Positions 1-64,000 of a DNA stretch of 64,000 bases are shown here, one piece after another. Position numbers and translations under genes: made by a program. The DNA comes from Anaerolinea sp. (GTDB lineage Bacteria; Chloroflexota; Anaerolineae; Anaerolineales; Anaerolineaceae). Numbering within the stretch: position 1 is the first letter of the stretch; each line of letters opens with the position of its first letter. Location of the stretch: positions 62,001-126,000 of the forward strand of contig DYEC01000009.1 of NCBI GenBank assembly GCA_020725865.1, read 5' to 3'. The notes beneath the pieces were generated by a model. The model did no database searches. It saw only the letters and a program-made list of their open reading frames with translations, and was not told the origin of the DNA.

Positions 1-3000
1 GCTGTTATCAATCTGGATAACGCCAGTTGGCAGGGGATTGCTCACAGTGACAGCAAAGTTGATTGATCCGCTAGCACCCGAGTTAAGTGCACCGACAGTA
101 AACGTACAGGTCGTACCTGCAGGACTGCCGTCCGGGCAGGACCAGCCAGCAGTGCTTACCCCAGCATTGAAAATGGTGTTGGGCGGGACGATCTCGGTGA
201 TCACAACACCGCTGGCATTTCTATTGCCGGCATTGGTATAGGACAAAGTGTACACAATCACACCACCGGCTGAGCTCGTTATATTTCCATCATCCTTGAC
301 AACACGCAGGTCAACCGCCGTAAACGTTACATCCTGTCTAGAAGAATCGGCATAATCATTCAATCCCCCAGCACCATCACCACCGTTGCGTTCGTTCGGA
401 TCCACACCAGTCAAGGAAGACCAAAGCATGTTGACTGTGTTGGAAATCACATCGCCAGGATTGACAGGCGGGGAAACAACAACAGCCGAATACTGAACAG
501 TTAGGACACAACCCAAAGGCAGAGAGGCTATTGTCAAGCTAATATGATTACCCGCGCTTGAGTCCGTGATCGTACCAGCACAGCCAAGTGGAGAAGCGGA
601 GACAACTGGGGAACCAGCGACACTAACACTATCAGGCAATATATCGCTAACGCTTAAATCGAAAGCATCGGCCGAACTGGCCGGCAGATGGCTAATGGTC
701 AGCGTATAAGTGAAAGTCTGTCCAACTCCAGGGATAGGATCATTGACCGTTTTTGCAATATCCAGCTCAGGCTCGATGACATTAACGCTAACGCTATCCG
801 TCGTCTGTGCTCCGCTGCCAATCTGGAAGGCGGCACTGTTGGTCAACGTTCCTCCGTTCTGATTGCCAGCCTCATTGAGCAAGACAGCCTGCAGACAGAT
901 AACAAAGGTGTCGTTATTCGGATCGTTATCCCCAACAACCGAAATAGCGCCAAATTGAATAGTCACGTCGCTACCACTACCGCCAGGCGCAGTAATTGTG
1001 GGCAGCGGAACACTCCCGTTGAAACTGGCTGTTAAGCCGCTACCACAAACACCGCCAGTCGTTGTAACAACCTGTAGTGAACCACTAACATACGCCATAC
1101 CCACTGGCAGGTCATCTACAATGGTCAACGCAGGAGTCGTCCCTTCGGGCAGAGTAACGTAAAGCCCAAAGGTAGCTACTTCCCCTATGGCAAGCTGATT
1201 ACCCCCGCTATGCACCGCGGATGTGCCTTCAAGAGTCTTGTTGTAGGAAGCGCCCACAGCTTGGAATGACGTTGTATCGATAGCAGCGTAGTCATTTAGA
1301 CCACCCCCCGGGCCATCACTACCCGTGCGCTCGTTGGCGTTGCCCCCGGCGGTTGAAGTCCAGGCAAGATAACCTGTGTTCAGAATGGTCTGTCCAGGTG
1401 TTACACCGCCGTTAATAGTGACATTGTAGGTAATGGTAGCTGAGCCTCCAAGCGGTATTTGAGCAATCACCAAATCCACTTGGTTGCCAGCAGAATTGTC
1501 GCTCACGCCTGAAGCGCCGCCCGCCAGCGAGACATTCACCGAGCTAAGATCAAGCGCAAGTTCTGCCGGCAATGTATCTATGAAATTCACGTCATAGGCT
1601 GTGATGGTGCTGAAAGCATCATGCTGGATAATAACCTGATACGTAACCACACCACCAGCATCCAGGGGAGAGGGCAGGGAAATGATAGACTTATCTAGTG
1701 TTAGAACTGGTTCAGCAATTGTAATATTATCGCTATCAGAAATGCTCTTAAGCGAACCAAGCGCATCCGTATAGGATAACGTAGCGTTATTGGTAAGTGT
1801 GACACCGTCTTGATTGCCAATTGCATTCGCAACGATGACATCATACTCGATTGTCACCGGGCTGGAGGAGACAACCGCATCCCCAAACGTCCAGGTCAAG
1901 GTAACGGAACTAGAGCCGTCATTGGGCGGGGAAACATTGAAAGTGGGCAATGGGCTGATACCGTTGCTGACACTTTGTGAACCAATCTTGTAAATCAATC
2001 CCGCCGGAAAGACATCGCTTATGGTAAGATCCCGCAACGTACCAAGCGGTGAGGTAATCGCCAGAGTGACGTGGTAAACACCGCCAACAGGCAAAGTTGT
2101 GGCATTATCGCTCTTGTCAAAAGCTGGTGCAGAGCTGGTGAAACTCGCCGAGGCAGTATCCTGCGTGCCATCCACTGTTCGACTGACGGTGTCGTCATAC
2201 ACACGCTCATTGAGATTGTCACCATTTAACGAGGACCAGTCAGCATCAACGGTATTGGTATGACTGCCGTCAAGATACAGACTGCTCTGCGCCGTGACGG
2301 TATACGTACACTCAATATAAGCATGAGGCGTCGTAACCGGAATATCCCACGAACCAACTGGATTTCCATCAAAACTCAAAGTCGTGGTGCCATTTACAGT
2401 AATACCTATCGGAGTAATTGTTCCCCCATCAAAGAATATACATACAGCATCGTTGTTATAAATCACACCTTGTGCCAGGGTATCCATCGCAGTCACATCA
2501 TAAGCGGTGGAAGTACCCGTGTTGGTAAAGCGCACCGTGTAAGTGATAATGTCTCCTGCTTGCACGTTAGAAGCAGGAACAACCGATTTGCTGGTTTCAA
2601 CGCTAGGTTCTTGAACAGCAATCACCTGTGTGCCGCCATCCAAATTGACATCCGTATTGCCTGTGCCGGGTCTATATGTCAGCCCAGCGCCATTGATAAG
2701 CGTGTCGCCAATTTCGTTATCCGGCACATCCAACACGCGCAGGACAACGAAAAGTGTAAAAGCGTTGTTATTGAGATTGTTATCACCTGCTGTTGTAATA
2801 TCGCCAAAATCAAAGACGATATCGTCACCGTCCCCTATGCCGCCGCTCACGCTAGGCGTGGTGGTCACTGCGCCATTGAAGCCGCTGGTATCCACGCTGT
2901 AACTGACATATTGCATTCCAGCAGGAACAATATCTGTGACTCGAACGGCGCGAGTCACGCCCTCAGGCAAAGTGATTCGTATCGGATACGTCACTGTTGC

Positions 3001-6000
3001 GCCTATGGGGTAACCACCCGATACGGGGGATTGTTTGACAATTCCAGGAATCGCCGTTAAGGGAACATTGGCGCTCGCAGAGGCAAAGTAATCATTTGGG
3101 GTTGTGCCGCTGCCATTTCGTTCACCATTGGAACTGCCGCTGCCGCCCGGCGTGGTAGAACCTGTCTGATTTGGCGAACTGCCTGTCCCGGGCAATGAAG
3201 TGTAAGTCAAGTCGGCTGTGTTGGGAATGGAATAACCAGCCGGCGTTCCAACCCCAACTGTCCCGCTGACCTCAACCGTAATAGATTGGCCAGGATCAAG
3301 ACAGGAAGCCGTAAATGTGAGTGTATTGCCAGCAAATGAACCGCCGTTGTGAGCAAAGTTCGTCCCCCCATTACAAGTTGCTCCCTGCGTGGTATTGACA
3401 CTGGTCACCACAAGGCCGTTCAAATAGGAATCGAAGACATCACTCAAGACCAGGTCAAAAGCGGTAGCGCCGCTTGCGCCGGTATCGGTGTTTTGTATCA
3501 CCAAAGAATAAACCATTGTATCGCCCGCATCCAGCGGGGCTGTGATAACAGATTTCGACAAAGAAAGCTGAGGCTCCGCAATCACCAAACGGGCTGGAGC
3601 AGAAATCCCGCCAGGTGTTCCATTGATAATGACTTGGACGGAATTATCCCGTTGCGCGCCGCTCTGATTAATTATCTCATTGAGCACCAGCGCATTGAAC
3701 TCTAGCACGATAAATTCCCGATCTGCATCATCATCATAATTCACGATAGAGCCGGTGAAGTAAACATCCGTTCCACTACTGTAATTATCTTCATTGGCAC
3801 TTGGATTGGAGGACACTGCTCCATCTGGAAGCACGTATATTGGTGTAATACTAGAAAGCATGGTCTCATTGCCAATGACCACCGGGTCGCTGCCAAATGG
3901 CGGCGGCGCCACCATACAATCATTCGTGGCTGGGTTGCCATCCTGCCCGGGCCCGTTACAAACAAAAGCCACTTTTGCGCTGTTATCATTCAGGAAGAGA
4001 AGACCGTCTGGCAACTGATCCCAGAATTGCGCTGTGATACTAGTACTTTCAGGCCATGCCATCTCCAGACGATACCGCACAATCTCGCCCACCACCAGAC
4101 GCGGATACCCCGCAACCACACCGGTATGTGCTTCCGAAGTCTGGACAATGGACTTGGCTGGAGAAACTGCATTAACCGTCACCGGAGCAGAAGCAGTATC
4201 AAAATAGGAATTTTTCCCTGTACCATTCCCATTCCTTTCACCATTCGGATCGCCAGAAACGCCGGGCGTGGTTGAATCAGTTGGATTGGGAATCGTACCA
4301 TTGGCGCCAGGCAGACTTGTATATTCAACCCGCGCAGAGTTTAACACGACTTCGCTAGGCGCAACCGAGAGCGTTAGCCGAGCCGTATAGGTGATTGTTA
4401 CCTGACAACCCGGGGTAATCGAAGAAAATAACAAAGAGATAGTATTCCCCGCCGAATTATTCGCCGCCAGCACACCACAAGCGGCAGGTGTGTATGAAAT
4501 GCTACCCATCGTTACCGTGTCCATTTGCGGCGAGGGCAAGGTATCTCTGAAAAGCAAATCAAACGCTGTGCTGACATCCGTTGTTAAGCCGCCTACGCTG
4601 TTGCTGAACGTTACAGTGTAGGTGATGATATCGCCCGCATCCCCCGTATTGGGAAAAGCGTTCTTGGTCAAGTCTGTAATGACCGGCTCAACAATCCGCC
4701 CCGAGATTGTATTTGATGAATAGAAGAGGACATTGTTGATATATAGATTGAAGTTGTTGTTACGAGACTCACCGCGATCATTATCGCCGCTCAGCGTGTT
4801 ATCCACAAGAGCGTTGAATTCTACAACTACATATTCGGTGTCATTGTCATTATCTTGGTTTAACAAAGTCCCTAACTTGAAATAGGGGTCCATGCCACTC
4901 AAATAATTATCCGTATCAACACTTGTGGAGTTTGTACTGCCCACATTCCCATTCTGCAAAACACATGGCAAAGGCGAAGGCAAAACTGTCAGACTATTCC
5001 CCGTCACCGTACAAGCAGAAGAGATGGCTGGCACGATACCAATAGGCGAAGAAGTGATTCCAGTGCCGTTGGAAACTAATGCAACGCGCGCTGTTCCATC
5101 ATTGAGATAAGTCAAACCAGTGGGCAAGTTATCACGCAATTGAAAGTTGGTCATTTGCCCCTCTGGCACGACAACCGCCAACCGATAGCGGACAATTTCG
5201 CCAATCGCATAACGCGCTGGCAAAGGTGCATCGGGTGTATGGCTTTCAGAAGTTGCTACGAGCAACTTCTGCACCGTTGGCATAGCAGCGCTCAATGCAA
5301 CGCTAGAGCCATTTGCCGCATAGTCATTCAGTGCTCCATTTGGGCCATCACTGCCGGTGCGTTCATCAGAATCAGGGTTATACGTAGAGCGGTCCTGAAT
5401 ATTTCCATCCAGACTAGTCCAGCGAACCTGCGCTGTATTCGGAATCGTTTGAGCCGGGTTGGTGATCGGCAAATTGCCGATGACATTTCCCCGCACTACT
5501 ACACTGACCGTACGCGCACCATTGGCGGGCAAATCAAATGAATTGAGCGTGGTCAGCGTGTAACCGGCAGTGGAAAAATCGGATGGTGTCAATACTCCAG
5601 CACTGTCGGTTACGCTGAATACAACCAGTGTTGTTGGATTAAACAACACGGAGAATGAGTCGGTGATGGTCACATCAAAAGCATCTACACTGCCAGGATT
5701 GGATACTGTGATGACAAACTCAACCGTATCCCCAGCATCGAATGTCGCGGGAGGCGGCGCTGGCACCACTTTAGCGGCGGTTTTCGTAATGTTGACCGTT
5801 GGCTCAATAACCGTCAACGCCGAAGAAAAAACTTGCGCTGTACCGCCTGCACCGCCATCAATCACCATGCGCGCCTCATTCCGCAAGCTTGTGCCAGCCT
5901 GATTGGAAGAAACGTTCAGTACCACTGCGCTGAACTGAATATCTACTCTCTCCTCAACGCTATTATCCCGATTTGCATTGGTGATCGTGCCGAGAGTAAA

Positions 6001-9000
6001 AGTAAAGCTCTGTCCTCCGAAAGCGACAGTCGGATTGATTGGATCATTACAGGCAGACGAAAAACCGCCGGGCAAGTCTGTGGCTATATCCGATGAAGAT
6101 GGCGTTACATTCAAGCAATCCACAAAGGCAAGACCCGCTGGAAGATAGTCCCCCACGACCACATTGACCAGTTGCCCTTCAGGGACAATCACAGAAACAG
6201 TATAAGTCACCAGCTCACCAATAACCGCTTGCGTAACACCATTGGCAGCGCTGACGATCTCGGTGGTAAACACCTTGCCTAGCCCCGCATAACGCACCAA
6301 TACACCAGCATCATCATGTAATCCATCTGGAATGTGATTTGGACCCCCCTCTGCACCGGCGTAGGCGGAAAGCGTGGTTCGGTTAGATAAAAGCTGTCCT
6401 ACCTGGACAGCACCATCCAGTGTAACCAGATAGGTGATAACAGCAATATTGCGACCGGTGTCGATTACAGAACCGTCGGCAGCTTTCCCTGGATCCACAG
6501 CGCTCGGTGGATTAGCAGTGGGGCCAGGATCAACCAGCTCAATGCCACTACCAAAAAGGCCACCTCCCAGATCAGTGATTACAAAATCCGCTCCTGTACC
6601 ATCCGTGACACAAAGAGAATTGGGGACATAGCTCATACCTGAAGGCAAGTTATCCTTGACTCTGATATCAAACGCGCCACTACGTCCGGTGTTCTCAATA
6701 ACGATAGCCATCATAACTTTATCACCAGCATCTACGTTGCTCAAATTACTGTTCACCGGCTGTGCCAAAAGCCCGCTGGAGGTGACCGTTCCGCTCATTC
6801 GTCCAGAACATGTCCCAGCGTTTCCATCGAAAGAAACAGGGCCAACTGTAACGGGATCAAAGACACCATTAGGATTATCTGTCCATACAACGCCTTTACG
6901 AATGTTGAGTTGTGGTTCTTGGAGTTGAATCTGAACAGCACCGTCAGCTGTAGAACTGGCACCTTGCGTAGAGCCTTCCTGCGAGGTCACCAAATTAGTT
7001 AAGTATAGGCCATCCGCAAACGGATCGGTGGAAACAGTAAATGTAAACAGAATATCAATCACACTGCTGACCGGCGGTGTAATATCGTAATCACCCCAAT
7101 TGCCAGAAATCGAATTGTTGGTTGTTGAAACGGTGACCACTGGGACATTGGCATTGGTCAGCGCGTGATAATTATCGTCAGGTCCAAGACAGGCCGCGCC
7201 TGCCATTGGAACGCCGCAGATGGTATTGGAAAACCCGGTGAACTCGCTGACATGAAAGACCGGCAAAGGCAGATAATCGGTCAAAACAAGGTCTTCAAAA
7301 CGGCTGGTTGGAAGTGTGTAGCGAATCCGATAAGTAACTGTATCTCCTGGAGTAATCCGGACAGGGGTTGAGAAGGAAGTGCTCCCGTTTATCGCATAAA
7401 TACTTTTAGCAATATCCCCATATACAATCGAAATTTCGGACTGGCTGGTATCTGCCTCACTCTGACCCGTCGGCAAAAAATTCGCCGTATTCAACACATT
7501 TCCCTGCACCGTTACCCAATTGTCCAACGCGTCGCCCTGATCAACACTGGCATCCCCTGAAGGATAAGTGTCTGTAAAATCGGGCTGAATAACGGTGCGA
7601 AAAGTGATAACCGCGGTTGTGGCTCCATCGTTATATATACTGCAATCCGGTGGGCTGCTACCATTCGCTGGGTCAATACAACCCCCAACCAGACGACCAT
7701 TTTGCCCGCGTCGAATGATCTCATCTGAAAGATTCAGCAGAATAGTTGTTGTCCCATCATTACTCGCAGGGTTATCTGAAGTGCACTCGCTGCCAGGCCC
7801 CCCACTGTAATTACAGACCACCGAATAATTATTGAGATCAAAAGGGTTCGTTGGCAAAACATAACCGTTTCCATTCACCTGCAATCTCGGCATAAACGAT
7901 GGGTCAAAATGCTGCCCATCAGAAATGACATCGGTAATTAACGCAGAATTGAAAGCAAAGAAATCTGAAGCCTGCAGTCTAAGTGTGTATTCCAGCACAT
8001 CGCCGGGAGAAACACCCGAGGCATGATTATCCACCACAAGCGCAACTTCTTTTTGAATAGCAATGGATTTATCCATTAAGATATGCTCACAACCCGTAGG
8101 AGTGAGATTGAATGTCTGGCCGGTATCGCGCGGATCGGATGGCACCCATGAGCCCGTAGCGGAAGACTCATTACAAGAAGCGACATCATCGCCGCTGTTC
8201 TGGTCAATCACCACATCACCATCTGCATCCAGACGCGGAACGAAGAACGCAAACGTACAAGATACTGTACCGCTAACGCTTGCCCAAGATACATCCAGAA
8301 CATTGGAGGGCGGGTTGCTGGGAACATTTGATACCGGTTCACTATTAACAGCATACCCCGTTGGTGAACAGGTGAGATTGCCAATATAAGCCAGATTATT
8401 GGGCAAAGAGTCAACAAGATGGAAGTTGGTCAGTGTTTGCCCGCCAGCAATAGTCGCAGTAACAGTGTACTGGCGTGGATAATTTGGCCCTGTGGCTGTC
8501 TCATCTTCCGGACCGTTGTAAGATTTACTCAGAGTAACTATTTCCGGTGTAACTGTACGCTCAGTCCATGAGGTCAATGTAATTGAAGGATCATCCACAA
8601 TAGGATTATGAAGCGGATCTTGTCCGAATTGAAAACCGCCGCGTGCCTGCACGCTGAGCGGCATACCTATATCTGCCCAATTGCTCATATTGACGGTGAC
8701 ATCCAGTATTGCCGCAGGCTGATCCGGAGTAAACGAACCAAAAGGCAGACGCACAGCTACTAATGTGTCCCCCGGCGTACCACAAACTTGAACCGGCTGA
8801 TTGCTGCTGTTCACAATAAAAGGATGATCCACACAACCATCGCTATCAAAAGGTAAAATAACAATATCACCAGGAGGAATAGGGAAAGTAGCAAAAGAAA
8901 CATTAATTGTTGTCGTGCCAAGACCATCGTACACATTACCCGGTGCAGGTGAGCCTGGATACACCCCATCCGCTCCTGTAGTATCAATAATCAGATCAAT

Positions 9001-9222
9001 GATAGGGCCATAACCAGGTGTATTGCCTGCATTATCAAACGAAACCTGAAACGAAACATTTTCCCCCAACGGCGCAATGCTAGGAACATTTAATGAAACC
9101 GCCGCAGAAGCGACTTGCAAGGGGCGTGGGGGGAAATCAGGGAAAGTTGAATGTGCTTGAATAGGAGAAACAATGAAAAAAAGAAATAAAAAACCGGCAA
9201 ACAGCGCAATCCCGCGACGCAA
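1..9222 (-). CDS. Giant secreted DUF11-type repeat protein (C-terminus beyond left edge)
   Basis: One minus-strand frame is open from a TTG codon at 9222-9220 to the left edge, at least 3074 codons, with no stop in the stretches I translated at both ends and in between. The TTG follows GGAGGTGTAGAG and starts a clear signal peptide (LRRGIALFAGFLFLFFIV, then SPIQA). The rest is Thr/Val/Asn/Gly-rich beta-sandwich sequence with hallmarks of the DUF11/TIGR01451 family, such as VIEPELDIAKTVNDP and FAVTVSNPLPTGVIQIDN. Every 0.9-1.1 kb a loop of the type NERTGSDGPxGxLNDYAA recurs. Such proteins are surface or secreted adhesin-like stalks. The anchor and total length cannot be seen. A divergent promoter region separates it from the gene at 9418. 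The coding call is firm; an adhesive role is inference. Confidence 0.9.
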   Translation of the reverse strand, partial: MRRGIALFAGFLFLFFIVSPIQAHSTFPDFPPRPLQVASAAVSLNVPSIAPLGENVSFQVSFDNAGNTPGYGPIIDLIIDTTGADGVYPGSPAPGNVYDGLGTTTINVSFATFPIPPGDIVILPFDSDGCVDHPFIVNSSNQPVQVCGTPGDTLVAVRLPFGSFTPDQPAAILDVTVNMSNWADIGMPLSVQARGGFQFGQDPLHNPIVDDPSITLTSWTERTVTPEIVTLSKSYNGPEDETATGPNYPRQYTVTATIAGGQTLTNFHLVDSLPNNLAYIGNLTCSPTGYAVNSEPVSNVPSNPPSNVLDVSWASVSGTVSCTFAFFVPRLDADGDVVIDQNSGDDVASCNESSATGSWVPSDPRDTGQTFNLTPTGCEHILMDKSIAIQKEVALVVDNHASGVSPGDVLEYTLRLQASDFFAFNSALITDVISDGQHFDPSFMPRLQVNGNGYVLPTNPFDLNNYSVVCNYSGGPGSECTSDNPASNDGTTTILLNLSDEIIRRGQNGRLVGGCIDPANGSSPPDCSIYNDGATTAVITFRTVIQPDFTDTYPSGDASVDQGDALDNWVTVQGNVLNTANFLPTGQSEADTSQSEISIVYGDIAKSIYAINGSTSFSTPVRITPGDTVTYRIRYTLPTSRFEDLVLTDYLPLPVFHVSEFTGFSNTICGVPMAGAACLGPDDNYHALTNANVPVVTVSTTNNSISGNWGDYDITPPVSSVIDILFTFTVSTDPFADGLYLTNLVTSQEGSTQGASSTADGAVQIQLQEPQLNIRKGVVWTDNPNGVFDPVTVGPVSFDGNAGTCSGRMSGTVTSSGLLAQPVNSNLSNVDAGDKVMMAIVIENTGRSGAFDIRVKDNLPSGMSYVPNSLCVTDGTGADFVITDLGGGLFGSGIELVDPGPTANPPSAVDPGKAADGSVIDTGRNIAVITYLVTLDGAVQVGQLLSNRTTLSAYAGAEGGPNHIPDGLHDDAGVLVRYAGLGKVFTTEIVSAANGVTQAVIGELVTYTVSVIVPEGQLVNVVVGDYLPAGLAFVDCLNVTPSSSDIATDLPGGFSSACNDPINPTVAFGGQSFTFTLGTITNANRDNSVEERVDIQFSAVVLNVSSNQAGTSLRNEARMVIDGGAGGTAQVFSSALTVIEPTVNITKTAAKVVPAPPPATFDAGDTVEFVITVSNPGSVDAFDVTITDSFSVLFNPTTLVVFSVTDSAGVLTPSDFSTAGYTLTTLNSFDLPANGARTVSVVVRGNVIGNLPITNPAQTIPNTAQVRWTSLDGNIQDRSTYNPDSDERTGSDGPNGALNDYAANGSSVALSAAMPTVQKLLVATSESHTPDAPLPARYAIGEIVRYRLAVVVPEGQMTNFQLRDNLPTGLTYLNDGTARVALVSNGTGITSSPIGIVPAISSACTVTGNSLTVLPSPLPCVLQNGNVGSTNSTSVDTDNYLSGMDPYFKLGTLLNQDNDNDTEYVVVEFNALVDNTLSGDNDRGESRNNNFNLYINNVLFYSSNTISGRIVEPVITDLTKNAFPNTGDAGDIITYTVTFSNSVGGLTTDVSTAFDLLFRDTLPSPQMDTVTMGSISYTPAACGVLAANNSAGNTISLLFSSITPGCQVTITYTARLTLSVAPSEVVLNSARVEYTSLPGANGTIPNPTDSTTPGVSGDPNGERNGNGTGKNSYFDTASAPVTVNAVSPAKSIVQTSEAHTGVVAGYPRLVVGEIVRYRLEMAWPESTSITAQFWDQLPDGLLFLNDNSAKVAFVCNGPGQDGNPATNDCMVAPPPFGSDPVVIGNETMLSSITPIYVLPDGAVSSNPSANEDNYSSGTDVYFTGSIVNYDDDADREFIVLEFNALVLNEIINQSGAQRDNSVQVIINGTPGGISAPARLVIAEPQLSLSKSVITAPLDAGDTMVYSLVIQNTDTGASGATAFDLVLSDVFDSYLNGLVVTSVNTTQGATCNGGTNFAHNGGSFAGNTLTFTASCLDPGQSITVEVSGTVGVGTPAGYSIPNTADLTYTSLPGTGSSPNQTGSTTPGGSGSSNGERNGSGTTPNDYFASASANVPLTAIPGIVKQSPVSGGYPIGATVTYPIRITLPEGVTRAVRVTDIVPAGMQYVSYSVDTSGFNGAVTTTPSVSGGIGDGDDIVFDFGDITTAGDNNLNNNAFTLFVVLRVLDVPDNEIGDTLINGAGLTYRPGTGNTDVNLDGGTQVIAVQEPSVETSKSVVPASNVQAGDIITYTVRFTNTGTSTAYDVTAMDTLAQGVIYNNDAVCIFFDGGTITPIGITVNGTTTLSFDGNPVGSWDIPVTTPHAYIECTYTVTAQSSLYLDGSHTNTVDADWSSLNGDNLNERVYDDTVSRTVDGTQDTASASFTSSAPAFDKSDNATTLPVGGVYHVTLAITSPLGTLRDLTISDVFPAGLIYKIGSQSVSNGISPLPTFNVSPPNDGSSSVTLTWTFGDAVVSSSPVTIEYDVIVANAIGNQDGVTLTNNATLSYTDALGSLKSISDSDNITIAEPVLTLDKSIISLPSPLDAGGVVTYQVIIQHDAFSTITAYDVNFIDTLPAELALDLSSVNVSLAGGASGVSDNSAGNQVDLVIAQIPLGGSATITYNVTINGGVTPGQTILNTGYLAWTSTAGGNANERTGSDGPGGGLNDYAAIDTTSFQAVGASYNKTLEGTSAVHSGGNQLAIGEVATFGLYVTLPEGTTPALTIVDDLPVGMAYVSGSLQVVTTTGGVCGSGLTASFNGSVPLPTITAPGGSGSDVTIQFGAISVVGDNDPNNDTFVICLQAVLLNEAGNQNGGTLTNSAAFQIGSGAQTTDSVSVNVIEPELDIAKTVNDPIPGVGQTFTYTLTISHLPASSADAFDLSVSDILPDSVSVAGSPVVSASPLGCAGTITDSSAGNHISLTIASLPLGCVLTVQYSAVVVSPPVNPGDVISNTVNMLWSSLTGVDPNERNGGDGAGGLNDYADSSRQDVTFTAVDLRVVKDDGNITSSAGGVIVYTLSYTNAGNRNASGVVITEIVPPNTIFNAGVSTAGWSCPDGSPAGTTCTFTVGALNSGASGSINFAVTVSNPLPTGVIQIDNS
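331..6350 (-). repeat. Periodic NERxGxDG...LNDY super-repeats in the giant protein
   Basis: Translated on the minus strand, a conserved loop recurs near 360-410 (DPNERNGGDGAGGLNDYA), 1290-1345 (NANERTGSDGPGGGLNDYAA), 2170-2225 (variant GDNLNERVYDD), 3080-3150 (NGERNGSGTTPNDYFA), 4205-4265 (NGERNGNGTGKNSYFDTA), 5315-5390 (SDERTGSDGPNGALNDYAA) and, weakly, 6310-6350. Spacing is about 0.9-1.1 kb, or 300-370 residues. Each unit seems to hold two or three DUF11 domains, with this Asp/Asn/Gly-rich loop at the boundary. The loop could bind a metal ion, but that is only a guess. Confidence 0.75.
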
Positions 9223-9417
9223 CTCTACACCTCCAATAAAATGATCAGAAATTCCAGCCGGTTGCGCCACTGTTTACTCTTTCGTGCACGGCGCCCAAAT
9301 TGCACAGAGAGGGTGATCGCTTCCGTAATTTTTAATTATATATATTATATTGACAAGCGCTTTTTGCAACTTAACACTTTCGATAAGTAATTTTAGTCAC
9401 GGAGATTGGAGACCGCC
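9223..9417. promoter_or_regulatory. Divergent promoter region, DUF11 giant / small membrane operon
   Basis: This 195-base spacer separates two divergent genes. It holds an AT-rich core at 9328-9350 with ATTATA at 9335-9340 and 9344-9349 (TATAAT on the minus strand, a candidate -10 for the giant gene) and TTGACA at 9350-9355 on the plus strand (a candidate -35). No well-spaced pair is obvious for either direction, so individual boxes are tentative. Confidence 0.4.
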
Positions 9418-9939
9418 ATGCGATACATTACCCGATGGATTACCCTTATTGTGTTTCTTTTTACATTTGCACTATCTGCCGATCCGGTCTCGGCGGATGT
9501 GGGTCCCAAGCCCAGCATGGAGTTTACCTTTGTGCAGGGTTTTAAGGGCGAGCCGCTACAAATTACCTCCGGTGTGCTACTACAATGTGAGGAAGCAGAC
9601 TGCCGCGATGCCAAACCTTTGCCTGAGCGAGGTCCGCAGCGATTTACCTGCGAAGCCATGCAATGCAGCGCGCTGGCTTATGGTTTCAGTGACTACAACC
9701 AGTTGGAAATCACTTTCTCGGATGGAATAACCCGAAAAAGCAATATCTTCCCAAAAGGTCAATTCAACAGCAAATATAAAGTGACAATCCGTGAGCAGGA
9801 TTTGCTGGTTGTCGAACAGTTCAACCCGTTTGACATCATGGCCCTGCCATGGTTCTGTCTGGGGTTTGCCTGTATTACAGTTATTCTGATCATCACCCTC
9901 ATCATCATGATTGTTCGTCGTTCTAAAAAGAAATCGTGA
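9418..9939 (+). CDS. Hypothetical secreted protein with C-terminal membrane anchor
   Basis: A 173-residue protein. The ATG at 9418 is chosen over an in-frame TTG at 9406 because GGAG lies 6 bases upstream of it. The N-terminus is a signal peptide (TLIVFLFTFALSADPVSA). A soluble middle with four or five cysteines (LLQCEEADCRD, FTCEAMQCSA) follows, then one transmembrane helix near residues 143-165 and the basic tail RRSKKKS. That topology puts the Cys-containing domain outside and the tail inside. It overlaps the next membrane gene by 4 bases, so the two are probably translationally coupled partners. I do not recognise the family. Confidence 0.75.
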   Translation: MRYITRWITLIVFLFTFALSADPVSADVGPKPSMEFTFVQGFKGEPLQITSGVLLQCEEADCRDAKPLPERGPQRFTCEAMQCSALAYGFSDYNQLEITFSDGITRKSNIFPKGQFNSKYKVTIREQDLLVVEQFNPFDIMALPWFCLGFACITVILIITLIIMIVRRSKKKS

Positions 9940-10262
9940 TCAAAACGCTACTGATCACGGTTGCAGTCGAAGCCGTTGTTGACTTGCTCTTCTGCCGGAT
10001 CAAAAGCAAACCCGTTATCAGCATTTTGATTACCGGCTTATGGGCAAATCTCTGGACACAGATGGGGCTTTGGCTATTACTGAGCTTTTTGCCCGGTTCT
10101 TACCTCCCCATCTTAATCAGCGCAGAGGTGTTGATTTGGTTCATTGAAGGGCTGTGTTTTATAGCTGTTTCCCGCAACCGATTAAGAATCCGCGAAGCCA
10201 TGTTATTGAGTCTGCTACGCAATCTGATCAGTTTCGGAATTGGAGCGATTTTACCCATTTAA
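9936..10262 (+). CDS. Small integral membrane protein
   Basis: A 108-residue hydrophobic protein starting at a GTG that overlaps the stop of the previous gene (GTGA). It has about three membrane helices: residues 1-20, 25-60 split by a short loop, and 65-105, with a basic loop SRNRLRIREA before the last. I see no catalytic motif. The coupling suggests it acts with the membrane-anchored protein encoded upstream. Function unknown. Confidence 0.7.
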   Translation: MIKTLLITVAVEAVVDLLFCRIKSKPVISILITGLWANLWTQMGLWLLLSFLPGSYLPILISAEVLIWFIEGLCFIAVSRNRLRIREAMLLSLLRNLISFGIGAILPI

Positions 10263-10286
10263 GCAAAATAATGTTAAACTGATACT

Positions 10287-11180
10287 ATGTTCCTGCTACG
10301 CCCCTCTCTCAAATCTTTCCTCAAAGAAGCCAGCCGTATTCCAAATTATCCGTTGTTCGAGCGACTGCATGGCTATATTTATATGCGCTTTCCCTATTTA
10401 TATATTGGCATCGGTACTGGCGAGCACCCGCTGTCTCCGTTGTTCCGTTTCGTGGCTGCCATCGTCACGCGGCTGTTTCCACCCAAACCGGGCAGCCCGA
10501 GCTTCGCGGATACCTATCACGGCAAGGTGATCCCTCTCGAAACAGCGCGTCAACTGGTTACTATCCGCGAGGAAATTCGCGTTTCCTATCCTGAACGGGT
10601 GATACCTTACACACTGGCGCGCGACTTGATTCTGCAGCAGCCTGATCACATCGTGGTTCTGGATTGTCCCTGCCGGGCATCCCGAGAGCACCCCTGCCTG
10701 CCGCTGGATGTGTGTCTGATTATCGGTGAGCCGTTCGCCAGCATGGTGATCGAACACCACCCCAAGCGCTCACGTTGGATCAGTCAAGAGGAAGCCTTGA
10801 ACATCCTCGAAGCCGAAGAAGAACGCGGTCATGTCCATCATGCTTTCTTCAAGCAGGCTGTTTTAGGGCGTTTCTATGCAATTTGTAACTGTTGTTCGTG
10901 CTGTTGCGGTGCCATCCAGGCGCATCAGAACGGAACGCCCATGCTGGCTGCATCCGGCTATGTGAGTCGGGTCAACGAAGAGCTATGCATTGGCTGCGGC
11001 ACATGCAACGAATACTGCCAGTTTGGAGCATTGGAATTAATCAATGGTCATACGCAGATCAATACAGAGCTTTGCATGGGTTGCGGCGTCTGTGTTTCAC
11101 ATTGTCCGCAAGGGGCACTCTCCCTGATATTAGATACTCAAAAAGGCGAACCGCTGCGCCTTCCAACTAGAGTTTTATAA
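10287..11180 (+). CDS. 4Fe-4S ferredoxin-type protein with extra Cys-rich cluster
   Basis: A 297-residue protein. The C-terminus holds two classical 4Fe-4S motifs, CIGCGTCNEYC (about residues 233-243) and CMGCGVCVSHC (about 262-272), each followed by a Pro/Phe-Gly loop. Further upstream are a CPCRASREHPC motif near residue 128 and a dense CNCCSCCCG block near residue 200, which could bind additional clusters or metals. The spacing and the long N-terminal region resemble stand-alone bacterial ferredoxin-like proteins of unknown partner. There is no signal peptide, so it is probably cytoplasmic. No Shine-Dalgarno is visible; TAAACT at 10275-10280 sits 6 bases before the ATG, so the mRNA may be leaderless. 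Confidence 0.8.
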   Translation: MFLLRPSLKSFLKEASRIPNYPLFERLHGYIYMRFPYLYIGIGTGEHPLSPLFRFVAAIVTRLFPPKPGSPSFADTYHGKVIPLETARQLVTIREEIRVSYPERVIPYTLARDLILQQPDHIVVLDCPCRASREHPCLPLDVCLIIGEPFASMVIEHHPKRSRWISQEEALNILEAEEERGHVHHAFFKQAVLGRFYAICNCCSCCCGAIQAHQNGTPMLAASGYVSRVNEELCIGCGTCNEYCQFGALELINGHTQINTELCMGCGVCVSHCPQGALSLILDTQKGEPLRLPTRVL

Positions 11181-11196
11181 AATTCAAGCGAAGGCA

Positions 11197-12198
11197 ATGG
11201 CCGAAAAACTGATTGCATCCGTTGTTTTTATACTGTTTCTGTTTTTAACGGGTTGCGGAAGGCTGTCACCAATTACCAGCCCGGAAACGCTAGCGCCTCT
11301 CCTATCGATCACAATCACCCGGACACCCTTCCAGCCTCTCCCCCAAACACCAACTTCCACCCCGTCACCATCGCCCTCCCCCACCCCCACCACTTCCCCT
11401 ACGCCAGAGCCTGCTGTGCTGGCCGGGGCAGGTGACATTGCTATCTGCGGGCAAAAAGGCGATGACCAAACCGCCGCCTTGTTGGAACAAATTCCCGGGA
11501 TAGTTTTCACTGCCGGTGATAACTCAAACGAAGACGGTCTGCTGGAACAATATCAAAACTGCTTCGGACCCTCATGGGGACGTTTTTTAAATCGTCTCCG
11601 CCCCAGCCCGGGAAACCATGATTACAACGAGGGTGACAACAGCGCCTATTTTGAGTACTTCGGCGAAATGGCGGGCGAACCCGGCAAGGGATATTACAGT
11701 TATGATTGGGGAGAATGGCATATTATCTCTCTGAACAGCAACTGTGCGTATGTCGGCTGCGGTCCAAACTCAGAGCAAGTTGCCTGGCTAAAGTCTGATC
11801 TGGAAGCTCACCCAGCCCGCTGTATGCTGGCATACTGGCATCACCCGCGCTGGAGTTCGGGCTTTGCCGGCAACGATGGGCTGATTGCTCCAATATGGCG
11901 CACTGCTTATCAGCACGGCGTGGATGTGGTTATCAATGGGCATGAACACCACTACGAGCGCTTTGCACCAATGGACGAAAATGGGCAGGTGGATGAGAAC
12001 AACGGCATCCGTGAGTTTGTGGTTGGCACGGGCGGGGTTAATTTACTTGGCTTCGGTGAAATTCATCCTGCCAGTGAAGTACGCTATGCCGGCTCATTTG
12101 GTGTACTAAAGCTGTTGCTTTACAGCGATCACTATCGTTGGGAGTTTATCCCGGTTGCAGGAGATTTTCGAGACGAAGGAACGGGAAGATGCCACTGA
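11197..12198 (+). CDS. Metallophosphoesterase lipoprotein (calcineurin/purple acid phosphatase-like)
   Basis: A 333-residue protein with a lipoprotein signal (LFLFLTGC, lipid Cys near residue 21) and a Pro/Thr/Ser linker (TPTSTPSPSPSPTP) that lifts the enzyme off the membrane. The catalytic domain from about residue 73 carries the metallophosphatase ligand series in order: GAGDIA, GDN (TAGDNSNE), GNHD (SPGNHDYNEG), a His in YWHHPRW and GHEHHYERF. These would form a dinuclear metal site hydrolysing phosphate esters outside the cell; the substrate is unknown. It overlaps the next gene by 10 bases. Confidence 0.88.
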   Translation: MAEKLIASVVFILFLFLTGCGRLSPITSPETLAPLLSITITRTPFQPLPQTPTSTPSPSPSPTPTTSPTPEPAVLAGAGDIAICGQKGDDQTAALLEQIPGIVFTAGDNSNEDGLLEQYQNCFGPSWGRFLNRLRPSPGNHDYNEGDNSAYFEYFGEMAGEPGKGYYSYDWGEWHIISLNSNCAYVGCGPNSEQVAWLKSDLEAHPARCMLAYWHHPRWSSGFAGNDGLIAPIWRTAYQHGVDVVINGHEHHYERFAPMDENGQVDENNGIREFVVGTGGVNLLGFGEIHPASEVRYAGSFGVLKLLLYSDHYRWEFIPVAGDFRDEGTGRCH

Positions 12199-12977
12199 CT
12201 TCGAAAACTCTGCCGAAATTATTGGGGTGGAACCGGACCAGCTACATCCTGTTCAGCAGTTTCCTGGCTTTGTTGTTTTTAATTGGGTATGTCTGGTGGC
12301 CCCTACTGGAGGCTTATCTGGCGACCTACAATCCAACACTTCCCCTTTGGGTTCAGGTGGACTGGCTACTTTTGGGCATCTGGCTAGTAATGACCCTGCT
12401 TATCATGGCAAATGCCAGCATCAAAACAGATTGGTTAATCACCGTAGTGGGTTTCTTTGGCGGTTTGGTGATTGAGAGCTGGGGAACACAAACATGGTTA
12501 TGGAGCTATTATACCTATGAGCGCCCTCCGTTGTGGATCATCCCCGCCTGGCCCATTGCCAGCCTGTCCATTGACCGCCTGTACCGCCTTATACGACGCT
12601 GGACACAAAGTTTGCCCGATCAAATGTTTGCAACTTTTTATTGGCTCATTTTTCCTGCATTTTATTTGCTTATGTTGCTTTTCGTTACGCCAACTCTAAA
12701 CAAATCCCTGACGGTCATGGCATTACTGTTATGCGCCTTCCTTATCCTCACCCCCACCGACAAGCGTGCTATGTTGCTGATATTCCTAGCCGGCAGTGGA
12801 TTGGGGTATTTTCTGGAACGCTGGGGAACCACACGCCAGTGCTGGATATATTACACTCTGGAAACACCACCAATATTTGCGGTTTTGGCACACGGCATGG
12901 CAGCGGTGGCTTTCTGGCGCGTGGCACAGCTTTATTTTCTGTTTGCCCCTAAAATGACAAAACTTGTGCGGGGCTGA
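12189..12977 (+). CDS. Polytopic membrane protein with internal duplication
   Basis: A 262-residue integral membrane protein with about seven helices. The ATG at 12189 has GGGAAG directly upstream and overlaps the phosphatase gene by 10 bases. Two similar blocks are visible: GLVIESWGTQTWLWSYYTYE with a following PPLWIIPAW, and GYFLERWGTTRQCWIYYTLE with PPIFAVLAH. So the protein is a tandem duplication of a helix-ExWGT-W-YYT-E-PP unit. It loosely recalls carotenoid-hydratase-like (DUF422) membrane proteins, but I cannot assign it. The conserved Glu, Trp and Tyr in each half suggest a symmetric active site or pore. Confidence 0.75.
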   Translation: MPLTSKTLPKLLGWNRTSYILFSSFLALLFLIGYVWWPLLEAYLATYNPTLPLWVQVDWLLLGIWLVMTLLIMANASIKTDWLITVVGFFGGLVIESWGTQTWLWSYYTYERPPLWIIPAWPIASLSIDRLYRLIRRWTQSLPDQMFATFYWLIFPAFYLLMLLFVTPTLNKSLTVMALLLCAFLILTPTDKRAMLLIFLAGSGLGYFLERWGTTRQCWIYYTLETPPIFAVLAHGMAAVAFWRVAQLYFLFAPKMTKLVRG

Positions 12978-13028
12978 AGATAAAAAACGGATAAGTGACC
13001 GTTCTTGTTCACCATAAAAGGAGATTCC

Positions 13029-15512
13029 ATGCTTAAAAAACAAAATTATCTGTGGATGATGATCGTTTTAATCATCATGATGTCTTGTAGTCTGTCTGCG
13101 GTCAGCAGTACTAAACCGGTAAAACCATCTGGCGAAGAAACATCCACATCAGTCACTGTGCCAACCGTAAAACCTGTTCAAGGTACTGGCAGAAATATAT
13201 TTAACGTTGATCTAGGAAAGCCCTTTGCACAGGGTCCTGGACTCTCTCATTGGGAGGCAACCACCGCTCAGCAAACCGGGGTCATATTGCCCTTTGATCC
13301 CAATAACGCCCTTAACCCGCAGGTGATCGCACAGTTGACAGAAGAACAGAAAGAGTTTCTCACAAAAAACGGCTTTGTGGTTGTGATTACTGGTGATGAG
13401 CAATTCTACGACACACGCGAACGGATTGGCAAAGTCTATGGGCAACCTTACTACTTGACCACCGATGCGGTATATCACGCAATGCACCAAAGTTTTAACG
13501 AAACCCTCAAAGCACTGGAACGCGACTATCTGCAGCCCACCATGGTTGACCTGCTCAATGCCACCCTTGCCGAAGTGCTACGAAATCTGGATCAGGTGCA
13601 AAACACCCCCCTTGAGCAGGATGTTCGCCTCGCGGCAGCTTATCTGACCGTCGGTCTTAAGCTGATGGCGCCTGAAACGGTGGTTGATCCCCGGCTCGAG
13701 GCTCTAGTGAAACCGCAGCTGGAACAAATCGCCGCTCAAGATGGCATTCAGCTTTCCGCATTAATCCCGGGTTTTCAGGATGACTATGGAGCCTACAAAC
13801 CCGTTGGGCATTACGCAGGCGACCCCACGCTGGAAGCATACTTTCAGGGCATGACGTGGCTGGGACGGGTGAACTTTGCTTTCCAGCAGAAAGAGCCCCT
13901 GCCCTCACGCGCTCCCCTGATGATCACCCTGGCATTGCAAAAGGCACAGGTAGGAACAACACCAGCAAGCGAAGTATGGGGGCGCGTGCACGAAATATTG
14001 ACTTTTTTGTTCGGTCCTACCGATGATCCTGGACCTCTGGAACTCTCTCTGTTAATGGGACGTATATATGGGACTTCCGTTACTATCACGGATTTGGCTG
14101 ATGAAGCGCTCTGGCAGGAATTTCTGAAACATACCGCCGACCTGCCAGCCCCACAAATTAATTCCACGTTTGTATCCTCAAGTGTTGAGATGGAAACAAC
14201 CCGAAGCTGGCGTTTCCTTGGCCAGCGGTTCACTCTGGATGCTTTCATCCTGCAAAACCTCGTTTTTGATAAGGTAGGCACTCAGCAAAACCCGCGTCTG
14301 AAACCCAGCGGGATGGATGTGATGGCAGTTTTAGGGTCAGCAACTGCTCAGCAGGAACTGAAAGAAAGCGGAGAGACAGCCTACCAGAACTACGAGAGTC
14401 AGATGCAAAAAATGCAGACCGCTGTCCAGGCGCAACCAGAGGAAGAGTGGCTGCTACGCTTTTATTCCACCTGGCTATATGCCTTTGTGCCACAGGTATT
14501 ACCAAAAGAAGCTGCATACCCCCCCTATATGCGCACCACAGCCTGGGGATATAAAGAATTGAACAGCGCGTTGGGCAGTTGGGCTGAGCTCAAACACGAC
14601 ACGGCTCTGTATACCAAGATGCCTGAACCAATGGGTGGTGGCGGACCGCCGGTTTCGCCCTCTGCACCGGCTTACGTCGAACCCAACCCGGATGTTTTTT
14701 ACCGGCTGGCGTATGCCAGTCGCAGCCTGGTGAATGGCTTGAAGGAACGCGGCATTGCCCCAGAACCGCCTGCTTTTGAAGGTGCCGAAAGCAGGCAGCT
14801 TTCACTCTATGACCTTTTGATCGGAATGGAGCGCATGGCTGAGAAACTGGAAGCGCTGGGGGACATCGCCGGACGCGAACTGCTCGGCGAACAACTTAGC
14901 CAGGAGGATTACGATCTCATCCTTGGATGTCTGGGTCCGGTAGAATGCGCCGTGGCACAGTTCCGTGCTTATGGTATGGAAGCTAATTTTGATCCGATTC
15001 CGGTGATTGCGGCTGTTTCCGGAGCCGGAGAAGGTGAGATCTTACAGGCTGGTGTCGGCTACCTGGACCGTCTGTATGCAATTGTGCCCATCGAGGGACA
15101 ACCACAGATTGCTCAGGGCAGCATCTTTTCTTACTATGAATTCACTCAACCACGAAACAACCGTTTGACCGATGAGCAATGGCAACAACTTCTGGCAATC
15201 AACCCGCCGCGACCGGACTGGAACAACCGGTTCGCCTTCAGCGGCGGGAAAGCAATGGACGTGTTAGCGTTCCGTATTGGCGATGTTTATATACTGACAG
15301 AAGCTGGTGCCAACCCACCACTTAACCTGCGAAAATCTCCATCCAAAAACGCGGCGGTGGTCAAAAAACTGGATATGGTGGAAACTTATCTGACCATCAT
15401 AGATGGGCCTGTGAATGCAGATGGCTACCGCTGGTGGAAAATAAAATTGTATGATGATACTGAGGGCTGGATAGTGGAAAACCAGGACTGGTACCAGAGG
15501 TCATATTACTGA
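13029..15512 (+). CDS. DUF3160 lipoprotein with C-terminal SH3-like domain
   Basis: An 827-residue exported protein. The ATG at 13029 is preceded by AAAGGAG. The signal sequence ends in IIMMSC, a near-consensus lipobox. The main body (about residues 60-735) matches the DUF3160 family, for example QPYYLTTDAVYHAMHQSFNE and the following helical repeat region, with large extracellular lengths typical of that family. The last 75 residues (NLRKSPSKNAAVVKKL ... WWKIKLYDDTEGWIVE) look like a bacterial SH3 domain of the kind that binds cell wall or polysaccharide. Its enzymatic role is unknown. It is separated by 51 bases from the preceding membrane gene. Confidence 0.85.
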   Translation: MLKKQNYLWMMIVLIIMMSCSLSAVSSTKPVKPSGEETSTSVTVPTVKPVQGTGRNIFNVDLGKPFAQGPGLSHWEATTAQQTGVILPFDPNNALNPQVIAQLTEEQKEFLTKNGFVVVITGDEQFYDTRERIGKVYGQPYYLTTDAVYHAMHQSFNETLKALERDYLQPTMVDLLNATLAEVLRNLDQVQNTPLEQDVRLAAAYLTVGLKLMAPETVVDPRLEALVKPQLEQIAAQDGIQLSALIPGFQDDYGAYKPVGHYAGDPTLEAYFQGMTWLGRVNFAFQQKEPLPSRAPLMITLALQKAQVGTTPASEVWGRVHEILTFLFGPTDDPGPLELSLLMGRIYGTSVTITDLADEALWQEFLKHTADLPAPQINSTFVSSSVEMETTRSWRFLGQRFTLDAFILQNLVFDKVGTQQNPRLKPSGMDVMAVLGSATAQQELKESGETAYQNYESQMQKMQTAVQAQPEEEWLLRFYSTWLYAFVPQVLPKEAAYPPYMRTTAWGYKELNSALGSWAELKHDTALYTKMPEPMGGGGPPVSPSAPAYVEPNPDVFYRLAYASRSLVNGLKERGIAPEPPAFEGAESRQLSLYDLLIGMERMAEKLEALGDIAGRELLGEQLSQEDYDLILGCLGPVECAVAQFRAYGMEANFDPIPVIAAVSGAGEGEILQAGVGYLDRLYAIVPIEGQPQIAQGSIFSYYEFTQPRNNRLTDEQWQQLLAINPPRPDWNNRFAFSGGKAMDVLAFRIGDVYILTEAGANPPLNLRKSPSKNAAVVKKLDMVETYLTIIDGPVNADGYRWWKIKLYDDTEGWIVENQDWYQRSYY

Positions 15513-16039
15513 TTCTAAGACACGTTGGAGTATCTGTTCTTTTGAAAACTATGTAAAGGCTCATCTTGCAACACAGCTATCCCGATATTGCTCTAATAGG
15601 TTCGCCCGCTAAGGCGAACCTATTGTATTAGAAAGCAAGAGTGCTAGATGAAAATCTGTAACGAAATTGCAACGCAAATCAGACTTTTTTGTTTGTATAC
15701 TATTAATACAGAGTTACTTTTGTGGTTTTGTTTTGGGAGCTGTCTATGTTTCAGTGAAAGTCCGGAACATAGCGGCTGAACTGATCAGAAATGATCTTCT
15801 CCCTTTCTCCTGGGGGCAGAAATGTGTGGACACCACGCAGTAAAAATTCTAGAACAACCACCTAAATTGCGAATGTTAAATGTTGCAATTTGCAACTATT
15901 GGGCTAAAATTGCCGTATTTTTGGTGTAGCTGATTGATTTTTGGGTTTTCTTGGAGTATATTTGTACTATATATTTTATAAAAATGCTTCTAATAAATGA
16001 GGAACAAAATCACATTGCACATCAAAAACAGGAAGGGAA
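15513..16039 (+). promoter_or_regulatory. 527-base non-coding region upstream of EPS operon
   Basis: No gene is seen here. The left part holds a hairpin (separate entry). The right part is AT-rich and holds a GTTGCAA-T-TTGCAAC palindrome at 15882-15896, TTGGGCTAA at 15899-15907 and TTGGTGTAG at 15921-15929. The same set occurs upstream of the divergent arm of the EPS locus near 40277-40325. A possible promoter is TTGGGT at 15941-15946 with TACTAT at 15965-15970. The stretch 15740-15850 could be a structured leader but matches no riboswitch class I know. Confidence 0.5.
15595..15624 (+). terminator. Perfect 12-bp hairpin after the DUF3160 gene
   Basis: AATAGGTTCGCC at 15595-15606 pairs perfectly with 15613-15624 around a 6-base loop (CGCTAA). 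It lies 82 bases past the stop of the DUF3160 gene. It lacks a good U-tract, so it may terminate weakly or protect the 3' end. Confidence 0.6.
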
Positions 16040-17143
16040 ATGATGAAAAAAACAATCAGGGTGGCCGTCATAGGATGTGGATATTGGGGGAAAAACTATG
16101 TGCGATTGCTCGCCCAACTGCCTGGGAGTAAACTGGTTGCAATCTGTGACCAGTCACAAAAGCACCTGCGAGAAGCCAGTAAGTTTGCCCCGGGAGTCAA
16201 AAAATACCGAGAGATTGAGGAGCTCTTTGCGCATGCTCCTAGTTTTGACGCTGCAATTGTAGCAACTAATCCAGGCAGCCATTATAGCATTACCCGCCGT
16301 CTGCTTGAGATGGATAAACACGTTCTGGTCGAGAAACCTATTACCACCTCATCCGCCGAAGCGGATGAGTTAGTACTACTAGCACAGAACAGAAATTTGA
16401 TCTTGATGGTCGGTCATATTTTCTTATTCAACTCTGGCATAGAGGAAATTAAGAGCTATATTGACTCCGGCACACTGGGAAAAATTTACTACCTGTATGC
16501 CCGACGCACCAACTTGGGTCCTGTGCGTCAAGATGTCAACGCAGCCTGGGATCTAGCGCCTCATGACATTGCTATTTTCAATCATTTATTGGGAAATGTA
16601 CCGGAATGGGTTAGTGCCGTTGGTGCCAACTTCCTGCGCGAAGGCAAAGTAGACGCAAGTTTCATTGTGCTGGGTTATCCAGACGGAAAGCTAGGCAATA
16701 TTCATGTTAGCTGGGCAGACCCACATAAGGTGCGCGAGGTAGTAGTTATTGGCAGCGAACAGCGCGTTGTTTTTAACGACACGGTGCCACAACAAAAGGT
16801 GACTATTTACAAAAAGGGTATTGCAGCTTCCTCGTTGCCTTATTTGAGTTATGCAGATTATCAGCAAATCGCATTGCGCGATGGCGACATCATTAGCCCC
16901 TGCCTGAATATCAAGGAGCCACTTCGCAGCCAGGTGACGCATTTTTTGGAATGCATTCAGGATGGTCATCATCCACTTAGTGATGGACTGAGTGGTTTGC
17001 AAGTTGTCAAAATCCTGGAAGCTGTTGACGCCTCGATGAAACTGCAAGGAGCACCGGTCAAAATAAACTGGACGCCATATCAAATGCACACTAACGGTAG
17101 AACTGAGATTACTTTACAACAAACCTTTGCGGAGACAAGATGA
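16040..17143 (+). CDS. Gfo/Idh/MocA oxidoreductase (WlbA/WbpB-like, nucleotide-sugar)
   Basis: A 367-residue NAD(P)-dependent sugar dehydrogenase. The Rossmann motif VAVIGCGYWGKNYVR is at residues 8-22, the catalytic-lysine signature HVLVEKPIT near 95 and the active-site His in AAWDLAPHDIAIF near 175. YWGKNYVR is typical of enzymes that oxidise C3 of UDP-N-acetyl-hexosaminuronic acids before transamination (WlbA/WbpB). It overlaps the aminotransferase gene by 4 bases and leads the plus-strand EPS operon. The precise substrate is inferred from context. AGGAAGGGAA precedes the ATG at 16040; an adjacent ATG at 16043 is equally possible. Confidence 0.87.
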   Translation: MMKKTIRVAVIGCGYWGKNYVRLLAQLPGSKLVAICDQSQKHLREASKFAPGVKKYREIEELFAHAPSFDAAIVATNPGSHYSITRRLLEMDKHVLVEKPITTSSAEADELVLLAQNRNLILMVGHIFLFNSGIEEIKSYIDSGTLGKIYYLYARRTNLGPVRQDVNAAWDLAPHDIAIFNHLLGNVPEWVSAVGANFLREGKVDASFIVLGYPDGKLGNIHVSWADPHKVREVVVIGSEQRVVFNDTVPQQKVTIYKKGIAASSLPYLSYADYQQIALRDGDIISPCLNIKEPLRSQVTHFLECIQDGHHPLSDGLSGLQVVKILEAVDASMKLQGAPVKINWTPYQMHTNGRTEITLQQTFAETR

Positions 17144-18261
17144 CCACCACACAAAAGATAACCAAAGTACCATTCGTTGACCTTGGTGCACAGTATCAGA
17201 CAATCAAGGAAGAGGTAGACGCAGCAATTGCAGGTGTATTGAAAAGCACTGCTTTTATCACCGGTCCAGACTTAAAAAAGTTTGAAGAAGAGTTTGCCGA
17301 ATACTGTGGCACCAAATACGCTGTTGGCGTAGATTCGGGCACTTCAGCGCTGGAATTGATTCTGCGCGCCTACGGAATTGGGGCAGGTGATGAAGTTATC
17401 ATTCCGGCAAATACTTTCATCGCCACAGCACTGGCTGTCTCTTTTACAGGGGCTACGCCGGTGTTAGTAGATGCAAATCCAACCACTTACAACATGGATG
17501 TAGAAAAAATCGAAGCTGCCATCACCCCTAAGACAAAGGCTTTACTGCCCGTTCACCTCTATGGACAACCTGCCGATATGGATGCGATCCTGGAGATCGG
17601 GCGCAAACATTCTCTACTGGTATTTGAGGATGCCTGTCAGGCACACGGCGCGCGCTATAAAGGAAAACGGTGCGGATCGCTGGGAGAGGCTGCCGCCTTC
17701 AGCTTTTATCCGGCAAAAAATCTTGGGTGTTATGGCGATGGTGGTGCAATCACAACCAATGACCCGCAAATCGCTGACAAACTACATAAGTTGCGCGAAT
17801 ACGGGCAGACTGAGAAATACATCCACGCCGAAATTGGCTATAACCACCGCCTGGATACTCTTCAAGCGGCTGTACTGCGGGTTAAGCTCAAATATCTGGA
17901 TGCATGGAACCAGGCGCGACGAGAACACGCTGCCCTATACAGCCAGTTGCTGGCTGATAGCGGTATCGGAATTCCCGCCGTCCCAGATTACGCAGAGCCC
18001 ATCTGGCACCTTTACGTTGTTCAGGTGCAGGAACGCGACCAATTACGTCAAAAATTGACGGAAAAGGGCGTTTACACCGGCATTCATTACCCTATTCCAA
18101 TTCATTTGCAGGAAGCCTATCGCAATCTAGGACACCGCAAGGGTGATTTTCCCGTCACTGAGCAGGCTGCAGATCATATCCTTTCACTGCCGATGTATCC
18201 TGAACTGACAGACGAGATGATTGCATATGTTGTAGAAGAAATAAAAGTGCTTCATACGTGA
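17140..18261 (+). CDS. DegT/DnrJ/EryC1/StrS-family sugar aminotransferase
   Basis: A 373-residue PLP-dependent aminotransferase. GVDSGTSALELILRAYGIG is the phosphate-binding start and FEDACQAHGARYKG holds the PLP-stacking Asp/His region. SFYPAKNLGCYGDGGA carries the Schiff-base lysine near residue 191. It would convert the keto-sugar made by the preceding oxidoreductase into an amino-sugar (WlbC/WbpE-like, or the dTDP-3-amino FdtB group). The start codon overlaps the previous stop (ATGA). A matching N-acyltransferase lies at 25890-26486 on the opposite arm of the locus. Confidence 0.9.
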   Translation: MTTTQKITKVPFVDLGAQYQTIKEEVDAAIAGVLKSTAFITGPDLKKFEEEFAEYCGTKYAVGVDSGTSALELILRAYGIGAGDEVIIPANTFIATALAVSFTGATPVLVDANPTTYNMDVEKIEAAITPKTKALLPVHLYGQPADMDAILEIGRKHSLLVFEDACQAHGARYKGKRCGSLGEAAAFSFYPAKNLGCYGDGGAITTNDPQIADKLHKLREYGQTEKYIHAEIGYNHRLDTLQAAVLRVKLKYLDAWNQARREHAALYSQLLADSGIGIPAVPDYAEPIWHLYVVQVQERDQLRQKLTEKGVYTGIHYPIPIHLQEAYRNLGHRKGDFPVTEQAADHILSLPMYPELTDEMIAYVVEEIKVLHT

Positions 18262-18279
18262 AGAAAGACGAGTGAGTCT

Positions 18280-19047
18280 ATGTATGTCATTGCGCTATCT
18301 CATGGTAAGGGAGGGGTCGCCAAGACCACAACAGTCATTTCTCTTGGCACGGCGCTGACCGAGCACATGAAACGGGTGTTATTAATCGACCTCGACCCAC
18401 AGGCAGGAATGTCTCCACTACTTGGACTGGGAATGCCTGATCCACAATGGTCTATCGCCCAGGTGTTTTACGATTCGGCTTCAATTGGACGGGTTATTCG
18501 ACACACTGATGTGCTTGGTTTGGACATTGTTCCTTCTAGTCATGAGTTGAGCATGGCAGAACAATACCTGCCACTCCATCGCAACTATCAGTACCAGCTT
18601 CGCCGCATCTTACGAGAAGTGGAGCCGATTTACGATTTCGTCTTGCTCGACTGTCCCCCATTCCTCGGTGCAGTAACGCTAAATGCGATCGTGGCAGCTC
18701 ATATGTTGATCATCCCCACTCTGCCGGAAATGCTCTCTATCGCCGGAATGCAGCACATGCGGGAATGGGTCAATCACGCAAAAATTGATAACAATCCCTA
18801 TCTAATTTATCGTATTTTGATTACAATGTACGACAAAAGAAACCGTTCTCATATTGAGATCACGGAAAAACTCCGCCAAAGGTTGGGAGAGGAACTTTTC
18901 GAAACCGTTATTGGTGTAGATAACAAGGTGCGAGAGAGTCAAATTTTAGGCAAGCCGGTCCTGGTCCATGCAAAAAAATCCAGGGCGTCCTTGCAATATC
19001 GTGCGCTGGCGCAGGAGGTATTGAATTATGTCGAAAGAAAACCTTGA
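18280..19047 (+). CDS. ParA/Soj-like P-loop ATPase in EPS operon
   Basis: A 255-residue deviant-Walker ATPase. KGGVAKTTT near residues 10-18 is the ParA/MinD Walker A with its signature lysine, VLLIDLDPQAG is A' and FVLLDCPPFLG is Walker B. No ParB partner or parS cluster is visible, so chromosome partitioning is unlikely. It overlaps the Wzz/kinase gene by 20 bases. In this context it may position or regulate the polysaccharide assembly complex, or spatially organise the kinase encoded next. That role is inference. Confidence 0.85.
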   Translation: MYVIALSHGKGGVAKTTTVISLGTALTEHMKRVLLIDLDPQAGMSPLLGLGMPDPQWSIAQVFYDSASIGRVIRHTDVLGLDIVPSSHELSMAEQYLPLHRNYQYQLRRILREVEPIYDFVLLDCPPFLGAVTLNAIVAAHMLIIPTLPEMLSIAGMQHMREWVNHAKIDNNPYLIYRILITMYDKRNRSHIEITEKLRQRLGEELFETVIGVDNKVRESQILGKPVLVHAKKSRASLQYRALAQEVLNYVERKP

Positions 19048-20887
19048 TGAACATATTGATTATTTAGTTGACCGCCTATCTTCCTTTTCGGAAAGGGAAA
19101 AAGGGGCACCGGTGAAGGGTCAGACACCTATTGCACGCGGTTGGTCTTGGGAAACCGATAAAAACGGAGTATATCTTAAATGCTCCGATGAGGTAGAAGA
19201 ATGCCTTAACCTTCCACCTCACGCTTTCATCGGACAGCCATTGCTGGCGTTTAAACTGGCACCCAGAAGCACTGCAGAACTTCGTGATGTGTTTGCCGAG
19301 GGTATGGCGCGTAGAATACTGGTGCAGTTTCAAAATGCGGCGGGGGCTTGGTGCTCGGTATATATGAATATCAACCCGCGTCTGGATGAAAACGGCAAGC
19401 TCACCGGCTGGTATGGTTTCAACCAAATCGTGGCTCAAGAATCCGAACCGTTTGCTACAAGTTCTGAATCTCAGAAAACAGCACCTGCTCCTGTGCCAGT
19501 TAAAGCCTCAAGCGAAGTGCCAACCTCTCCCCCTCTCGACCGGGAAACCACCGGGCAGGAAAGCATGGAACTGGTTGATTACCTGATGGTAATCAGCCGC
19601 CGGAAATGGGTCATCTTAACAACCTTGTTATTTGCCCTGCTCATCGTTGTAATTTATATCCTCAATACACCCACTCTGTACACCGCCAAAACGGTTGTCC
19701 GCGTAACGAACCCTCGCTCCGGCAGTGCGGAATTTGTTGAATACAATATCGAACTGGGTGAACGAATCAAGGGAACATACGTTGAACTGGCAAATAGCAA
19801 TAGTGTAAGACAGGAATTGAGCAAGTACGTAAATCGCACTATCCCGGCCGCTGGAAGCTCGGGCTATCCGTCGATTAAGGCAACGGCGCTTGTAAATACT
19901 GAGCTTTTTGAGATCAGTGTAGAAGATCCAGACCCGGCCCTGGCACAGTTTGTCGCCAATAAGGTCGCAGAAATTCTCATCGAACAGGGCAAAAGTATAT
20001 TAAGCGACCAGGCGCTTCTGGTAAATGTTTACATTGCCGAGCCTGCCTCTCTCCCGGTCAAGCCTTCCAGTCCCAGCCCCTATCTGATACTGGTAATCGG
20101 GTTGGTGGTCGGCGCCTTAGGCGGTCTGGGGCTTGCATTCTTGTTTGAAGGATTAGACACCCGCCTATACACAGACAAACAAATTGAGCTACACACTGGC
20201 TTTCAGGTCATTGGCAACATCCCAGAAGAAGATCAACCAACTCCCGATCAGCTCTTCAAGCGCACAATTCATGCCGAGGCTTTTCGCCGCCTGCGTACCA
20301 ACATTTTCGCTCCTGCTCACAACAAAAACCTCAAAAGCCTGTTAGTGACCAGTGCTGTTCCAAAGGATGGCAAGTCAGCGATTGTCGCCAATCTGGCAGT
20401 CAGCATTTCACAAACCGGGCGCTCTGTGTTGATTATTGACGCCAATCTGCGCGCTCCAGCCATCCATAAATATTTTGCAGTGTCGAACGAAATGGGCTTA
20501 ACAAATGTTCTCTCTAACGAGATTGACTTTTCATCCGCGGTCCAGGCGACCAGTTATCCAAAGATCTGGGTCATCACCAGTGGCGTGGCCATTCAAAACC
20601 CCGTAGAAGTGCTCGATTCAGAACGAATGGCTGAAATTATCTCCCAAGCGGCAAAACAATACGATGTAGTACTGGTTGACTCTCCGGCATCCATTTCAGT
20701 AACTGATCCAACTGTGCTGACACCAATGGTGGATGGTGTGCTGTTAGTCGTCCGGCATAATTGGGTACGACGGGAAGCGTTACAAGCAACTATCCGACAC
20801 CTGACCGCAGTAAACGGAAACATTATCGGTATTGTATCCAACCGTACCGACCTTGGAGCGCGTACGCGCTTGTTAAGACTTCGTTAA
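19028..20887 (+). CDS. PAS-Wzz-BY-kinase fusion (polysaccharide co-polymerase/tyrosine kinase)
   Basis: A 619-residue protein with three parts. Residues 35-137 look like a PAS domain (WSWETDKNGVYLKCSDEVEE ... LTGWYGFNQIV). Residues 180-375 are a Wzz chain-length domain with membrane helices near 194-212 and 351-373. Residues 395-619 form a CpsD/BY-kinase ATPase. Walker A is PKDGKSAI, A' is IIDANLRAP (the usual DxD is DxN) and Walker B is VVLVDSPAS. No C-terminal Tyr cluster is present; the tail ends RTRLLRLR. It probably controls chain length and export at the membrane. The N-terminal PAS domain is unusual for Wzz-kinase proteins. Confidence 0.88.
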   Translation: MSKENLDEHIDYLVDRLSSFSEREKGAPVKGQTPIARGWSWETDKNGVYLKCSDEVEECLNLPPHAFIGQPLLAFKLAPRSTAELRDVFAEGMARRILVQFQNAAGAWCSVYMNINPRLDENGKLTGWYGFNQIVAQESEPFATSSESQKTAPAPVPVKASSEVPTSPPLDRETTGQESMELVDYLMVISRRKWVILTTLLFALLIVVIYILNTPTLYTAKTVVRVTNPRSGSAEFVEYNIELGERIKGTYVELANSNSVRQELSKYVNRTIPAAGSSGYPSIKATALVNTELFEISVEDPDPALAQFVANKVAEILIEQGKSILSDQALLVNVYIAEPASLPVKPSSPSPYLILVIGLVVGALGGLGLAFLFEGLDTRLYTDKQIELHTGFQVIGNIPEEDQPTPDQLFKRTIHAEAFRRLRTNIFAPAHNKNLKSLLVTSAVPKDGKSAIVANLAVSISQTGRSVLIIDANLRAPAIHKYFAVSNEMGLTNVLSNEIDFSSAVQATSYPKIWVITSGVAIQNPVEVLDSERMAEIISQAAKQYDVVLVDSPASISVTDPTVLTPMVDGVLLVVRHNWVRREALQATIRHLTAVNGNIIGIVSNRTDLGARTRLLRLR

Positions 20888-20934
20888 TCACGGTTTATTG
20901 AGATGTTCTTTTAGTTAGCGAGGAGAATGATTAT

Positions 20935-22428
20935 ATGCAGGCGCCATGGCAACAGTCCAGGCTATCCGATAAAACCACTCAGCTTATTATTGCTGGTATC
21001 TTAGGGGCAATCCTGGGGGTGATGTTCCTGTTCCTGCCGCCGCTGACGGTTGCCCTGCTGACTGGTGTGGCTTTTCTGGCTGTATTGGCAATCAAAAAGC
21101 CCGAATTAGCACTGCTGGGTTTACTGGTCATCATATCAAGTCTGTTTCCAGACACAGTTTTTCCTCGCATCAATTTGATCGCGTTCAACCTCTACATCAC
21201 AGATATCCTGATCGTCATTTTCTTGTTTTTGATCATTCTCCGCTGGCTGGTGGATCGAAACTATCCATTGATACGCACCCCGCTGGATATACCCTTCCTG
21301 GCATTTTGTGTTTGGGCAGCCGTAACAGCACTATACGGGTATTGGATGAATGATGTCCCCCGTTATCGCATGATCCCAGAGCTGCGAATGGCGGAGTATT
21401 ACATTTCGTTTTTCCTGTTCACCAATCTATTACGTACCCCGGGCAGTCTGCGCTTCCTATTGCGCTGGTTTTTCATTCTGGCAACTCTGGTTGGCGTGGT
21501 GATGATTGTTCAGTATTTCCTGGGCTACACTTCCCCAATTTTAGCTGGACGCGTTGAGGTATTGGTCACATCGGAACAGGGGCGTATTTATCAAGAAGTC
21601 ACCCGTATCACTGACACTTCTGGTGAGGGTTTAATCACAATGGCATTCATGCTCAAATCGGTCATGCTATTCATTGACCGATTACGCATTCGCAAGATGG
21701 CTGATTTGATCCAGTGGGGCATCATTGGCACCGGTTTTTTGATGACTTTCAACCGTACACACTGGCTGATGGCGTTTTTTGTAATTGGCATGACAGCTCT
21801 TCTGGTCGGGAAACAGGAGCGGCAAAAACTGCTCTACTGGTCCCTGGCAGTTATCTTACTGGGCGTATTCTTGATCAGTGCAATACTGATCCTTTTGCCC
21901 GAATCCGGACCGGCGACTTTCCTGCGCGCTTTCGGGGGACGCCTCTTTTCGGTAACCGCCAGTGATTTATACCGCGACCCTAACACCAGTACGTTGCTCT
22001 GGCGCAACTTTGAGTATGAATACGGCCTCCCCCAGGTCTGGTCTCACCCGATTATGGGGCTTGGGCTGGGCGCTAATTATCGTCCTCTATTAATGAATGT
22101 AGATGGCTATTGGTCTGATGGACGACATTTTGTTCACAACAGCCATCTCTGGGTAGCAATGAAAACCGGTTTGGTAGGCTTTTTCTTCTATCTCTGGTTC
22201 CTTCTGGGATTTGTATGGCACGGATTGCGGTCGTGGCGGTCCATTGCAGATGTATCTCTGCGGGGTATGGTATTGGGAAGTGCTTTATCGATTCTGGCAA
22301 TTGTCATTGGCGCGAATGCCCATGCAATTACCATGTCCCTGTACTGGATCCCAGTATTGACATTTGTCATTGGAACCAGCGAAGTGATCATCCTGCGTCA
22401 TTCCAACCACGCGAGAGGTCAAACATGA
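20935..22428 (+). CDS. Wzy-like O-antigen ligase/polymerase family membrane protein
   Basis: A 497-residue protein with about 12 membrane helices and a long extracytoplasmic loop near residues 325-385 containing WSHPIMGLGLGANYR and HFVHNSHLW. These fit the Wzy_C/O-antigen ligase family (PF04932), whose GxGxG and HNxxL motifs lie in that loop. It would polymerise lipid-linked repeat units outside the membrane. GAGGAG lies 11 bases before the ATG. The stop overlaps the next start (ATGA). Ligase activity on another acceptor is the alternative. Confidence 0.85.
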   Translation: MQAPWQQSRLSDKTTQLIIAGILGAILGVMFLFLPPLTVALLTGVAFLAVLAIKKPELALLGLLVIISSLFPDTVFPRINLIAFNLYITDILIVIFLFLIILRWLVDRNYPLIRTPLDIPFLAFCVWAAVTALYGYWMNDVPRYRMIPELRMAEYYISFFLFTNLLRTPGSLRFLLRWFFILATLVGVVMIVQYFLGYTSPILAGRVEVLVTSEQGRIYQEVTRITDTSGEGLITMAFMLKSVMLFIDRLRIRKMADLIQWGIIGTGFLMTFNRTHWLMAFFVIGMTALLVGKQERQKLLYWSLAVILLGVFLISAILILLPESGPATFLRAFGGRLFSVTASDLYRDPNTSTLLWRNFEYEYGLPQVWSHPIMGLGLGANYRPLLMNVDGYWSDGRHFVHNSHLWVAMKTGLVGFFFYLWFLLGFVWHGLRSWRSIADVSLRGMVLGSALSILAIVIGANAHAITMSLYWIPVLTFVIGTSEVIILRHSNHARGQT

Positions 22429-23333
22429 GTAAGGTCACCAGGCTACTCTTGTGGATGTTGCTATACCTGGCAATTGCCCTTAATCTGGATCAGATCGGGT
22501 TCAATGGTCAGACTTGGCTTGAACTACATCCCCTGGTTTACTTCTTCACGGGTGCTGTTGTGGTCCTTTGTCTGATCATTTCCTCTCTGCGTCAGATGCC
22601 ACAATTGCTACTGATGGCGACCTTCAGTATCGTATATATTGCCTTGAGACTCATCATCAGACAGAATACCGTTTCCCCAAATGAAAGCGACCAGCTCTAC
22701 GGAATGATCATTGAGCTGGCATTACTAAATCTTGGCATCTTCCTGACACACCGATTTACACAATATCTATCCGAGCTCGAGGACTTGATCAATATTTCGA
22801 TATTGGGACAAAGCAAGCGTCAGATATTTGACTTGAATCAGGTTTCCGATATGGTCGAGGGTGAATTCAATCGCGGCCGGCGATACAATTACCCAATTTC
22901 GGCTTTAGTTATTGATTCGAAGGTAGACCTTATTGGACAAATCAACGCAAGCCCCAACCGAGTCATTGAAGACATTGCTCAGCGTATCAAGACAAAATAT
23001 CTCTCTGCACGATTGACCAAGTCTATAAGCGAGCAAATCCGCCAGTCAGATATGATTGTCAGGCTAGACAAAGGCTCAAAGGTATTAGTACTCTTTCCTG
23101 AAACGTCACCAGAAAATGCCAGAATGCTTGCCAACCGTCTTCAGGAAAGGGCTATCCGCGAACTAGGGATTTCCTTCACCTATGGCATAGCCTCATTCCC
23201 ACAAGATGCTCTAACGTTCCGGGCTGTGTTAAACAAAGCGGAAGGTGAACTGTCCCCCACTGTGAAAACAGAAATGCAAACGGAACGGGAAATTAGCAGT
23301 CAAATTAAAAAACAATCCTTGCAGCCAAAATAA
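22425..23333 (+). CDS. Membrane protein with degenerate GGDEF domain
   Basis: A 302-residue protein. The ATG at 22425 overlaps the wzy stop. Three or four membrane helices occupy residues 1-115. The C-terminal half has the diguanylate cyclase fold pattern: GRRYNYPISALVIDSKVD (strand 1), IRQSDMIVRLDKGSKVLVLF (where GGDEF should be) and ISFTYGIASFPQDALTFRAV. The GGDEF motif is replaced by LDKGSKV and the metal-binding Asp is altered, so synthesis of c-di-GMP is not expected. It could still bind a nucleotide or a partner, for example as a structural sensor for the BcsB-like protein next door. GGDEF ancestry is fairly clear; function is inference. Confidence 0.78.
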   Translation: MSKVTRLLLWMLLYLAIALNLDQIGFNGQTWLELHPLVYFFTGAVVVLCLIISSLRQMPQLLLMATFSIVYIALRLIIRQNTVSPNESDQLYGMIIELALLNLGIFLTHRFTQYLSELEDLINISILGQSKRQIFDLNQVSDMVEGEFNRGRRYNYPISALVIDSKVDLIGQINASPNRVIEDIAQRIKTKYLSARLTKSISEQIRQSDMIVRLDKGSKVLVLFPETSPENARMLANRLQERAIRELGISFTYGIASFPQDALTFRAVLNKAEGELSPTVKTEMQTEREISSQIKKQSLQPK

Positions 23334-23380
23334 GAAGCACGCTGCCTTGCTTAGTTATGAAGAATGGAGAGGTAACAATT

Positions 23381-25816
23381 ATGAAACAGACAATTTTCTC
23401 AATCATCAAAATCAGTGGTATAGCCTTGATGCTGATTTTCATTGCAAATATCACTTTGGGGCAAGCGGCTTCTACATTGGCTGGGCCACAGCCACAGGGT
23501 AGCCAGCCTGTCACTCCAACCCCCACCCCAAGCAATCAGCAGGTGGCAACTGCCGTGCCGGTTCAGCCCGCGGGCATTTCCTCACTAGCAACGGTCACGC
23601 CTTTGCCGGAAGTTAACAAATTTAGCAATACGGCACAGTTCACCTTTAGTGATATTGAACAGCCAACATTTGTCATGACCTATCCCTCGATCACCGAGAT
23701 TTACTTTCGCCTACCTGCACAATGGGAATTGAAAGGTGAGAACTATATCACTTTGCACTATGACCTGGTAGATGATTACAGCAGTCCTCCGGGCTCGGCA
23801 ACCGGTGTTCCGCAAAACCGCTCCTATTTATCGCCGGAGTTGTATGCAGGCTACAGGGCTTCATTAGTAATTTATGTAAACGAGCTTTACGCGGCCTCCT
23901 TCTCACCGATTTCAGGTAACGACAACTATTATACGTTTCCCATTCCCAGCGCGGCTTCTGCACTGCGCACCAATCCTACTAACGAATATTTTATTCGCCT
24001 CGAATATGTCAATGATCGTGATCCCTATTGTCTTTACAATGGTATTCTCACTATTAAAGATGATTCAAACATCAAATTAAATTTCTCGCCGGTTGTTCCT
24101 GCACTGGATTTGGGTTTCTTCCCGGCACCGCTTGTTCAGAATTCATTTCTACCTGAAACACTTTACGTTATTGTGCCTGATAACCCAACTGACAATGACT
24201 TGAGCACCGCGGCTATCGTCTCCGGTTTGTTCGGCAAGAATGCCGGCGCCAATCTAAGATTGGAACTCATTCGCGCCTCACAAGCTACCCGCAATCTGTT
24301 ATCAAATTCGAGTTTCATCGTGGTTGGCAGACCGGATAAAAATACTTTCTTGCAATCCCTTTATAAAGCGAACATCTTTTCAACCAGCTATGGGGGCGGA
24401 AATATTATCAACAACAGCACCTTACAACCTATACCTGCGGGAGATGGCATTCTGCAAATTGCAGCTTCGCCTTTCAACCCGTATAACAGTGTTTTAGCCA
24501 TTACCGGAAGCACTGACGAAGCCGTCTTGCTGGCAGCACAAAGCCTGGGTAGTCAGACCATTGGACAGGAGGGTTTCCTATCCATTATCAAGGAGGGCAG
24601 TTTGCCTCCAAAACCCAAGCCTCTTTCTGATGTTGTCACCCTCAAAGATCTGGGCTACGTGGAACGCCCGATTTACGGCATCGGTGATCGAACTTTGACC
24701 TTTGCATTTTACATTCCGCGCAACTGGGAAATGCAGGACGGTCAGCAATTTGTCATGAATTTTGCTAATTCAGATAATCTCGATCAGGCAACCTCAAGTA
24801 TCGCACTTTACCTCAATGGTCGCCCAATTAGTTCAACCGTGATTGATACCAGACGAGGAGACAAACAGGTTATATTTCCTATTAACAAACAAGACTTGAT
24901 CGTAGGCAGTGCTAACTTCTTGAGAATCGAGATCATCAGCGCCTCTAATCTCATCTGTCACTACCGTCCAAGATCGTTCTGGGTCAGTGTTCGCGATACA
25001 AGTTGGCTCAACCTGCCCCACACCATTGTGACTGAGCCGGATGCCATTCAGCCGCTCTCTCATCCTCTTTACTATCTGGCATTTCAGCCTGATGTTTTGT
25101 TCTCTATGCCGCCCAAACCGACCGATCTGGATTTACGGGCGCTGGCAAATCTGAGCCGATTACTGGGTCAGATTGGAGCGCCATATTTCAATTTCAAAGT
25201 TACCCAAGACCCAAACTTTGACTTCCGCGACCGCAGCGATATGAATGTAGTGATCTTTGGAAGACCAAGCACAAATCCGCAAATAGCTCGTTTGAACGAC
25301 GCACTGCCTCAACCCTTCGTTGAAGGTGAAGATTCACTGAAACAGGAAGTTAACGGCGCGGTTTACCGGCTGCCAGCAAGTGCAAATATTGGTGTGGTGG
25401 AAGTGCTTTCAGCTCCCTGGAATAAGCTCGCAGGTGTTACTTTGGTTTCCGGCACATCGGAGCAGGGCTATCAATGGGCAGTGGATAAAGCAACGCGTTC
25501 TGACTTTCTGGGGGATTTCTTCGGCGATGTTGTATTTGTCGGAGAAACTACTGTCCGTGCTTATCGCTCCTTTGTCCTGAATATTGCTCTTGAACGCGTA
25601 GGAGGAGCTGTCACAGGAACTCAGATGCCTCTGGAAACCGTGCAGGCAACCCAAGCCGCCACAAGTGTCTCTCCAGTTGAGCCTTATGTCCCAACATCTC
25701 AGCCAAAAGCTGGAGGGGGGGTAACCACCTACGTCCTCTACGGACTGCTCGGTATAGGTTTGATCATCCTGATACTGGCAGCCATCCAAACTGCTAGAGG
25801 CGGGCGTCGAAGCTAA
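23381..25816 (+). CDS. BcsB-like cellulose-synthase-regulatory-subunit-type protein
   Basis: An 811-residue protein. The ATG at 23381 has GGAGAGG upstream. It has an N-terminal signal peptide, a Gln/Pro/Thr-rich linker, two repeated jelly-roll-like segments typical of BcsB (QPTFVMTYPSITEIYFRLPA near residue 95 and ERPIYGIGDRTLTFAFYIPR near 430) and one C-terminal helix (LYGLLGIGLIILILAA) with a basic tail. BcsB is normally the extracytoplasmic partner of cellulose synthase BcsA. No BcsA-type glycosyltransferase (PilZ, D,D,D,QxxRW) occurs in this window. Here it may guide a different polysaccharide through the wall. It is the last gene of the operon, before the hairpin at 25837. Confidence 0.82.
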   Translation: MKQTIFSIIKISGIALMLIFIANITLGQAASTLAGPQPQGSQPVTPTPTPSNQQVATAVPVQPAGISSLATVTPLPEVNKFSNTAQFTFSDIEQPTFVMTYPSITEIYFRLPAQWELKGENYITLHYDLVDDYSSPPGSATGVPQNRSYLSPELYAGYRASLVIYVNELYAASFSPISGNDNYYTFPIPSAASALRTNPTNEYFIRLEYVNDRDPYCLYNGILTIKDDSNIKLNFSPVVPALDLGFFPAPLVQNSFLPETLYVIVPDNPTDNDLSTAAIVSGLFGKNAGANLRLELIRASQATRNLLSNSSFIVVGRPDKNTFLQSLYKANIFSTSYGGGNIINNSTLQPIPAGDGILQIAASPFNPYNSVLAITGSTDEAVLLAAQSLGSQTIGQEGFLSIIKEGSLPPKPKPLSDVVTLKDLGYVERPIYGIGDRTLTFAFYIPRNWEMQDGQQFVMNFANSDNLDQATSSIALYLNGRPISSTVIDTRRGDKQVIFPINKQDLIVGSANFLRIEIISASNLICHYRPRSFWVSVRDTSWLNLPHTIVTEPDAIQPLSHPLYYLAFQPDVLFSMPPKPTDLDLRALANLSRLLGQIGAPYFNFKVTQDPNFDFRDRSDMNVVIFGRPSTNPQIARLNDALPQPFVEGEDSLKQEVNGAVYRLPASANIGVVEVLSAPWNKLAGVTLVSGTSEQGYQWAVDKATRSDFLGDFFGDVVFVGETTVRAYRSFVLNIALERVGGAVTGTQMPLETVQATQAATSVSPVEPYVPTSQPKAGGGVTTYVLYGLLGIGLIILILAAIQTARGGRRS

Positions 25817-25836
25817 ATTCTGGCAATAATAAAATC

Positions 25837-25874
25837 AACAGGGGCTGTCTCCTAAATAACGGACAGCCCCTGTT
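25837..25874. terminator. Bidirectional terminator between convergent EPS operons
   Basis: A 13-bp perfect stem (AACAGGGGCTGTC at 25837-25849 with 25862-25874) and a 12-base loop. On the minus strand it is followed by a T-rich run (GATTTTATTATTG), on the plus strand by TTGATAAAG. It sits between the BcsB-like gene and the converging acetyltransferase gene. Confidence 0.9.
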
Positions 25875-25889
25875 TGATAAAGCAATCCG

Positions 25890-26486
25890 TTAAACAGGCG
25901 AGAGACGACCATCGCTTAACCGATATTTTTGTCCACAGGATGTGCATACAGCCTGACTTTCTGTCAGACGCAGCTTTAAGCCGCATTTGCAAACCCAGCC
26001 ACGTTGCAGTGCTGGATTGCCAGTGACCAAGGAATAAGGCAAAGTATCGTGCGTCACGACGGCGCCAGCCCCAACTGTGCAAAATTCGCCAATGGTAACA
26101 CCTGCCAGGATGACAGCGCCAGCGCCTAACGTGGCACCATACTTAACCAGTGTCGGCTTGAACCAATCATGAGTCTCATAGCGCCCATGCGCTTCAGGCA
26201 AACGTGGAGAACGCGGATACAAATCATTGGTGAAAAATACATGTGGACCAACAAAAACACCATCCTCAAGGGTAACACCTTCAAATAACATATTACCGTT
26301 TTTGATGGTCACGCAATTACCAATGATGGCACCTTTTTCGATAAAGCAATGGTCGCCAATATTGCAGTTCTCGCCAATGTAAACGCCATTCATAACATGT
26401 GTGAATGCCCAGATACGGGTGTCTTTTCCAATTTGTGTTGTTTCGACCAGCGCTGTTGGATGTACATAATAAGATGGATTAGCCAT
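25890..26486 (-). CDS. Left-handed beta-helix sugar N-acetyltransferase (WlbB/WbpD-like) with zinc ribbon
   Basis: A 198-residue hexapeptide-repeat protein. The ATG at 26486 has GAGGAG 8 bases upstream. The repeats (IGKDTRIWAFTHV, IGENCNIGDHCFIEKGAIIG, GVFVGPHVFFTNDLYPRSP) and WFKPTLVKYGATLGAGAVI match the WlbB/WbpD family, which acetylates UDP-3-amino-uronic acid sugars. The C-terminus has a CKCG ... CTSCG pair, a short zinc-ribbon-like tail. It would complete the pathway begun by the oxidoreductase at 16040 and aminotransferase at 17140, though it sits at the end of the opposite operon. Confidence 0.88.
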   Translation of the reverse strand: MANPSYYVHPTALVETTQIGKDTRIWAFTHVMNGVYIGENCNIGDHCFIEKGAIIGNCVTIKNGNMLFEGVTLEDGVFVGPHVFFTNDLYPRSPRLPEAHGRYETHDWFKPTLVKYGATLGAGAVILAGVTIGEFCTVGAGAVVTHDTLPYSLVTGNPALQRGWVCKCGLKLRLTESQAVCTSCGQKYRLSDGRLSPV

Positions 26487-26523
26487 AATTGATTCTCCTC
26501 TCTTCCTGCATTTCATACTTCGG

Positions 26524-27717
26524 TCATTTAACCAGTTGATGTATAAGTGCCAGATAGCGTTCACGCTCACGTTCCCAGCTCTGACTTTCCGACAGCACAC
26601 GATCTGCACGAGCGACCAGCTCAGATCTCAAGGCAGGCTCTCGGTATAGCTTAAGAACACAAGCGGCAAACTGTTCAACATTTCCTGGTTCAAAAAACAA
26701 AACGGATTCGTCAGGAAATAATTCCTCTAATATCTGAAGACGTGAAGCAATAATTGGAAGCCCCATTACCGCATATTCCAGCACCTTACCAGGAATGGCA
26801 ATGGACATGTGAGGATCAGGCAATGCAGGATATATCCCTACGTCCGCCAGCGCCATCTGATGCGGTACTTCTTCCAGAGGGATAGGATGACGAAACTCAA
26901 CACAATCTGATACACCCAATGTATCCGCCAGTTGAATCAACTCAATCGCATGGTCCGAAAGTGGACCAAAGATCACCAGACGAAGTTGAGGAATATGTTT
27001 TACCATCGCCGGGATAGCACGAATCGCCACATCCAGACCATAACGCGGTGCAATCGTCCCCGGGTAGATGAGCGTAAAGTGATCATGCACTTTCTGACGC
27101 TCTGCCAGACACGCCGCTCGATCAAACACACGCGGATCAGGTTGATTTGTAATCACTGTCACCTTCTCCGCCGGAATACCTCTTGAGACAAGATTTCCCT
27201 TGAAATGGGGATTGGCAGTAACCACATGGTGTGCTAACGCAGTAGACAGACGCTCTTGAAGCTTCAACAAGGGGATCAGGATATGCTCTTCTCTTGCACG
27301 ATATTTCGATTGGTAAAACTCTGGCATCGGATCGTGAATATCCAGAATCAGTCGCGCTCCAAGCAAGCGCGGGATAAGCGCCGAAAAAACCAAAAAATCC
27401 GGCATGTTATGCACATGGATCACCTTGTATTGGTTTTTCAGGTATAGAACTATCAACCAAAAACTGTAAAAGAAAAGGGAGAGGAAATATTCAACCAGCA
27501 AAGAGATCAGACCGCCATGCATGCGCTTGATCGGAACAGGATACACGCGAATTCGTTCGTTCGACTGCGGATGTGGAGCGCCTTTCTCTGGCACACAAAC
27601 CACATCTACAGAAATACCCGAAAGCACAAGTCCTTCCACATACTGAATCACTCTTGCGTCTAAATAATAATTTTGATGTACCAGCATACACACTCGAAAT
27701 GGTTTTTTTGCAACCAT
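26524..27717 (-). CDS. GT4-type glycosyltransferase
   Basis: A 397-residue GT-B enzyme. The ATG at 27717 follows GAGGGGAAAAGG. The N-terminal domain begins FRVCMLVHQNYYLDARVIQY and has the conserved VIHVHNMPDFLV. The C-terminal domain holds LIYPGTIAPRYGLDVAIRA (nucleotide-binding start) and KVLEYAVMGLPIIASRLQ, which corresponds to the EPMACG-type region. It would add a sugar to the lipid-linked repeat on the cytoplasmic face. Donor and acceptor cannot be predicted. It lies 13 bases after the deacetylase gene. Confidence 0.87.
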   Translation of the reverse strand: MVAKKPFRVCMLVHQNYYLDARVIQYVEGLVLSGISVDVVCVPEKGAPHPQSNERIRVYPVPIKRMHGGLISLLVEYFLSLFFYSFWLIVLYLKNQYKVIHVHNMPDFLVFSALIPRLLGARLILDIHDPMPEFYQSKYRAREEHILIPLLKLQERLSTALAHHVVTANPHFKGNLVSRGIPAEKVTVITNQPDPRVFDRAACLAERQKVHDHFTLIYPGTIAPRYGLDVAIRAIPAMVKHIPQLRLVIFGPLSDHAIELIQLADTLGVSDCVEFRHPIPLEEVPHQMALADVGIYPALPDPHMSIAIPGKVLEYAVMGLPIIASRLQILEELFPDESVLFFEPGNVEQFAACVLKLYREPALRSELVARADRVLSESQSWERERERYLALIHQLVK

Positions 27718-27730
27718 ATGCCTTTTCCCC

Positions 27731-28924
27731 TCAAACAATGCGAACGATCAAGCTTCCGTCCATCAGATGCAAAGTTCCCTCAACGGCTCGTGGCAAATCA
27801 GCTATCGACTGCGCCTTCATTCTACTTCGCCACCAGGAAGCTACCTCTCGAGGCAACGCGTGCCAGTAATCTGATCGTTCCTGCATCACCTCCAAAAAAC
27901 GGGCATACACGTCCCAATTTTCAGGACGGATAAGATAATCCGGGTGGGTATTGACCAACGCCATACCATAATACTTTTCCAGAAAGTCCACCTTGTTCAA
28001 CCATGTATCAGGTGTTTTTTCATTCAAGATATTTGTCATAGTGTAATCCTGGGGCAGCGTATAAGGCAATTCCACGAAGTGTCCAATCATGAAGGGCCAG
28101 ATACTCATTACTCCACCAGGTATTGGTTCGTAAGGGTCGGTGTCAAAAAAAGAAAGATCATACTCGATCTCAAGCATCTGCATCCATTCGGGTTGCCGAT
28201 GTGTCAACGGTGCTCGAAAGCCGACGGCATGAAACTCCTCTAGATACTGATTGATTTTTCGCGCTCGGCGGGAGAATTCCGCGTAGGAAGAAAAGAGATG
28301 ACCGTCATGCTTGAGACCATGTATCCCGATCTCAAAACCTTGCGCTTGCAGCTCCTTTACGATTGCTCTATCCAGTTTATACCGTTCAGGCACAACGTTG
28401 AATGAAGAGCGATAGCCTAATTGCCGCTCTAGTTCGGCTACGCGCAAGGCAAATTGTTGCCCTTCCGCAGTCTCAATATCATGAGTCAGCACCAGCGCCA
28501 GACGATGTCCATCCGGCCAAAAGTGAAGAAACGATATTTCAGAACCACCGCGTCCTTCGATAAGGCGGCGCATGACCGTCCATTGAAAACGGGCATAGCG
28601 GTCCTCAATTGGCCAACTAAGGGGAAAACTGCGCTTTTTACTTCCGCCGTAAAAGCGGCGCATGACGCGTGTCAACCGACGCGGTAACAGCGGCTTAAGC
28701 AAATAATATAGACGTTTGGCAGGACTCAATTTCCAGCGGCCCACGCCAAATTGTCCCTCTCCCAATGTCCACTCCAGTAAAGCATTGATATCTTCAATCT
28801 GGGACGATACCCCGAGCACAGGCGCAGCACCGCGAATCGCCTCTTTCCATTCCTGTTCAGAAATCGGAGACAAACAGCGCCAGAAAGCGGCAGGATGATT
28901 AGCCGACCAGAGATTCTTGCTCAT
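27731..28924 (-). CDS. Polysaccharide deacetylase-like (NodB-fold) protein
   Basis: A 397-residue protein, with the NodB-like domain from about residue 145. LVLTHDIETAEG carries the catalytic and metal Asp, GIHGLKHDGH the two metal His and VGFRAPL the Arg/Pro of the barrel. The C-terminal MALVNTHPDYL holds the final His region. No signal peptide is seen, so it may act on a cytoplasmic lipid-linked sugar or precursor. The 140-residue N-terminal extension is unassigned. Its first four bases overlap the next upstream gene's stop. Confidence 0.82.
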   Translation of the reverse strand: MSKNLWSANHPAAFWRCLSPISEQEWKEAIRGAAPVLGVSSQIEDINALLEWTLGEGQFGVGRWKLSPAKRLYYLLKPLLPRRLTRVMRRFYGGSKKRSFPLSWPIEDRYARFQWTVMRRLIEGRGGSEISFLHFWPDGHRLALVLTHDIETAEGQQFALRVAELERQLGYRSSFNVVPERYKLDRAIVKELQAQGFEIGIHGLKHDGHLFSSYAEFSRRARKINQYLEEFHAVGFRAPLTHRQPEWMQMLEIEYDLSFFDTDPYEPIPGGVMSIWPFMIGHFVELPYTLPQDYTMTNILNEKTPDTWLNKVDFLEKYYGMALVNTHPDYLIRPENWDVYARFLEVMQERSDYWHALPREVASWWRSRMKAQSIADLPRAVEGTLHLMDGSLIVRIV

Positions 28925-29964
28925 CCGAAATGCCTGTAAAGAATTTCACCCGCTGCCCGGCAGACAATTGCCGGAGAGTGCCGTACCACACTATTCATAA
29001 GACGCATCAGCTTTCCGGGTGCTGTGTAAGATAATTTGCCGCCAATACTGCAGTATGCCAGCGGTTGCTCTTGATAACCCCAGCGATTTTTATAGTCGCG
29101 CAAACCTTCATCCTGCAATCCGCTTCTCCCCACATCCACAATTGTATACCCATTTTCGCAAGCCCAGCGAATTGCTTCCCATTCCAAAAGATAACCCGGG
29201 CGCAGTTCTCGCAAGTCTTCCTCGCTTTGCTTGAGAGAGGCTCCATATTTTAACGTCAACGTTTTTTGCCAGTGCAAAGCAACAATACCTGAAAGACAGA
29301 TTTCTTGATGATAAGCCAGCAAAATAAATCCCAATCCTTGTGCTAGCAAATTTTTCTGCAACCCGGCGAAATACCTCCATGGCTGTACCGGGACACCGTG
29401 CTGCTGTCGCGTCTGTACCATCAGCTTGTAGAAGCGGCGCATATCCGCATCAGATGAACCGATTTCAACCCGAACGCCCCGATTGATTGAGGAACGGACG
29501 TACTTGCGAATCTTTTTCGGTAATCCTTCAAAAAGCACGTCTGGATCAGCACTGGCATCCAGTTGGCGTGTATGCCATACATGTTGCACTTCACAATAAA
29601 TCTCTTCTCGCGGCGGGTATGACCAGCGTAATTCCATTCGAGGTATTTCTTTTTGCGCCGAAAGAGTCACCAGTCCAGTGGTTAATTCTTCCAGTGCCGC
29701 TTCATTTTCATACAAAGGGGCACAGTGATCAGAAAAAGGCACAGAAACCCAACGCCTGCCCGTTAAAGGGCTGTTCACTTCCATTATTGGTAAGCCAGCT
29801 CTGATTTGTCCTTTTTTGTCTAATAGAGCCAGAAAAAACCCGTGGTATCCGTACGCCTCTTCCAGATTTTTGATCCAGCGAGGATGATGAAAAATATGCG
29901 CCTCTCGCCTAGAATCAATAAAATCTATCCAGCGCGGGTCGTCAAGTGTCAAAATTTGAAACAT
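28921..29964 (-). CDS. FemAB/GNAT-like (Acetyltransf_6) acyltransferase
   Basis: A 347-residue protein with two GNAT-like halves. Typical features are HIFHHPRWIKNLEEAYGYHG at the N-terminus, PKKIRKYVRSSINRGVRV near residue 150, and the C-terminal block LLEWEAIRWACENGYTIVDV followed by GRSGLQDEGLRDYKNRWG. These match the FemAB-related acyltransferases found in exopolysaccharide loci. It is only weakly similar to the three FemABX paralogues upstream. It probably transfers an acyl or aminoacyl group to a sugar or lipid intermediate. Overlapping start and stop with the deacetylase (ATGA) suggest a coupled pair, such as deacetylation followed by re-acylation; that is inference. Confidence 0.78.
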   Translation of the reverse strand: MFQILTLDDPRWIDFIDSRREAHIFHHPRWIKNLEEAYGYHGFFLALLDKKGQIRAGLPIMEVNSPLTGRRWVSVPFSDHCAPLYENEAALEELTTGLVTLSAQKEIPRMELRWSYPPREEIYCEVQHVWHTRQLDASADPDVLFEGLPKKIRKYVRSSINRGVRVEIGSSDADMRRFYKLMVQTRQQHGVPVQPWRYFAGLQKNLLAQGLGFILLAYHQEICLSGIVALHWQKTLTLKYGASLKQSEEDLRELRPGYLLEWEAIRWACENGYTIVDVGRSGLQDEGLRDYKNRWGYQEQPLAYCSIGGKLSYTAPGKLMRLMNSVVRHSPAIVCRAAGEILYRHFG

Positions 29965-30007
29965 GTCAATGTCCTCTACTTGATTGTAAACCAGCCGGTT
30001 CCATCTG

Positions 30008-31162
30008 TTACTCGGCCGCTGAAACGCCTCTTAGGCTCTTAATCGCCCGCTTCACCAGAGCAACTTCCTTAAAACGCGGGAAAAACTTCCAATATAACCA
30101 GCTTACACCCGGCAAGAAAACTCTTTCATACGTTGGCGGGTAAAATACCAGCTGACTGCTGAAGCTAAGCTTGTAACTGTTGTAGGTATGTAAATATTCG
30201 TCCGGAATCGGGTGACCATGTCGCAACGCCTCAGCAACTGGGGTTTCAATCCCCATCAAGTTAAACCACCTGAAACCATGCAGTTTTGCCCACTGAATCG
30301 CATGCCAGTGGATTTCATCGTTTGGATACAGATCGGGATGTTCTCCGCTCCAGCCAATTTTATAAGCTGTCATCGTATCCCGAAAGAGAAGATTGATCTG
30401 TGCGCTAAGCGGTTGCCCTTGATACTCGGCAATAAACAACTTAATATGTTGCGATGGTGCAAAAAGCTGCCAGAGCTTTTCAAAAAATTCCAGTTGATAC
30501 GGCACAAAACCAAGCCTTTTGGCGCTATGTGCATGAAGCTGATGAAAGAGGACAACATCTCGCTCGTCTCCCTCCCGGACACAAACGCCGCGCGCTTCGC
30601 CACGGTGAATCAGTTTACGGCGATTCTTAGAAATGTGATGAAAAATTTCGTCGAGTTCAGGTGATAAATCAAGCACTACCTCCGCCCGAGTGTCAATGTC
30701 GCCAAGTAAAGCTTCGCGAAAGCCATAAATCCGCGCAGAGTGAATGAGAGAATCGTCATCCGCTGGCAAGTCAAGGGCAAGATAATATATGCGAGATCGC
30801 CAACAGAGGCGCACTAACGTCTGCCACAGCACGCTATCAAGCTCTGAATTGCTCGTTTCGATTAGCGGACCACGCCAGATAGCCCCAATCCTACCCCCAA
30901 AAGGGAGCATCTTAGTGAGAATCTGAACACCAGCCACAATTCGATCTGTATCCTTAATGAGTATCCGTACTGGTTGCCAACCCTGCACTGACTTGACCTG
31001 CGCCCACAAGCTGGTTTGAGAATACTGACCATAGGATGCGTGCTCAACAAATTGATCCCACTCAGGATCGAGCGTTGATCTTGAGATAATAATCTGAAAC
31101 TTCTTTGCGTCCTGCACTGTTTTCACCTGTTTCCATCTGACTTGTTTGTATATAATGTCCAT
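30008..31162 (-). CDS. FemABX-family aminoacyl/acyltransferase, paralogue 1
   Basis: A 384-residue protein with AGAAGG 6 bases before the ATG. The N-terminal GNAT half begins STLDPEWDQFVEHASYGQYS and QTSLWAQVKSVQGWQPVRIL. The C-terminal half has HISKNRRKLIHRGEARGVCV, LFHQLHAHSAKRLGF, MTAYKIGWSGEHPDLYPND and HAIQWAKLHGFRWFNLMGIE. This layout matches FemX/FemA lipid II aminoacyltransferases, which use aminoacyl-tRNA. It lacks the long coiled-coil insert of staphylococcal FemA. Its position inside an EPS operon suggests an exopolysaccharide or lipid-linked substrate rather than peptidoglycan. Confidence 0.85.
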   Translation of the reverse strand: MDIIYKQVRWKQVKTVQDAKKFQIIISRSTLDPEWDQFVEHASYGQYSQTSLWAQVKSVQGWQPVRILIKDTDRIVAGVQILTKMLPFGGRIGAIWRGPLIETSNSELDSVLWQTLVRLCWRSRIYYLALDLPADDDSLIHSARIYGFREALLGDIDTRAEVVLDLSPELDEIFHHISKNRRKLIHRGEARGVCVREGDERDVVLFHQLHAHSAKRLGFVPYQLEFFEKLWQLFAPSQHIKLFIAEYQGQPLSAQINLLFRDTMTAYKIGWSGEHPDLYPNDEIHWHAIQWAKLHGFRWFNLMGIETPVAEALRHGHPIPDEYLHTYNSYKLSFSSQLVFYPPTYERVFLPGVSWLYWKFFPRFKEVALVKRAIKSLRGVSAAE

Positions 31163-31240
31163 TCAGTGCCTTCTGGGTAAAATTGTCCCAGTTGGAGTTT
31201 CTTAACCTTAGATATTTTGAATGCGTAAACGAAATCCACT

Positions 31241-32329
31241 CTATCTTCTTCGATAAAGTCTGTAGCCAAATGTCAGGACAGGATTAACAAAGCGAAATAC
31301 CCTCCGATACAACCAGCCAAGCAGTGGATTGCAGAAATACTCATATGTCTCCGGATACATCACAACCTGATCGGTGTAATGCAGTTTATACTCGCTGTAA
31401 GTATTGAGAAGATGGTTGGGGAGTTCCTGTCCACTCAAAACCGCCTGTGCCGCTCTAGTATCAATACCACCAAAATCGAACCAGCGGTACCCCTGAGCTT
31501 TTGCCCAGAGGATAGACGACCAGATCACCCCTTCGTTCGGACGCAAGTTGCTGTGCTTACCAGACCAGCCAATCCGGTAGCCGTATGCAGTCTCTTTATA
31601 AGCCAGAACAAGACTAGCTGCGAGCGGTTCTCCCTCATACTCAGCTATCAGCAACGCCAACTGGTTACGAGGCTCAAAGACGTCCCATAAAAACTCAAAA
31701 AACTTCTTTGATTGCACCTCAAACCGATTTCGCTCCCCAGTCTTTTGATGCAGTTGAGCAAAAAATTCCAGGTCTGCTTTCGTACCTTGCCGATATGAAA
31801 GACCGGTTTTCTGTGAACGGCGAATTGCATTACGCTTTTTATGTTTAATCTGAGTGGAGAGGATAGTTTCAGGGTCTGCACTCATATCTATCAAGATTGT
31901 AGCGGGTTTCTCAATATCGCCTTGTGAGCTCTTTTCAAAGCCCATTTCCTTGAGCAATGGGACAAGCTCCTCACCATGATCCGGAGGTTGAAGGGCAAAA
32001 TATTGGACACCGCGTGCACACAGTTGTTTTTGAATTTCCTGAAGACAGCGCCTATATAATTCTCGATCACTCACCCGGAAAATCGGGCCCTTTGAAATAT
32101 ATCCTATTGAGCCCAAAAGCGGTACCGGTCGGACAAAGACCTGTGTTCCAGCAATAGTCTCATCAGCCTTCTTTAGCAAAATGCGAAATACCCGCCAGCC
32201 CTGAACCAGCTTTACCCGTGCCCACAAGCTTGTTTGTGTATAATGCCCATCCGGAACATCCCAGACAAGACCATCCCACTCGGGATCTTCCAAGCCCTCA
32301 AAAATCTGAAATAACACGTCAAAGCTCAC
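31241..32329 (-). CDS. FemABX-family aminoacyl/acyltransferase, paralogue 2
   Basis: A 362-residue protein starting at GTG with AAAGGAT upstream. It has the same domain order as its neighbours: LEDPEWDGLVWDVPDGHYT with QTSLWARVKLVQGWRVFRIL, QIKHKKRNAIRRSQKTGLSY, LAYKETAYGYRIGWSGKHSN and SSILWAKAQGYRWFDFGGID. It is the most divergent of the three, especially in the N-terminal 170 residues. It is 78 bases from paralogue 1 and 118 bases from paralogue 3, looser spacing than elsewhere in the operon. Confidence 0.85.
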   Translation of the reverse strand: MSFDVLFQIFEGLEDPEWDGLVWDVPDGHYTQTSLWARVKLVQGWRVFRILLKKADETIAGTQVFVRPVPLLGSIGYISKGPIFRVSDRELYRRCLQEIQKQLCARGVQYFALQPPDHGEELVPLLKEMGFEKSSQGDIEKPATILIDMSADPETILSTQIKHKKRNAIRRSQKTGLSYRQGTKADLEFFAQLHQKTGERNRFEVQSKKFFEFLWDVFEPRNQLALLIAEYEGEPLAASLVLAYKETAYGYRIGWSGKHSNLRPNEGVIWSSILWAKAQGYRWFDFGGIDTRAAQAVLSGQELPNHLLNTYSEYKLHYTDQVVMYPETYEYFCNPLLGWLYRRVFRFVNPVLTFGYRLYRRR

Positions 32330-32447
32330 GAGATTTATCCTTTGTGATATGACTTCTACAAAAAGTCACAGAAACTCTCTTTATGTAAAATAATGATCGT
32401 CATATTTGTCCAATTTTAGTCTTATAAAATCTACCTTGTGGTCCTAA

Positions 32448-33590
32448 TCAGCCAGCAGTTCTTTTGAGTAAGTAGCGAAGAACAAGTTTGTGAATAGGGA
32501 TAATTTTCTTTAAGTTGGCAAAGACTACTCGATATAGATATTTCTCGCCGGGCAAAAAAACTCTCTCATATGAGGGCGGATAAAAGACAGGCTGACCGCC
32601 AAAACCAAGCTTATAGTCACTATAAGTATATTTATGGTCATGAGGAATGGACTGCCCCCTTCGCAAAGCCTCAGCCACCGGTATTTCAACACCCAAAAAG
32701 TTATACCAACGGTAACCCTGTTCTTTTGCCCAACATATTGTGTACCAGTCAAGTTTGTCATTTGGATACAGGTTGGCATGTTGTCTATTCCAGCCAATTT
32801 TATAAGCACTTACCATATCTTTGAACAAAATAACAATCTGCGCGCTAACTGGTCGTCCCTCGTACTCTGCAATAAACAGCTTGACCCGCTGACCTGGTGC
32901 GAAAATATGCCACAACTTCTGATAGAACTTTCTGGAATAAGGAGTAAAACCTTGCCGTTTGGCACTGATCACGTGTAAGTCATAGAAAACATCAACTTCC
33001 TGGGCTGTGCCCTCGCGAATCACTATACCACGGTTATCGGCGCGCCTAAGAACTTTGCGCCGCTTAGAAGACATTCGGGCGAGGATTTGTTCCAAGCCGG
33101 AAGATAGGTCCACAACAATATCGCACTGGGAATCAATATCGCCCAGTAGATTCTTTACAAATCCAAAATCTCCTACTACCTGAGTAAGATTTGCATCTTC
33201 GGAGGGTAAACTAAGTGCCAAAAAACGAACGCCAAGACGTTTACAAAGATCCGATATTATTCCTAAAATCATCCCGCATAACGCCGGCTGATGGAAATCA
33301 TATAGGGGTCCTCGCCAGATTACGCCAACTTTACCGGCAAAGGGCACCAACTTGGTTAGAATCTGCGCTCCAGCCACAATATGGCCTGTTTCTTTGATTA
33401 TTATTCGAACCGGCTGCCAACCCTGCACCGCCCTAACCTGTGCCCACAGACTCGTTTGGGTAAATTGACCATGCGGATGGTTTTCAACAAATGCATCCCA
33501 TGCAGGATCATCCATAAGAGTGGATTCAATAACCTCAAAACTCAATGGGCTATCCGAAAAACCTTTTATCTCGTAATTGTAGCTTCTCAT
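32448..33590 (-). CDS. FemABX-family aminoacyl/acyltransferase, paralogue 3
   Basis: A 380-residue protein, closest to paralogue 1. Shared blocks include QTSLWAQVRAVQGWQPVRII, KETGHIVAGAQILTKLVPFA, MSSKRRKVLRRADNRGIVIR, SAYKIGWNRQHANLYPNDKL and CWAKEQGYRWYNFLGVEIPV. Paralogues 1 and 3 probably arose by recent tandem duplication and paralogue 2 by an older one. The start overlaps the preceding glycosyltransferase stop (ATGA), so the FemABX block is coupled to sugar assembly. Confidence 0.85.
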   Translation of the reverse strand: MRSYNYEIKGFSDSPLSFEVIESTLMDDPAWDAFVENHPHGQFTQTSLWAQVRAVQGWQPVRIIIKETGHIVAGAQILTKLVPFAGKVGVIWRGPLYDFHQPALCGMILGIISDLCKRLGVRFLALSLPSEDANLTQVVGDFGFVKNLLGDIDSQCDIVVDLSSGLEQILARMSSKRRKVLRRADNRGIVIREGTAQEVDVFYDLHVISAKRQGFTPYSRKFYQKLWHIFAPGQRVKLFIAEYEGRPVSAQIVILFKDMVSAYKIGWNRQHANLYPNDKLDWYTICWAKEQGYRWYNFLGVEIPVAEALRRGQSIPHDHKYTYSDYKLGFGGQPVFYPPSYERVFLPGEKYLYRVVFANLKKIIPIHKLVLRYLLKRTAG

Positions 33591-34555
33591 TCCAATACTT
33601 CCCTATAAACTGCAATTACCCTAGAAGCCACTTGATCTAAATCAAGGCCTTTTTGCAACAAAGTCCGCCTTCCCTGAACCTCCTCAGAACCAATCAAGAG
33701 CTGATGGGCAGCATCCGTAATAGCATTTACACTTCGCTCAACCACCCGATAACCTGGCACGCTATTCAACAGTTCTGCTGTATCACCTACCGCCACACCC
33801 ACAATAGGCAGGTTGCATGCCATAGCTTCTTTGACTACATTTGGCGAACCTTCACTATGGGAAACCATCAACATTAAATCGCAGGCATTCATGTAAAGCG
33901 GCACATGATCAGCCAAAACACCCTTTAGTGCCACCATTTCCATTGGTTCATTCATGCGGCCCTTTAACTGTTCAAAAACTTCTCGCGCCATGAGAAAATT
34001 TTTATTGGGATCGTCTGGGTTAGCTGGAAATAAAATATACCGACGATTCTGGTCCCAGCCAAGTTGTTCTCGACACCGCCTCTTATCCATGGGATGAAAA
34101 CGTTCTACATCAATCCCATAAGAAATCACATGTGAACGCACAGGCTTAAGCTGCTGTGCCATTTGTTCAGTCATGACAATCACCGCATCTACCAGACGCG
34201 CCAGAATCTTGTTAAGAAATATTTCAATGTAACTAAAAAATTTCATCCGACCACTTTCCACCCTGGCGCCTAGAACATCTGATCCCATGAAAGTCACCAC
34301 AACCGGTCGCCTGAACTGAAGGCGCGCCACCCATCCGCAATAGCCATAATGGGCATGTACCAGATCAACTTGTGATAATCTGCGCCATATCTTCGGTAAG
34401 GACAGAAAATATTTGAAGAAATTTATGCCGCTAATTTCAAAAACATCAACCCATATTCCCGCCGAGCGCAATGAATCAATCTGGCGGGCAATCGAGGTGG
34501 TTGTTGCCGGATGACCAGGAACAGGTAGTTGATTGGTGATCACTAAAACTCGCAT
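33587..34555 (-). CDS. GT4-type glycosyltransferase
   Basis: A 322-residue GT-B enzyme. The ATG at 34555 follows GAGG by 7 bases. Motifs are RVLVITNQLPVPGHPATTTS at the N-terminus, VDLVHAHYGYCGW, SYGIDVERFHPMDK, and YILFPANPDDPNKNF at the donor domain. SHSEGSPNVVKEAMACNLPI is the E-x7-E nucleotide-sugar region. The length is typical of the family. It lies between another GT and the FemABX block. Donor sugar unknown. Confidence 0.88.
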   Translation of the reverse strand: MRVLVITNQLPVPGHPATTTSIARQIDSLRSAGIWVDVFEISGINFFKYFLSLPKIWRRLSQVDLVHAHYGYCGWVARLQFRRPVVVTFMGSDVLGARVESGRMKFFSYIEIFLNKILARLVDAVIVMTEQMAQQLKPVRSHVISYGIDVERFHPMDKRRCREQLGWDQNRRYILFPANPDDPNKNFLMAREVFEQLKGRMNEPMEMVALKGVLADHVPLYMNACDLMLMVSHSEGSPNVVKEAMACNLPIVGVAVGDTAELLNSVPGYRVVERSVNAITDAAHQLLIGSEEVQGRRTLLQKGLDLDQVASRVIAVYREVLE

Positions 34556-34575
34556 CAAAAAACCTCAGCCAAAGA

Positions 34576-35763
34576 TCATAAAGTGCGGAGTTCCAGACCC
34601 TTTTCAAGGGCAGTCTTCAATCGCAACGCCGAATTACGCCAGGTCCAGTTTTGAGCAGCGGCGGCTGCCTGCTGCCCCATCTTCGGAAGGCTTTCCATGC
34701 TTTCCCAGATTTTACGCAACGCGGTCAAGAAACCCTGCGGATCAGCCTGCTCCGCCCAAAAAACAAACGGCTCATTGCCAACCACATCCGTATGACAAAC
34801 GATGCGTGTGGCGAGAATCGGGAGCCCAGCAGCCATATACTCAAACAGCTTGATCGGACTGCTGACACGAAATTTTTCCTCATCCGGGAAAGGCAATACG
34901 CCAAGATGTCCCTGAGCCAGCACAGACGGCACCTCATGATGTGGAACAGGAGCTTTGACAACCACGCTTCCATCGGAGTCGCGGGCAATTTTCTCCAAAT
35001 AGCTCTGAGCCTCGCCTGAACCAACCATCGTAAAAATGAATTTCAAACCTGCCCGGTTAGCCTGAATGACCGCCTGACACAAGCTGTGAATATTCCGCTC
35101 CAGGCTGAACGACCCAACATAAAGCAAGTGAATTGCCTCCTCCCGGCTGGGCCATTGCCGGGCGGCAATCGCCGGAGCAAACTGGTCAAGGTGAACACCT
35201 GAGGTCCACACCCCCAAAAGTTTCCGCTCGGGAATCTTGAGGCTTTCAGCCATACGGGTAGTGATTGCCGTTTGCCCATCCGTCCAGTAATTGGCAATTG
35301 CATTCATCAGTTCTAGAAACCGGCGGCGCAGTCTGCCGCGCAGTGTCTCGTTCTTAACATCTGGCATGTGCAGCGTGCGGGTATCCATGACATAAACTGG
35401 ACGCTGTTTACCAATCAGGTTTCGCCAAAATCGCAATGGAAGCATGTAAGGCAACGAGTCCTGCGTAAAAAAGACCACATCTGGGGCTGGTCGGACACGC
35501 CACATGTGGAGCATGGCTTTGAGATGAAACATTACTTGACCAAGCAAATAAATTGCTGGTGCGCTGATGCAATAATTCTCAACCCCTTCTATCGTTTGTA
35601 AACCATCCGCCCCAATCGAAACCAGCGTAACTTTCCAGCCCATTTTGCGCAGTTCGCGCGTGATCTCCAGCCGCGAGGCACTGGAAAGTTTCTGAGTGAA
35701 ATCATCATACACAATCCAGTAAATGTGCGGCGTTTTCAAGGGATTTTTTTTAGATTCGTTCAT
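34576..35763 (-). CDS. GT4-type glycosyltransferase
   Basis: A 395-residue GT-B enzyme. The ATG at 35763 has AAGGG 8 bases upstream; an in-frame GTG lies at 35772. It starts with PHIYWIVYDDFTQKLSSASR and contains PDVVFFTQDS, VWTSGVHLDQFAPAI, HLLYVGSFSLERNIHSL and SSPIKLFEYMAAGLPILATR (the E-x-M-A-A-G-L-P signature). It overlaps the end of the flippase-GT fusion gene by 14 bases. It should act on the lipid-linked repeat at the inner face of the membrane. Confidence 0.88.
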   Translation of the reverse strand: MNESKKNPLKTPHIYWIVYDDFTQKLSSASRLEITRELRKMGWKVTLVSIGADGLQTIEGVENYCISAPAIYLLGQVMFHLKAMLHMWRVRPAPDVVFFTQDSLPYMLPLRFWRNLIGKQRPVYVMDTRTLHMPDVKNETLRGRLRRRFLELMNAIANYWTDGQTAITTRMAESLKIPERKLLGVWTSGVHLDQFAPAIAARQWPSREEAIHLLYVGSFSLERNIHSLCQAVIQANRAGLKFIFTMVGSGEAQSYLEKIARDSDGSVVVKAPVPHHEVPSVLAQGHLGVLPFPDEEKFRVSSPIKLFEYMAAGLPILATRIVCHTDVVGNEPFVFWAEQADPQGFLTALRKIWESMESLPKMGQQAAAAAQNWTWRNSALRLKTALEKGLELRTL

Positions 35764-38551
35764 ACAGTCCACCCTTTTGATGAGATTTGTTCCCTTCAGG
35801 AAGATTCTCCAGCTCCAAATAGAGTCTCATAAGCTGGTCAGCAATGATATCCCAATCATACACATTGCGCACCAGCTCAAGCGCGTTGGTAACAATTTGT
35901 CTACGTAAGGCATCATCTTGTAACAGCCGCAAAATAGCCTCTGCAAACGTTTCGGCGGTGTCTGCAATTAACAGATGATGACCATCTATGACGTCAAGCC
36001 CCTCGCAACCAATGCTTGTGGAGACAACCGGTCTGCCAAGTGCCATAGCCTCCAATATTTTCAGCCGAGTACCACCGCCTGCGCGCAGTGGAATCACGCA
36101 AACATGCGCCTTTTGGTAGTACGGCACAACATCTTCAACCAGTCCGGTAACATGAATTTGATCACTCTGCCATTTCAGTAATTCTAATCCGGGTCGGTTG
36201 CCAACAATCCAGGTTTGCAAATCACTTACCCTGCGTTGCAGGATTGGAAGAATTTCTCGGCAAAGATAAACGGCCGCGTCAGCATTAGGTGCATAACCCA
36301 TGCTTCCAACAAAAATAATAGCAGGCGGACCGGACGGCTCAGCAAGCGGCTGAAGCAGGTGAGTGTCGGTGCCATTGGGGATCGTAACCACCCTGAGATC
36401 GGGATTCAATGAACAGAGAACTTCCCGATCACGCTCCGAAACCGTTACACAACAGCCAAAACGCTCCGCAAAGAACGGCTCCCAGCGACGCATTGCCCAG
36501 CTATCAAACCACAGACGAAGTTTGCGGGGCAGTCGGTGTTCAATTTTTGCCATGCGTGCCTGTTTCTCAAAAACAATATCATGAAAGGTCAGGATACTTC
36601 GTGGATGCAAAGCCTGCGGGATTTGATTGAGATAAAGCCCCATGTAAGAATCTTCAATTTGAATAATATCAAAGCCAATCTGCCGGCAGAGTCTTCGAAT
36701 AGCATTTGCCATATCTTCGGAGTAATAAAAACGCAAATCAGGCGGTATACCTGAAGCCAGATAAGTAACAAACTCTAAGGGTCTATCCAGCACTCCATAA
36801 ACAAGGGGCGGTTTGACCAGAATAACATCCTGACAAAAGGTTTTCAAGTGCTCAATATGTTCTGCACGAATATTCTGGTCGTCAAAAGTCAACAACCAGA
36901 CGTTATGCAAACGCCCAATGCGCTTGAGCAGATTATAGTTGCGGATCGGATTGCCCGCTGTTGGAGGATATGGAAAATAGGGCGCAATAAACAAAACATT
37001 CTTCCAGTAATGACCTTGGGATGAATTATTGTTTGCACGCGAGTCAAACACCGGTCTATTATCCATTGATAAAGAAGTTTTACCACGCTGCAATATGGCA
37101 CGCATGCGCGCCCAAAGATTACCGGTTTCACGCAGAGCAATTTCAATATCACTACGAGTGAAAACAGAAAAGATATAGCTGATGACAAAATACAGCACAA
37201 TAACCGCTATATACAGTGGGTAGCCATACGAATCCAGCAGTCGCATCACTGCCACACAAGCACCCAAAATCAACAGCGGCTTAACATAGTCCAGTACCCT
37301 CACAACGATATATCGCCTGTACAAGAACAAAACATTGACGGGATTGACAGCCATGGTACTGATCAACCCTGCCAGCGCCGCACCAATTGCTCCCACTTTG
37401 GGAATAAGCAAAAAATACGCTGCAAAGCTAATCGCTGTTCGCAACACATTAATGATCGGGGGTTTATCCGAAGCACCTGATCCCACCAACGAATAGCCCA
37501 ACATCGAATCGAGCATGGTGAAAATCAAACCAACCATCATCACCCAGAAAATAGGAACACTGGGCAGATAACGCTCAGAAAACAGCGTGCGATAAATTAC
37601 AGTCCCAAAGCCAAAAGCAATCAGCGCTCCAAAAGCACCCAGAAAGGTTACAAGCCTGTTCGTATGATTCAGCAGTGAAGAAACGCGTTTATATTCGCCG
37701 CTCGCGTATAGCTTAGATTGGTAAGGATAATAAACATCCAATAGAGACTCAAACATCATGTTGACACTCTCGGGAATTTTGCGGGCATATTCATAAAATG
37801 CAATATCTGCTGGCCCCAAGAGAATCCCGATGATTACCGTATCGGCACGGGAAAAAAGAAAATTGAGGATACGGTTAAGAAACAGCGGAAACGAGAATTT
37901 CAGCAACGCTTTTAGTTTTTGATAACTGACCTGTAAGGCTGGACGAAGCCCAAGCCCCCAAACCCCTAACAATAACGCTAAAAGCCTGGAAAGCACCCTC
38001 GCCCAGACAACGCCCATGATGCCCTGTCCAAGCCAGACAACCAGCACAATGGTAATAATGATGCTCGAAACACTGCTGGTCAGCTCAACCCCGCTGACGA
38101 GCTTGAACCTGAAAAGCCCGCTGGCAACAGAACCATAACCTGCCAGCAATCCCTCAATGAACAACAACAATGGCAGATAGATCAGAAAACGACTATCCAG
38201 CGCTGACCCCAAGGCTTGAAAAATCAAGTTGCGAAAAACCAGTATCAGCGCACTGGAAACAATCAACATCGCGGCAACAAACATGAGAAAAGAATTGATC
38301 AGAGTTTGTCTTTCCTTTTCATCCTCACTGCCGGCGATAAACTTGATGGCAGCAGTAGTGGTACCCAGATTGCTCAGGCTCACTGCAAAACCAATGATCA
38401 CCTGCAAAAGCACAAAGCTACCGTATTCCGCCTCGGGTATCCAGCGCGCGTAAATGATCATGCTGGCAAATCCGAGAAAAACCGTTACAAATTTAGCCAG
38501 GCTGATAAAAAATGTACCGGAAATGAAGCGGGAGAGTAGTGAGTCGGACAT
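35750..38551 (-). CDS. Wzx-type flippase fused to a GT4 glycosyltransferase
   Basis: One uninterrupted 933-residue reading frame. Residues 1-480 are a polysaccharide flippase (PF01943/MATE-like fold) with 12-14 membrane helices, beginning LLSRFISGTFFISLAKFVTV and including RADTVIIGILLGPADIAFYE. A hydrophilic linker (about 485-520) leads to a GT-B glycosyltransferase: VLFIAPYFPYPPTAGNPIRN, TIPNGTDTHLLQPL, AIIFVGSMGYAPNADAA, IPLRAGGGTRLKILEAMALG. The normal arrangement is two separate proteins. No internal start with a ribosome-binding site is visible at the junction. The fusion would tie addition of a late sugar to flipping of the finished unit. The ATG at 38551 is chosen over a TTG at 38557. 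Confidence 0.87.
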   Translation of the reverse strand: MSDSLLSRFISGTFFISLAKFVTVFLGFASMIIYARWIPEAEYGSFVLLQVIIGFAVSLSNLGTTTAAIKFIAGSEDEKERQTLINSFLMFVAAMLIVSSALILVFRNLIFQALGSALDSRFLIYLPLLLFIEGLLAGYGSVASGLFRFKLVSGVELTSSVSSIIITIVLVVWLGQGIMGVVWARVLSRLLALLLGVWGLGLRPALQVSYQKLKALLKFSFPLFLNRILNFLFSRADTVIIGILLGPADIAFYEYARKIPESVNMMFESLLDVYYPYQSKLYASGEYKRVSSLLNHTNRLVTFLGAFGALIAFGFGTVIYRTLFSERYLPSVPIFWVMMVGLIFTMLDSMLGYSLVGSGASDKPPIINVLRTAISFAAYFLLIPKVGAIGAALAGLISTMAVNPVNVLFLYRRYIVVRVLDYVKPLLILGACVAVMRLLDSYGYPLYIAVIVLYFVISYIFSVFTRSDIEIALRETGNLWARMRAILQRGKTSLSMDNRPVFDSRANNNSSQGHYWKNVLFIAPYFPYPPTAGNPIRNYNLLKRIGRLHNVWLLTFDDQNIRAEHIEHLKTFCQDVILVKPPLVYGVLDRPLEFVTYLASGIPPDLRFYYSEDMANAIRRLCRQIGFDIIQIEDSYMGLYLNQIPQALHPRSILTFHDIVFEKQARMAKIEHRLPRKLRLWFDSWAMRRWEPFFAERFGCCVTVSERDREVLCSLNPDLRVVTIPNGTDTHLLQPLAEPSGPPAIIFVGSMGYAPNADAAVYLCREILPILQRRVSDLQTWIVGNRPGLELLKWQSDQIHVTGLVEDVVPYYQKAHVCVIPLRAGGGTRLKILEAMALGRPVVSTSIGCEGLDVIDGHHLLIADTAETFAEAILRLLQDDALRRQIVTNALELVRNVYDWDIIADQLMRLYLELENLPEGNKSHQKGGLYERI

Positions 38552-38560
38552 AGGCAAATT

Positions 38561-39211
38561 TCAGCCCGCCCCACGTTTGGAAATTACCGCTGGGATCGTC
38601 AGCAGTAGAATTTTAATATCCAGCCAGATGGAATAATTCTGAATGTAACGGATATCCAGGCGCAACTGGTCATCAAAAGAGACCTGGCTGCGTGCAGTAA
38701 CTTGCCAGAGCCCGGTCATTCCGGGCAGGAATTTCAACCGTTCGCTATGCCACAGATCAAACTGTTCCACCTCATAAATCGGAAGCGGCCGCGGACCAAC
38801 CAGACTCATCTCTCCTCTGAGGACATTGAACAACTGTGGCAACTCATCTATACTCAGACGGCGAATGAATTTCCCCACACGTGTAACCCGCGGATCATCT
38901 TTGAGCTTTACCCCAGACTGTACATCGAGCTGTCCTGAAACATAAGCCGCAATATGCTGTCGGTGGAGTGTTTCATCTACATTGTGGTACATTGAGCGAA
39001 ACTTGTACATATCAAAGAGAGTGCCATTCAAGCCAACCCGCTTTTGCTTGAAGAAAATTGGCCCCGGTGAGTCCAGTCGAATCGCCAGCGCAACGATGCC
39101 CATCAAGGGCAGGATAACCACCATACCCAAGACTGTTCCCACACAATCCATCGTCCTTTTCAAGATGAATTGTGTCAGTGTGTAAGGTGTATCACGAAAC
39201 CGCAAGCTCAT
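38561..39211 (-). CDS. Initiating sugar-phosphate transferase (PglC/WcaJ-type, short form)
   Basis: A 216-residue Bac_transf (PF02397) monotopic enzyme. It has one N-terminal re-entrant helix ([20 protein letters not shown]), then [10 protein letters not shown] with the conserved Asp/Glu region, [38 protein letters not shown] and [14 protein letters not shown]. It transfers a sugar-1-phosphate to undecaprenyl phosphate, the first committed step of the repeat unit. It lacks the N-terminal membrane domain of WcaJ. It precedes the flippase fusion by 9 bases and follows the lectin-like lipoprotein gene by 16. Confidence 0.92.
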
Positions 39212-39227
39212 GCCTTTCTCTCACCAG

Positions 39228-40154
39228 TCAATTCACAATGCGCTTCTTGCTGATGGCTATATCGTCTATATAAATTGTACATGGATTGGGCATAATTAAA
39301 TCCGAGTAATTATTGACACTCCAGTCTACTGACAAATCACTCAAGACAGTTTGAGCTTTGTCAATATTGAACACTTCATCGCCATCCTGCCAGATAATCA
39401 CCTGACCAGTTGTGTCAAATGCCTGCCGGTAATATCCTTCAAGATGAAACCACTGATCAAGTGGAATACTACGCGTCTGATAGTGATTGAAATTCTCCCC
39501 GTTTGGCAATCTCTGCACCATATATAACCCCAACCCGCTACCTTGTGTCTGAGCACCAACCGAAAAAATACGCTGGCTATTATCGGAGTTGCCATCTTCG
39601 GTAGATTTCCACTGCCAGAGATTCCAGAAGCCGATCGGACGAACATTAGAGGGAATATAGTACCAGGCTGAATAATAGTAAGCTTCTTCCGGTAATTCTT
39701 TCCAGAAGAACAAATAAGCCGCGTGTGCACCGGTGGGTGAATACTGGCTGGTGTCAATCGTTAATGCAACAGCATAATTTCCCGAATGTGCCGGCGAACT
39801 GACCAACCCCCAAGTGCCGTTTCCTTGGCGGACAAAATCCCCAAAATCATTTAACTGCAGTTCGCTCAAATCACCGGTTTCAAAACCGGTTGACCAGTAA
39901 AAGCCATCTTGTATCGACAATACGGTAACAGAGGGTTCGACAGGAATCTTGGTAGACATGGTTGCCACCGCCACACTGGTTGGCGTACGAGTCTCTAGAT
40001 AATTCGGTGTTGCCTTAACTGTCACTATAGGCGAGGGGGATGATAAGACCGGTGTGTGTTCGATAGATTGACATGCTGTCACAACAAATACAAGAAGAAA
40101 CACCGTTAAGAATGCCCCGCAGCGAGACCACTCTGTCAAGAACTTCTCTTTCAT
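39228..40154 (-). CDS. Lipoprotein with lectin/polysaccharide-lyase-like jelly-roll domain
   Basis: A 308-residue lipoprotein (VFVVTAC lipobox near residue 28). A Thr/Ser linker leads to a beta-sandwich domain from about residue 85: FYWSTGFETGDLSEL, SGNYAVALTIDTSQ, AAYLFFWKELPEEAYYYSAW, YMVQRLPNGENFNHYQTR, DQWFHLEGYYRQAFDTTGQV. It resembles heparin-lyase-I/LamG folds, which bind or cleave polysaccharides. As first gene of the minus-strand EPS operon it may bind or trim the product outside the cell. Lyase activity is not shown by any catalytic pair I can identify. It is a paralogue of the gene at 40427. Confidence 0.78.
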   Translation of the reverse strand: MKEKFLTEWSRCGAFLTVFLLVFVVTACQSIEHTPVLSSPSPIVTVKATPNYLETRTPTSVAVATMSTKIPVEPSVTVLSIQDGFYWSTGFETGDLSELQLNDFGDFVRQGNGTWGLVSSPAHSGNYAVALTIDTSQYSPTGAHAAYLFFWKELPEEAYYYSAWYYIPSNVRPIGFWNLWQWKSTEDGNSDNSQRIFSVGAQTQGSGLGLYMVQRLPNGENFNHYQTRSIPLDQWFHLEGYYRQAFDTTGQVIIWQDGDEVFNIDKAQTVLSDLSVDWSVNNYSDLIMPNPCTIYIDDIAISKKRIVN

Positions 40155-40426
40155 AGGAAGTTATCCTGTGTCTAAAGAGAAAGCCGGTCGTAACCCACCT
40201 CTCCGTTAGCAAAAAACCCAAACATTACATTAATGTCACCCTGAAATAAAATTCAAGTGACACGATTTATACCATTCTACACCAATTTAGCCCTAATTCG
40301 ATTAGCCCAAAATGAAGTGTTGCAATTTTGTAATGCAAACGCACAATATTAAGAAAAAAACAAACCAGTTGAGAGAACCTTTCTGCCCCTCAACTGGCAT
40401 AGTATTCAGCAACGACTCACGAAACG
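40155..40426 (-). promoter_or_regulatory. Leader of minus-strand EPS operon with shared upstream elements
   Basis: This 272-base gap holds the terminator of the upstream gene and, on the minus strand, TTGCAAC (40325-40319), TTGGGCTAA (40310-40302) and TTGGTGTAG (40285-40277), with an additional TTAGGGCTAA between the last two. The three words occur in the same order upstream of the plus-strand EPS operon (15882-15929), with similar spacing. This suggests common control of both arms. Confidence 0.5.
40351..40397 (-). terminator. Rho-independent terminator of the lectin-like gene at 40427
   Basis: A 9-bp stem (40365-40373 CCAGTTGAG with 40389-40397 CTCAACTGG) and a 15-base loop. Read on the minus strand it is followed by TTTGTTTTTTTCTT. 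Confidence 0.9.
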
Positions 40427-41968
40427 TCAATGTCCTATTCTGCTGGAGCTAACTGCAATATCATCCACATAAATCGTGCAGGGGCTGGGCGAAATTTGAT
40501 TGGAGTAGTTGTTAACACTCCAGTCCACCGTCAGGTCGCTAAGCACAGTCTGTGCGCTCGTGATGTTGAAAACCTCAACTCCATCCTGCCAGACAATGAC
40601 CTGGCCGGTTGTGTCAAATGCCTGTCGGTAATATCCTTCGATATGAAACCACTGGTCAAGCGGGATATTGCGCGTCGAATTGTGGTTAACCTTACTTCCG
40701 TCTGGGAGCCGCTGCACCATGTACAACCCCAAACCGCCATTTAACGGCCGAGCGCCGACAGAAAAGATTCGCTGGCTGTTGTCGGAATTGCCATCATACG
40801 TTGATTTCCACTGCCAGAGGTTCCACCACTCAGCAGGTAAAGTGCCAGATGGAATGTAATACCAAGCTGAATAATAGTAAGCCTCCCCAGGCAATTCCTT
40901 CCAGAAGAACATATAAGCAGCGTGAGCACCGGTCGGAGAGGACTGGCTGGTATCGATGGTCAATGCAGCAGCATACTTACCCGAGTGCGCTGGCGAATTA
41001 ATCAGTTTGTACGTGCCATTGCCCTGATTGACAAAACCACCATAGCTGTTCGCCTCAAGCTCGCTGAGGTTACCGGTTTCAAAACCAGTGGACCAATAGA
41101 AACTGCCACCTGCAGGTGCAGAAGCTGGACTTGTTGCCGTAGGAGGCACAGGAGTTGGTGAAGGAGGTAATGGTGTGGCGGTTGCCGGTAACTGTGTTGG
41201 TGTGGGTGTTAATGGTGTTGCAGTTGCCGGTGGCTGTGTGGGCTGCGGAAGTTTAGGAGCTTCAGTTGAGGGAGCAGGAGTGCTCGTGGGTTGAGTTGAG
41301 GGAATAAACATGGTTGGCTGAAGCGTAGCTGCAATTGGTAACGCGGCTGTCGCGGTCGGTGCAACCTGCGTTGGCTTGGGCCTCTTTTTCCATGGAAACC
41401 AGCGAGAAAGGGCAGAAAACAAGCCGATGCTGCCATCGACTGAAGATAACGTCTTTGCATCCGTAGCCTGCGGCGTCAGGGTGGTTGGCATAGCAGTTGG
41501 TTGTAATGTAGGAGACGACTGTATCACAACGATTGCCTGTTGTGCAGGCAATGAACTCTCAGAAGCGACAATGACTGCTGGGGTAGAAGTAGGCTCGAGC
41601 GCCAGCACGTAGGGTGTCCCATTCGGCTGTGCCGTTGCCCCGCCCTGTAATATTACGGTCGTGTCCCAAGGATACTGCGAAGTCGGCGTGAAAAATGCTG
41701 TTGGTTGTGTGAAGTTTTGAGGCTGATTGTTCGAATCAATCACTTGGAGAGAAGTTTGGAAGAAACCATCTTCAGATCGAGATGCATCCTTGTTCATCCC
41801 CGCTTGGTCAGACAAATATCCCTGTTCCGGGTTACTAACCAATAATGTGGAGCTATATTCAGGTAAGTCAGCGGAACTGGCTGACACCGGTAAATTGCAA
41901 GCCAATCCCACCAGGACAAGAAATGCTGCACAAACGTAAAGGTACTTAATCATGGGTAATGCTTTCAA
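40427..41968 (-). CDS. Lipoprotein with long Pro/Thr linker and jelly-roll domain (paralogue)
   Basis: A 513-residue protein. The TTG at 41968 is chosen because AGGAGG lies 9 bases upstream; an in-frame ATG at 41953 is the alternative. The signal ends LVLVGLAC (lipobox). About 260 residues of low-complexity linker rich in Pro, Thr and Ala follow (for example PTPTQLPATATPLPPSPTPV), long enough to cross a thick wall. The C-terminal 220 residues are near-identical in pattern to the domain encoded at 39228 (STGFETGNLSEL, FFWKELPGEAYYYSAWYYIP, WFHIEGYYRQAFDTTGQVIV). It probably displays a polysaccharide-binding or -cleaving domain at the surface. It ends at its own terminator. Confidence 0.8.
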   Translation of the reverse strand: MKALPMIKYLYVCAAFLVLVGLACNLPVSASSADLPEYSSTLLVSNPEQGYLSDQAGMNKDASRSEDGFFQTSLQVIDSNNQPQNFTQPTAFFTPTSQYPWDTTVILQGGATAQPNGTPYVLALEPTSTPAVIVASESSLPAQQAIVVIQSSPTLQPTAMPTTLTPQATDAKTLSSVDGSIGLFSALSRWFPWKKRPKPTQVAPTATAALPIAATLQPTMFIPSTQPTSTPAPSTEAPKLPQPTQPPATATPLTPTPTQLPATATPLPPSPTPVPPTATSPASAPAGGSFYWSTGFETGNLSELEANSYGGFVNQGNGTYKLINSPAHSGKYAAALTIDTSQSSPTGAHAAYMFFWKELPGEAYYYSAWYYIPSGTLPAEWWNLWQWKSTYDGNSDNSQRIFSVGARPLNGGLGLYMVQRLPDGSKVNHNSTRNIPLDQWFHIEGYYRQAFDTTGQVIVWQDGVEVFNITSAQTVLSDLTVDWSVNNYSNQISPSPCTIYVDDIAVSSSRIGH

Positions 41969-42362
41969 AAGACAGAACCTCCTCTGAGTTTTTACTGACA
42001 CCGGACTGACATCCCTGTTCCAATCCAACCTGATTATAGAAACAGCCTGCCCTGGCGACGTTAACGGATTCGTTAGATGACACGTTGCAAACTGGCGCAG
42101 CCTTACAAATTTGTAAGGTTGCAAAACGGCAATGTTTATGCAACTGTTACTTTGAATTGGCAATGTTTTGAAGGCTATACGAATAATAAAAACTTTTGCC
42201 CCCTTTTGAAGCAGATGATGTCCTGGAGAAAACAACACATTAACCTTGTACAGCCCTGATTCACCCACTAACAATAGCCCCAAGACATTTGTCTCAGGAA
42301 CTGGATCGTAAATATTGAACCACGGTTAAGAGAATGGCTATAATCATTCCATGGAGGCTGGC
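41969..42362. promoter_or_regulatory. 394-base divergent regulatory region with palindrome and promoter
   Basis: No gene is seen. A perfect 18-bp palindrome (CCTTACAAA and its complement) lies at 42101-42118, flanked on both sides by TTGCAA words at about 42085-42090 and 42120-42125. A well-formed plus-strand promoter, TTGAAC at 42315-42320 and TATAAT at 42339-42344 (18-base spacer), lies just ahead of the hydrolase gene. An apparent open frame extending the minus-strand gene across this region lacks a ribosome-binding site and precedes the signal peptide, so I treat it as non-coding. Confidence 0.6.
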
Positions 42363-43220
42363 ATGGTCGAGAAAATAACCATCACCTGTTTGGTAAACAA
42401 TGAAGTGCTATTCGGACCATCGGTTTGGGGAGAGCACGGTTTATCGTGGCTGATAGAAACTCCGCAAACTCAAATCATCTTTGACACGGGCAGCAGCGCG
42501 GAGGTCTTGATGCATAATCTGAAGGTATTGAAAAAGCCGCTCAAGCGATTGAGCCATGTCATACTCAGTCACGGGCATTACGATCACACAGGTGGTTTAT
42601 CTTATTTGCTAGCGATGAATCGCGAGTTGCACCTGATTGCAGCGCCGCAGGTGTTTGAGTCAAAATATGCCGTTCAACGCGGTAAACCGCCGCGCTCGAT
42701 CGGTATCCCACTGAAAGAAGAAGAAGTGCGCACAAAGGCGAAAGTTACTTTATCCGATGAACCAATGGAAATCGTATCAGGTATCACAGTAACTGGCCAC
42801 ATCCCGCGTACGGTGGACTTTGAAACGCCTGCGCCACATTTCCTGCGTCGGCAGGGCAGCGAACTGCGGGTCGATCCCTTTGATGATGATCGAGCCTTGA
42901 TTGTTCAAACGTCCGAAGGATTGGTAGTACTGCTGGGTTGCGGACATTCCGGATTGATCAACACATTGCGCGAGGCGCGGCGGCTGTTCAACTGCCCGAT
43001 TCTGACAATCATGGGCGGTAGTCATCTTGCTCCAGCTAGCAAAGAGCGTCTGAAACGCACAATTCAGGCATTGCAGGATGAATTCCCTGAGATTCAATCC
43101 TATCGCCTGAATCACTGCACGGGATACAAAGCGCAGTTTGCCCTGTATACCGTATTCGGCGAGCGGGTTAAACCGTTTTTAGCGGGAGAGAAAATATCAT
43201 TCAGTGCTCAAAAACGTTAG
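42363..43220 (+). CDS. Metallo-beta-lactamase-fold hydrolase
   Basis: A 285-residue protein. GGAGG at 42353-42357 supports the ATG at 42363 over the in-frame ATG at 42351. It has the MBL signature HVILSHGHYDHTGGLSYLL (HxHxDH, near residue 60), LGCGHSGLINTL near residue 195 and a late GGSHL. The arrangement matches the MBL subgroup annotated as dihydropterin-aminobenzene-phosphate synthase-like, a family of largely unknown substrate. There is no signal peptide. Its 3' end overlaps the converging gene by 24 bases. Confidence 0.85.
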   Translation: MVEKITITCLVNNEVLFGPSVWGEHGLSWLIETPQTQIIFDTGSSAEVLMHNLKVLKKPLKRLSHVILSHGHYDHTGGLSYLLAMNRELHLIAAPQVFESKYAVQRGKPPRSIGIPLKEEEVRTKAKVTLSDEPMEIVSGITVTGHIPRTVDFETPAPHFLRRQGSELRVDPFDDDRALIVQTSEGLVVLLGCGHSGLINTLREARRLFNCPILTIMGGSHLAPASKERLKRTIQALQDEFPEIQSYRLNHCTGYKAQFALYTVFGERVKPFLAGEKISFSAQKR

Positions 43221-43793
43221 CCCGCCATTTCCCTTTCGGCAATTCTTCTCATTGCGCAGATTTTGCCATTGCATAGGCGTATAACATCTCTGTACGCCTA
43301 AAAGGCGCAACACTTTCGATTTCAGATTGTTGCCAGGGTAAGGCACACAGATTGTTTCCTCTTGGGGATAGAACAAATTCAAAGGCAAGTTGTTTCTACC
43401 CCAAACTTCTTGTAGAACAGTAAACTCTTTAAGGTCAAGATTTAGAAACCAGCAACATGTATCATCGTGATGGTCAAATTTAGCCACCCTTCCTATACGA
43501 GGCATGGGTTCGTTATCAAGAAGTAAGAAAAACAAATCTTGAACCTCTGAATAAGCGAAAATCCACTGTATTAACTCAGTAACAAATACTTGCTTTTCTA
43601 ATGGCTCAGCAGGTAACACCCCTTGTTTCTCAGTCAAACCTTTGTATGCTTTGGAATGGGAAAGCAATTTTGCCTGAAAGTGTGTACACCACTGCGCCAC
43701 AGTTTTTGCTGTAACCAGAACAGCTCTTTGAAAAGGGACATCTTGCTGATCTTGTAAGTAAAAAAGTTCTGCAGCATAAATCATAATGCACAT
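43197..43793 (-). CDS. Hypothetical protein
   Basis: A 198-residue soluble protein of mixed composition (YAAELFYLQDQQDVPFQRAV, FLLLDNEPMPRIGRVAKFDH, HHDDTCCWFLNLDLKEF). I recognise no domain and see no membrane segment or signal peptide. It converges on the MBL hydrolase gene with a 24-base overlap at the 3' ends. The GAAGATGGGC sequence before the ATG is only a weak ribosome-binding site, and an in-frame ATG lies 9 bases further in. The coding call rests on length and amino-acid make-up. Confidence 0.6.
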   Translation of the reverse strand: MCIMIYAAELFYLQDQQDVPFQRAVLVTAKTVAQWCTHFQAKLLSHSKAYKGLTEKQGVLPAEPLEKQVFVTELIQWIFAYSEVQDLFFLLLDNEPMPRIGRVAKFDHHDDTCCWFLNLDLKEFTVLQEVWGRNNLPLNLFYPQEETICVPYPGNNLKSKVLRLLGVQRCYTPMQWQNLRNEKNCRKGNGGLTFLSTE

Positions 43794-44017
43794 TTGCCCA
43801 TCTTCTCAGCTGCATTAGGAGAAAAATTTTAATCAAGCAAATTATATCCGAAGCGGCAGAGCAAGATGGAAAAGCCACGCTATGTTGAAACTGGGAAAGG
43901 GTTATTCTCTGGGAGTTGTTTGTACAATTGAGTTGCGCCAGCCTTTTTCATCGCGGGTCAAAGGCAATGCGAAGCCCAATAGACCATGTCTGACTCTTAA
44001 CCCGCCAGAGCTAAAAA

Positions 44018-44050
44018 ACAAAGGAGGGGCCATCATGACCCCTCCTCTGG
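44018..44050 (-). terminator. Rho-independent terminator of the DUF4405 operon
   Basis: An 8-bp GC-rich stem (AGGAGGGG at 44022-44029 with 44039-44046) with a 9-base loop. On the minus strand it is followed by TTGTTTTTTAG. It lies 26 bases past the last gene of the operon. Confidence 0.9.
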
Positions 44051-44075
44051 CATTGTAGCTGCCCTATACCTATTG

Positions 44076-44621
44076 TTATCCGCCGCGCCCGCGCCCTGAC
44101 CAGAGCGGTCTGCCGTTTTCATCACGCAGTCTGATAATCTGACCACTGGTCAGGTTCTCAATTCGGGCAGTTTCAAACTCCCCGTTGAGGCTATCGAAAA
44201 AACCGCTCAGGCGCAATGAATCGCCAACGGCAACCCGACCCCCTTGCTCTTGTGCATACCACCAGGCACGGTTTTGGACAGAAACGGTCTCACCGGAAGT
44301 GGTTGCTACAATCAAGGTGTTGTCATCAACAGATTTTGCAGTGCCTTCGAGCGTCAGCCATTCGGCAGCCCAGGGTTGTTCTTTTCTGAAGCTTTCGGCT
44401 TGTCCACCCTGTTGGCGGCCGGCAGCTTGACCGCGTTGTCCCCGAAAAACGCTGGTGCTATTACGATCGGCGGTGAGTTGCCGTGGCTGCCCGCTGTATG
44501 TGTGCATGCCAAATTGAGTCTCGCCTCTCCCCAGAATAACATTGGTGCGGTTAATTCCGCCAATGACGAGAATCGCGATAACAGCCACAACAAAGGCAAA
44601 AAGTCCAACATTCTTAATCAT
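44076..44621 (-). CDS. Membrane-anchored protein with OB-fold-like domain
   Basis: A 181-residue protein with an N-terminal signal-anchor helix (LFAFVVAVIAILVIGG), a Gln/Gly/Arg-rich linker (RGQRGQAAGRQQGGQAE) and a compact domain from about residue 90: WLTLEGTAKSVDDNTLIVAT, GGRVAVGDSLRLSGFFDSLN, FETARIENLTSGQIIRLRDE. The pattern of short beta strands resembles DUF5666/OB-like domains. The C-terminus is RGRGG. It follows the DUF4405 cytochrome-b-like gene by 3 bases, so the two probably act together at the membrane, perhaps in redox or metal handling. Confidence 0.75.
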   Translation of the reverse strand: MIKNVGLFAFVVAVIAILVIGGINRTNVILGRGETQFGMHTYSGQPRQLTADRNSTSVFRGQRGQAAGRQQGGQAESFRKEQPWAAEWLTLEGTAKSVDDNTLIVATTSGETVSVQNRAWWYAQEQGGRVAVGDSLRLSGFFDSLNGEFETARIENLTSGQIIRLRDENGRPLWSGRGRGG

Positions 44622-44624
44622 TGT

Positions 44625-45272
44625 TTATGCCCTTTCGCTCACTTTAAAGGTTGTCAAAGAGGTTTTCAGCTCGTTACCCCTATTTACAGATGCGGAATTC
44701 AGGAGACGTCCGGAAACCTTAACCACCCATTGCCAGTGAATAGCAAAATGGATAATCGCGGCGGAAATCAAAACGATGCCGGACCAAGTATGCAGGATAT
44801 CCCATGATGTACGGCTGAATAACAATCCCGGGTCGGGAACGCCGTAGCGCCCGGAAGGGAAAAACAGAAAATACACACCCGAGATTGCCGTTAGCAGAAA
44901 GCTGATGATCGTCATTGCATTGATGACGATATTGAAGCGCGCCCATGGATTAAGCGGCGTACAACAGGGATCGGTCAGCCCTTTCAGTAAACGCCGCACG
45001 GTGTTGACCACCCATCGCCAATGAACTACAAAATGAACGGCAGCGATGACGATCATAGCGATCCCGCCCCAAGTATGTAACAAATCCCATGTTCGCCGAT
45101 CAAACAAGATGGTCACACCGTACAAAGGATTTCTTCCACCCTGATAGCCCCCTACCGGTAGAAACAGAAAGTAAACACCTGTAAGAGAAGCTACCAGTCC
45201 GCTGATAAACAGCAACAAGTTAATCCCCCAATTGCGCTGTGTAGTTTTCGATAGTGAAATTGTTTGACCCAT
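44625..45272 (-). CDS. Duplicated DUF4405 (cytochrome-b-like) membrane protein
   Basis: A 215-residue membrane protein made of two DUF4405 units. Each has a helix pair ending in a His-rich stretch: LLHTWGGIAMIVIAAVHFVV followed by HWRW, and ILHTWSGIVLISAAIIHFAI followed by HWQW. The paired histidines are plausible haem ligands, as in other cytochrome-b-like four-helix bundles. It probably carries electrons across or along the membrane, with the OB-like protein as partner. It is divergent from the ECF sigma gene, from which 225 bases separate it. Confidence 0.85.
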   Translation of the reverse strand: MGQTISLSKTTQRNWGINLLLFISGLVASLTGVYFLFLPVGGYQGGRNPLYGVTILFDRRTWDLLHTWGGIAMIVIAAVHFVVHWRWVVNTVRRLLKGLTDPCCTPLNPWARFNIVINAMTIISFLLTAISGVYFLFFPSGRYGVPDPGLLFSRTSWDILHTWSGIVLISAAIIHFAIHWQWVVKVSGRLLNSASVNRGNELKTSLTTFKVSERA

Positions 45273-45497
45273 ATTTTTTCTCCTTCTGACAGAAATACAA
45301 ACGGCATAAAAGTGCCTTGCAGAGTCCGATGCATGCTTTCTCTAGAATAATAAAAACAAATTGTGAAGCAATTTTAAAGAAAGCTTGGAAAGATTGTGAA
45401 GATTTGAACTAGAAAACACTGTTATTGCCCAAATGATGATATATTTTCGTGCAACACATATCTTTTAGTGTGAATCAGCGTCTTAACAGGTAGAACA
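45273..45497. promoter_or_regulatory. Divergent promoter region, DUF4405 operon / ECF sigma operon
   Basis: This AT-rich 225-base spacer lies between divergent starts. TATTAT on the minus strand (45352-45347) is a candidate -10 for the DUF4405 operon. I could not define an ECF-type promoter (GGAAC-like -35) by eye. Confidence 0.35.
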
Positions 45498-46055
45498 ATG
45501 GGTATCCCATCTGAAGATGAGTTGCTTCGCGCGGCAAGACGGTTTGACCGGCAAGCACTGGCAGAAATTTATGATCGCTACAGCCCAGTGTTGTACACCT
45601 ATGCCATGCGACTGTTGGGCAACCCTGAACTGGCAGAGGAGTGTGTGGCAGATACTTTCCAGAGGTTTCTGCTTGCCCTACGCGCTGGCGGAGGTCCAGA
45701 CGGCTACCTCAAAGCTTATCTGTATCGAATAGCACATAACTGGATCACCGATCTTTATCGCCGACAGCCCCCTCAAATAGTTGAACTTTCAGAAAATGTA
45801 GCGATGGATGCAAGCACAAATCCCGAAAATGCCGCCGAGACACGCCTTGAACGAGAACGCGTTCGTTCTGCGCTACGCTGCCTGACCGCTGATCAGCGTC
45901 AGGTCATTGTTCTGCGTTTTTTGGAGGAGTTGAGCATTGAGCAAACGGCGCGCGCACTCGGCAAACCACTGGGTGCAGTCAAGTCCTTACAACACCGCGC
46001 GTTGACGGCATTAGCCCGTTTATTAGAGGATAGAGGAAAAGAGCAAAGACTATGA
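45498..46055 (+). CDS. ECF-type RNA polymerase sigma factor
   Basis: A 185-residue sigma-70 family protein. Region 2 includes YDRYSPVLYTYAMRLLGNPE, LAEECVADTFQRFLLALRAG and YLYRIAHNWITDLYRR. Region 4 includes LRCLTADQRQVIVLRFLEEL and IEQTARALGKPLGAVKSLQH. It would direct transcription of a small regulon. It overlaps the next gene by 4 bases (ATGA), so that gene is its likely partner or regulator. The divergent DUF4405 operon is a candidate target. Confidence 0.92.
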   Translation: MGIPSEDELLRAARRFDRQALAEIYDRYSPVLYTYAMRLLGNPELAEECVADTFQRFLLALRAGGGPDGYLKAYLYRIAHNWITDLYRRQPPQIVELSENVAMDASTNPENAAETRLERERVRSALRCLTADQRQVIVLRFLEELSIEQTARALGKPLGAVKSLQHRALTALARLLEDRGKEQRL

Positions 46056-47095
46056 ACGAACTTAACCCGATCTCCGAAGCAGAAATCAAACAGCGTCTCC
46101 AAGTGCTAAGAGATATGCCGCAACGAAATCCACATGCAGCACTGGAGGGCCGGGCACGTTTTCTGACACAGGTTGAAGAAATCTCCGCACAAGCCGTATC
46201 TCAGCAAGGCAAACAGCGTCATAGTGGATGGATCGAAAAAATCCGATCGAATTTCATTCAACGGAAGGAGCGTTTGCCAATGTTAACCCAATTACTCAGT
46301 GTGATTTTGATTTTATCGGCTTTGCTTGGTGGCGGAGGTGCAACGACTGTGTATGCTTCTCAATCCAGCCTGCCGGGCGATTGGCTCTATCCTGTGAAGA
46401 TATGGAGCGAAGATGTGCGCAGCGATCTGGCGGGAAATCCAAGTACCCAAATTGAACTTCAACTACAGTTTGCCGAACGGCGTGTAGAGGAGCTGGCTGA
46501 GCTGATTAGCAAAGGGCAGCCTTTACCCGATACAGTCGCCCTGCGGCTGGAAAATCAGGTAAACCATGCATTGCAACTGGCAGCTAAGTTACAAACAACT
46601 CAAATGGCTGAAGAATTGCCTCGAATTCGTCAGCAGTTGATGACCCAACTGCAAGTAATGGAGCAGTTACATAGCCGCGACCCGCAAACCGAAGCACTCT
46701 TAACCCGCACGCGCCAGATGTTGCAAACACGTTTGCGGTTGGTAGAGGGAGGCATCCAGAATCCGGATGCATTGCGCCAACAACTGCAACAGCAAGACCG
46801 GTTGCACCAACAGGATCAGGATCAATCGCAGCAGCAAGATCAATTGCAACAGCAAGACCAACTTCAGCAACAGGATCGGGATCAATTGCAGCAGCAAGAT
46901 CAGTTGCAACAACAGGAGCGGGATCGTCTGCAGCAACAAGATCAACAACGCGACCAACTGCGTCAACAAACCTGCACCCCACAGCCCCAAAACACCCCAG
47001 CCGGAATGCCCCAGAATGGATGTTGCGGCAATGATGCCGGTAATCACGGCGACGGGAACGGTTCAGGCGGTAATCAGGACGGCAAAGGCAAATAA
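46052..47095 (+). CDS. DUF5667 membrane protein with Gln/Asp repeat tail (possible anti-sigma)
   Basis: A 347-residue protein. Residues 1-75 are cytoplasmic, one helix spans about 77-98 (LTQLLSVILILSALLGGGGA), and a DUF5667 domain follows (SSLPGDWLYPVKIWSEDVRS, LQFAERRVEELAEL). After about residue 243 comes a repeat tail of QQDQLQQQD units, then a Gly/Asn-rich end. The gene is coupled to an ECF sigma gene and its N-terminus faces the cytoplasm, so it may act as an anti-sigma factor. It has no ZAS zinc motif, so that role is inferred. Confidence 0.8.
   Translation: MNELNPISEAEIKQRLQVLRDMPQRNPHAALEGRARFLTQVEEISAQAVSQQGKQRHSGWIEKIRSNFIQRKERLPMLTQLLSVILILSALLGGGGATTVYASQSSLPGDWLYPVKIWSEDVRSDLAGNPSTQIELQLQFAERRVEELAELISKGQPLPDTVALRLENQVNHALQLAAKLQTTQMAEELPRIRQQLMTQLQVMEQLHSRDPQTEALLTRTRQMLQTRLRLVEGGIQNPDALRQQLQQQDRLHQQDQDQSQQQDQLQQQDQLQQQDRDQLQQQDQLQQQERDRLQQQDQQRDQLRQQTCTPQPQNTPAGMPQNGCCGNDAGNHGDGNGSGGNQDGKGK
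46779..46970 (+). repeat. Gln/Asp-rich imperfect tandem repeat in the DUF5667 gene
   Basis: Imperfect units of 15-30 bases (CAGCAGCAAGATCAATTG type) encode QQDQLQ-like peptide repeats, about 64 residues in all. Such a tract is prone to slippage, so copy number may vary between strains. Confidence 0.8.
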
Positions 47096-47132
47096 CAGGC
47101 ATGCAGTCTGAAATCCCCTGCAGACTGATGCA

Positions 47133-47168
47133 CAACAGCCCGGTGAGTTGATCGCCGGGTGGTTGTTT
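47133..47168 (+). terminator. Probable terminator of the ECF sigma operon
   Basis: CAAC plus CCCGG (47133-47143) pairs with CCGGG plus GTTG (47155-47165), and TTT follows. It lies 38 bases past the DUF5667 stop. Confidence 0.7.
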
Positions 47169-47232
47169 AAGGCCATCTTCCGAAGAGTTTTTTTCTTTGA
47201 ACCGAACCGTATGTCTTAAGCAACATTTATTG

Positions 47233-47238
47233 TATAAT
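47233..47238 (+). promoter_or_regulatory. Candidate -10 box (TATAAT)
   Basis: A perfect TATAAT lies 83 bases before the nucleotidyltransferase start. No good -35 is visible at the expected distance. Confidence 0.4.
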
Positions 47239-47321
47239 CTTACTCAACAGCCCAATAGTTACCCTGCAAGTATCCTTCTTCATATACAACATAACCTTGC
47301 AAAGCGAACAGGCAGTTCGAT

Positions 47322-47729
47322 ATGCCAGTGAGATCCTTGAGTTCGTCCGTTCTAAAATGGCCTGATGCCCAGCTTGTGGATCAGGCTATTCGTGTTTGGG
47401 CTTTCACACTCGGCAAGAGTCATTCGCAGATCCTAAAGATTGGCTACATCGGTTCTTATGCCCGCGGCGATTGGGGTGTTGGAAGCGATGTAGATATACT
47501 GATACTTGTGTCGCATTCTGAACAACCTTTTGAACAGCGCTCCAGCGAGTGGGATACAGGCGCATTACCAATACCAGCGGATGTGATTGTTTACACTATC
47601 GAAGAGTGGCAGCGCTTGCCAAAGGAAGGTCGTTTCTATAAAACAGTAAGTAGGGAAGTAAGATGGGTTTTTGAACGTATAGAAAATGAGACCGGCAGTA
47701 TTGGCACACCATCATCAGGGGGATCATAG
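47322..47729 (+). CDS. Stand-alone minimal nucleotidyltransferase
   Basis: A 135-residue protein with the polymerase-beta-like nucleotidyltransferase motif GSYARGDWGVGSDVDILILV (G-S-x10-D-x-D) near residues 48-67. A third Asp lies in IPADVIVY. Such MNT domains often pair with a HEPN protein in toxin-antitoxin modules, but no HEPN gene is adjacent here. It could nucleotidylate a protein or small molecule. It is followed after 4 bases by the C45-type gene, so the two may be co-transcribed. Confidence 0.82.
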   Translation: MPVRSLSSSVLKWPDAQLVDQAIRVWAFTLGKSHSQILKIGYIGSYARGDWGVGSDVDILILVSHSEQPFEQRSSEWDTGALPIPADVIVYTIEEWQRLPKEGRFYKTVSREVRWVFERIENETGSIGTPSSGGS

Positions 47730-47733
47730 CGAC

Positions 47734-48807
47734 ATGGACAGACCCATGCCGTTATATGAGGTGTATGGTTCACATTACCAGATCGGATGTCAAATTGGAG
47801 AAGCCGCTCGCCAGCAGGTACAGCACAGTGTGGACACTGCGCACAACCTGCTGGCTGAAGCCTTCGAACAGCTCAAATTGAGCTGGGAAATGGCTTGCAT
47901 TCTCGCGCTTGAGCATATTGCTTTTGCCCGTGCCCACTATCCTCAATATGTCGAAGAAATTCAGGGTATTGCCGATGGCGGTGAATGTGCCTTCGAGGAC
48001 GTTGCAGTACTAAACATGCTGGATACTCTGATGGAGTATCCGCCGCAGCTCATGCACTGCACCAGCATGGCGGTGAGTCCGGAACGCAGCGCAGACGGTC
48101 ATGTATTGGTGGCACACAATGAAGACTGGACGCCGGAAGATGAGGAAGATTTTTATCTGGTGCGGGCACACCCGGTAAATGAGCCGGCTTTTCTAGCAAT
48201 GGGGTATGGCGGTACATTACCAATTACCGGTTTCAATGCCTGTGGGCTTGCTTCTTGCTGTCAAACAGCATACCCAGGAGATGTCCGCGCGGGTATCCCA
48301 CCGGTTATACTGGCGCGGTCGGTGTTGGGAGCGCGTTCACCAGGTCAGGCAATAGCAAAACTATTACTGCCACACCGTGCAGCAGGATACAATCATCTAA
48401 TTGCCCATGAAAGCGGGGAGTTATACTGTGTTGAGATTTCTGCTCAACATTTCGCCATATTGGGCGGATCGGACGGCTACGCTGTGCATACCAACCACTA
48501 TCTGGATAATTACATGCGCCCCTTTGAACGTAACCCCGCCGAGTTGGTCCGGGCACATGTGCGCTATCACCGCGCCTTGCGTTTATTAAAACTGGGCTCT
48601 GCGCATACGATAGACAGCTTGAAAGCAATTCTGCGCGACCACTTGAATATGCCGGATTCGATCTGTAACCACGCCGTGGATGGAGGTCCAGTCGAGCGAG
48701 AAAAGACTGTGGCTTCGCTGGTAATAGATTTGACCGAACGCAGGTTACATCTTGCCTGGGGGTGTCCCTGCGAAACGCCGTATGCGGTTTATGAGCTTGA
48801 CGACTGA
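47734..48807 (+). CDS. C45-family N-terminal-nucleophile peptidase/acyltransferase
   Basis: A 357-residue protein similar to acyl-CoA:6-aminopenicillanate acyltransferase-type (peptidase C45) enzymes. Diagnostic features are YEVYGSHYQIGCQIGEAARQ at the N-terminus, LMHCTSMAVSPERS holding the probable nucleophile Cys near residue 104, HVLVAHNEDWTPEDE, and NHYLDNYMRP. These enzymes self-cleave before the Cys and then hydrolyse amide bonds. The start at 47734 has GGGGGAT about 11 bases upstream; an ATG at 47746 is possible. No signal peptide is present. Confidence 0.85.
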   Translation: MDRPMPLYEVYGSHYQIGCQIGEAARQQVQHSVDTAHNLLAEAFEQLKLSWEMACILALEHIAFARAHYPQYVEEIQGIADGGECAFEDVAVLNMLDTLMEYPPQLMHCTSMAVSPERSADGHVLVAHNEDWTPEDEEDFYLVRAHPVNEPAFLAMGYGGTLPITGFNACGLASCCQTAYPGDVRAGIPPVILARSVLGARSPGQAIAKLLLPHRAAGYNHLIAHESGELYCVEISAQHFAILGGSDGYAVHTNHYLDNYMRPFERNPAELVRAHVRYHRALRLLKLGSAHTIDSLKAILRDHLNMPDSICNHAVDGGPVEREKTVASLVIDLTERRLHLAWGCPCETPYAVYELDD

Positions 48808-48963
48808 GCGAATTTTTTGTCGGTACACGCAATTTGTCTCTCACCATAACTCAGCCATCCCAGTAAGTTTAACCAGCCCCACCTGAAGCAAACAGAACCT
48901 TTAAGCACAAAAACAGTCATCAAGCTTCAACACCCGCTATTAGAAAACTATCCTGAAACGCCA

Positions 48964-48993
48964 ACAGCCCCAAGACCAGTGTCTCGGGGCTGT
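48964..48993 (-). terminator. Hairpin between convergent genes
   Basis: ACAGCCCC at 48964-48971 pairs with 48986-48993 around a 14-base loop. It lies just past the stop of the minus-strand gene and 157 bases past the plus-strand gene. The U-tract is weak on both sides. Confidence 0.6.
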
Positions 48994-48999
48994 AATCCG

Positions 49000-49383
49000 C
49001 TACAGATTCAGAACCTGACCGATGAACGCAATGACTCTCAGGGTGATTGCACCCGCCACGATCAGCACGAGTATCACCAGCCACGCTCCACCGCAAACCC
49101 ATTGCTGGGTTTCCGGAACCGCCTGATCCGTATCGTTGACCACACCAACCATTAGATCGTGCAAGGCAGCCAGCGCGGCTTTAATCTTCTCCGTAAAATT
49201 CACTGCCAATGCCAGGGTGTCTTCTTGAGTGTCATCCGGCGGCTGGGGAGCAGGACTCTGTAATTCTCCTTGACCCTGCGGAACTTCCAGATCTGCGGCA
49301 GGGGTCTGTATAGAAGGGATCAAGGAGCTAAGGCAGCACCATGAAACTATTACAAGCACCACAAAAATCATCAGTCTTCTCAT
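49000..49383 (-). CDS. Small exported membrane protein
   Basis: A 127-residue protein with a signal peptide or lipobox-like start (FVVLVIVSWCCLSSLIPS), a Pro/Gln/Asp-rich middle (PQGQGELQSPAPQPPDD), an amphipathic segment (NFTEKIKAALAALHDLMVGV) and a C-terminal membrane helix (WLVILVLIVAGAITLRVIAF). I do not recognise the family. It stands alone, downstream of the winged-helix regulator gene and separated from it by 184 bases. Confidence 0.65.
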   Translation of the reverse strand: MRRLMIFVVLVIVSWCCLSSLIPSIQTPAADLEVPQGQGELQSPAPQPPDDTQEDTLALAVNFTEKIKAALAALHDLMVGVVNDTDQAVPETQQWVCGGAWLVILVLIVAGAITLRVIAFIGQVLNL

Positions 49384-49567
49384 GTCAGCCTGCCTCCTTT
49401 CGTTCTGGTTTCACTCTCATAATAAGAACTGGCAGGCTAAATTGTCTGACAACAAACCGATCGCTGCCCCTGATAAATCAGCAGTAATCCGCACCAATGA
49501 CAAAATGACACTTGGTCAGATCAGATTTATGTTGGTTTGGCGATTCGATTATCGCCATTCTATCGGC

Positions 49568-51964
49568 TTACACTTCTCCCCCAGACGGGTCAAAAACCAG
49601 TCCGATCCCTTTGCGAGTAATCAGATAGCGCGGCTGGCGCGGATCCTGTTCCACCTTTTCGCGCAAACGGCGCACCAACTGATCGCGCATATCAGGGCTG
49701 ACCTGTGCTCCCTTGCCCCATACGACTTCATTAACCTGCTCCCAGGTAACCAGCACACCCGGATAACGCAATAACAATGCCAGCAGGTCAAACTCCTTTA
49801 TTGTGAGATCCTCCCAGCGGCCACTCCAGGGCACAAACACGGCATGACGATTTTCATCCAACCGTAAAGAACTGGTCCCGCCGGCTAATGCAGGTTCCCA
49901 TTCGGGAAATTTTTGCACCCGGTCCGCCAGCAATGCCCATGCCAGCACCCATGCCTGATTGTCCACACGAGTATTTTGTAACAGCAAAGCCGCCACATGC
50001 ATCATCAAAGCAAAATAATAGTAACCAATCTGCGGCGAGTTAAGGCTGGCTGCCTGTTTCCGCAATTCGCCTACCACCGTTAAAGCCTTACGATATTCAT
50101 CGGTCAAGCCTGCCATTTGAAAAGGCTCTTCAAAGGACTGTGGCGAAAGCCAGACACGAAACGCTAGCATGGTTTCATCTGGTTTAACACCCTGGGTCAA
50201 CTCTAACATGATTGTTGCCTCCAAACTGGCAAGGTCTCGCAAGATGTAGCCATAGCCGGTAGCCGGGTCACCTAATAACCAAAAACGCCCTTGTTGAGAG
50301 ATTAGCAAAGTATCACCATTCAGGTTACCGTGCGTGATCGCAGAATGGTGTTCAGCTTGAAGACTTAACCATCGTGGCGGTTCTCGAATTACCTCCAAAG
50401 GATGACATAATTCAATGGCTTTTCCCTTCGTCCAACCGAGTCGGTATGGACCCTGTGGACGCCTGTTCAAGCTTAGCGGGTGCCGCCAGAGACGATTACG
50501 CAACAGTGCTTCCAGTTCTTCCTCTCGGCCTGCAAGCCCTAATTCACGCAGGTAAACCTGATCCAGTGATTGAGTAAACACATGAGGAGTGGTTTGATAC
50601 CAACGTGCGCAGCAAACTTCAAAAAAACCTCGTATTACCTCGATCACACGTTCAACTGGCATGGAACGGTAAAATTCGCGAAAACTTTGAAAAGTTTCAA
50701 CCGGCTCACCCAGACGATAAACGATGCCTGCAAAATGCCGTGTCTCAGCACTTCGTTCAAAATGAGCTGCCAATCCCTGAAGATAAGGTTGAATAAATTT
50801 TTCCCAGTTATAACGAATGGAACGGATTACGGAACGCGTGCCACATTCCACCACTAGAGACACTTGTGTAACCCCCTCGCCTTCTGGCCATACACATGTC
50901 AGGGCTGTTTCTGGCCGAGGGTGTGGAAGTTGTCCAAGGTATATTTTTTTATTGTCGAGGAATAATTTGCGATAAACATCACGCAATTCACTTTGAGCCA
51001 TATCCACACGAGTAACACTTGGATTTTCCTTCTCGGGAATAAATCGCCCTGCCAGCGAGACAAAAGAAAAACCACCCTGACAATCAACTTGTAAATCAAG
51101 GTTAATGGCATGTTCCCCAGTTTGCAAAGCCCGGCGAATTGCCTTAAGCAATTTTGTGTTGCTGGAGGACTCGCGTTTGCTGACAAAGGCAAATGCCCTG
51201 CGCTGGTTGGGTTCATCCCCCTGAGTCAAGGCGCGCTGTACGCGTTCCACATCTGGATAAGCCGTCCAAATAATTGTAGGAATTGATACATCAATTTGTG
51301 ATGCGATCTCCAACCCAATTGCATCGCCATCCGGACGTTCATCCAAGAGAGCAATATCAGCAATGACCAGATGCCACCAGCCCTCATCCAGTTGCTTTTT
51401 TAATTTCTTAATATCTTCAACATTGCGCACCAGGAATGTTTCTATCTCGTAATCTTCCAATGCTAACGTGTCCCGCAAACGATCCAAATCGTCTTCGCGG
51501 TTATCATAATAAAAAATGCGCGCTTCCCGCATGAATATTTCCTCCCTTCCCAATGGCGGCCGTTTTAGAGCCGCCTCAATAACATGTTCCAGTTCCTGCG
51601 TCTCGTTAGTTTTAAAAAAGTAGTCAATTGCCCCTTCCCTGAAATACTCTCGTGCCTTCTCCCATTCGAGGTTTAGCGTGGCAACCGCCACTCGCAAATT
51701 TGGCCAGGTGTCCGCCAACAAACGCACCCATGCCAGGCTTTCGGAAATACTGCTGGCATCAACCAATATCAGGTCAATGTCATTATTTATTTTACTTAAT
51801 TTTGTCACAAAATCTATTACGTTTTGATCGTTGGTTTCTGCTATTCGATAACCCATTAGACTTGACAGGGTATGCTTCCAAACCCGATCTCGGCTGATTA
51901 CAACCAGATGAGGATGCTTTTGATCAGAACCGGGATCATTGTGCATGTTCGCATTCCCGAACAT
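49568..51964 (-). CDS. REC-REC-kinase-like-winged-helix response regulator
   Basis: A 798-residue regulator. Two receiver-like domains occupy about residues 19-130 (DLILVDASSI) and 145-290 (LVIADIALLDE); both keep a candidate phospho-Asp. Residues 300-650 hold a domain with an aminoglycoside-kinase-like loop, AITHGNLNGDTLLI then WLLGDPATG and RDLASLEATIMLEL. The canonical HGD-x4-N is HGN-x3-D, so catalysis is doubtful. The C-terminal 100 residues form a winged helix (LTIKEFDLLALLLRYPGVLV, RDQLVRRLREKVEQDP, YLITRKGIGLVFDP) that should bind DNA. The ATG shares one base with the stop of the upstream sensor gene. The closest match for the middle domain may be the ternary-complex-associated (TCAD9) type. 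Confidence 0.85.
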   Translation of the reverse strand: MFGNANMHNDPGSDQKHPHLVVISRDRVWKHTLSSLMGYRIAETNDQNVIDFVTKLSKINNDIDLILVDASSISESLAWVRLLADTWPNLRVAVATLNLEWEKAREYFREGAIDYFFKTNETQELEHVIEAALKRPPLGREEIFMREARIFYYDNREDDLDRLRDTLALEDYEIETFLVRNVEDIKKLKKQLDEGWWHLVIADIALLDERPDGDAIGLEIASQIDVSIPTIIWTAYPDVERVQRALTQGDEPNQRRAFAFVSKRESSSNTKLLKAIRRALQTGEHAINLDLQVDCQGGFSFVSLAGRFIPEKENPSVTRVDMAQSELRDVYRKLFLDNKKIYLGQLPHPRPETALTCVWPEGEGVTQVSLVVECGTRSVIRSIRYNWEKFIQPYLQGLAAHFERSAETRHFAGIVYRLGEPVETFQSFREFYRSMPVERVIEVIRGFFEVCCARWYQTTPHVFTQSLDQVYLRELGLAGREEELEALLRNRLWRHPLSLNRRPQGPYRLGWTKGKAIELCHPLEVIREPPRWLSLQAEHHSAITHGNLNGDTLLISQQGRFWLLGDPATGYGYILRDLASLEATIMLELTQGVKPDETMLAFRVWLSPQSFEEPFQMAGLTDEYRKALTVVGELRKQAASLNSPQIGYYYFALMMHVAALLLQNTRVDNQAWVLAWALLADRVQKFPEWEPALAGGTSSLRLDENRHAVFVPWSGRWEDLTIKEFDLLALLLRYPGVLVTWEQVNEVVWGKGAQVSPDMRDQLVRRLREKVEQDPRQPRYLITRKGIGLVFDPSGGEV

Positions 51965-54900
51965 TACTCCTCCAGTTTTGCAATTGGCAGAGATAGTGTC
52001 GCTTTTGCACCACCCGAAGGTAGGTTTTCCCAGTGCACTTTCCCATTCATTCCTTCAGCCAACAAACTAACGACCAGACAACCCAATCCGTTGCCACGCT
52101 CACTTGGACTCTTCGAGATTTCTTTTTTCCCCAGACACTTCAAAATATTTGCCGGGATACCAGAGCCGTTATCGCAAACAGCGATTTCACAGTTTCTTCC
52201 CACTGACCGGCATGTTATTGAAACCTGTCCAGAATGATTCTTGAGTCTTTCAACCGCGTTGATAGCATTTTTGACCAGAAAATCCAACGCCAGGCGAATT
52301 TCCGAAGAACGCACTTGAATGCTGCAATTGGGCACGGGTGAACTCAATTGAATGTTCACCCTTGGGTAAAGGGATCGCCAGGAAAGCAACAGCTCCTCAA
52401 GAAGACCTTCTAGGGGTAAAAGCTTAACCTCTTCTTCCTGATCTGCGCTGAGCAATTGATTAACAACCCGGCACAATTTATTTGCCTGGTTTTGGGCTTT
52501 ATTAAGTTGCAATTCAACCTGCTCAGTTTTTCTCATCCGAAGAGCGCGCCGCAAGTTATCCAGCCGCCCATCAATATCACCAACCAGACTGCTTATTTCT
52601 TCCAAAGCAGCCAGACGCAGCCTCGAGTTTAATTGAAGGATACGATGTTTTTCGGCGCGTTGACGCTGTTCCGCTAAATCAAGGATACGCTCGGTGTTTT
52701 GAAGGAAACCAGCCAGTGCTCTCATAATATCCAGATGACTTTGATTCAATCCGCCAATCTCGCTGTGTTCCAACCTCAGCACCCCTTTTACTTCTCTCCC
52801 CTCCAATACGGGGATAGCCAATTCGGAGCAAGCGCGATCAACAATATCGTCATCCAAAGCAGCCGTCGTTTCGCGGGCATTTACTACCACTTTGGGTTTA
52901 CCACTGCGGGCTGCTTCTGCCGCAATACAAGAGGAATCTAACGGTAGCATATCTTGACCAGATCTATTGCGGATATTTCGGATAACGCTTGTTCGCTTTT
53001 CCGGTGGATAAACCTGATCTACTATCAAATTCTGATCGCTTTTGACAAAATATACTGCACAGTACGCACCCGTAAGCCGGCAAGCTTCCCTCAATATCGA
53101 CTGCAAGTTTTGTTTACGATCTAATGGTGCCGAAAGTAGTCGAGCAGATTCCATCAATGCTAATAACTGCTTTTTGACTTCCTCTGACTGTTGGAAAATG
53201 CGTGCGTTATTGAGAGCAAGCGCCACTTGTTTAGCAATCAATTGCAGCAACAGCACATCATCACTCTTGAATTTGTCAGGTGTACTGCTTTCTATATCCA
53301 GCACGCCAAACAAACGATCTTCTAGCAAAATTGGGACTGCAACCTCAGAACGGGTAGCTTGCATCAGGCGCAAGTAACGCTGCTCTTGGGTGACGTCTGA
53401 CACATTCAAAGGTTGCCGGTTTTCTGCCACCCAACCGCAAACTCCTTCACCAAGCCGCACTCCATCCCTTCCCATCTCCTCCGGAATATCAATTCGTTGT
53501 CCAAAACGCGCTGATGTCTTGAATTCGAGCATCTGCTTGTTTTCGTTGTATAGCAAAACACCAGGATATACATCCTGACCGAAAATGCCCCTTAATTTCT
53601 CATACAGCGTTTCTAGCAACTTATCCAGTTCAATTGATTGACTTACCGCCTTACCGGTACTGACTATTAGCTCAAGCCGTTCTCTGCTCTGACGAAAGAG
53701 CCAGTTTTGATGTAATAATTCTGCCAATTGTCTAGCTACATTGCGTAAAATCGCTTTGTCGTTTTCATTGAAGGGACGTTCGCTACGCCGATTAGCAAAT
53801 AACACGCCATAAACTCGCTGGTTCCGGTCAAGACCTGTTTCTGGAGCACAATACGCCAGTCTAAGAACTGCTGCGGTACGAACTCCTTCGCGCCTGACAA
53901 AGGCGCCCTTTAATAACTCATCCTGTTGTGCATCTGAACAATAGTGTTCATTCACACCATCCGGGATAAACCTACTCAATATACTGGACTCCAGCGTTGG
54001 CAATGCAGAAGCCATTGCATAGTCACGAAAGTTACCCATTAACCATGGACGGTCAAAACGTTGCGTATTTGGATCGTATAGATGAAGCGTCAACATGTCT
54101 AGTTTTGCCTTACGCAACGCCTTTTCAAGAAGCTCACGAATTGCGATATGCAACGGTTTCCATCCCTCCACTCCCTGACTCGCCCAGACTGCCTGCTCCA
54201 AAATTGCCACCTGTTCCCGCAATGACTCAAAGTTACGGGCATTATAGATAGCAACTGATGCCTGAGTGGCAAACAGACTGATGGTGTGCTTTTCGGTATC
54301 GCTGAAGTGATGTGGTTTTCGATAGTTAACGAAAAGTATGCCAACAGTCTCATCCCCTACCCGTAATGGTATGCAACCCGAAGCCCTAATTCGCTCGCGG
54401 CGCGTGAAACTGCCAGACAACACAGGATCATTTGGTGAGTCACTGGTAAAGTAGCGTTCCTTAAGCATCAATGCCCGTTGTAATAGTTGATCGTTTGAAG
54501 GTAAGTTTTTTACATGTCTCGGATAATGCAATCTGCCGGCCACAACCGGGGTCTCAAAAGTACGTTCTCCAAAGCGATAAGGATGAAGAGTCACAACATC
54601 AAACTTAAAGAGTTGTTGCAGGCTTTCAACGATTGTTTGTAACACCTGAAGGGCTGGACGCAATGCTGCCATTGCTTTTACCGCCTCAAGCAAACGCTGC
54701 ATCTCGGCTTTCCGGCTCTGTTCACTTTGATATAGTCTGTCGTATTCCAATACAGTCGCAATATAATGCGCTAAAGCCTGAATTAATTTTCTGTGCTCTT
54801 TGTCAAAAACTTTTATGCGAAAATCCTCTAGCTCGATAAAACCCAATGGTTGGGATTGAGCATTTGTAATCAGGCAACTCAGGCGAGAATGGCAATTGGG

Positions 54901-56097
54901 GAGAAAGATCCTGATCAATTCACCTAATTGTTGTTGATGAAAAGCAGAGTCACCATCCGATACAACTTCTCGTGCCGTCTGAATCAGCTTTTCCTGATCC
55001 AAAGTGATCACATCTGGCGTCAAGCGGCGTGGAATACCCACCCTTTGAGCCAGCTTAAATACCTGGTTATCCGTTTGCGATAGATAAATTACTCCTGCCT
55101 GGGCATTTGTCGTTCGCGTTGCAAGCCGCAGGATGTCCTCAAGAAATCTGTTCTTATCCGGCGGGAAAGTCGGGAGTTCTAAAGAAATCCTCCTGAGTAA
55201 ATCCTGATAATGTGTCAGACGCCGTAAGCGCCGATCGCGCTCTTCCAATAGAGATACACGGCGAATGGCTTCCGAAGACAGCTCTACAAAACGTTGTAGT
55301 GTATATTCCTGATGAGGGGACAATGAATGGGGACATGAAAAATTGAGGTATAAAAAAGCAACGGGCTGATCATTATTTGTCAATATACTGGCAATAAACG
55401 CACGTATACCAGCTGTGTGAAACTGTTGCCTGGCGCGTTGCCCAATTTTAATTCCCTCTGGAGGATTCTCGACATCGCTGATCGTCACCAGACGTTGCTG
55501 CAAAACCATAGCCGGTACACTGCGCAGTCCAGGCTGCTTGCGACGATAAACGAGACAGTCCTGCCCCAACCCATCTGTCAAAACACCATCCAGATCCAGA
55601 CACTTTTGCTCAGCATCATATGGAAAGAGTGCGACACCATCGGCAAGAAAAATTTCTCTTGCCCAACTTATAATCGTGCCATATAATTCTTCAATCTCTT
55701 CTGCTTCATCCAGCTCACGCAAAAAACGGGGGTCAAAAAAAGAAATTTGCTTTTGCTCCGAACAAATCGCCTTAATCGCTACAAATATCTCATTCTCCTG
55801 ATATGGATAGAGAACATAGCGCACAATGGTATTGCCCAATAAAGCCGCCGCTTGCAGCGCATCTTCCGCTTGCACCGCCAATACCAAAGGTGTACCGGGA
55901 AAACAATTCTCCAATGATGTTAGAAAGTCAAATTGACCTGCACTCCAGCGCGCCAGGATCATTTGCGGTCGAATCTTGGGAAAGGCGGAATGGGTAAGTG
56001 TGTTCCAATCTGTAACCCTCTGTACATCATATCCCCAAGTGCGCAAAACCGTAACAAGGTTTTCCCCCGCTTGCGAGGAATCAATTAACAGCACCAT
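51964..56097 (-). CDS. Large REC-GAF6-HATPase sensor protein lacking the H-box histidine
   Basis: A 1377-residue soluble protein. Residues 1-115 resemble a receiver domain but lack the phospho-Asp (QMILARWS). Six GAF domains follow at roughly 125-285, 300-460, 470-640, 650-810, 825-985 and 990-1150. The dimerisation segment reads RLAALEEISSLVGDIDGRLD; in RLAALGELAxGIAHExxNPL-type kinases the acceptor His stands where Asp (GD) stands here. The ATPase domain keeps its N box (VKNAINAVERL), G1 (DNGSGIP) and G2 (GNGLGC). ATP binding therefore looks intact while autophosphorylation on His does not. It is coupled to the regulator gene that follows. Confidence 0.88.
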   Translation of the reverse strand: MVLLIDSSQAGENLVTVLRTWGYDVQRVTDWNTLTHSAFPKIRPQMILARWSAGQFDFLTSLENCFPGTPLVLAVQAEDALQAAALLGNTIVRYVLYPYQENEIFVAIKAICSEQKQISFFDPRFLRELDEAEEIEELYGTIISWAREIFLADGVALFPYDAEQKCLDLDGVLTDGLGQDCLVYRRKQPGLRSVPAMVLQQRLVTISDVENPPEGIKIGQRARQQFHTAGIRAFIASILTNNDQPVAFLYLNFSCPHSLSPHQEYTLQRFVELSSEAIRRVSLLEERDRRLRRLTHYQDLLRRISLELPTFPPDKNRFLEDILRLATRTTNAQAGVIYLSQTDNQVFKLAQRVGIPRRLTPDVITLDQEKLIQTAREVVSDGDSAFHQQQLGELIRIFLPNCHSRLSCLITNAQSQPLGFIELEDFRIKVFDKEHRKLIQALAHYIATVLEYDRLYQSEQSRKAEMQRLLEAVKAMAALRPALQVLQTIVESLQQLFKFDVVTLHPYRFGERTFETPVVAGRLHYPRHVKNLPSNDQLLQRALMLKERYFTSDSPNDPVLSGSFTRRERIRASGCIPLRVGDETVGILFVNYRKPHHFSDTEKHTISLFATQASVAIYNARNFESLREQVAILEQAVWASQGVEGWKPLHIAIRELLEKALRKAKLDMLTLHLYDPNTQRFDRPWLMGNFRDYAMASALPTLESSILSRFIPDGVNEHYCSDAQQDELLKGAFVRREGVRTAAVLRLAYCAPETGLDRNQRVYGVLFANRRSERPFNENDKAILRNVARQLAELLHQNWLFRQSRERLELIVSTGKAVSQSIELDKLLETLYEKLRGIFGQDVYPGVLLYNENKQMLEFKTSARFGQRIDIPEEMGRDGVRLGEGVCGWVAENRQPLNVSDVTQEQRYLRLMQATRSEVAVPILLEDRLFGVLDIESSTPDKFKSDDVLLLQLIAKQVALALNNARIFQQSEEVKKQLLALMESARLLSAPLDRKQNLQSILREACRLTGAYCAVYFVKSDQNLIVDQVYPPEKRTSVIRNIRNRSGQDMLPLDSSCIAAEAARSGKPKVVVNARETTAALDDDIVDRACSELAIPVLEGREVKGVLRLEHSEIGGLNQSHLDIMRALAGFLQNTERILDLAEQRQRAEKHRILQLNSRLRLAALEEISSLVGDIDGRLDNLRRALRMRKTEQVELQLNKAQNQANKLCRVVNQLLSADQEEEVKLLPLEGLLEELLLSWRSLYPRVNIQLSSPVPNCSIQVRSSEIRLALDFLVKNAINAVERLKNHSGQVSITCRSVGRNCEIAVCDNGSGIPANILKCLGKKEISKSPSERGNGLGCLVVSLLAEGMNGKVHWENLPSGGAKATLSLPIAKLEE

Positions 56098-56392
56098 ATC
56101 GTCTCGCCATATCGTCTATGTTGTAATGAATTTCAATTGATTTATCCGACCGTTTTATCGGCTGCCACATTTTGTCCTATTATGCTAATACGTCCAGGAC
56201 AAATCCCAGAGGTTTGATTTGAGTTTATTGCACTCCCGTTTCTGCAACCAAATCTTAAACCGACAAAATCCTGACACAATGTTCAATGAACTGACAGCAA
56301 GGGAGCAACTTTTCGTTGAAAACTATAACACTCTCTAAAACCGGAACAATTGGACAACCAATGCAAATATTTAATGTGGATCAACCGAGCCT

Positions 56393-56417
56393 CATAATGA
56401 AAATGATTTTCATTATG
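56393..56417 (+). promoter_or_regulatory. Zur/Fur-type operator upstream of zur
   Basis: A perfect 12-1-12 palindrome (CATAATGAAAAT, centre G, then its complement). It lies directly upstream of a TATACT -10 box (56419-56424), so binding would block transcription: autoregulation. Confidence 0.92.
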
Positions 56418-56418
56418 G

Positions 56419-56431
56419 TATACTTATTTCT
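56419..56431 (+). promoter_or_regulatory. -10 box and likely leaderless start of zur
   Basis: TATACT at 56419-56424 ends 7 bases before the ATG at 56432, so transcription should begin at or next to the A of the start codon. No Shine-Dalgarno exists upstream. Confidence 0.65.
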
Positions 56432-56878
56432 ATGAAAACAGACTCCTCAACAACTTACGAATGGATCAAACAATTGCAGACTTGCGGCTACCGGGTAACT
56501 GCCGCGCGGCAGACGATTGTTGAATTACTGGTTTCCTCCACCCATGCGCTGAGTCCAATAGAAATTTACGATCTTGGGCGCAAGGAATATCCCGCGCTTG
56601 GTTTGGTCACTGTGTACCGAACGCTGGAACGACTTGACGAACTTGGACTGATTCAGCGCGTTCACATGCCGGATGGTTGCCACCGCTATTTGCGTGCTAC
56701 ACAGGGACACCAACACCTGTTGTTATGTACATGTTGTGGTCAAGTTGAGATGTTTGAGGGCGATGATTTAAGTAAACTGACACAAAGAGTTGAGGACACG
56801 ACTGGTTACCATATTCAGGATCACTGGTTACAGTTGTTTGGTCTCTGCCCTCGTTGCACTTCGCAAAGCAGGCAGTAA
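56432..56878 (+). CDS. zur: Fur-family metal regulator, probably Zur
   Basis: A 148-residue Fur-family repressor. The winged helix includes YRVTAARQTIVELLVSSTHA and GLVTVYRTLERLDELGLIQR. HQHLLLCTCCGQVEMFEG holds the regulatory His/Cys site and the C-terminal LCPRC completes the structural zinc site with CTCC. Zur is chosen over Fur or Mnt because it is followed by a zinc-type ABC importer and two matching boxes flank it. It represses at high zinc, binding the boxes at 56393 and 56897. Confidence 0.88.
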   Translation: MKTDSSTTYEWIKQLQTCGYRVTAARQTIVELLVSSTHALSPIEIYDLGRKEYPALGLVTVYRTLERLDELGLIQRVHMPDGCHRYLRATQGHQHLLLCTCCGQVEMFEGDDLSKLTQRVEDTTGYHIQDHWLQLFGLCPRCTSQSRQ

Positions 56879-56896
56879 TTCTTTTTTTGTTAAATT

Positions 56897-56915
56897 AATG
56901 AAAACGATTATCATT
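56897..56915 (+). promoter_or_regulatory. Zur/Fur-type operator upstream of znuA
   Basis: AATGAAAACGATTATCATT, a near-palindrome that matches the central 19 bases of the box at 56393-56417 at all but two positions. It lies 26 bases before the importer operon. Confidence 0.88.
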
Positions 56916-56940
56916 TTATTGTCGAGAGGAAACAGAGACT

Positions 56941-57864
56941 ATGAATGGAAAATGGTTCGTTATTGGCCTTCTAATAGGGGTACTTATTCTGGCAGCCTGC
57001 ATGCCAGCCACCGTCCCAGCTAGTTCCCGTGAACAGAATACACCCATAAGCGTGGTGGCAACCACTTCGATTGTCGGTGATGTCGTCAGGCAAGTCGGTG
57101 GCAATCTGGTCAGTGTTACTGTACTACTGCCGACCGGCAGTGACCCTCATAGTTACCAGCCCGCACCTCAAGATGTGGCGAAAATTTCAGAAGCGACTCT
57201 AGTTTTCGCCAACGGCGCTGGATTGGAGGAATTTTTACAGAACTTGATAGAGAATGCCGGCGCAACAGACCGATTAGTGAAAGTCTCGGAAGGGATTGAA
57301 CTTAAAGACTTTGGCGCAAACGCTGACGAACATGAGAACGGCGATCCTCACACCTGGGTTGACCCGAATAATGTGATGATTTGGGTCGAGAACATTCGCA
57401 GCAGCTTAAATCAGATTGATCCAACGAACGCTAATACTTATCAAGCAAATGCTGCCCATTACCTGACAGAATTAAAAGAACTGGATACCTGGATTCGCAA
57501 TCAGGTTGATCAGATTCCACCCGAGAACCGTAAGTTGGTCACTGATCATATGGTATTTGGCTATTTCGCTGACCGCTATGGATTTGAGCAAATAGGCGCT
57601 GTGATTCCTGGTTACAGCACGCTTGCATCTCCATCGGCTCAGGATATTGTGGCTATTGAAGACGCAATTCAAAATTTCGGTGTCAAAGCTATCTTTGTTG
57701 GCAAGACGATTAACCCAACAATCGCCCAACGCATTGCAGAAGATACAGGAGTAAAACTGGTTTTTCTCTATCATGGCTCACTATCTGAAGCCAGTGGTCC
57801 AGCAGCTTCATACTTGGATTACATGAGATATAATGTGACCGAAATAGTAAATGCTCTAAAGTGA
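56941..57864 (+). CDS. znuA: Zinc ABC transporter substrate-binding lipoprotein (ZnuA-like)
   Basis: A 307-residue cluster-9 (A-I) binding protein. The lipobox is LILAAC (Cys near residue 20). Metal-ligand signatures are GSDPHSYQPAPQDVAKI (His), GDPHTWVDPNNV (His, preceded by a short NADEHENG acidic/His loop), TDHMVFGYFADRYGFEQIG (His) and a late Asp/Glu region. The acidic/His loop fits zinc rather than manganese but is much shorter than in E. coli ZnuA. It captures metal outside and delivers it to the permease at 58720. It overlaps the ATPase gene by 4 bases. Confidence 0.9.
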   Translation: MNGKWFVIGLLIGVLILAACMPATVPASSREQNTPISVVATTSIVGDVVRQVGGNLVSVTVLLPTGSDPHSYQPAPQDVAKISEATLVFANGAGLEEFLQNLIENAGATDRLVKVSEGIELKDFGANADEHENGDPHTWVDPNNVMIWVENIRSSLNQIDPTNANTYQANAAHYLTELKELDTWIRNQVDQIPPENRKLVTDHMVFGYFADRYGFEQIGAVIPGYSTLASPSAQDIVAIEDAIQNFGVKAIFVGKTINPTIAQRIAEDTGVKLVFLYHGSLSEASGPAASYLDYMRYNVTEIVNALK

Positions 57865-58733
57865 AAATAGGGAGTTACTTGCGCTGGCTTAAGCAAATCC
57901 AGGATTCTAATTTTACCTTTCTGCATCCCCCTCACCCACATGAGGCTGGTAAACCTGTCCTGCGTCTGGAAAATGTAAGTGTTGAATATGAGTCCGGTGT
58001 GGCATTAGATAACCTGTCGTTCGAACTGTGCCCCGGAGAACGATTAGCCGTGCTTGGACCTAATGGTGCTGGCAAAAGTACACTCTTCAAAGTCATCGCT
58101 GGCGTCTTGCGACCGAGTCGCGGTCTGGTGGAAGTCGCTGGATATGAACCAGGGAAACATATCTGTATTGCCTACGTGCCCCAACGCAGTCAGGTGGATT
58201 GGAATTTTCCTCTGCGTGTCACAGATGTGGTGATGATGGGACGCGTGGGCAGGATTGGCTTATTTCGTTTCCCCACAGAGAAAGACAGAGAAATTGTCCA
58301 GCGTGCACTGAAAACTGTGCGTCTGGAAACATATGCCAACCGCCAGATCGGACAGCTTTCCGGTGGACAACAACAACGCATGTTCATTGCCCGCGCCTTA
58401 GCGCAAGAAGCCGAATTGATGTTAATGGATGAACCTCTGACCGGATTGGACATGAATGCCCAGAAGGAACTATTTGACATTCTGGACACCTTACGCGAGC
58501 AAGGGGTTACTGTCATGATTGCCTTGCACGATATGAAAATAGCAGCTGAACGATTTGATCGTGTAGTGTTACTTAACCAACGTCTAATTGGATTAGGCAG
58601 TCCTGAAGAAGTCTTAACTGCTGATAATCTGCTAATGGCATATGGCGGACATTTGCAATTGGTTACAACCAAGAATGGCACGATTGCAGTAAGCGATACT
58701 TGCTGTGACGAGGGAGAACATGAGCATTTTTGA
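57861..58733 (+). CDS. znuC: Zinc ABC transporter ATP-binding protein (ZnuC-like)
   Basis: A 290-residue ABC ATPase starting at GTG inside the znuA stop (GTGA). Walker A is LGPNGAGKST, the Q-loop lies in YVPQRSQVDWNFP, the signature motif is LSGGQQQR, Walker B is LMLMDEPLTGLD and the switch His is in ALHDM. The PQRSQVDWNFPL sequence is typical of the zinc/manganese (cluster 9) group. The C-terminus CCDEGEHEHF may bind metal. It overlaps the permease gene by 14 bases. Confidence 0.92.
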   Translation: MKIGSYLRWLKQIQDSNFTFLHPPHPHEAGKPVLRLENVSVEYESGVALDNLSFELCPGERLAVLGPNGAGKSTLFKVIAGVLRPSRGLVEVAGYEPGKHICIAYVPQRSQVDWNFPLRVTDVVMMGRVGRIGLFRFPTEKDREIVQRALKTVRLETYANRQIGQLSGGQQQRMFIARALAQEAELMLMDEPLTGLDMNAQKELFDILDTLREQGVTVMIALHDMKIAAERFDRVVLLNQRLIGLGSPEEVLTADNLLMAYGGHLQLVTTKNGTIAVSDTCCDEGEHEHF

Positions 58734-59565
58734 TACCATTCTGCAACCTTTGCAGTATGCCTTCATGCAGCGAGGAATAATGGCTGCCATTTTGGTTGGG
58801 ATCGTCTGTGCAGTATTGGGAACATATGTGGTTTTGCGCGGCATGGCGTTTTTCGGAGACGCACTGGCACACGCCATATTACCAGGAGTGGCAATCGGAT
58901 ATCTGATCGGCGGCGGTGCCCGCGAGCCGCTTTTCTGGTGGGCATTGCTGACTGGGATTTTAAGTGCGATCGGTATTGGCACCATCAGCCGTAGCACGCG
59001 CATCAAAGAAGACACTGCCATTGGTATCATTTTTGCGGGCATGTTCGCACTGGGTATTGCGCTGATTTCCTCAGTTCGCAGTTACACGGTTGATCTTGCT
59101 CATTTTCTCTTTGGAGATGTGCTTGGTGTTCGCACATCTGACCTTGTGCTAACTGCCATATTTGGCACATTGATCCTGCTGGTAATTTTTCTACTTTACA
59201 AAGAATTCATGGTGATTTCGTTTGACCCAATCCTGGCAGCAACCCTGCGCTTGCCGGTTCGCTTGCTGGATTATCTATTGATGATCCTGATTTCCATTGC
59301 CATTGTTGTCTCGTTGCAAACTGTAGGTGTGGCGCTGATGGTTGCCATGCTGGTCACACCTGCCGCTACAGCCTCCCTGCTCACCCGACGTCTTTCAACC
59401 ATGATGATCCTTGCTTCGGCGTTCGCTGCGCTTTCGGGTATCATCGGTCTGTATCTTTCCTATTACCTCAATCTGGCTTCAGGAGCAGCAATTGTCCTCA
59501 CCTGCACTGGTTTCTTTCTTATGATCTGGAGCAGTACCAGCATACTTCGTCAAAAAACACGTTAA
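58720..59565 (+). CDS. znuB: Zinc ABC transporter permease (ZnuB-like)
   Basis: A 281-residue ABC-3 family permease with eight or nine helices. GAGGGAG precedes the ATG at 58720; an in-frame GTG lies at 58705. GTYVVLRGMAFFGDALAHAI is the family signature, followed by LPGVAIGYL. GVALMVAMLVTPAATASLLT corresponds to the conserved coupling region. It forms the membrane channel of the importer. The 114 bases to the next gene hold only weak hairpins. Confidence 0.92.
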   Translation: MSIFDTILQPLQYAFMQRGIMAAILVGIVCAVLGTYVVLRGMAFFGDALAHAILPGVAIGYLIGGGAREPLFWWALLTGILSAIGIGTISRSTRIKEDTAIGIIFAGMFALGIALISSVRSYTVDLAHFLFGDVLGVRTSDLVLTAIFGTLILLVIFLLYKEFMVISFDPILAATLRLPVRLLDYLLMILISIAIVVSLQTVGVALMVAMLVTPAATASLLTRRLSTMMILASAFAALSGIIGLYLSYYLNLASGAAIVLTCTGFFLMIWSSTSILRQKTR

Positions 59566-59679
59566 GACCGTGTCCACGCATGAGAGACCCATGCTCTCGG
59601 ATTCCTCTGCATTCAGCCCGAGAAAAGCTATCACCGCCCCCCCGATTCGCCTCAAATGCTCCATAGAAGGCCAGAAGAA

Positions 59680-60825
59680 TCAATCTACCGGTGGAACATA
59701 GCCACGTAGCAATAATTCGATACTGGCAGCCGGTTTTCCAGGTACCCCTTGTAAATTTCTGGCAGACTGGATCAATTCAACAGAAATTGCAACCGCCTTA
59801 CTGTACGCCGGTGAAGGATACGTTAACATCATCACAGATACTAGACCCTGGCGCGTCACATCTTTCGCGTGTTGTAAATCGTCCTCTGATATAAATCCAA
59901 CCAGATACAGCTCTCCCTCAGAGGTGTGGTGAAGTTCAAGCTGCATCTCATCTTTTGGCACATTATTAATAGGCGGTCTTCCAAGTCCAATTACTTGAAG
60001 ATCAAAACCATGAATTTGCTCAACTGCCCATAAAGCGGTAAAGCCATAGAAACCTTCTTCCAGATCATAGCCGCCCGGATTTTGGCGTGCTGGCAACGGC
60101 TTCACCTGATTGAGCTTGCGGATTTGCAGAACTGAGTCGGCAACCAGCACTCGCTCACTGCCCATCCCCCCAACAACAAGTGTGACCCGGTCCACCTGAG
60201 CACTTACCTGATCGCTTCGCGCACGCAGGATTAAGTTTGCTGCCAGAGAAAGGGGTTGGTTAGCTTGTTGATATGGTTGGGTGTAAAGGACAATTGTCAG
60301 CGGGCGCCTACGCCCTGGAGCAGTCAATTGCCTTAGCTCATCCTCAGAAACGAAACCAACCACCAGAATCTGCCCTATCGGGGTCACGTGCATTTCCAAA
60401 GTCAAAGGACGTTGAAAAATACTGGCAAGCGGAATACGCCCGTCGCCGCGAACCCTGAGCCCACTGACTAAGTAGCTATTCAACGCCCAGGGAATCGTGA
60501 AACCATAGGTACCGTTACTCAATTCCAATTCACCCTGACGAACGGAGGGCTGTATAATCGGTTGCACTCGGTCAAGACGCCTCAACTCGTCTAGCGAGTC
60601 CGCTGTGTTCACTGCCCCCGGTTCGGGCAAAGGCTGCAGCGTCAAAGTCGGTGTTACCCGAAAGGGTTCACTGGTCGGGGTATCCTGAATAGTTGTCGGC
60701 TGTTCAGATGGCAATCGAATAATAGACGAAGCAGTTGGAGAAACAGCAGGAACCGCAACACATCCGGGCAGTCCTAATACAAAAAGTATCATGCTGAGCA
60801 CAATCAAAGCTTTTTTTATATTCAC
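59680..60825 (-). CDS. Lipoprotein with two repeated domains
   Basis: A 381-residue lipoprotein. A GTG at 60825 overlaps the ligase stop (GTGA) and gives a compact signal, IKKALIVLSMILFVLGLPGC; an ATG at 60837 is the alternative. Two homologous domains occupy about residues 70-220 and 225-375. Shared features are YGFTIPWAL and YGFTALWAV, LTLEMHVTPIGQILVVGFVS and LQLELHHTSEGELYLVGFIS, and EDELRQLT and EDDLQHAK. I do not recognise the family. Its coupling to the ligase, carrier and SGNH genes suggests it takes part in the same cell-surface modification. Confidence 0.75.
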   Translation of the reverse strand: MNIKKALIVLSMILFVLGLPGCVAVPAVSPTASSIIRLPSEQPTTIQDTPTSEPFRVTPTLTLQPLPEPGAVNTADSLDELRRLDRVQPIIQPSVRQGELELSNGTYGFTIPWALNSYLVSGLRVRGDGRIPLASIFQRPLTLEMHVTPIGQILVVGFVSEDELRQLTAPGRRRPLTIVLYTQPYQQANQPLSLAANLILRARSDQVSAQVDRVTLVVGGMGSERVLVADSVLQIRKLNQVKPLPARQNPGGYDLEEGFYGFTALWAVEQIHGFDLQVIGLGRPPINNVPKDEMQLELHHTSEGELYLVGFISEDDLQHAKDVTRQGLVSVMMLTYPSPAYSKAVAISVELIQSARNLQGVPGKPAASIELLLRGYVPPVD

Positions 60826-62534
60826 GGCATCACCCATGGTCTTCCAGCAATCTCAGCCAGATATTTCTCGCGGTTATATGTGCGGGCATTCTTCCCGCTA
60901 CTGGTTTTGACCAACCAGTGCGGACCCACGATATACGCTTGGCGCAAAGCAATCGCAGAACCGCGAGTCACCGCTTCTCGAATCCCTTCAGCAATCCGTT
61001 CACGTTCTTCGGGATCGTCTGTATCCACCTCAGCAACGATCACCACATCTTCGGTGCCAGTTTCTTCATTGAACACCCCAAATGCACTCACCCGTCCAGG
61101 GTGTACCCCTGGCACCGTCATCGCCAGCTCTTCTAAATCTTGTGGATATATATTCTTGCCACCCACAATGATGATATCTTTTTTGCGCCCGGAGACATAG
61201 AGTTCTCCGTTCACCATATAACCGTAATCACCGGTCAGATACCAGCCATCCAAAAACGCCTTTTCCGTCGCATCGGGACGATTGTAATACCCCGTCAACA
61301 TGCAGTCACTGCGCAAAGCGATCTCGCCAACATGCCGTTCGGGAAGCTCTTTGCCATGACTGGAAAGAATCCTAACCTCCACATTTGGAATTGGGCGTCC
61401 ACAAGCCACCATTTTCACAGAGGGTCTCTCTGGAACAGCCGGCTTTGCCAGCCATTGGGTTTGAAACACCTCACGGTCAATTTCATCCACCGTCAGCGGT
61501 CCATCTACACCGCCCTGCGTTACTGCAAAAACATTTTCAGCCATCGCATAACAGGTAGCCAGCGCTTCAGGGCGCAACCCATAAGCTTGAAACCGCTCCA
61601 GAAACATCTGATGGCTTTCATAACGCACTGGCTCAGAGCAATTACTGATCGCCCGCCAGGATGATAAATCTACTCCTTCCAGGTGACGGTCGCGAATCTT
61701 GTGAGCGCAAAAATTGTATGCAAAATTGGGCAGCCACGAAAGCGTACCGCGGTAGTGGGAAACCGCCTGCAAAAGACGCTGCGGTGCACGCACCCAGTCG
61801 AACGGCGACATCATCACGACAGGCACCGCACAAAGGATGGGCATTAGGAAGCCGGCAATCAATCCCATGTCATGATACAGTGGTAACCAGGAAACAATAA
61901 CATCTTGATGATTTAACTTCAACACCTGACTGTAACTGCGAAGCTGGTTAAAAACTGCGCGATGTGAAAGCGCCACCCCTTTCTGGAGTCCTGTTGTGCC
62001 GGAAGAATGCTGCAACAAAACAACATCATCCGGCGTACGCTTCATTCCTCCAAATGTCTCAAAATCAGGCTGTTCAGGCGTTCCAACTGCCTTTGTGACC
62101 ATCACTGTCCGAACTGAAGAGTCCGGCTTGAGTGCAGAGCGCACCTCCGATTCGAATTCAGCATAGGTAATAATCGCAGCTGGTCTGGTCACGTCCACGA
62201 GAGAAGCCAGGTCGGCGCGATAGCGTTCGGGAAGCAACTTTTCGGTCAGGAAAGGCATAATGGAAGGAATTGCCCCCCGCAAAATCGCTCCCCAAAAAGA
62301 AAATATCAGGTCACTACCATGTTGCAGGATCAGAATAACCACCTCACCCGATTGAATACCTTGTTCACGCAGAGCATGTTCGTAGGCAGCAGCACCATGA
62401 ATCAAATCACGATAGGTAATTAGACGATCTGCCTGTCCGGCATGTTGCAGGTAGATTGCTATTCGATCGGGTAGTTCACAATAAAGATGTTGTAACGCCC
62501 GACAAAACGTGAGGGTTTCAGGCTTTTCGTGCAT
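60822..62534 (-). CDS. Fatty-acyl-AMP-ligase-like (FAAL) enzyme
   Basis: A 570-residue ANL-superfamily enzyme. LLQHSSGTTGLQKGVALSH (residues 178-196) is the AMP-binding loop. SWLPLYHDMGLIAGFLMP and SWLPNFAYNFCAHKIRD are hallmarks of FAAL rather than acyl-CoA ligases. LTGDYGYMVNGELYVSGRKK and the C-terminal KTSSGKNAR (catalytic Lys) complete it. It would activate an acyl group as acyl-AMP and load it on the carrier protein encoded just upstream, whose gene it overlaps by 17 bases. The substrate could be a fatty or other carboxylic acid. Confidence 0.87.
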   Translation of the reverse strand: MHEKPETLTFCRALQHLYCELPDRIAIYLQHAGQADRLITYRDLIHGAAAYEHALREQGIQSGEVVILILQHGSDLIFSFWGAILRGAIPSIMPFLTEKLLPERYRADLASLVDVTRPAAIITYAEFESEVRSALKPDSSVRTVMVTKAVGTPEQPDFETFGGMKRTPDDVVLLQHSSGTTGLQKGVALSHRAVFNQLRSYSQVLKLNHQDVIVSWLPLYHDMGLIAGFLMPILCAVPVVMMSPFDWVRAPQRLLQAVSHYRGTLSWLPNFAYNFCAHKIRDRHLEGVDLSSWRAISNCSEPVRYESHQMFLERFQAYGLRPEALATCYAMAENVFAVTQGGVDGPLTVDEIDREVFQTQWLAKPAVPERPSVKMVACGRPIPNVEVRILSSHGKELPERHVGEIALRSDCMLTGYYNRPDATEKAFLDGWYLTGDYGYMVNGELYVSGRKKDIIIVGGKNIYPQDLEELAMTVPGVHPGRVSAFGVFNEETGTEDVVIVAEVDTDDPEERERIAEGIREAVTRGSAIALRQAYIVGPHWLVKTSSGKNARTYNREKYLAEIAGRPWVMP

Positions 62535-62766
62535 TGACTAGTGCAACCAATTCATCCAGGGTATCAAAAACGCTGGCGTTCAACTCGGCATCATCAATAT
62601 GAACTCCAAAGTTGTCCTCAACGAACAATGCCAAGTCAACCAGATGAAAGGAATCTATTAACCCCGAAGAGATAAGCTTATCTTGTGGATTTATTTTGCG
62701 AGAAGGTTGTTTGAGAATATCTTTAGCAATAAATTCAGAAAGCACGTTCACTACGTCTTCAGTCAT
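62518..62766 (-). CDS. Acyl carrier protein (DltC-like)
   Basis: An 82-residue carrier with GAGGAAACC before the ATG. The phosphopantetheine Ser lies in SSGLIDSFHLVDLALFVEDN. That sequence is closer to DltC (GLLDSFGTVELLLAIENRF in known DltC) than to fatty-acid ACP (DSLDxVEL). The protein is acidic and four-helical by pattern. It needs a phosphopantetheinyl transferase, not seen here. It carries the acyl group from the AMP ligase to a membrane acyltransferase. Confidence 0.87.
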   Translation of the reverse strand: MTEDVVNVLSEFIAKDILKQPSRKINPQDKLISSGLIDSFHLVDLALFVEDNFGVHIDDAELNASVFDTLDELVALVNARKA

Positions 62767-62781
62767 GGTTTCCTCGTTTGG

Positions 62782-63741
62782 TCATTGTGTGACGCCACGC
62801 CAGACTACGTCAAGCGTCTGTAAAGCGGTTAAATTGCGCACTGGCCAGGCGCGTTTCATTGCTTCTGGATCGCCAAAGTGATTTGGACTCCAAGTGAGAT
62901 GAGCACCATCCGGCTGCAAACCCTTATCAGGCAAGTCCTGAACAGCAAGCCAGAAGTTCCACAGAGGAATGTCATATTCATAAGCCAGGCGGGCAATGGT
63001 GGCATTAACCTGGTGATTGCCTTCCCGGTTATCAGCCTTTGTCGCCAGGATAGGAACAATCCCTTGATCAATTGTAAACTCAATCACCTGCCGCATATTA
63101 GCCTCAAACGTCTCCGGGCGGGCAACATCGTTAGTGCCCAGCATGATAAAAGAGAATGCAGGATTCTGCTGGCGATATTCACAAGCCAGAGGTGTCTCGT
63201 TTTTCTGGCATTGAGCCGGATCAGCCCAAAGCGGTGTCATCACCGCAGCAGCGGTAAAACCGGGTTTTGCCACTTGACTCAAGCGTCCAAACGACCCTTT
63301 GAAGTGATCAATAACCGGTTCAAGATATGTATAAGGTCCCAAATCGTAGTATTTTGGACCCTGATCGAAATCATACAGGAACCAGGTAGTGCGGCTTTCG
63401 CAATCGCCAATTTTGGAAAATGCATTTGGGTTCGCCCCGCGCTGAAGCCCACGCTGGTAAATTTGGCGTGCGGTGTCGCTGATTTCAGGGATTACCGGCA
63501 TCTTCTGCCATGCATCAGGTGCAAGGGTAGCCGTCGGATAAGATGTTTCGGTTTCAAGTTTAAGCGTAGGGCTTGGCGAAGGAACGGGTTCTTCAGTGGT
63601 AGTTAGCTGCACAGTCCGAACCGGGAAAGAGGTTTCGGTAGCAGCCTCAATCACATCAATCCGATCTGGCTCAACTGCTACACAGCCCGTGATCACTAAA
63701 GCTCCCATAAACAAAACGATAAAATGGTATCGGAAACGCAA
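62782..63741 (-). CDS. SGNH/GDSL-type hydrolase lipoprotein
   Basis: A 319-residue protein. The TTG at 63741 is chosen because GGAG lies 6 bases upstream and it gives a clean lipoprotein signal (RFRYHFIVLFMGALVITGC); an ATG at 63792 overlapping the upstream gene is the alternative. SGNH features are IGDCESRTTWFLYDFDQG (block I, Asp/Cys/Ser altered from GDS), FIMLGTNDVARPETF (block III Asn) and a late PDGAHLTWSPNHF (Asp/His). It may transfer or remove acyl groups outside the membrane, like DltD or AlgX. The catalytic Ser context (DCES) is unusual. Confidence 0.78.
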   Translation of the reverse strand: MRFRYHFIVLFMGALVITGCVAVEPDRIDVIEAATETSFPVRTVQLTTTEEPVPSPSPTLKLETETSYPTATLAPDAWQKMPVIPEISDTARQIYQRGLQRGANPNAFSKIGDCESRTTWFLYDFDQGPKYYDLGPYTYLEPVIDHFKGSFGRLSQVAKPGFTAAAVMTPLWADPAQCQKNETPLACEYRQQNPAFSFIMLGTNDVARPETFEANMRQVIEFTIDQGIVPILATKADNREGNHQVNATIARLAYEYDIPLWNFWLAVQDLPDKGLQPDGAHLTWSPNHFGDPEAMKRAWPVRNLTALQTLDVVWRGVTQ

Positions 63742-63779
63742 AATTGTCTCCAATGCATGACACAAAGCATTTATCCGCT

Positions 63780-64000
63780 TTACCAGGGGCATGGGTGAGA
63801 AAGAATCGCCTCCCCCACTCGCTGCGCCATGACCGCCTGTCCGGCAGGTGTCAGGTGAATGGCGCTGTTGGTAAATTCGCTTTCGGGTAACAAATTCCAT
63901 AAATCCAGCAACCGCCAGTTTTTTTGCTGAGCGAGGGCGATTAATCGAGAGTGGTATTCATCATAAGCCCAGCGCGGATAGAAGAAATTATACCGGATGT
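63780..64000 (-). CDS. C-terminal end of a second SGNH (DltD/AlgJ-like) protein, truncated by window edge
   Basis: The minus-strand frame is open from the right edge to TAA at 63782-63780 and reads YNFFYPRWAYDEYHSRLIAL, AQQKNWRLLDLWNLLPESEF and NSAIHLTPAGQAVMAQRVGE. The AIHLTPAGQ block is the SGNH catalytic His region (D/N-x-x-H-L-x-x-x-G). It overlaps the alternative start of the next gene by 13 bases, so it belongs to the same operon. Only about 73 residues are visible. Confidence 0.8.
   Translation of the reverse strand, partial: IRYNFFYPRWAYDEYHSRLIALAQQKNWRLLDLWNLLPESEFTNSAIHLTPAGQAVMAQRVGEAILSHPCPW

Follow-up and report, generated by a model that had tools for sequence, protein, structure and literature searches.

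A single open reading frame joins a Wzx-type flippase to a GT4 glycosyltransferase in a putative exopolysaccharide locus of Anaerolinea sp.

Can a Wzx-type flippase and a glycosyltransferase (GT) be parts of one polypeptide? This question is raised by a gene in a 64,000-nucleotide stretch of Anaerolinea sp. DNA (hereafter, the window), for which the original prediction had proposed such a protein. The reading frame was examined first. A single stop-free frame runs from 38551 to 35750 on the minus strand and comprises 933 codons from ATG 38551; its stop codon lies at 35752-35750. The predicted product has 933 aa and a mass of 105,010 Da (105.0 kDa). Translation could start at TTG 38557 or ATG 38551, of which the ATG is more likely; residue numbers below run from TTG 38557, so that the last residue is 935. 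The predicted single frame is thus present, and flippase and GT are fused in it.

The flippase half occupies residues 3-497 (38551..37067, minus strand), as delimited by Pfam, the ends of related proteins and Foldseek. Two Pfam families scored over their curated cut-offs: Polysacc_synt (PF01943; residues 13-283; 94.6 bits vs cut-off 28.2) and Polysacc_synt_3 (PF13440; residues 36-335; 94.5 bits vs 23). Most of the model was covered, as expected of a Wzx/MOP protein. Hydropathy analysis placed 12 membrane segments in the protein, none of them beyond residue 470. A Wzx-like flippase of 12-14 helices had been predicted; its identity was borne out by Pfam and Foldseek, and the helix number comes to 12 by hydropathy. 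In Foldseek comparison, the flippase half of the predicted model matched WzxE (TMt 0.84) and MurJ (TMt 0.77), and in this model it has the MOP fold. The matched WzxE and MurJ chains differ from the window's protein in that they carry no GT domain.

The GT half occupies residues 519-935 (37003..35750, minus strand). Glyco_transf_4 (PF13439; residues 542-733) and Glyco_trans_1_4 (PF13692; residues 745-881) were both over their curated cut-offs, and the GT4 domains together cover residues 542-892. The NCBIfam model TIGR03087 (stp1) covers residues 521-909 with its positions 1-390 of 397. Its score was 239.2 bits vs a cut-off of 316.65, indicating that the GT half is related to stp1 and is not a member of the TIGR03087 equivalog family. 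In Foldseek comparison of the predicted model, this half matched the GT4 enzymes PglA, BshA and PimA and showed the GT-B fold. A sequence search of the PDB matched the GT half only (5 sequences, PimA among them). PglA, PimA and BshA have the same fold as the GT half but are stand-alone chains of 343-399 residues. With both GT4 domains present and the stp1 model spanned nearly from end to end, the description of this half as a complete GT4 enzyme holds. The completeness of the two halves and their WzxE/MurJ and GT4 folds speak for the fusion reading. Elsewhere in the genome, which totals 3.12 Mb on 26 contigs, neither half has a near duplicate: a search at E <= 1e-5 gave three further matches, of 30%, 26% and 25% identity. 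This likewise speaks for the fusion reading.

The halves are joined by a linker of 22 codons (residues 498-519; 37066..37001, minus strand), MDNRPVFDSRANNNSSQGHYWK, which opens with ATG codon 498. It had been predicted to be hydrophilic; it is, and it is also predicted to be disordered. An AlphaFold2 model of the fusion, built from 26 aligned sequences, had a mean pLDDT of 89 and a pTM of 0.57. Because pLDDT fell below 50 only at residues 1-6, 494-515 and 928-935, the model describes two folded units with a disordered joint, and their mutual position is unreliable. The pTM value leaves the docking of the two halves undefined, and this speaks against the fusion reading. The 12 membrane segments imply a cytosolic C-terminus if the N-terminus is cytosolic. 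GT4 enzymes draw on cytosolic nucleotide sugars, and both active parts of the fusion would face or reach the cytosol.

The junction was then compared with related genes. No stop was found near 37060, in agreement with the prediction. Flippases of relatives stop opposite window residues 494-497. In all seven adjacent pairs compared (Ch9, SMBSF63, SURF_68, NAT124, G246, G209 and G305), the GT starts with a Met 10 residues ahead of a P-x-P motif. The window has AAG at the corresponding codon 519; therefore, the start typical of these GTs is gone, as is the stop of the flippase. This double loss, read from sequence comparison, argues for a real fusion. The 22 linker codons had no homologues among the sequences aligned. 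Their codon-usage score was 0.44; at or below this value lie 6.8% of 1641 in-frame segments, and at or above it 18% of 1071 out-of-frame open segments. The linker thus looks typical of neither coding nor non-coding DNA, and suits either a former gap that has become a linker or a young N-terminal extension. Weak linker codon usage speaks against the fusion reading.

The same codon usage would also agree with internal initiation, in which the frame is real but some or most of the GT is produced by itself from ATG 498 (or GTG 503 or TTG 522), the fusion arising through partial read-through. ATG 498 (37066) is the in-frame ATG nearest to the GT half and lies exactly at the domain boundary. The statement that the junction has no internal ribosome-binding site is literally correct: with the motif list used, no Shine-Dalgarno 4-mer was detected ahead of ATG 498, GTG 503 or TTG 522. 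However, this absence says little and is no bar to initiation, because 16 of 27 gene starts of the window (analyst-chosen, the fused gene included) lack such a 4-mer in the same test. What counts against initiation at codon 498, besides the missing 4-mer, is that no stop precedes it, so that coupling by termination is impossible. We regard internal initiation as quite unlikely.

Relatives were gathered by a search of 101 genomes and an alignment scan of genome contigs (11 loci). Eight pattern matches from a contig scan with the whole fusion as a single protein yielded no confirmed relative. In Ch9 (Anaerolineae) and in SMBSF63, SURF_68 and NAT124 (Anaerolineaceae), the flippase and the stp1-like GT are encoded by separate adjoining ORFs in the same order and on the same strand. 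Between them lie a stop and 10-24 bases, if the GTs start at the Met 10 residues ahead of P-x-P. The order priming gene, flippase, GT, GT4 is kept in Ch9, SMBSF63 and NAT124; SURF_68 has flippase, GT and GT4 in order, with no priming match in the stretch read. Thus, the downstream GT4 neighbour is common to all four genomes and the upstream priming gene to three. These four loci share families, order, strand and downstream GT4 with the window but have two genes where the window has one frame. The adjacency of the same pair in all four, a matter of gene order, speaks for the fusion reading. In Zod_Metabat.387, one other GT gene sits between flippase and GT. The next GT4 gene of SMBSF63 is broken into two pieces.

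None of 15 related flippases carried a C-terminal GT. These comprised 10 of the 11 contig-scan loci and five further genomes from 396 searched; two of them (G438 and G440) were judged by frame length only (499 and 488 aa). Outside the 15, eight weaker flippase matches (E 3e-18 to 2e-11) had frames of 458-547 aa; in G246 and G209, whose pairs are more distant, the flippases were likewise separate. The premise that Wzx and GT are normally separate therefore holds for the relatives found. Genome searches gave the same picture. In the 101-genome search, the Ch9 pair was joined across one TGA. Among the matches listed for 396 genomes of the class, three spanned both halves: the window's, which was stop-free, and those of G246 and G209, with one TGA each. 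Among those listed for 400 genomes of the phylum, the window's alone spanned both halves. The searches of 101, 396 and 400 genomes scored at most 8, 2 and 2 candidates per genome, and the flippase search of the 396 at most 3; the genome sets overlap, and their counts are not additive. Among the matches listed, no other stop-free one spanning both halves was found in an independent genome. The search for the same domain order elsewhere, which the original prediction had called for, thus revealed no second fusion, and on present sequences this architecture is that of one genome and not of an established fusion family seen in several.

Several other long frames were considered. G251 (892 aa from the first start) had Pfam GT matches only (499-857); it is probably a chance frame, since its N-terminal half shares DNA with a second GT gene, read in a different frame. 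For G407, G115 and G124, the class search gave frames of 812, 808 and 792 aa, but in the fetched DNA their GTs' own stop-to-stop frames have 409, 420 and 420 codons. Further GT matches with frames of 769-856 aa occurred among those listed in the class and phylum searches. A plasmid search matched 35 records, in none of which one place covered 80% of the query. In literature searches for a flippase-GT fusion, none was announced in the titles and opening parts of abstracts examined, those of PMC4039749 and PMC4443731 included.

The original prediction had held that homologues always split would refute it, and among the relatives found this was the case. Split homologues do not undo the frame seen in the window; however, the singleton status of the fusion (none of 15 flippases fused, and a genus represented by a single genome in the comparison) speaks against the fusion reading. 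It also favours an artefact or strain-level defect, in which a one-base error in the draft consensus (a substitution, deletion or insertion at the junction) has merged two genes that really overlap slightly. Tandem TAA-TAG stops of another frame stand at the natural end of the flippase, and the start comparison places the GT in frame +1 relative to the flippase in 3 of 4 close relatives, a relation that a one-base length change would restore. One base gained or lost would therefore give two overlapping genes, and this possible one-base split speaks against the fusion reading. Several codons near the flippase end are one substitution from a stop, and draft genomes of the group do carry broken frames, as the GT4 gene of SMBSF63 illustrates. 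However, two separate genes would require the GT start to move upstream of its usual place, because the usual position reads AAG; codon 498 would add 21 residues absent from the seven pairs compared. In addition, the window has 26 other genes, 36.2 kb in total, whose frames are unbroken; although chosen as long frames, they speak for a real fusion. We consider the artefact unlikely.

Gene trees were used to place the two halves. With 99/98 support, the flippase half clusters with Ch10 and Leptolinea. No stp1-like GT was found beside the Ch10 and Leptolinea flippases in the stretches read, which speaks against the fusion reading. The GT half has no supported place; therefore, the trees give no date for the fusion and do not prove that the halves were inherited together. 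The nearest tree rows are about 1.6-1.9 changes per column away, a long path, and the window's genus is represented by one genome in the comparison, so the fusion can only be called lineage-specific. It looks as if two genes that recur as neighbours have fused in this lineage.

The surrounding genes indicate the pathway. A priming polyprenyl glycosylphosphotransferase gene (Bac_transf; 39211..38561, minus strand; PF02397 and TIGR03025 over cut-off) lies upstream of the fused gene, and a GT4 gene (35763..34576, minus strand; PF13692) overlaps its end. In all, the downstream genes comprise two GT4 genes, four FemAB/GNAT-like genes, one gene whose polysaccharide-deacetylase match is weak (below cut-off), and another GT4. 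On the opposite strand are a Wzz-like/AAA gene (19028-20887, plus strand; PF02706 and PF13614; chain-length regulator, kinase-like), a Wzy_C gene (20935-22428, plus strand; PF04932) and a BcsB-like gene. As judged by their families, the genes at 19028..22428 are probably the rest of a Wzx/Wzy-type pathway, but they are ~13 kb from the fused gene and on the other strand. PF04932, PF02706 and PF02397 are all represented in the window, but PF04932 cannot distinguish a polymerase from a ligase. From gene content, the locus reads as a probable Wzx/Wzy-type exopolysaccharide locus with the fused gene as its flippase. The presence of the Wzz-like, Wzy_C and priming transferase genes speaks for the fusion reading.

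Taken together, we consider it moderately probable that the window encodes a real, lineage-specific flippase-GT4 fusion, and that its product is one membrane protein whose tethered GT adds a sugar before flipping, by proximity. A neighbouring flippase and stp1-like GT4 pair would have lost the stop between its members in the window's lineage, and the former intergenic gap would have become a flexible 22-residue linker. The product would be one inner-membrane protein. Its flippase half would export an undecaprenyl-diphosphate-linked unit, and its GT4 half, on the cytosolic side, would add one sugar to that unit. Tethering would fix a 1:1 ratio and hold the GT beside the flippase. We infer that the simplest effect of the fusion is this fixed ratio and local concentration.

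A cytosolic GT tethered to a flippase is plausible by analogy with MprF. The MprF flippase is not known to be of the MOP type, and Pfam found no MprF domains in the fused protein; the likeness is that of proteins that may work alike. MprF has a GNAT-type synthase and a phospholipid substrate, whereas the window's fusion has a GT4 and, presumably, a lipid-linked glycan. According to the accessible text of PMC8131360, MprF combines a lipid flippase and a cytosolic lipid-modifying synthase in one polypeptide, with a mobile catalytic domain. It suggests that a flippase-tethered synthase domain may swing and still serve the flippase (PMC8131360). A closer counterpart of MprF for polysaccharides, in which the GT4 finishes the unit at the flippase mouth and the last cytosolic sugar is physically coupled to translocation, is very unlikely.

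The original prediction went further, proposing that the fusion checks that only complete units are flipped. This proposal is unsupported; nothing shows a late sugar or GT-dependent flipping. Such a quality gate, with the GT adding the last sugar and only then releasing the completed unit to the flippase half attached to it, would be compatible with the domain order and cytosolic side and with the recurrence of the neighbouring pair. However, nothing indicates that the GT acts last, the linker is predicted to be disordered with no docked orientation, and relatives have the same cluster with separate genes. Gatekeeping can also do without fusion, as described for the TacF flippase in the accessible text of PMC13385700. 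We therefore regard the quality gate as extremely unlikely. The fusion as yet shows no new mechanism; the one proposed is partly plausible.

A PF13440 search of relatives revealed a recurrent fusion, within the same bacterial order, that joins a YfhO-like half, putatively a GT-C, to a MOP flippase (L081-L089). Among 151 relatives (109 matched), PF13440 was found in the window and in at least 11 other frames of 983-1454 aa from this order. All nine long frames fetched (of 11 listed) encode an N-terminal half resembling that of the G083 protein together with a C-terminal flippase. The G083 protein, itself one of the nine, was the reference; the other eight were 38-51% identical to it in the N-terminal half and 45-66% in the flippase, the N-terminal match being incomplete in those whose frame or fetched DNA has a later start. 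In the shorter frames of L090 and L091 (664 and 643 aa), the flippase half only matched. Of four long frames scanned for Pfam YfhO, two were over the cut-off, one was below it and one had no match. YfhO is a proposed extracellular GT-C enzyme, for which biochemical proof was lacking at the date of PMC5836110, as far as its accessible text goes. Both fusions place a (putative) GT and a MOP flippase in one frame, but the YfhO-flippase fusion is recurrent and the window's so far is not, and the window's flippase was not among the matches of the YfhO-flippase fusion. In the YfhO-flippase fusion, the GT half is N-terminal, of the membrane GT-C type and proposed to lie outside (PMC5836110, accessible text), whereas in the window the flippase comes first and the GT4 second. 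The recurrent YfhO-flippase fusion is a stronger case than the window's for covalently coupled glycan transfer and flipping. If the window's frame is real, it would be a covalent flippase-glycosyltransferase pair built in nature from two neighbouring genes, and it would point to a direct partnership of a Wzx with one particular GT, a relation that is difficult to demonstrate by other means.

A YfhO-like half (putative GT-C) joined to a MOP flippase in a single frame of 983-1454 aa was recurrent in the taxonomic order to which the source of the window belongs; among the matches listed, such frames were found at loci L081-L089 in the genomes of relatives (G087, G099, G089, G063, G076, G083, G070, G082, and G871). 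In two MAGs of the Zod_Metabat series, a TPR domain was located N-terminal to a flippase of the same subfamily as that of the window (L071:3326-5470 and L072:3428-5482). The GT4 gene adjoining the split pair (separate flippase and GT genes) in SMBSF63 was broken into two overlapping frames (L035:4087-5276), which represent a frameshift or a pseudogene.

The glycan cluster around the fused gene contained four FemAB/GNAT-like genes (28921-33590, minus strand); two to four such genes were also present at the corresponding place in SMBSF63 and Ch10. Two secreted-looking paralogues (39228-42283, minus strand) had a common C-terminal domain, as judged by eye from their translations, and the second had a long P/T-rich region.

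Long ORFs were few over the first ~10 kb of the window (1-10260), and no Pfam match was found among the 10 ORFs scanned there. No Rfam match was found anywhere in the window. A histidine-kinase-like protein of 1377 aa with four to five GAF domains was encoded at 51964-56097 (minus strand). PAS_4, Wzz, and AAA_31 matches occurred together in one gene (19028-20887, plus strand), suggesting a kinase-like chain-length regulator that may also carry a sensor domain.
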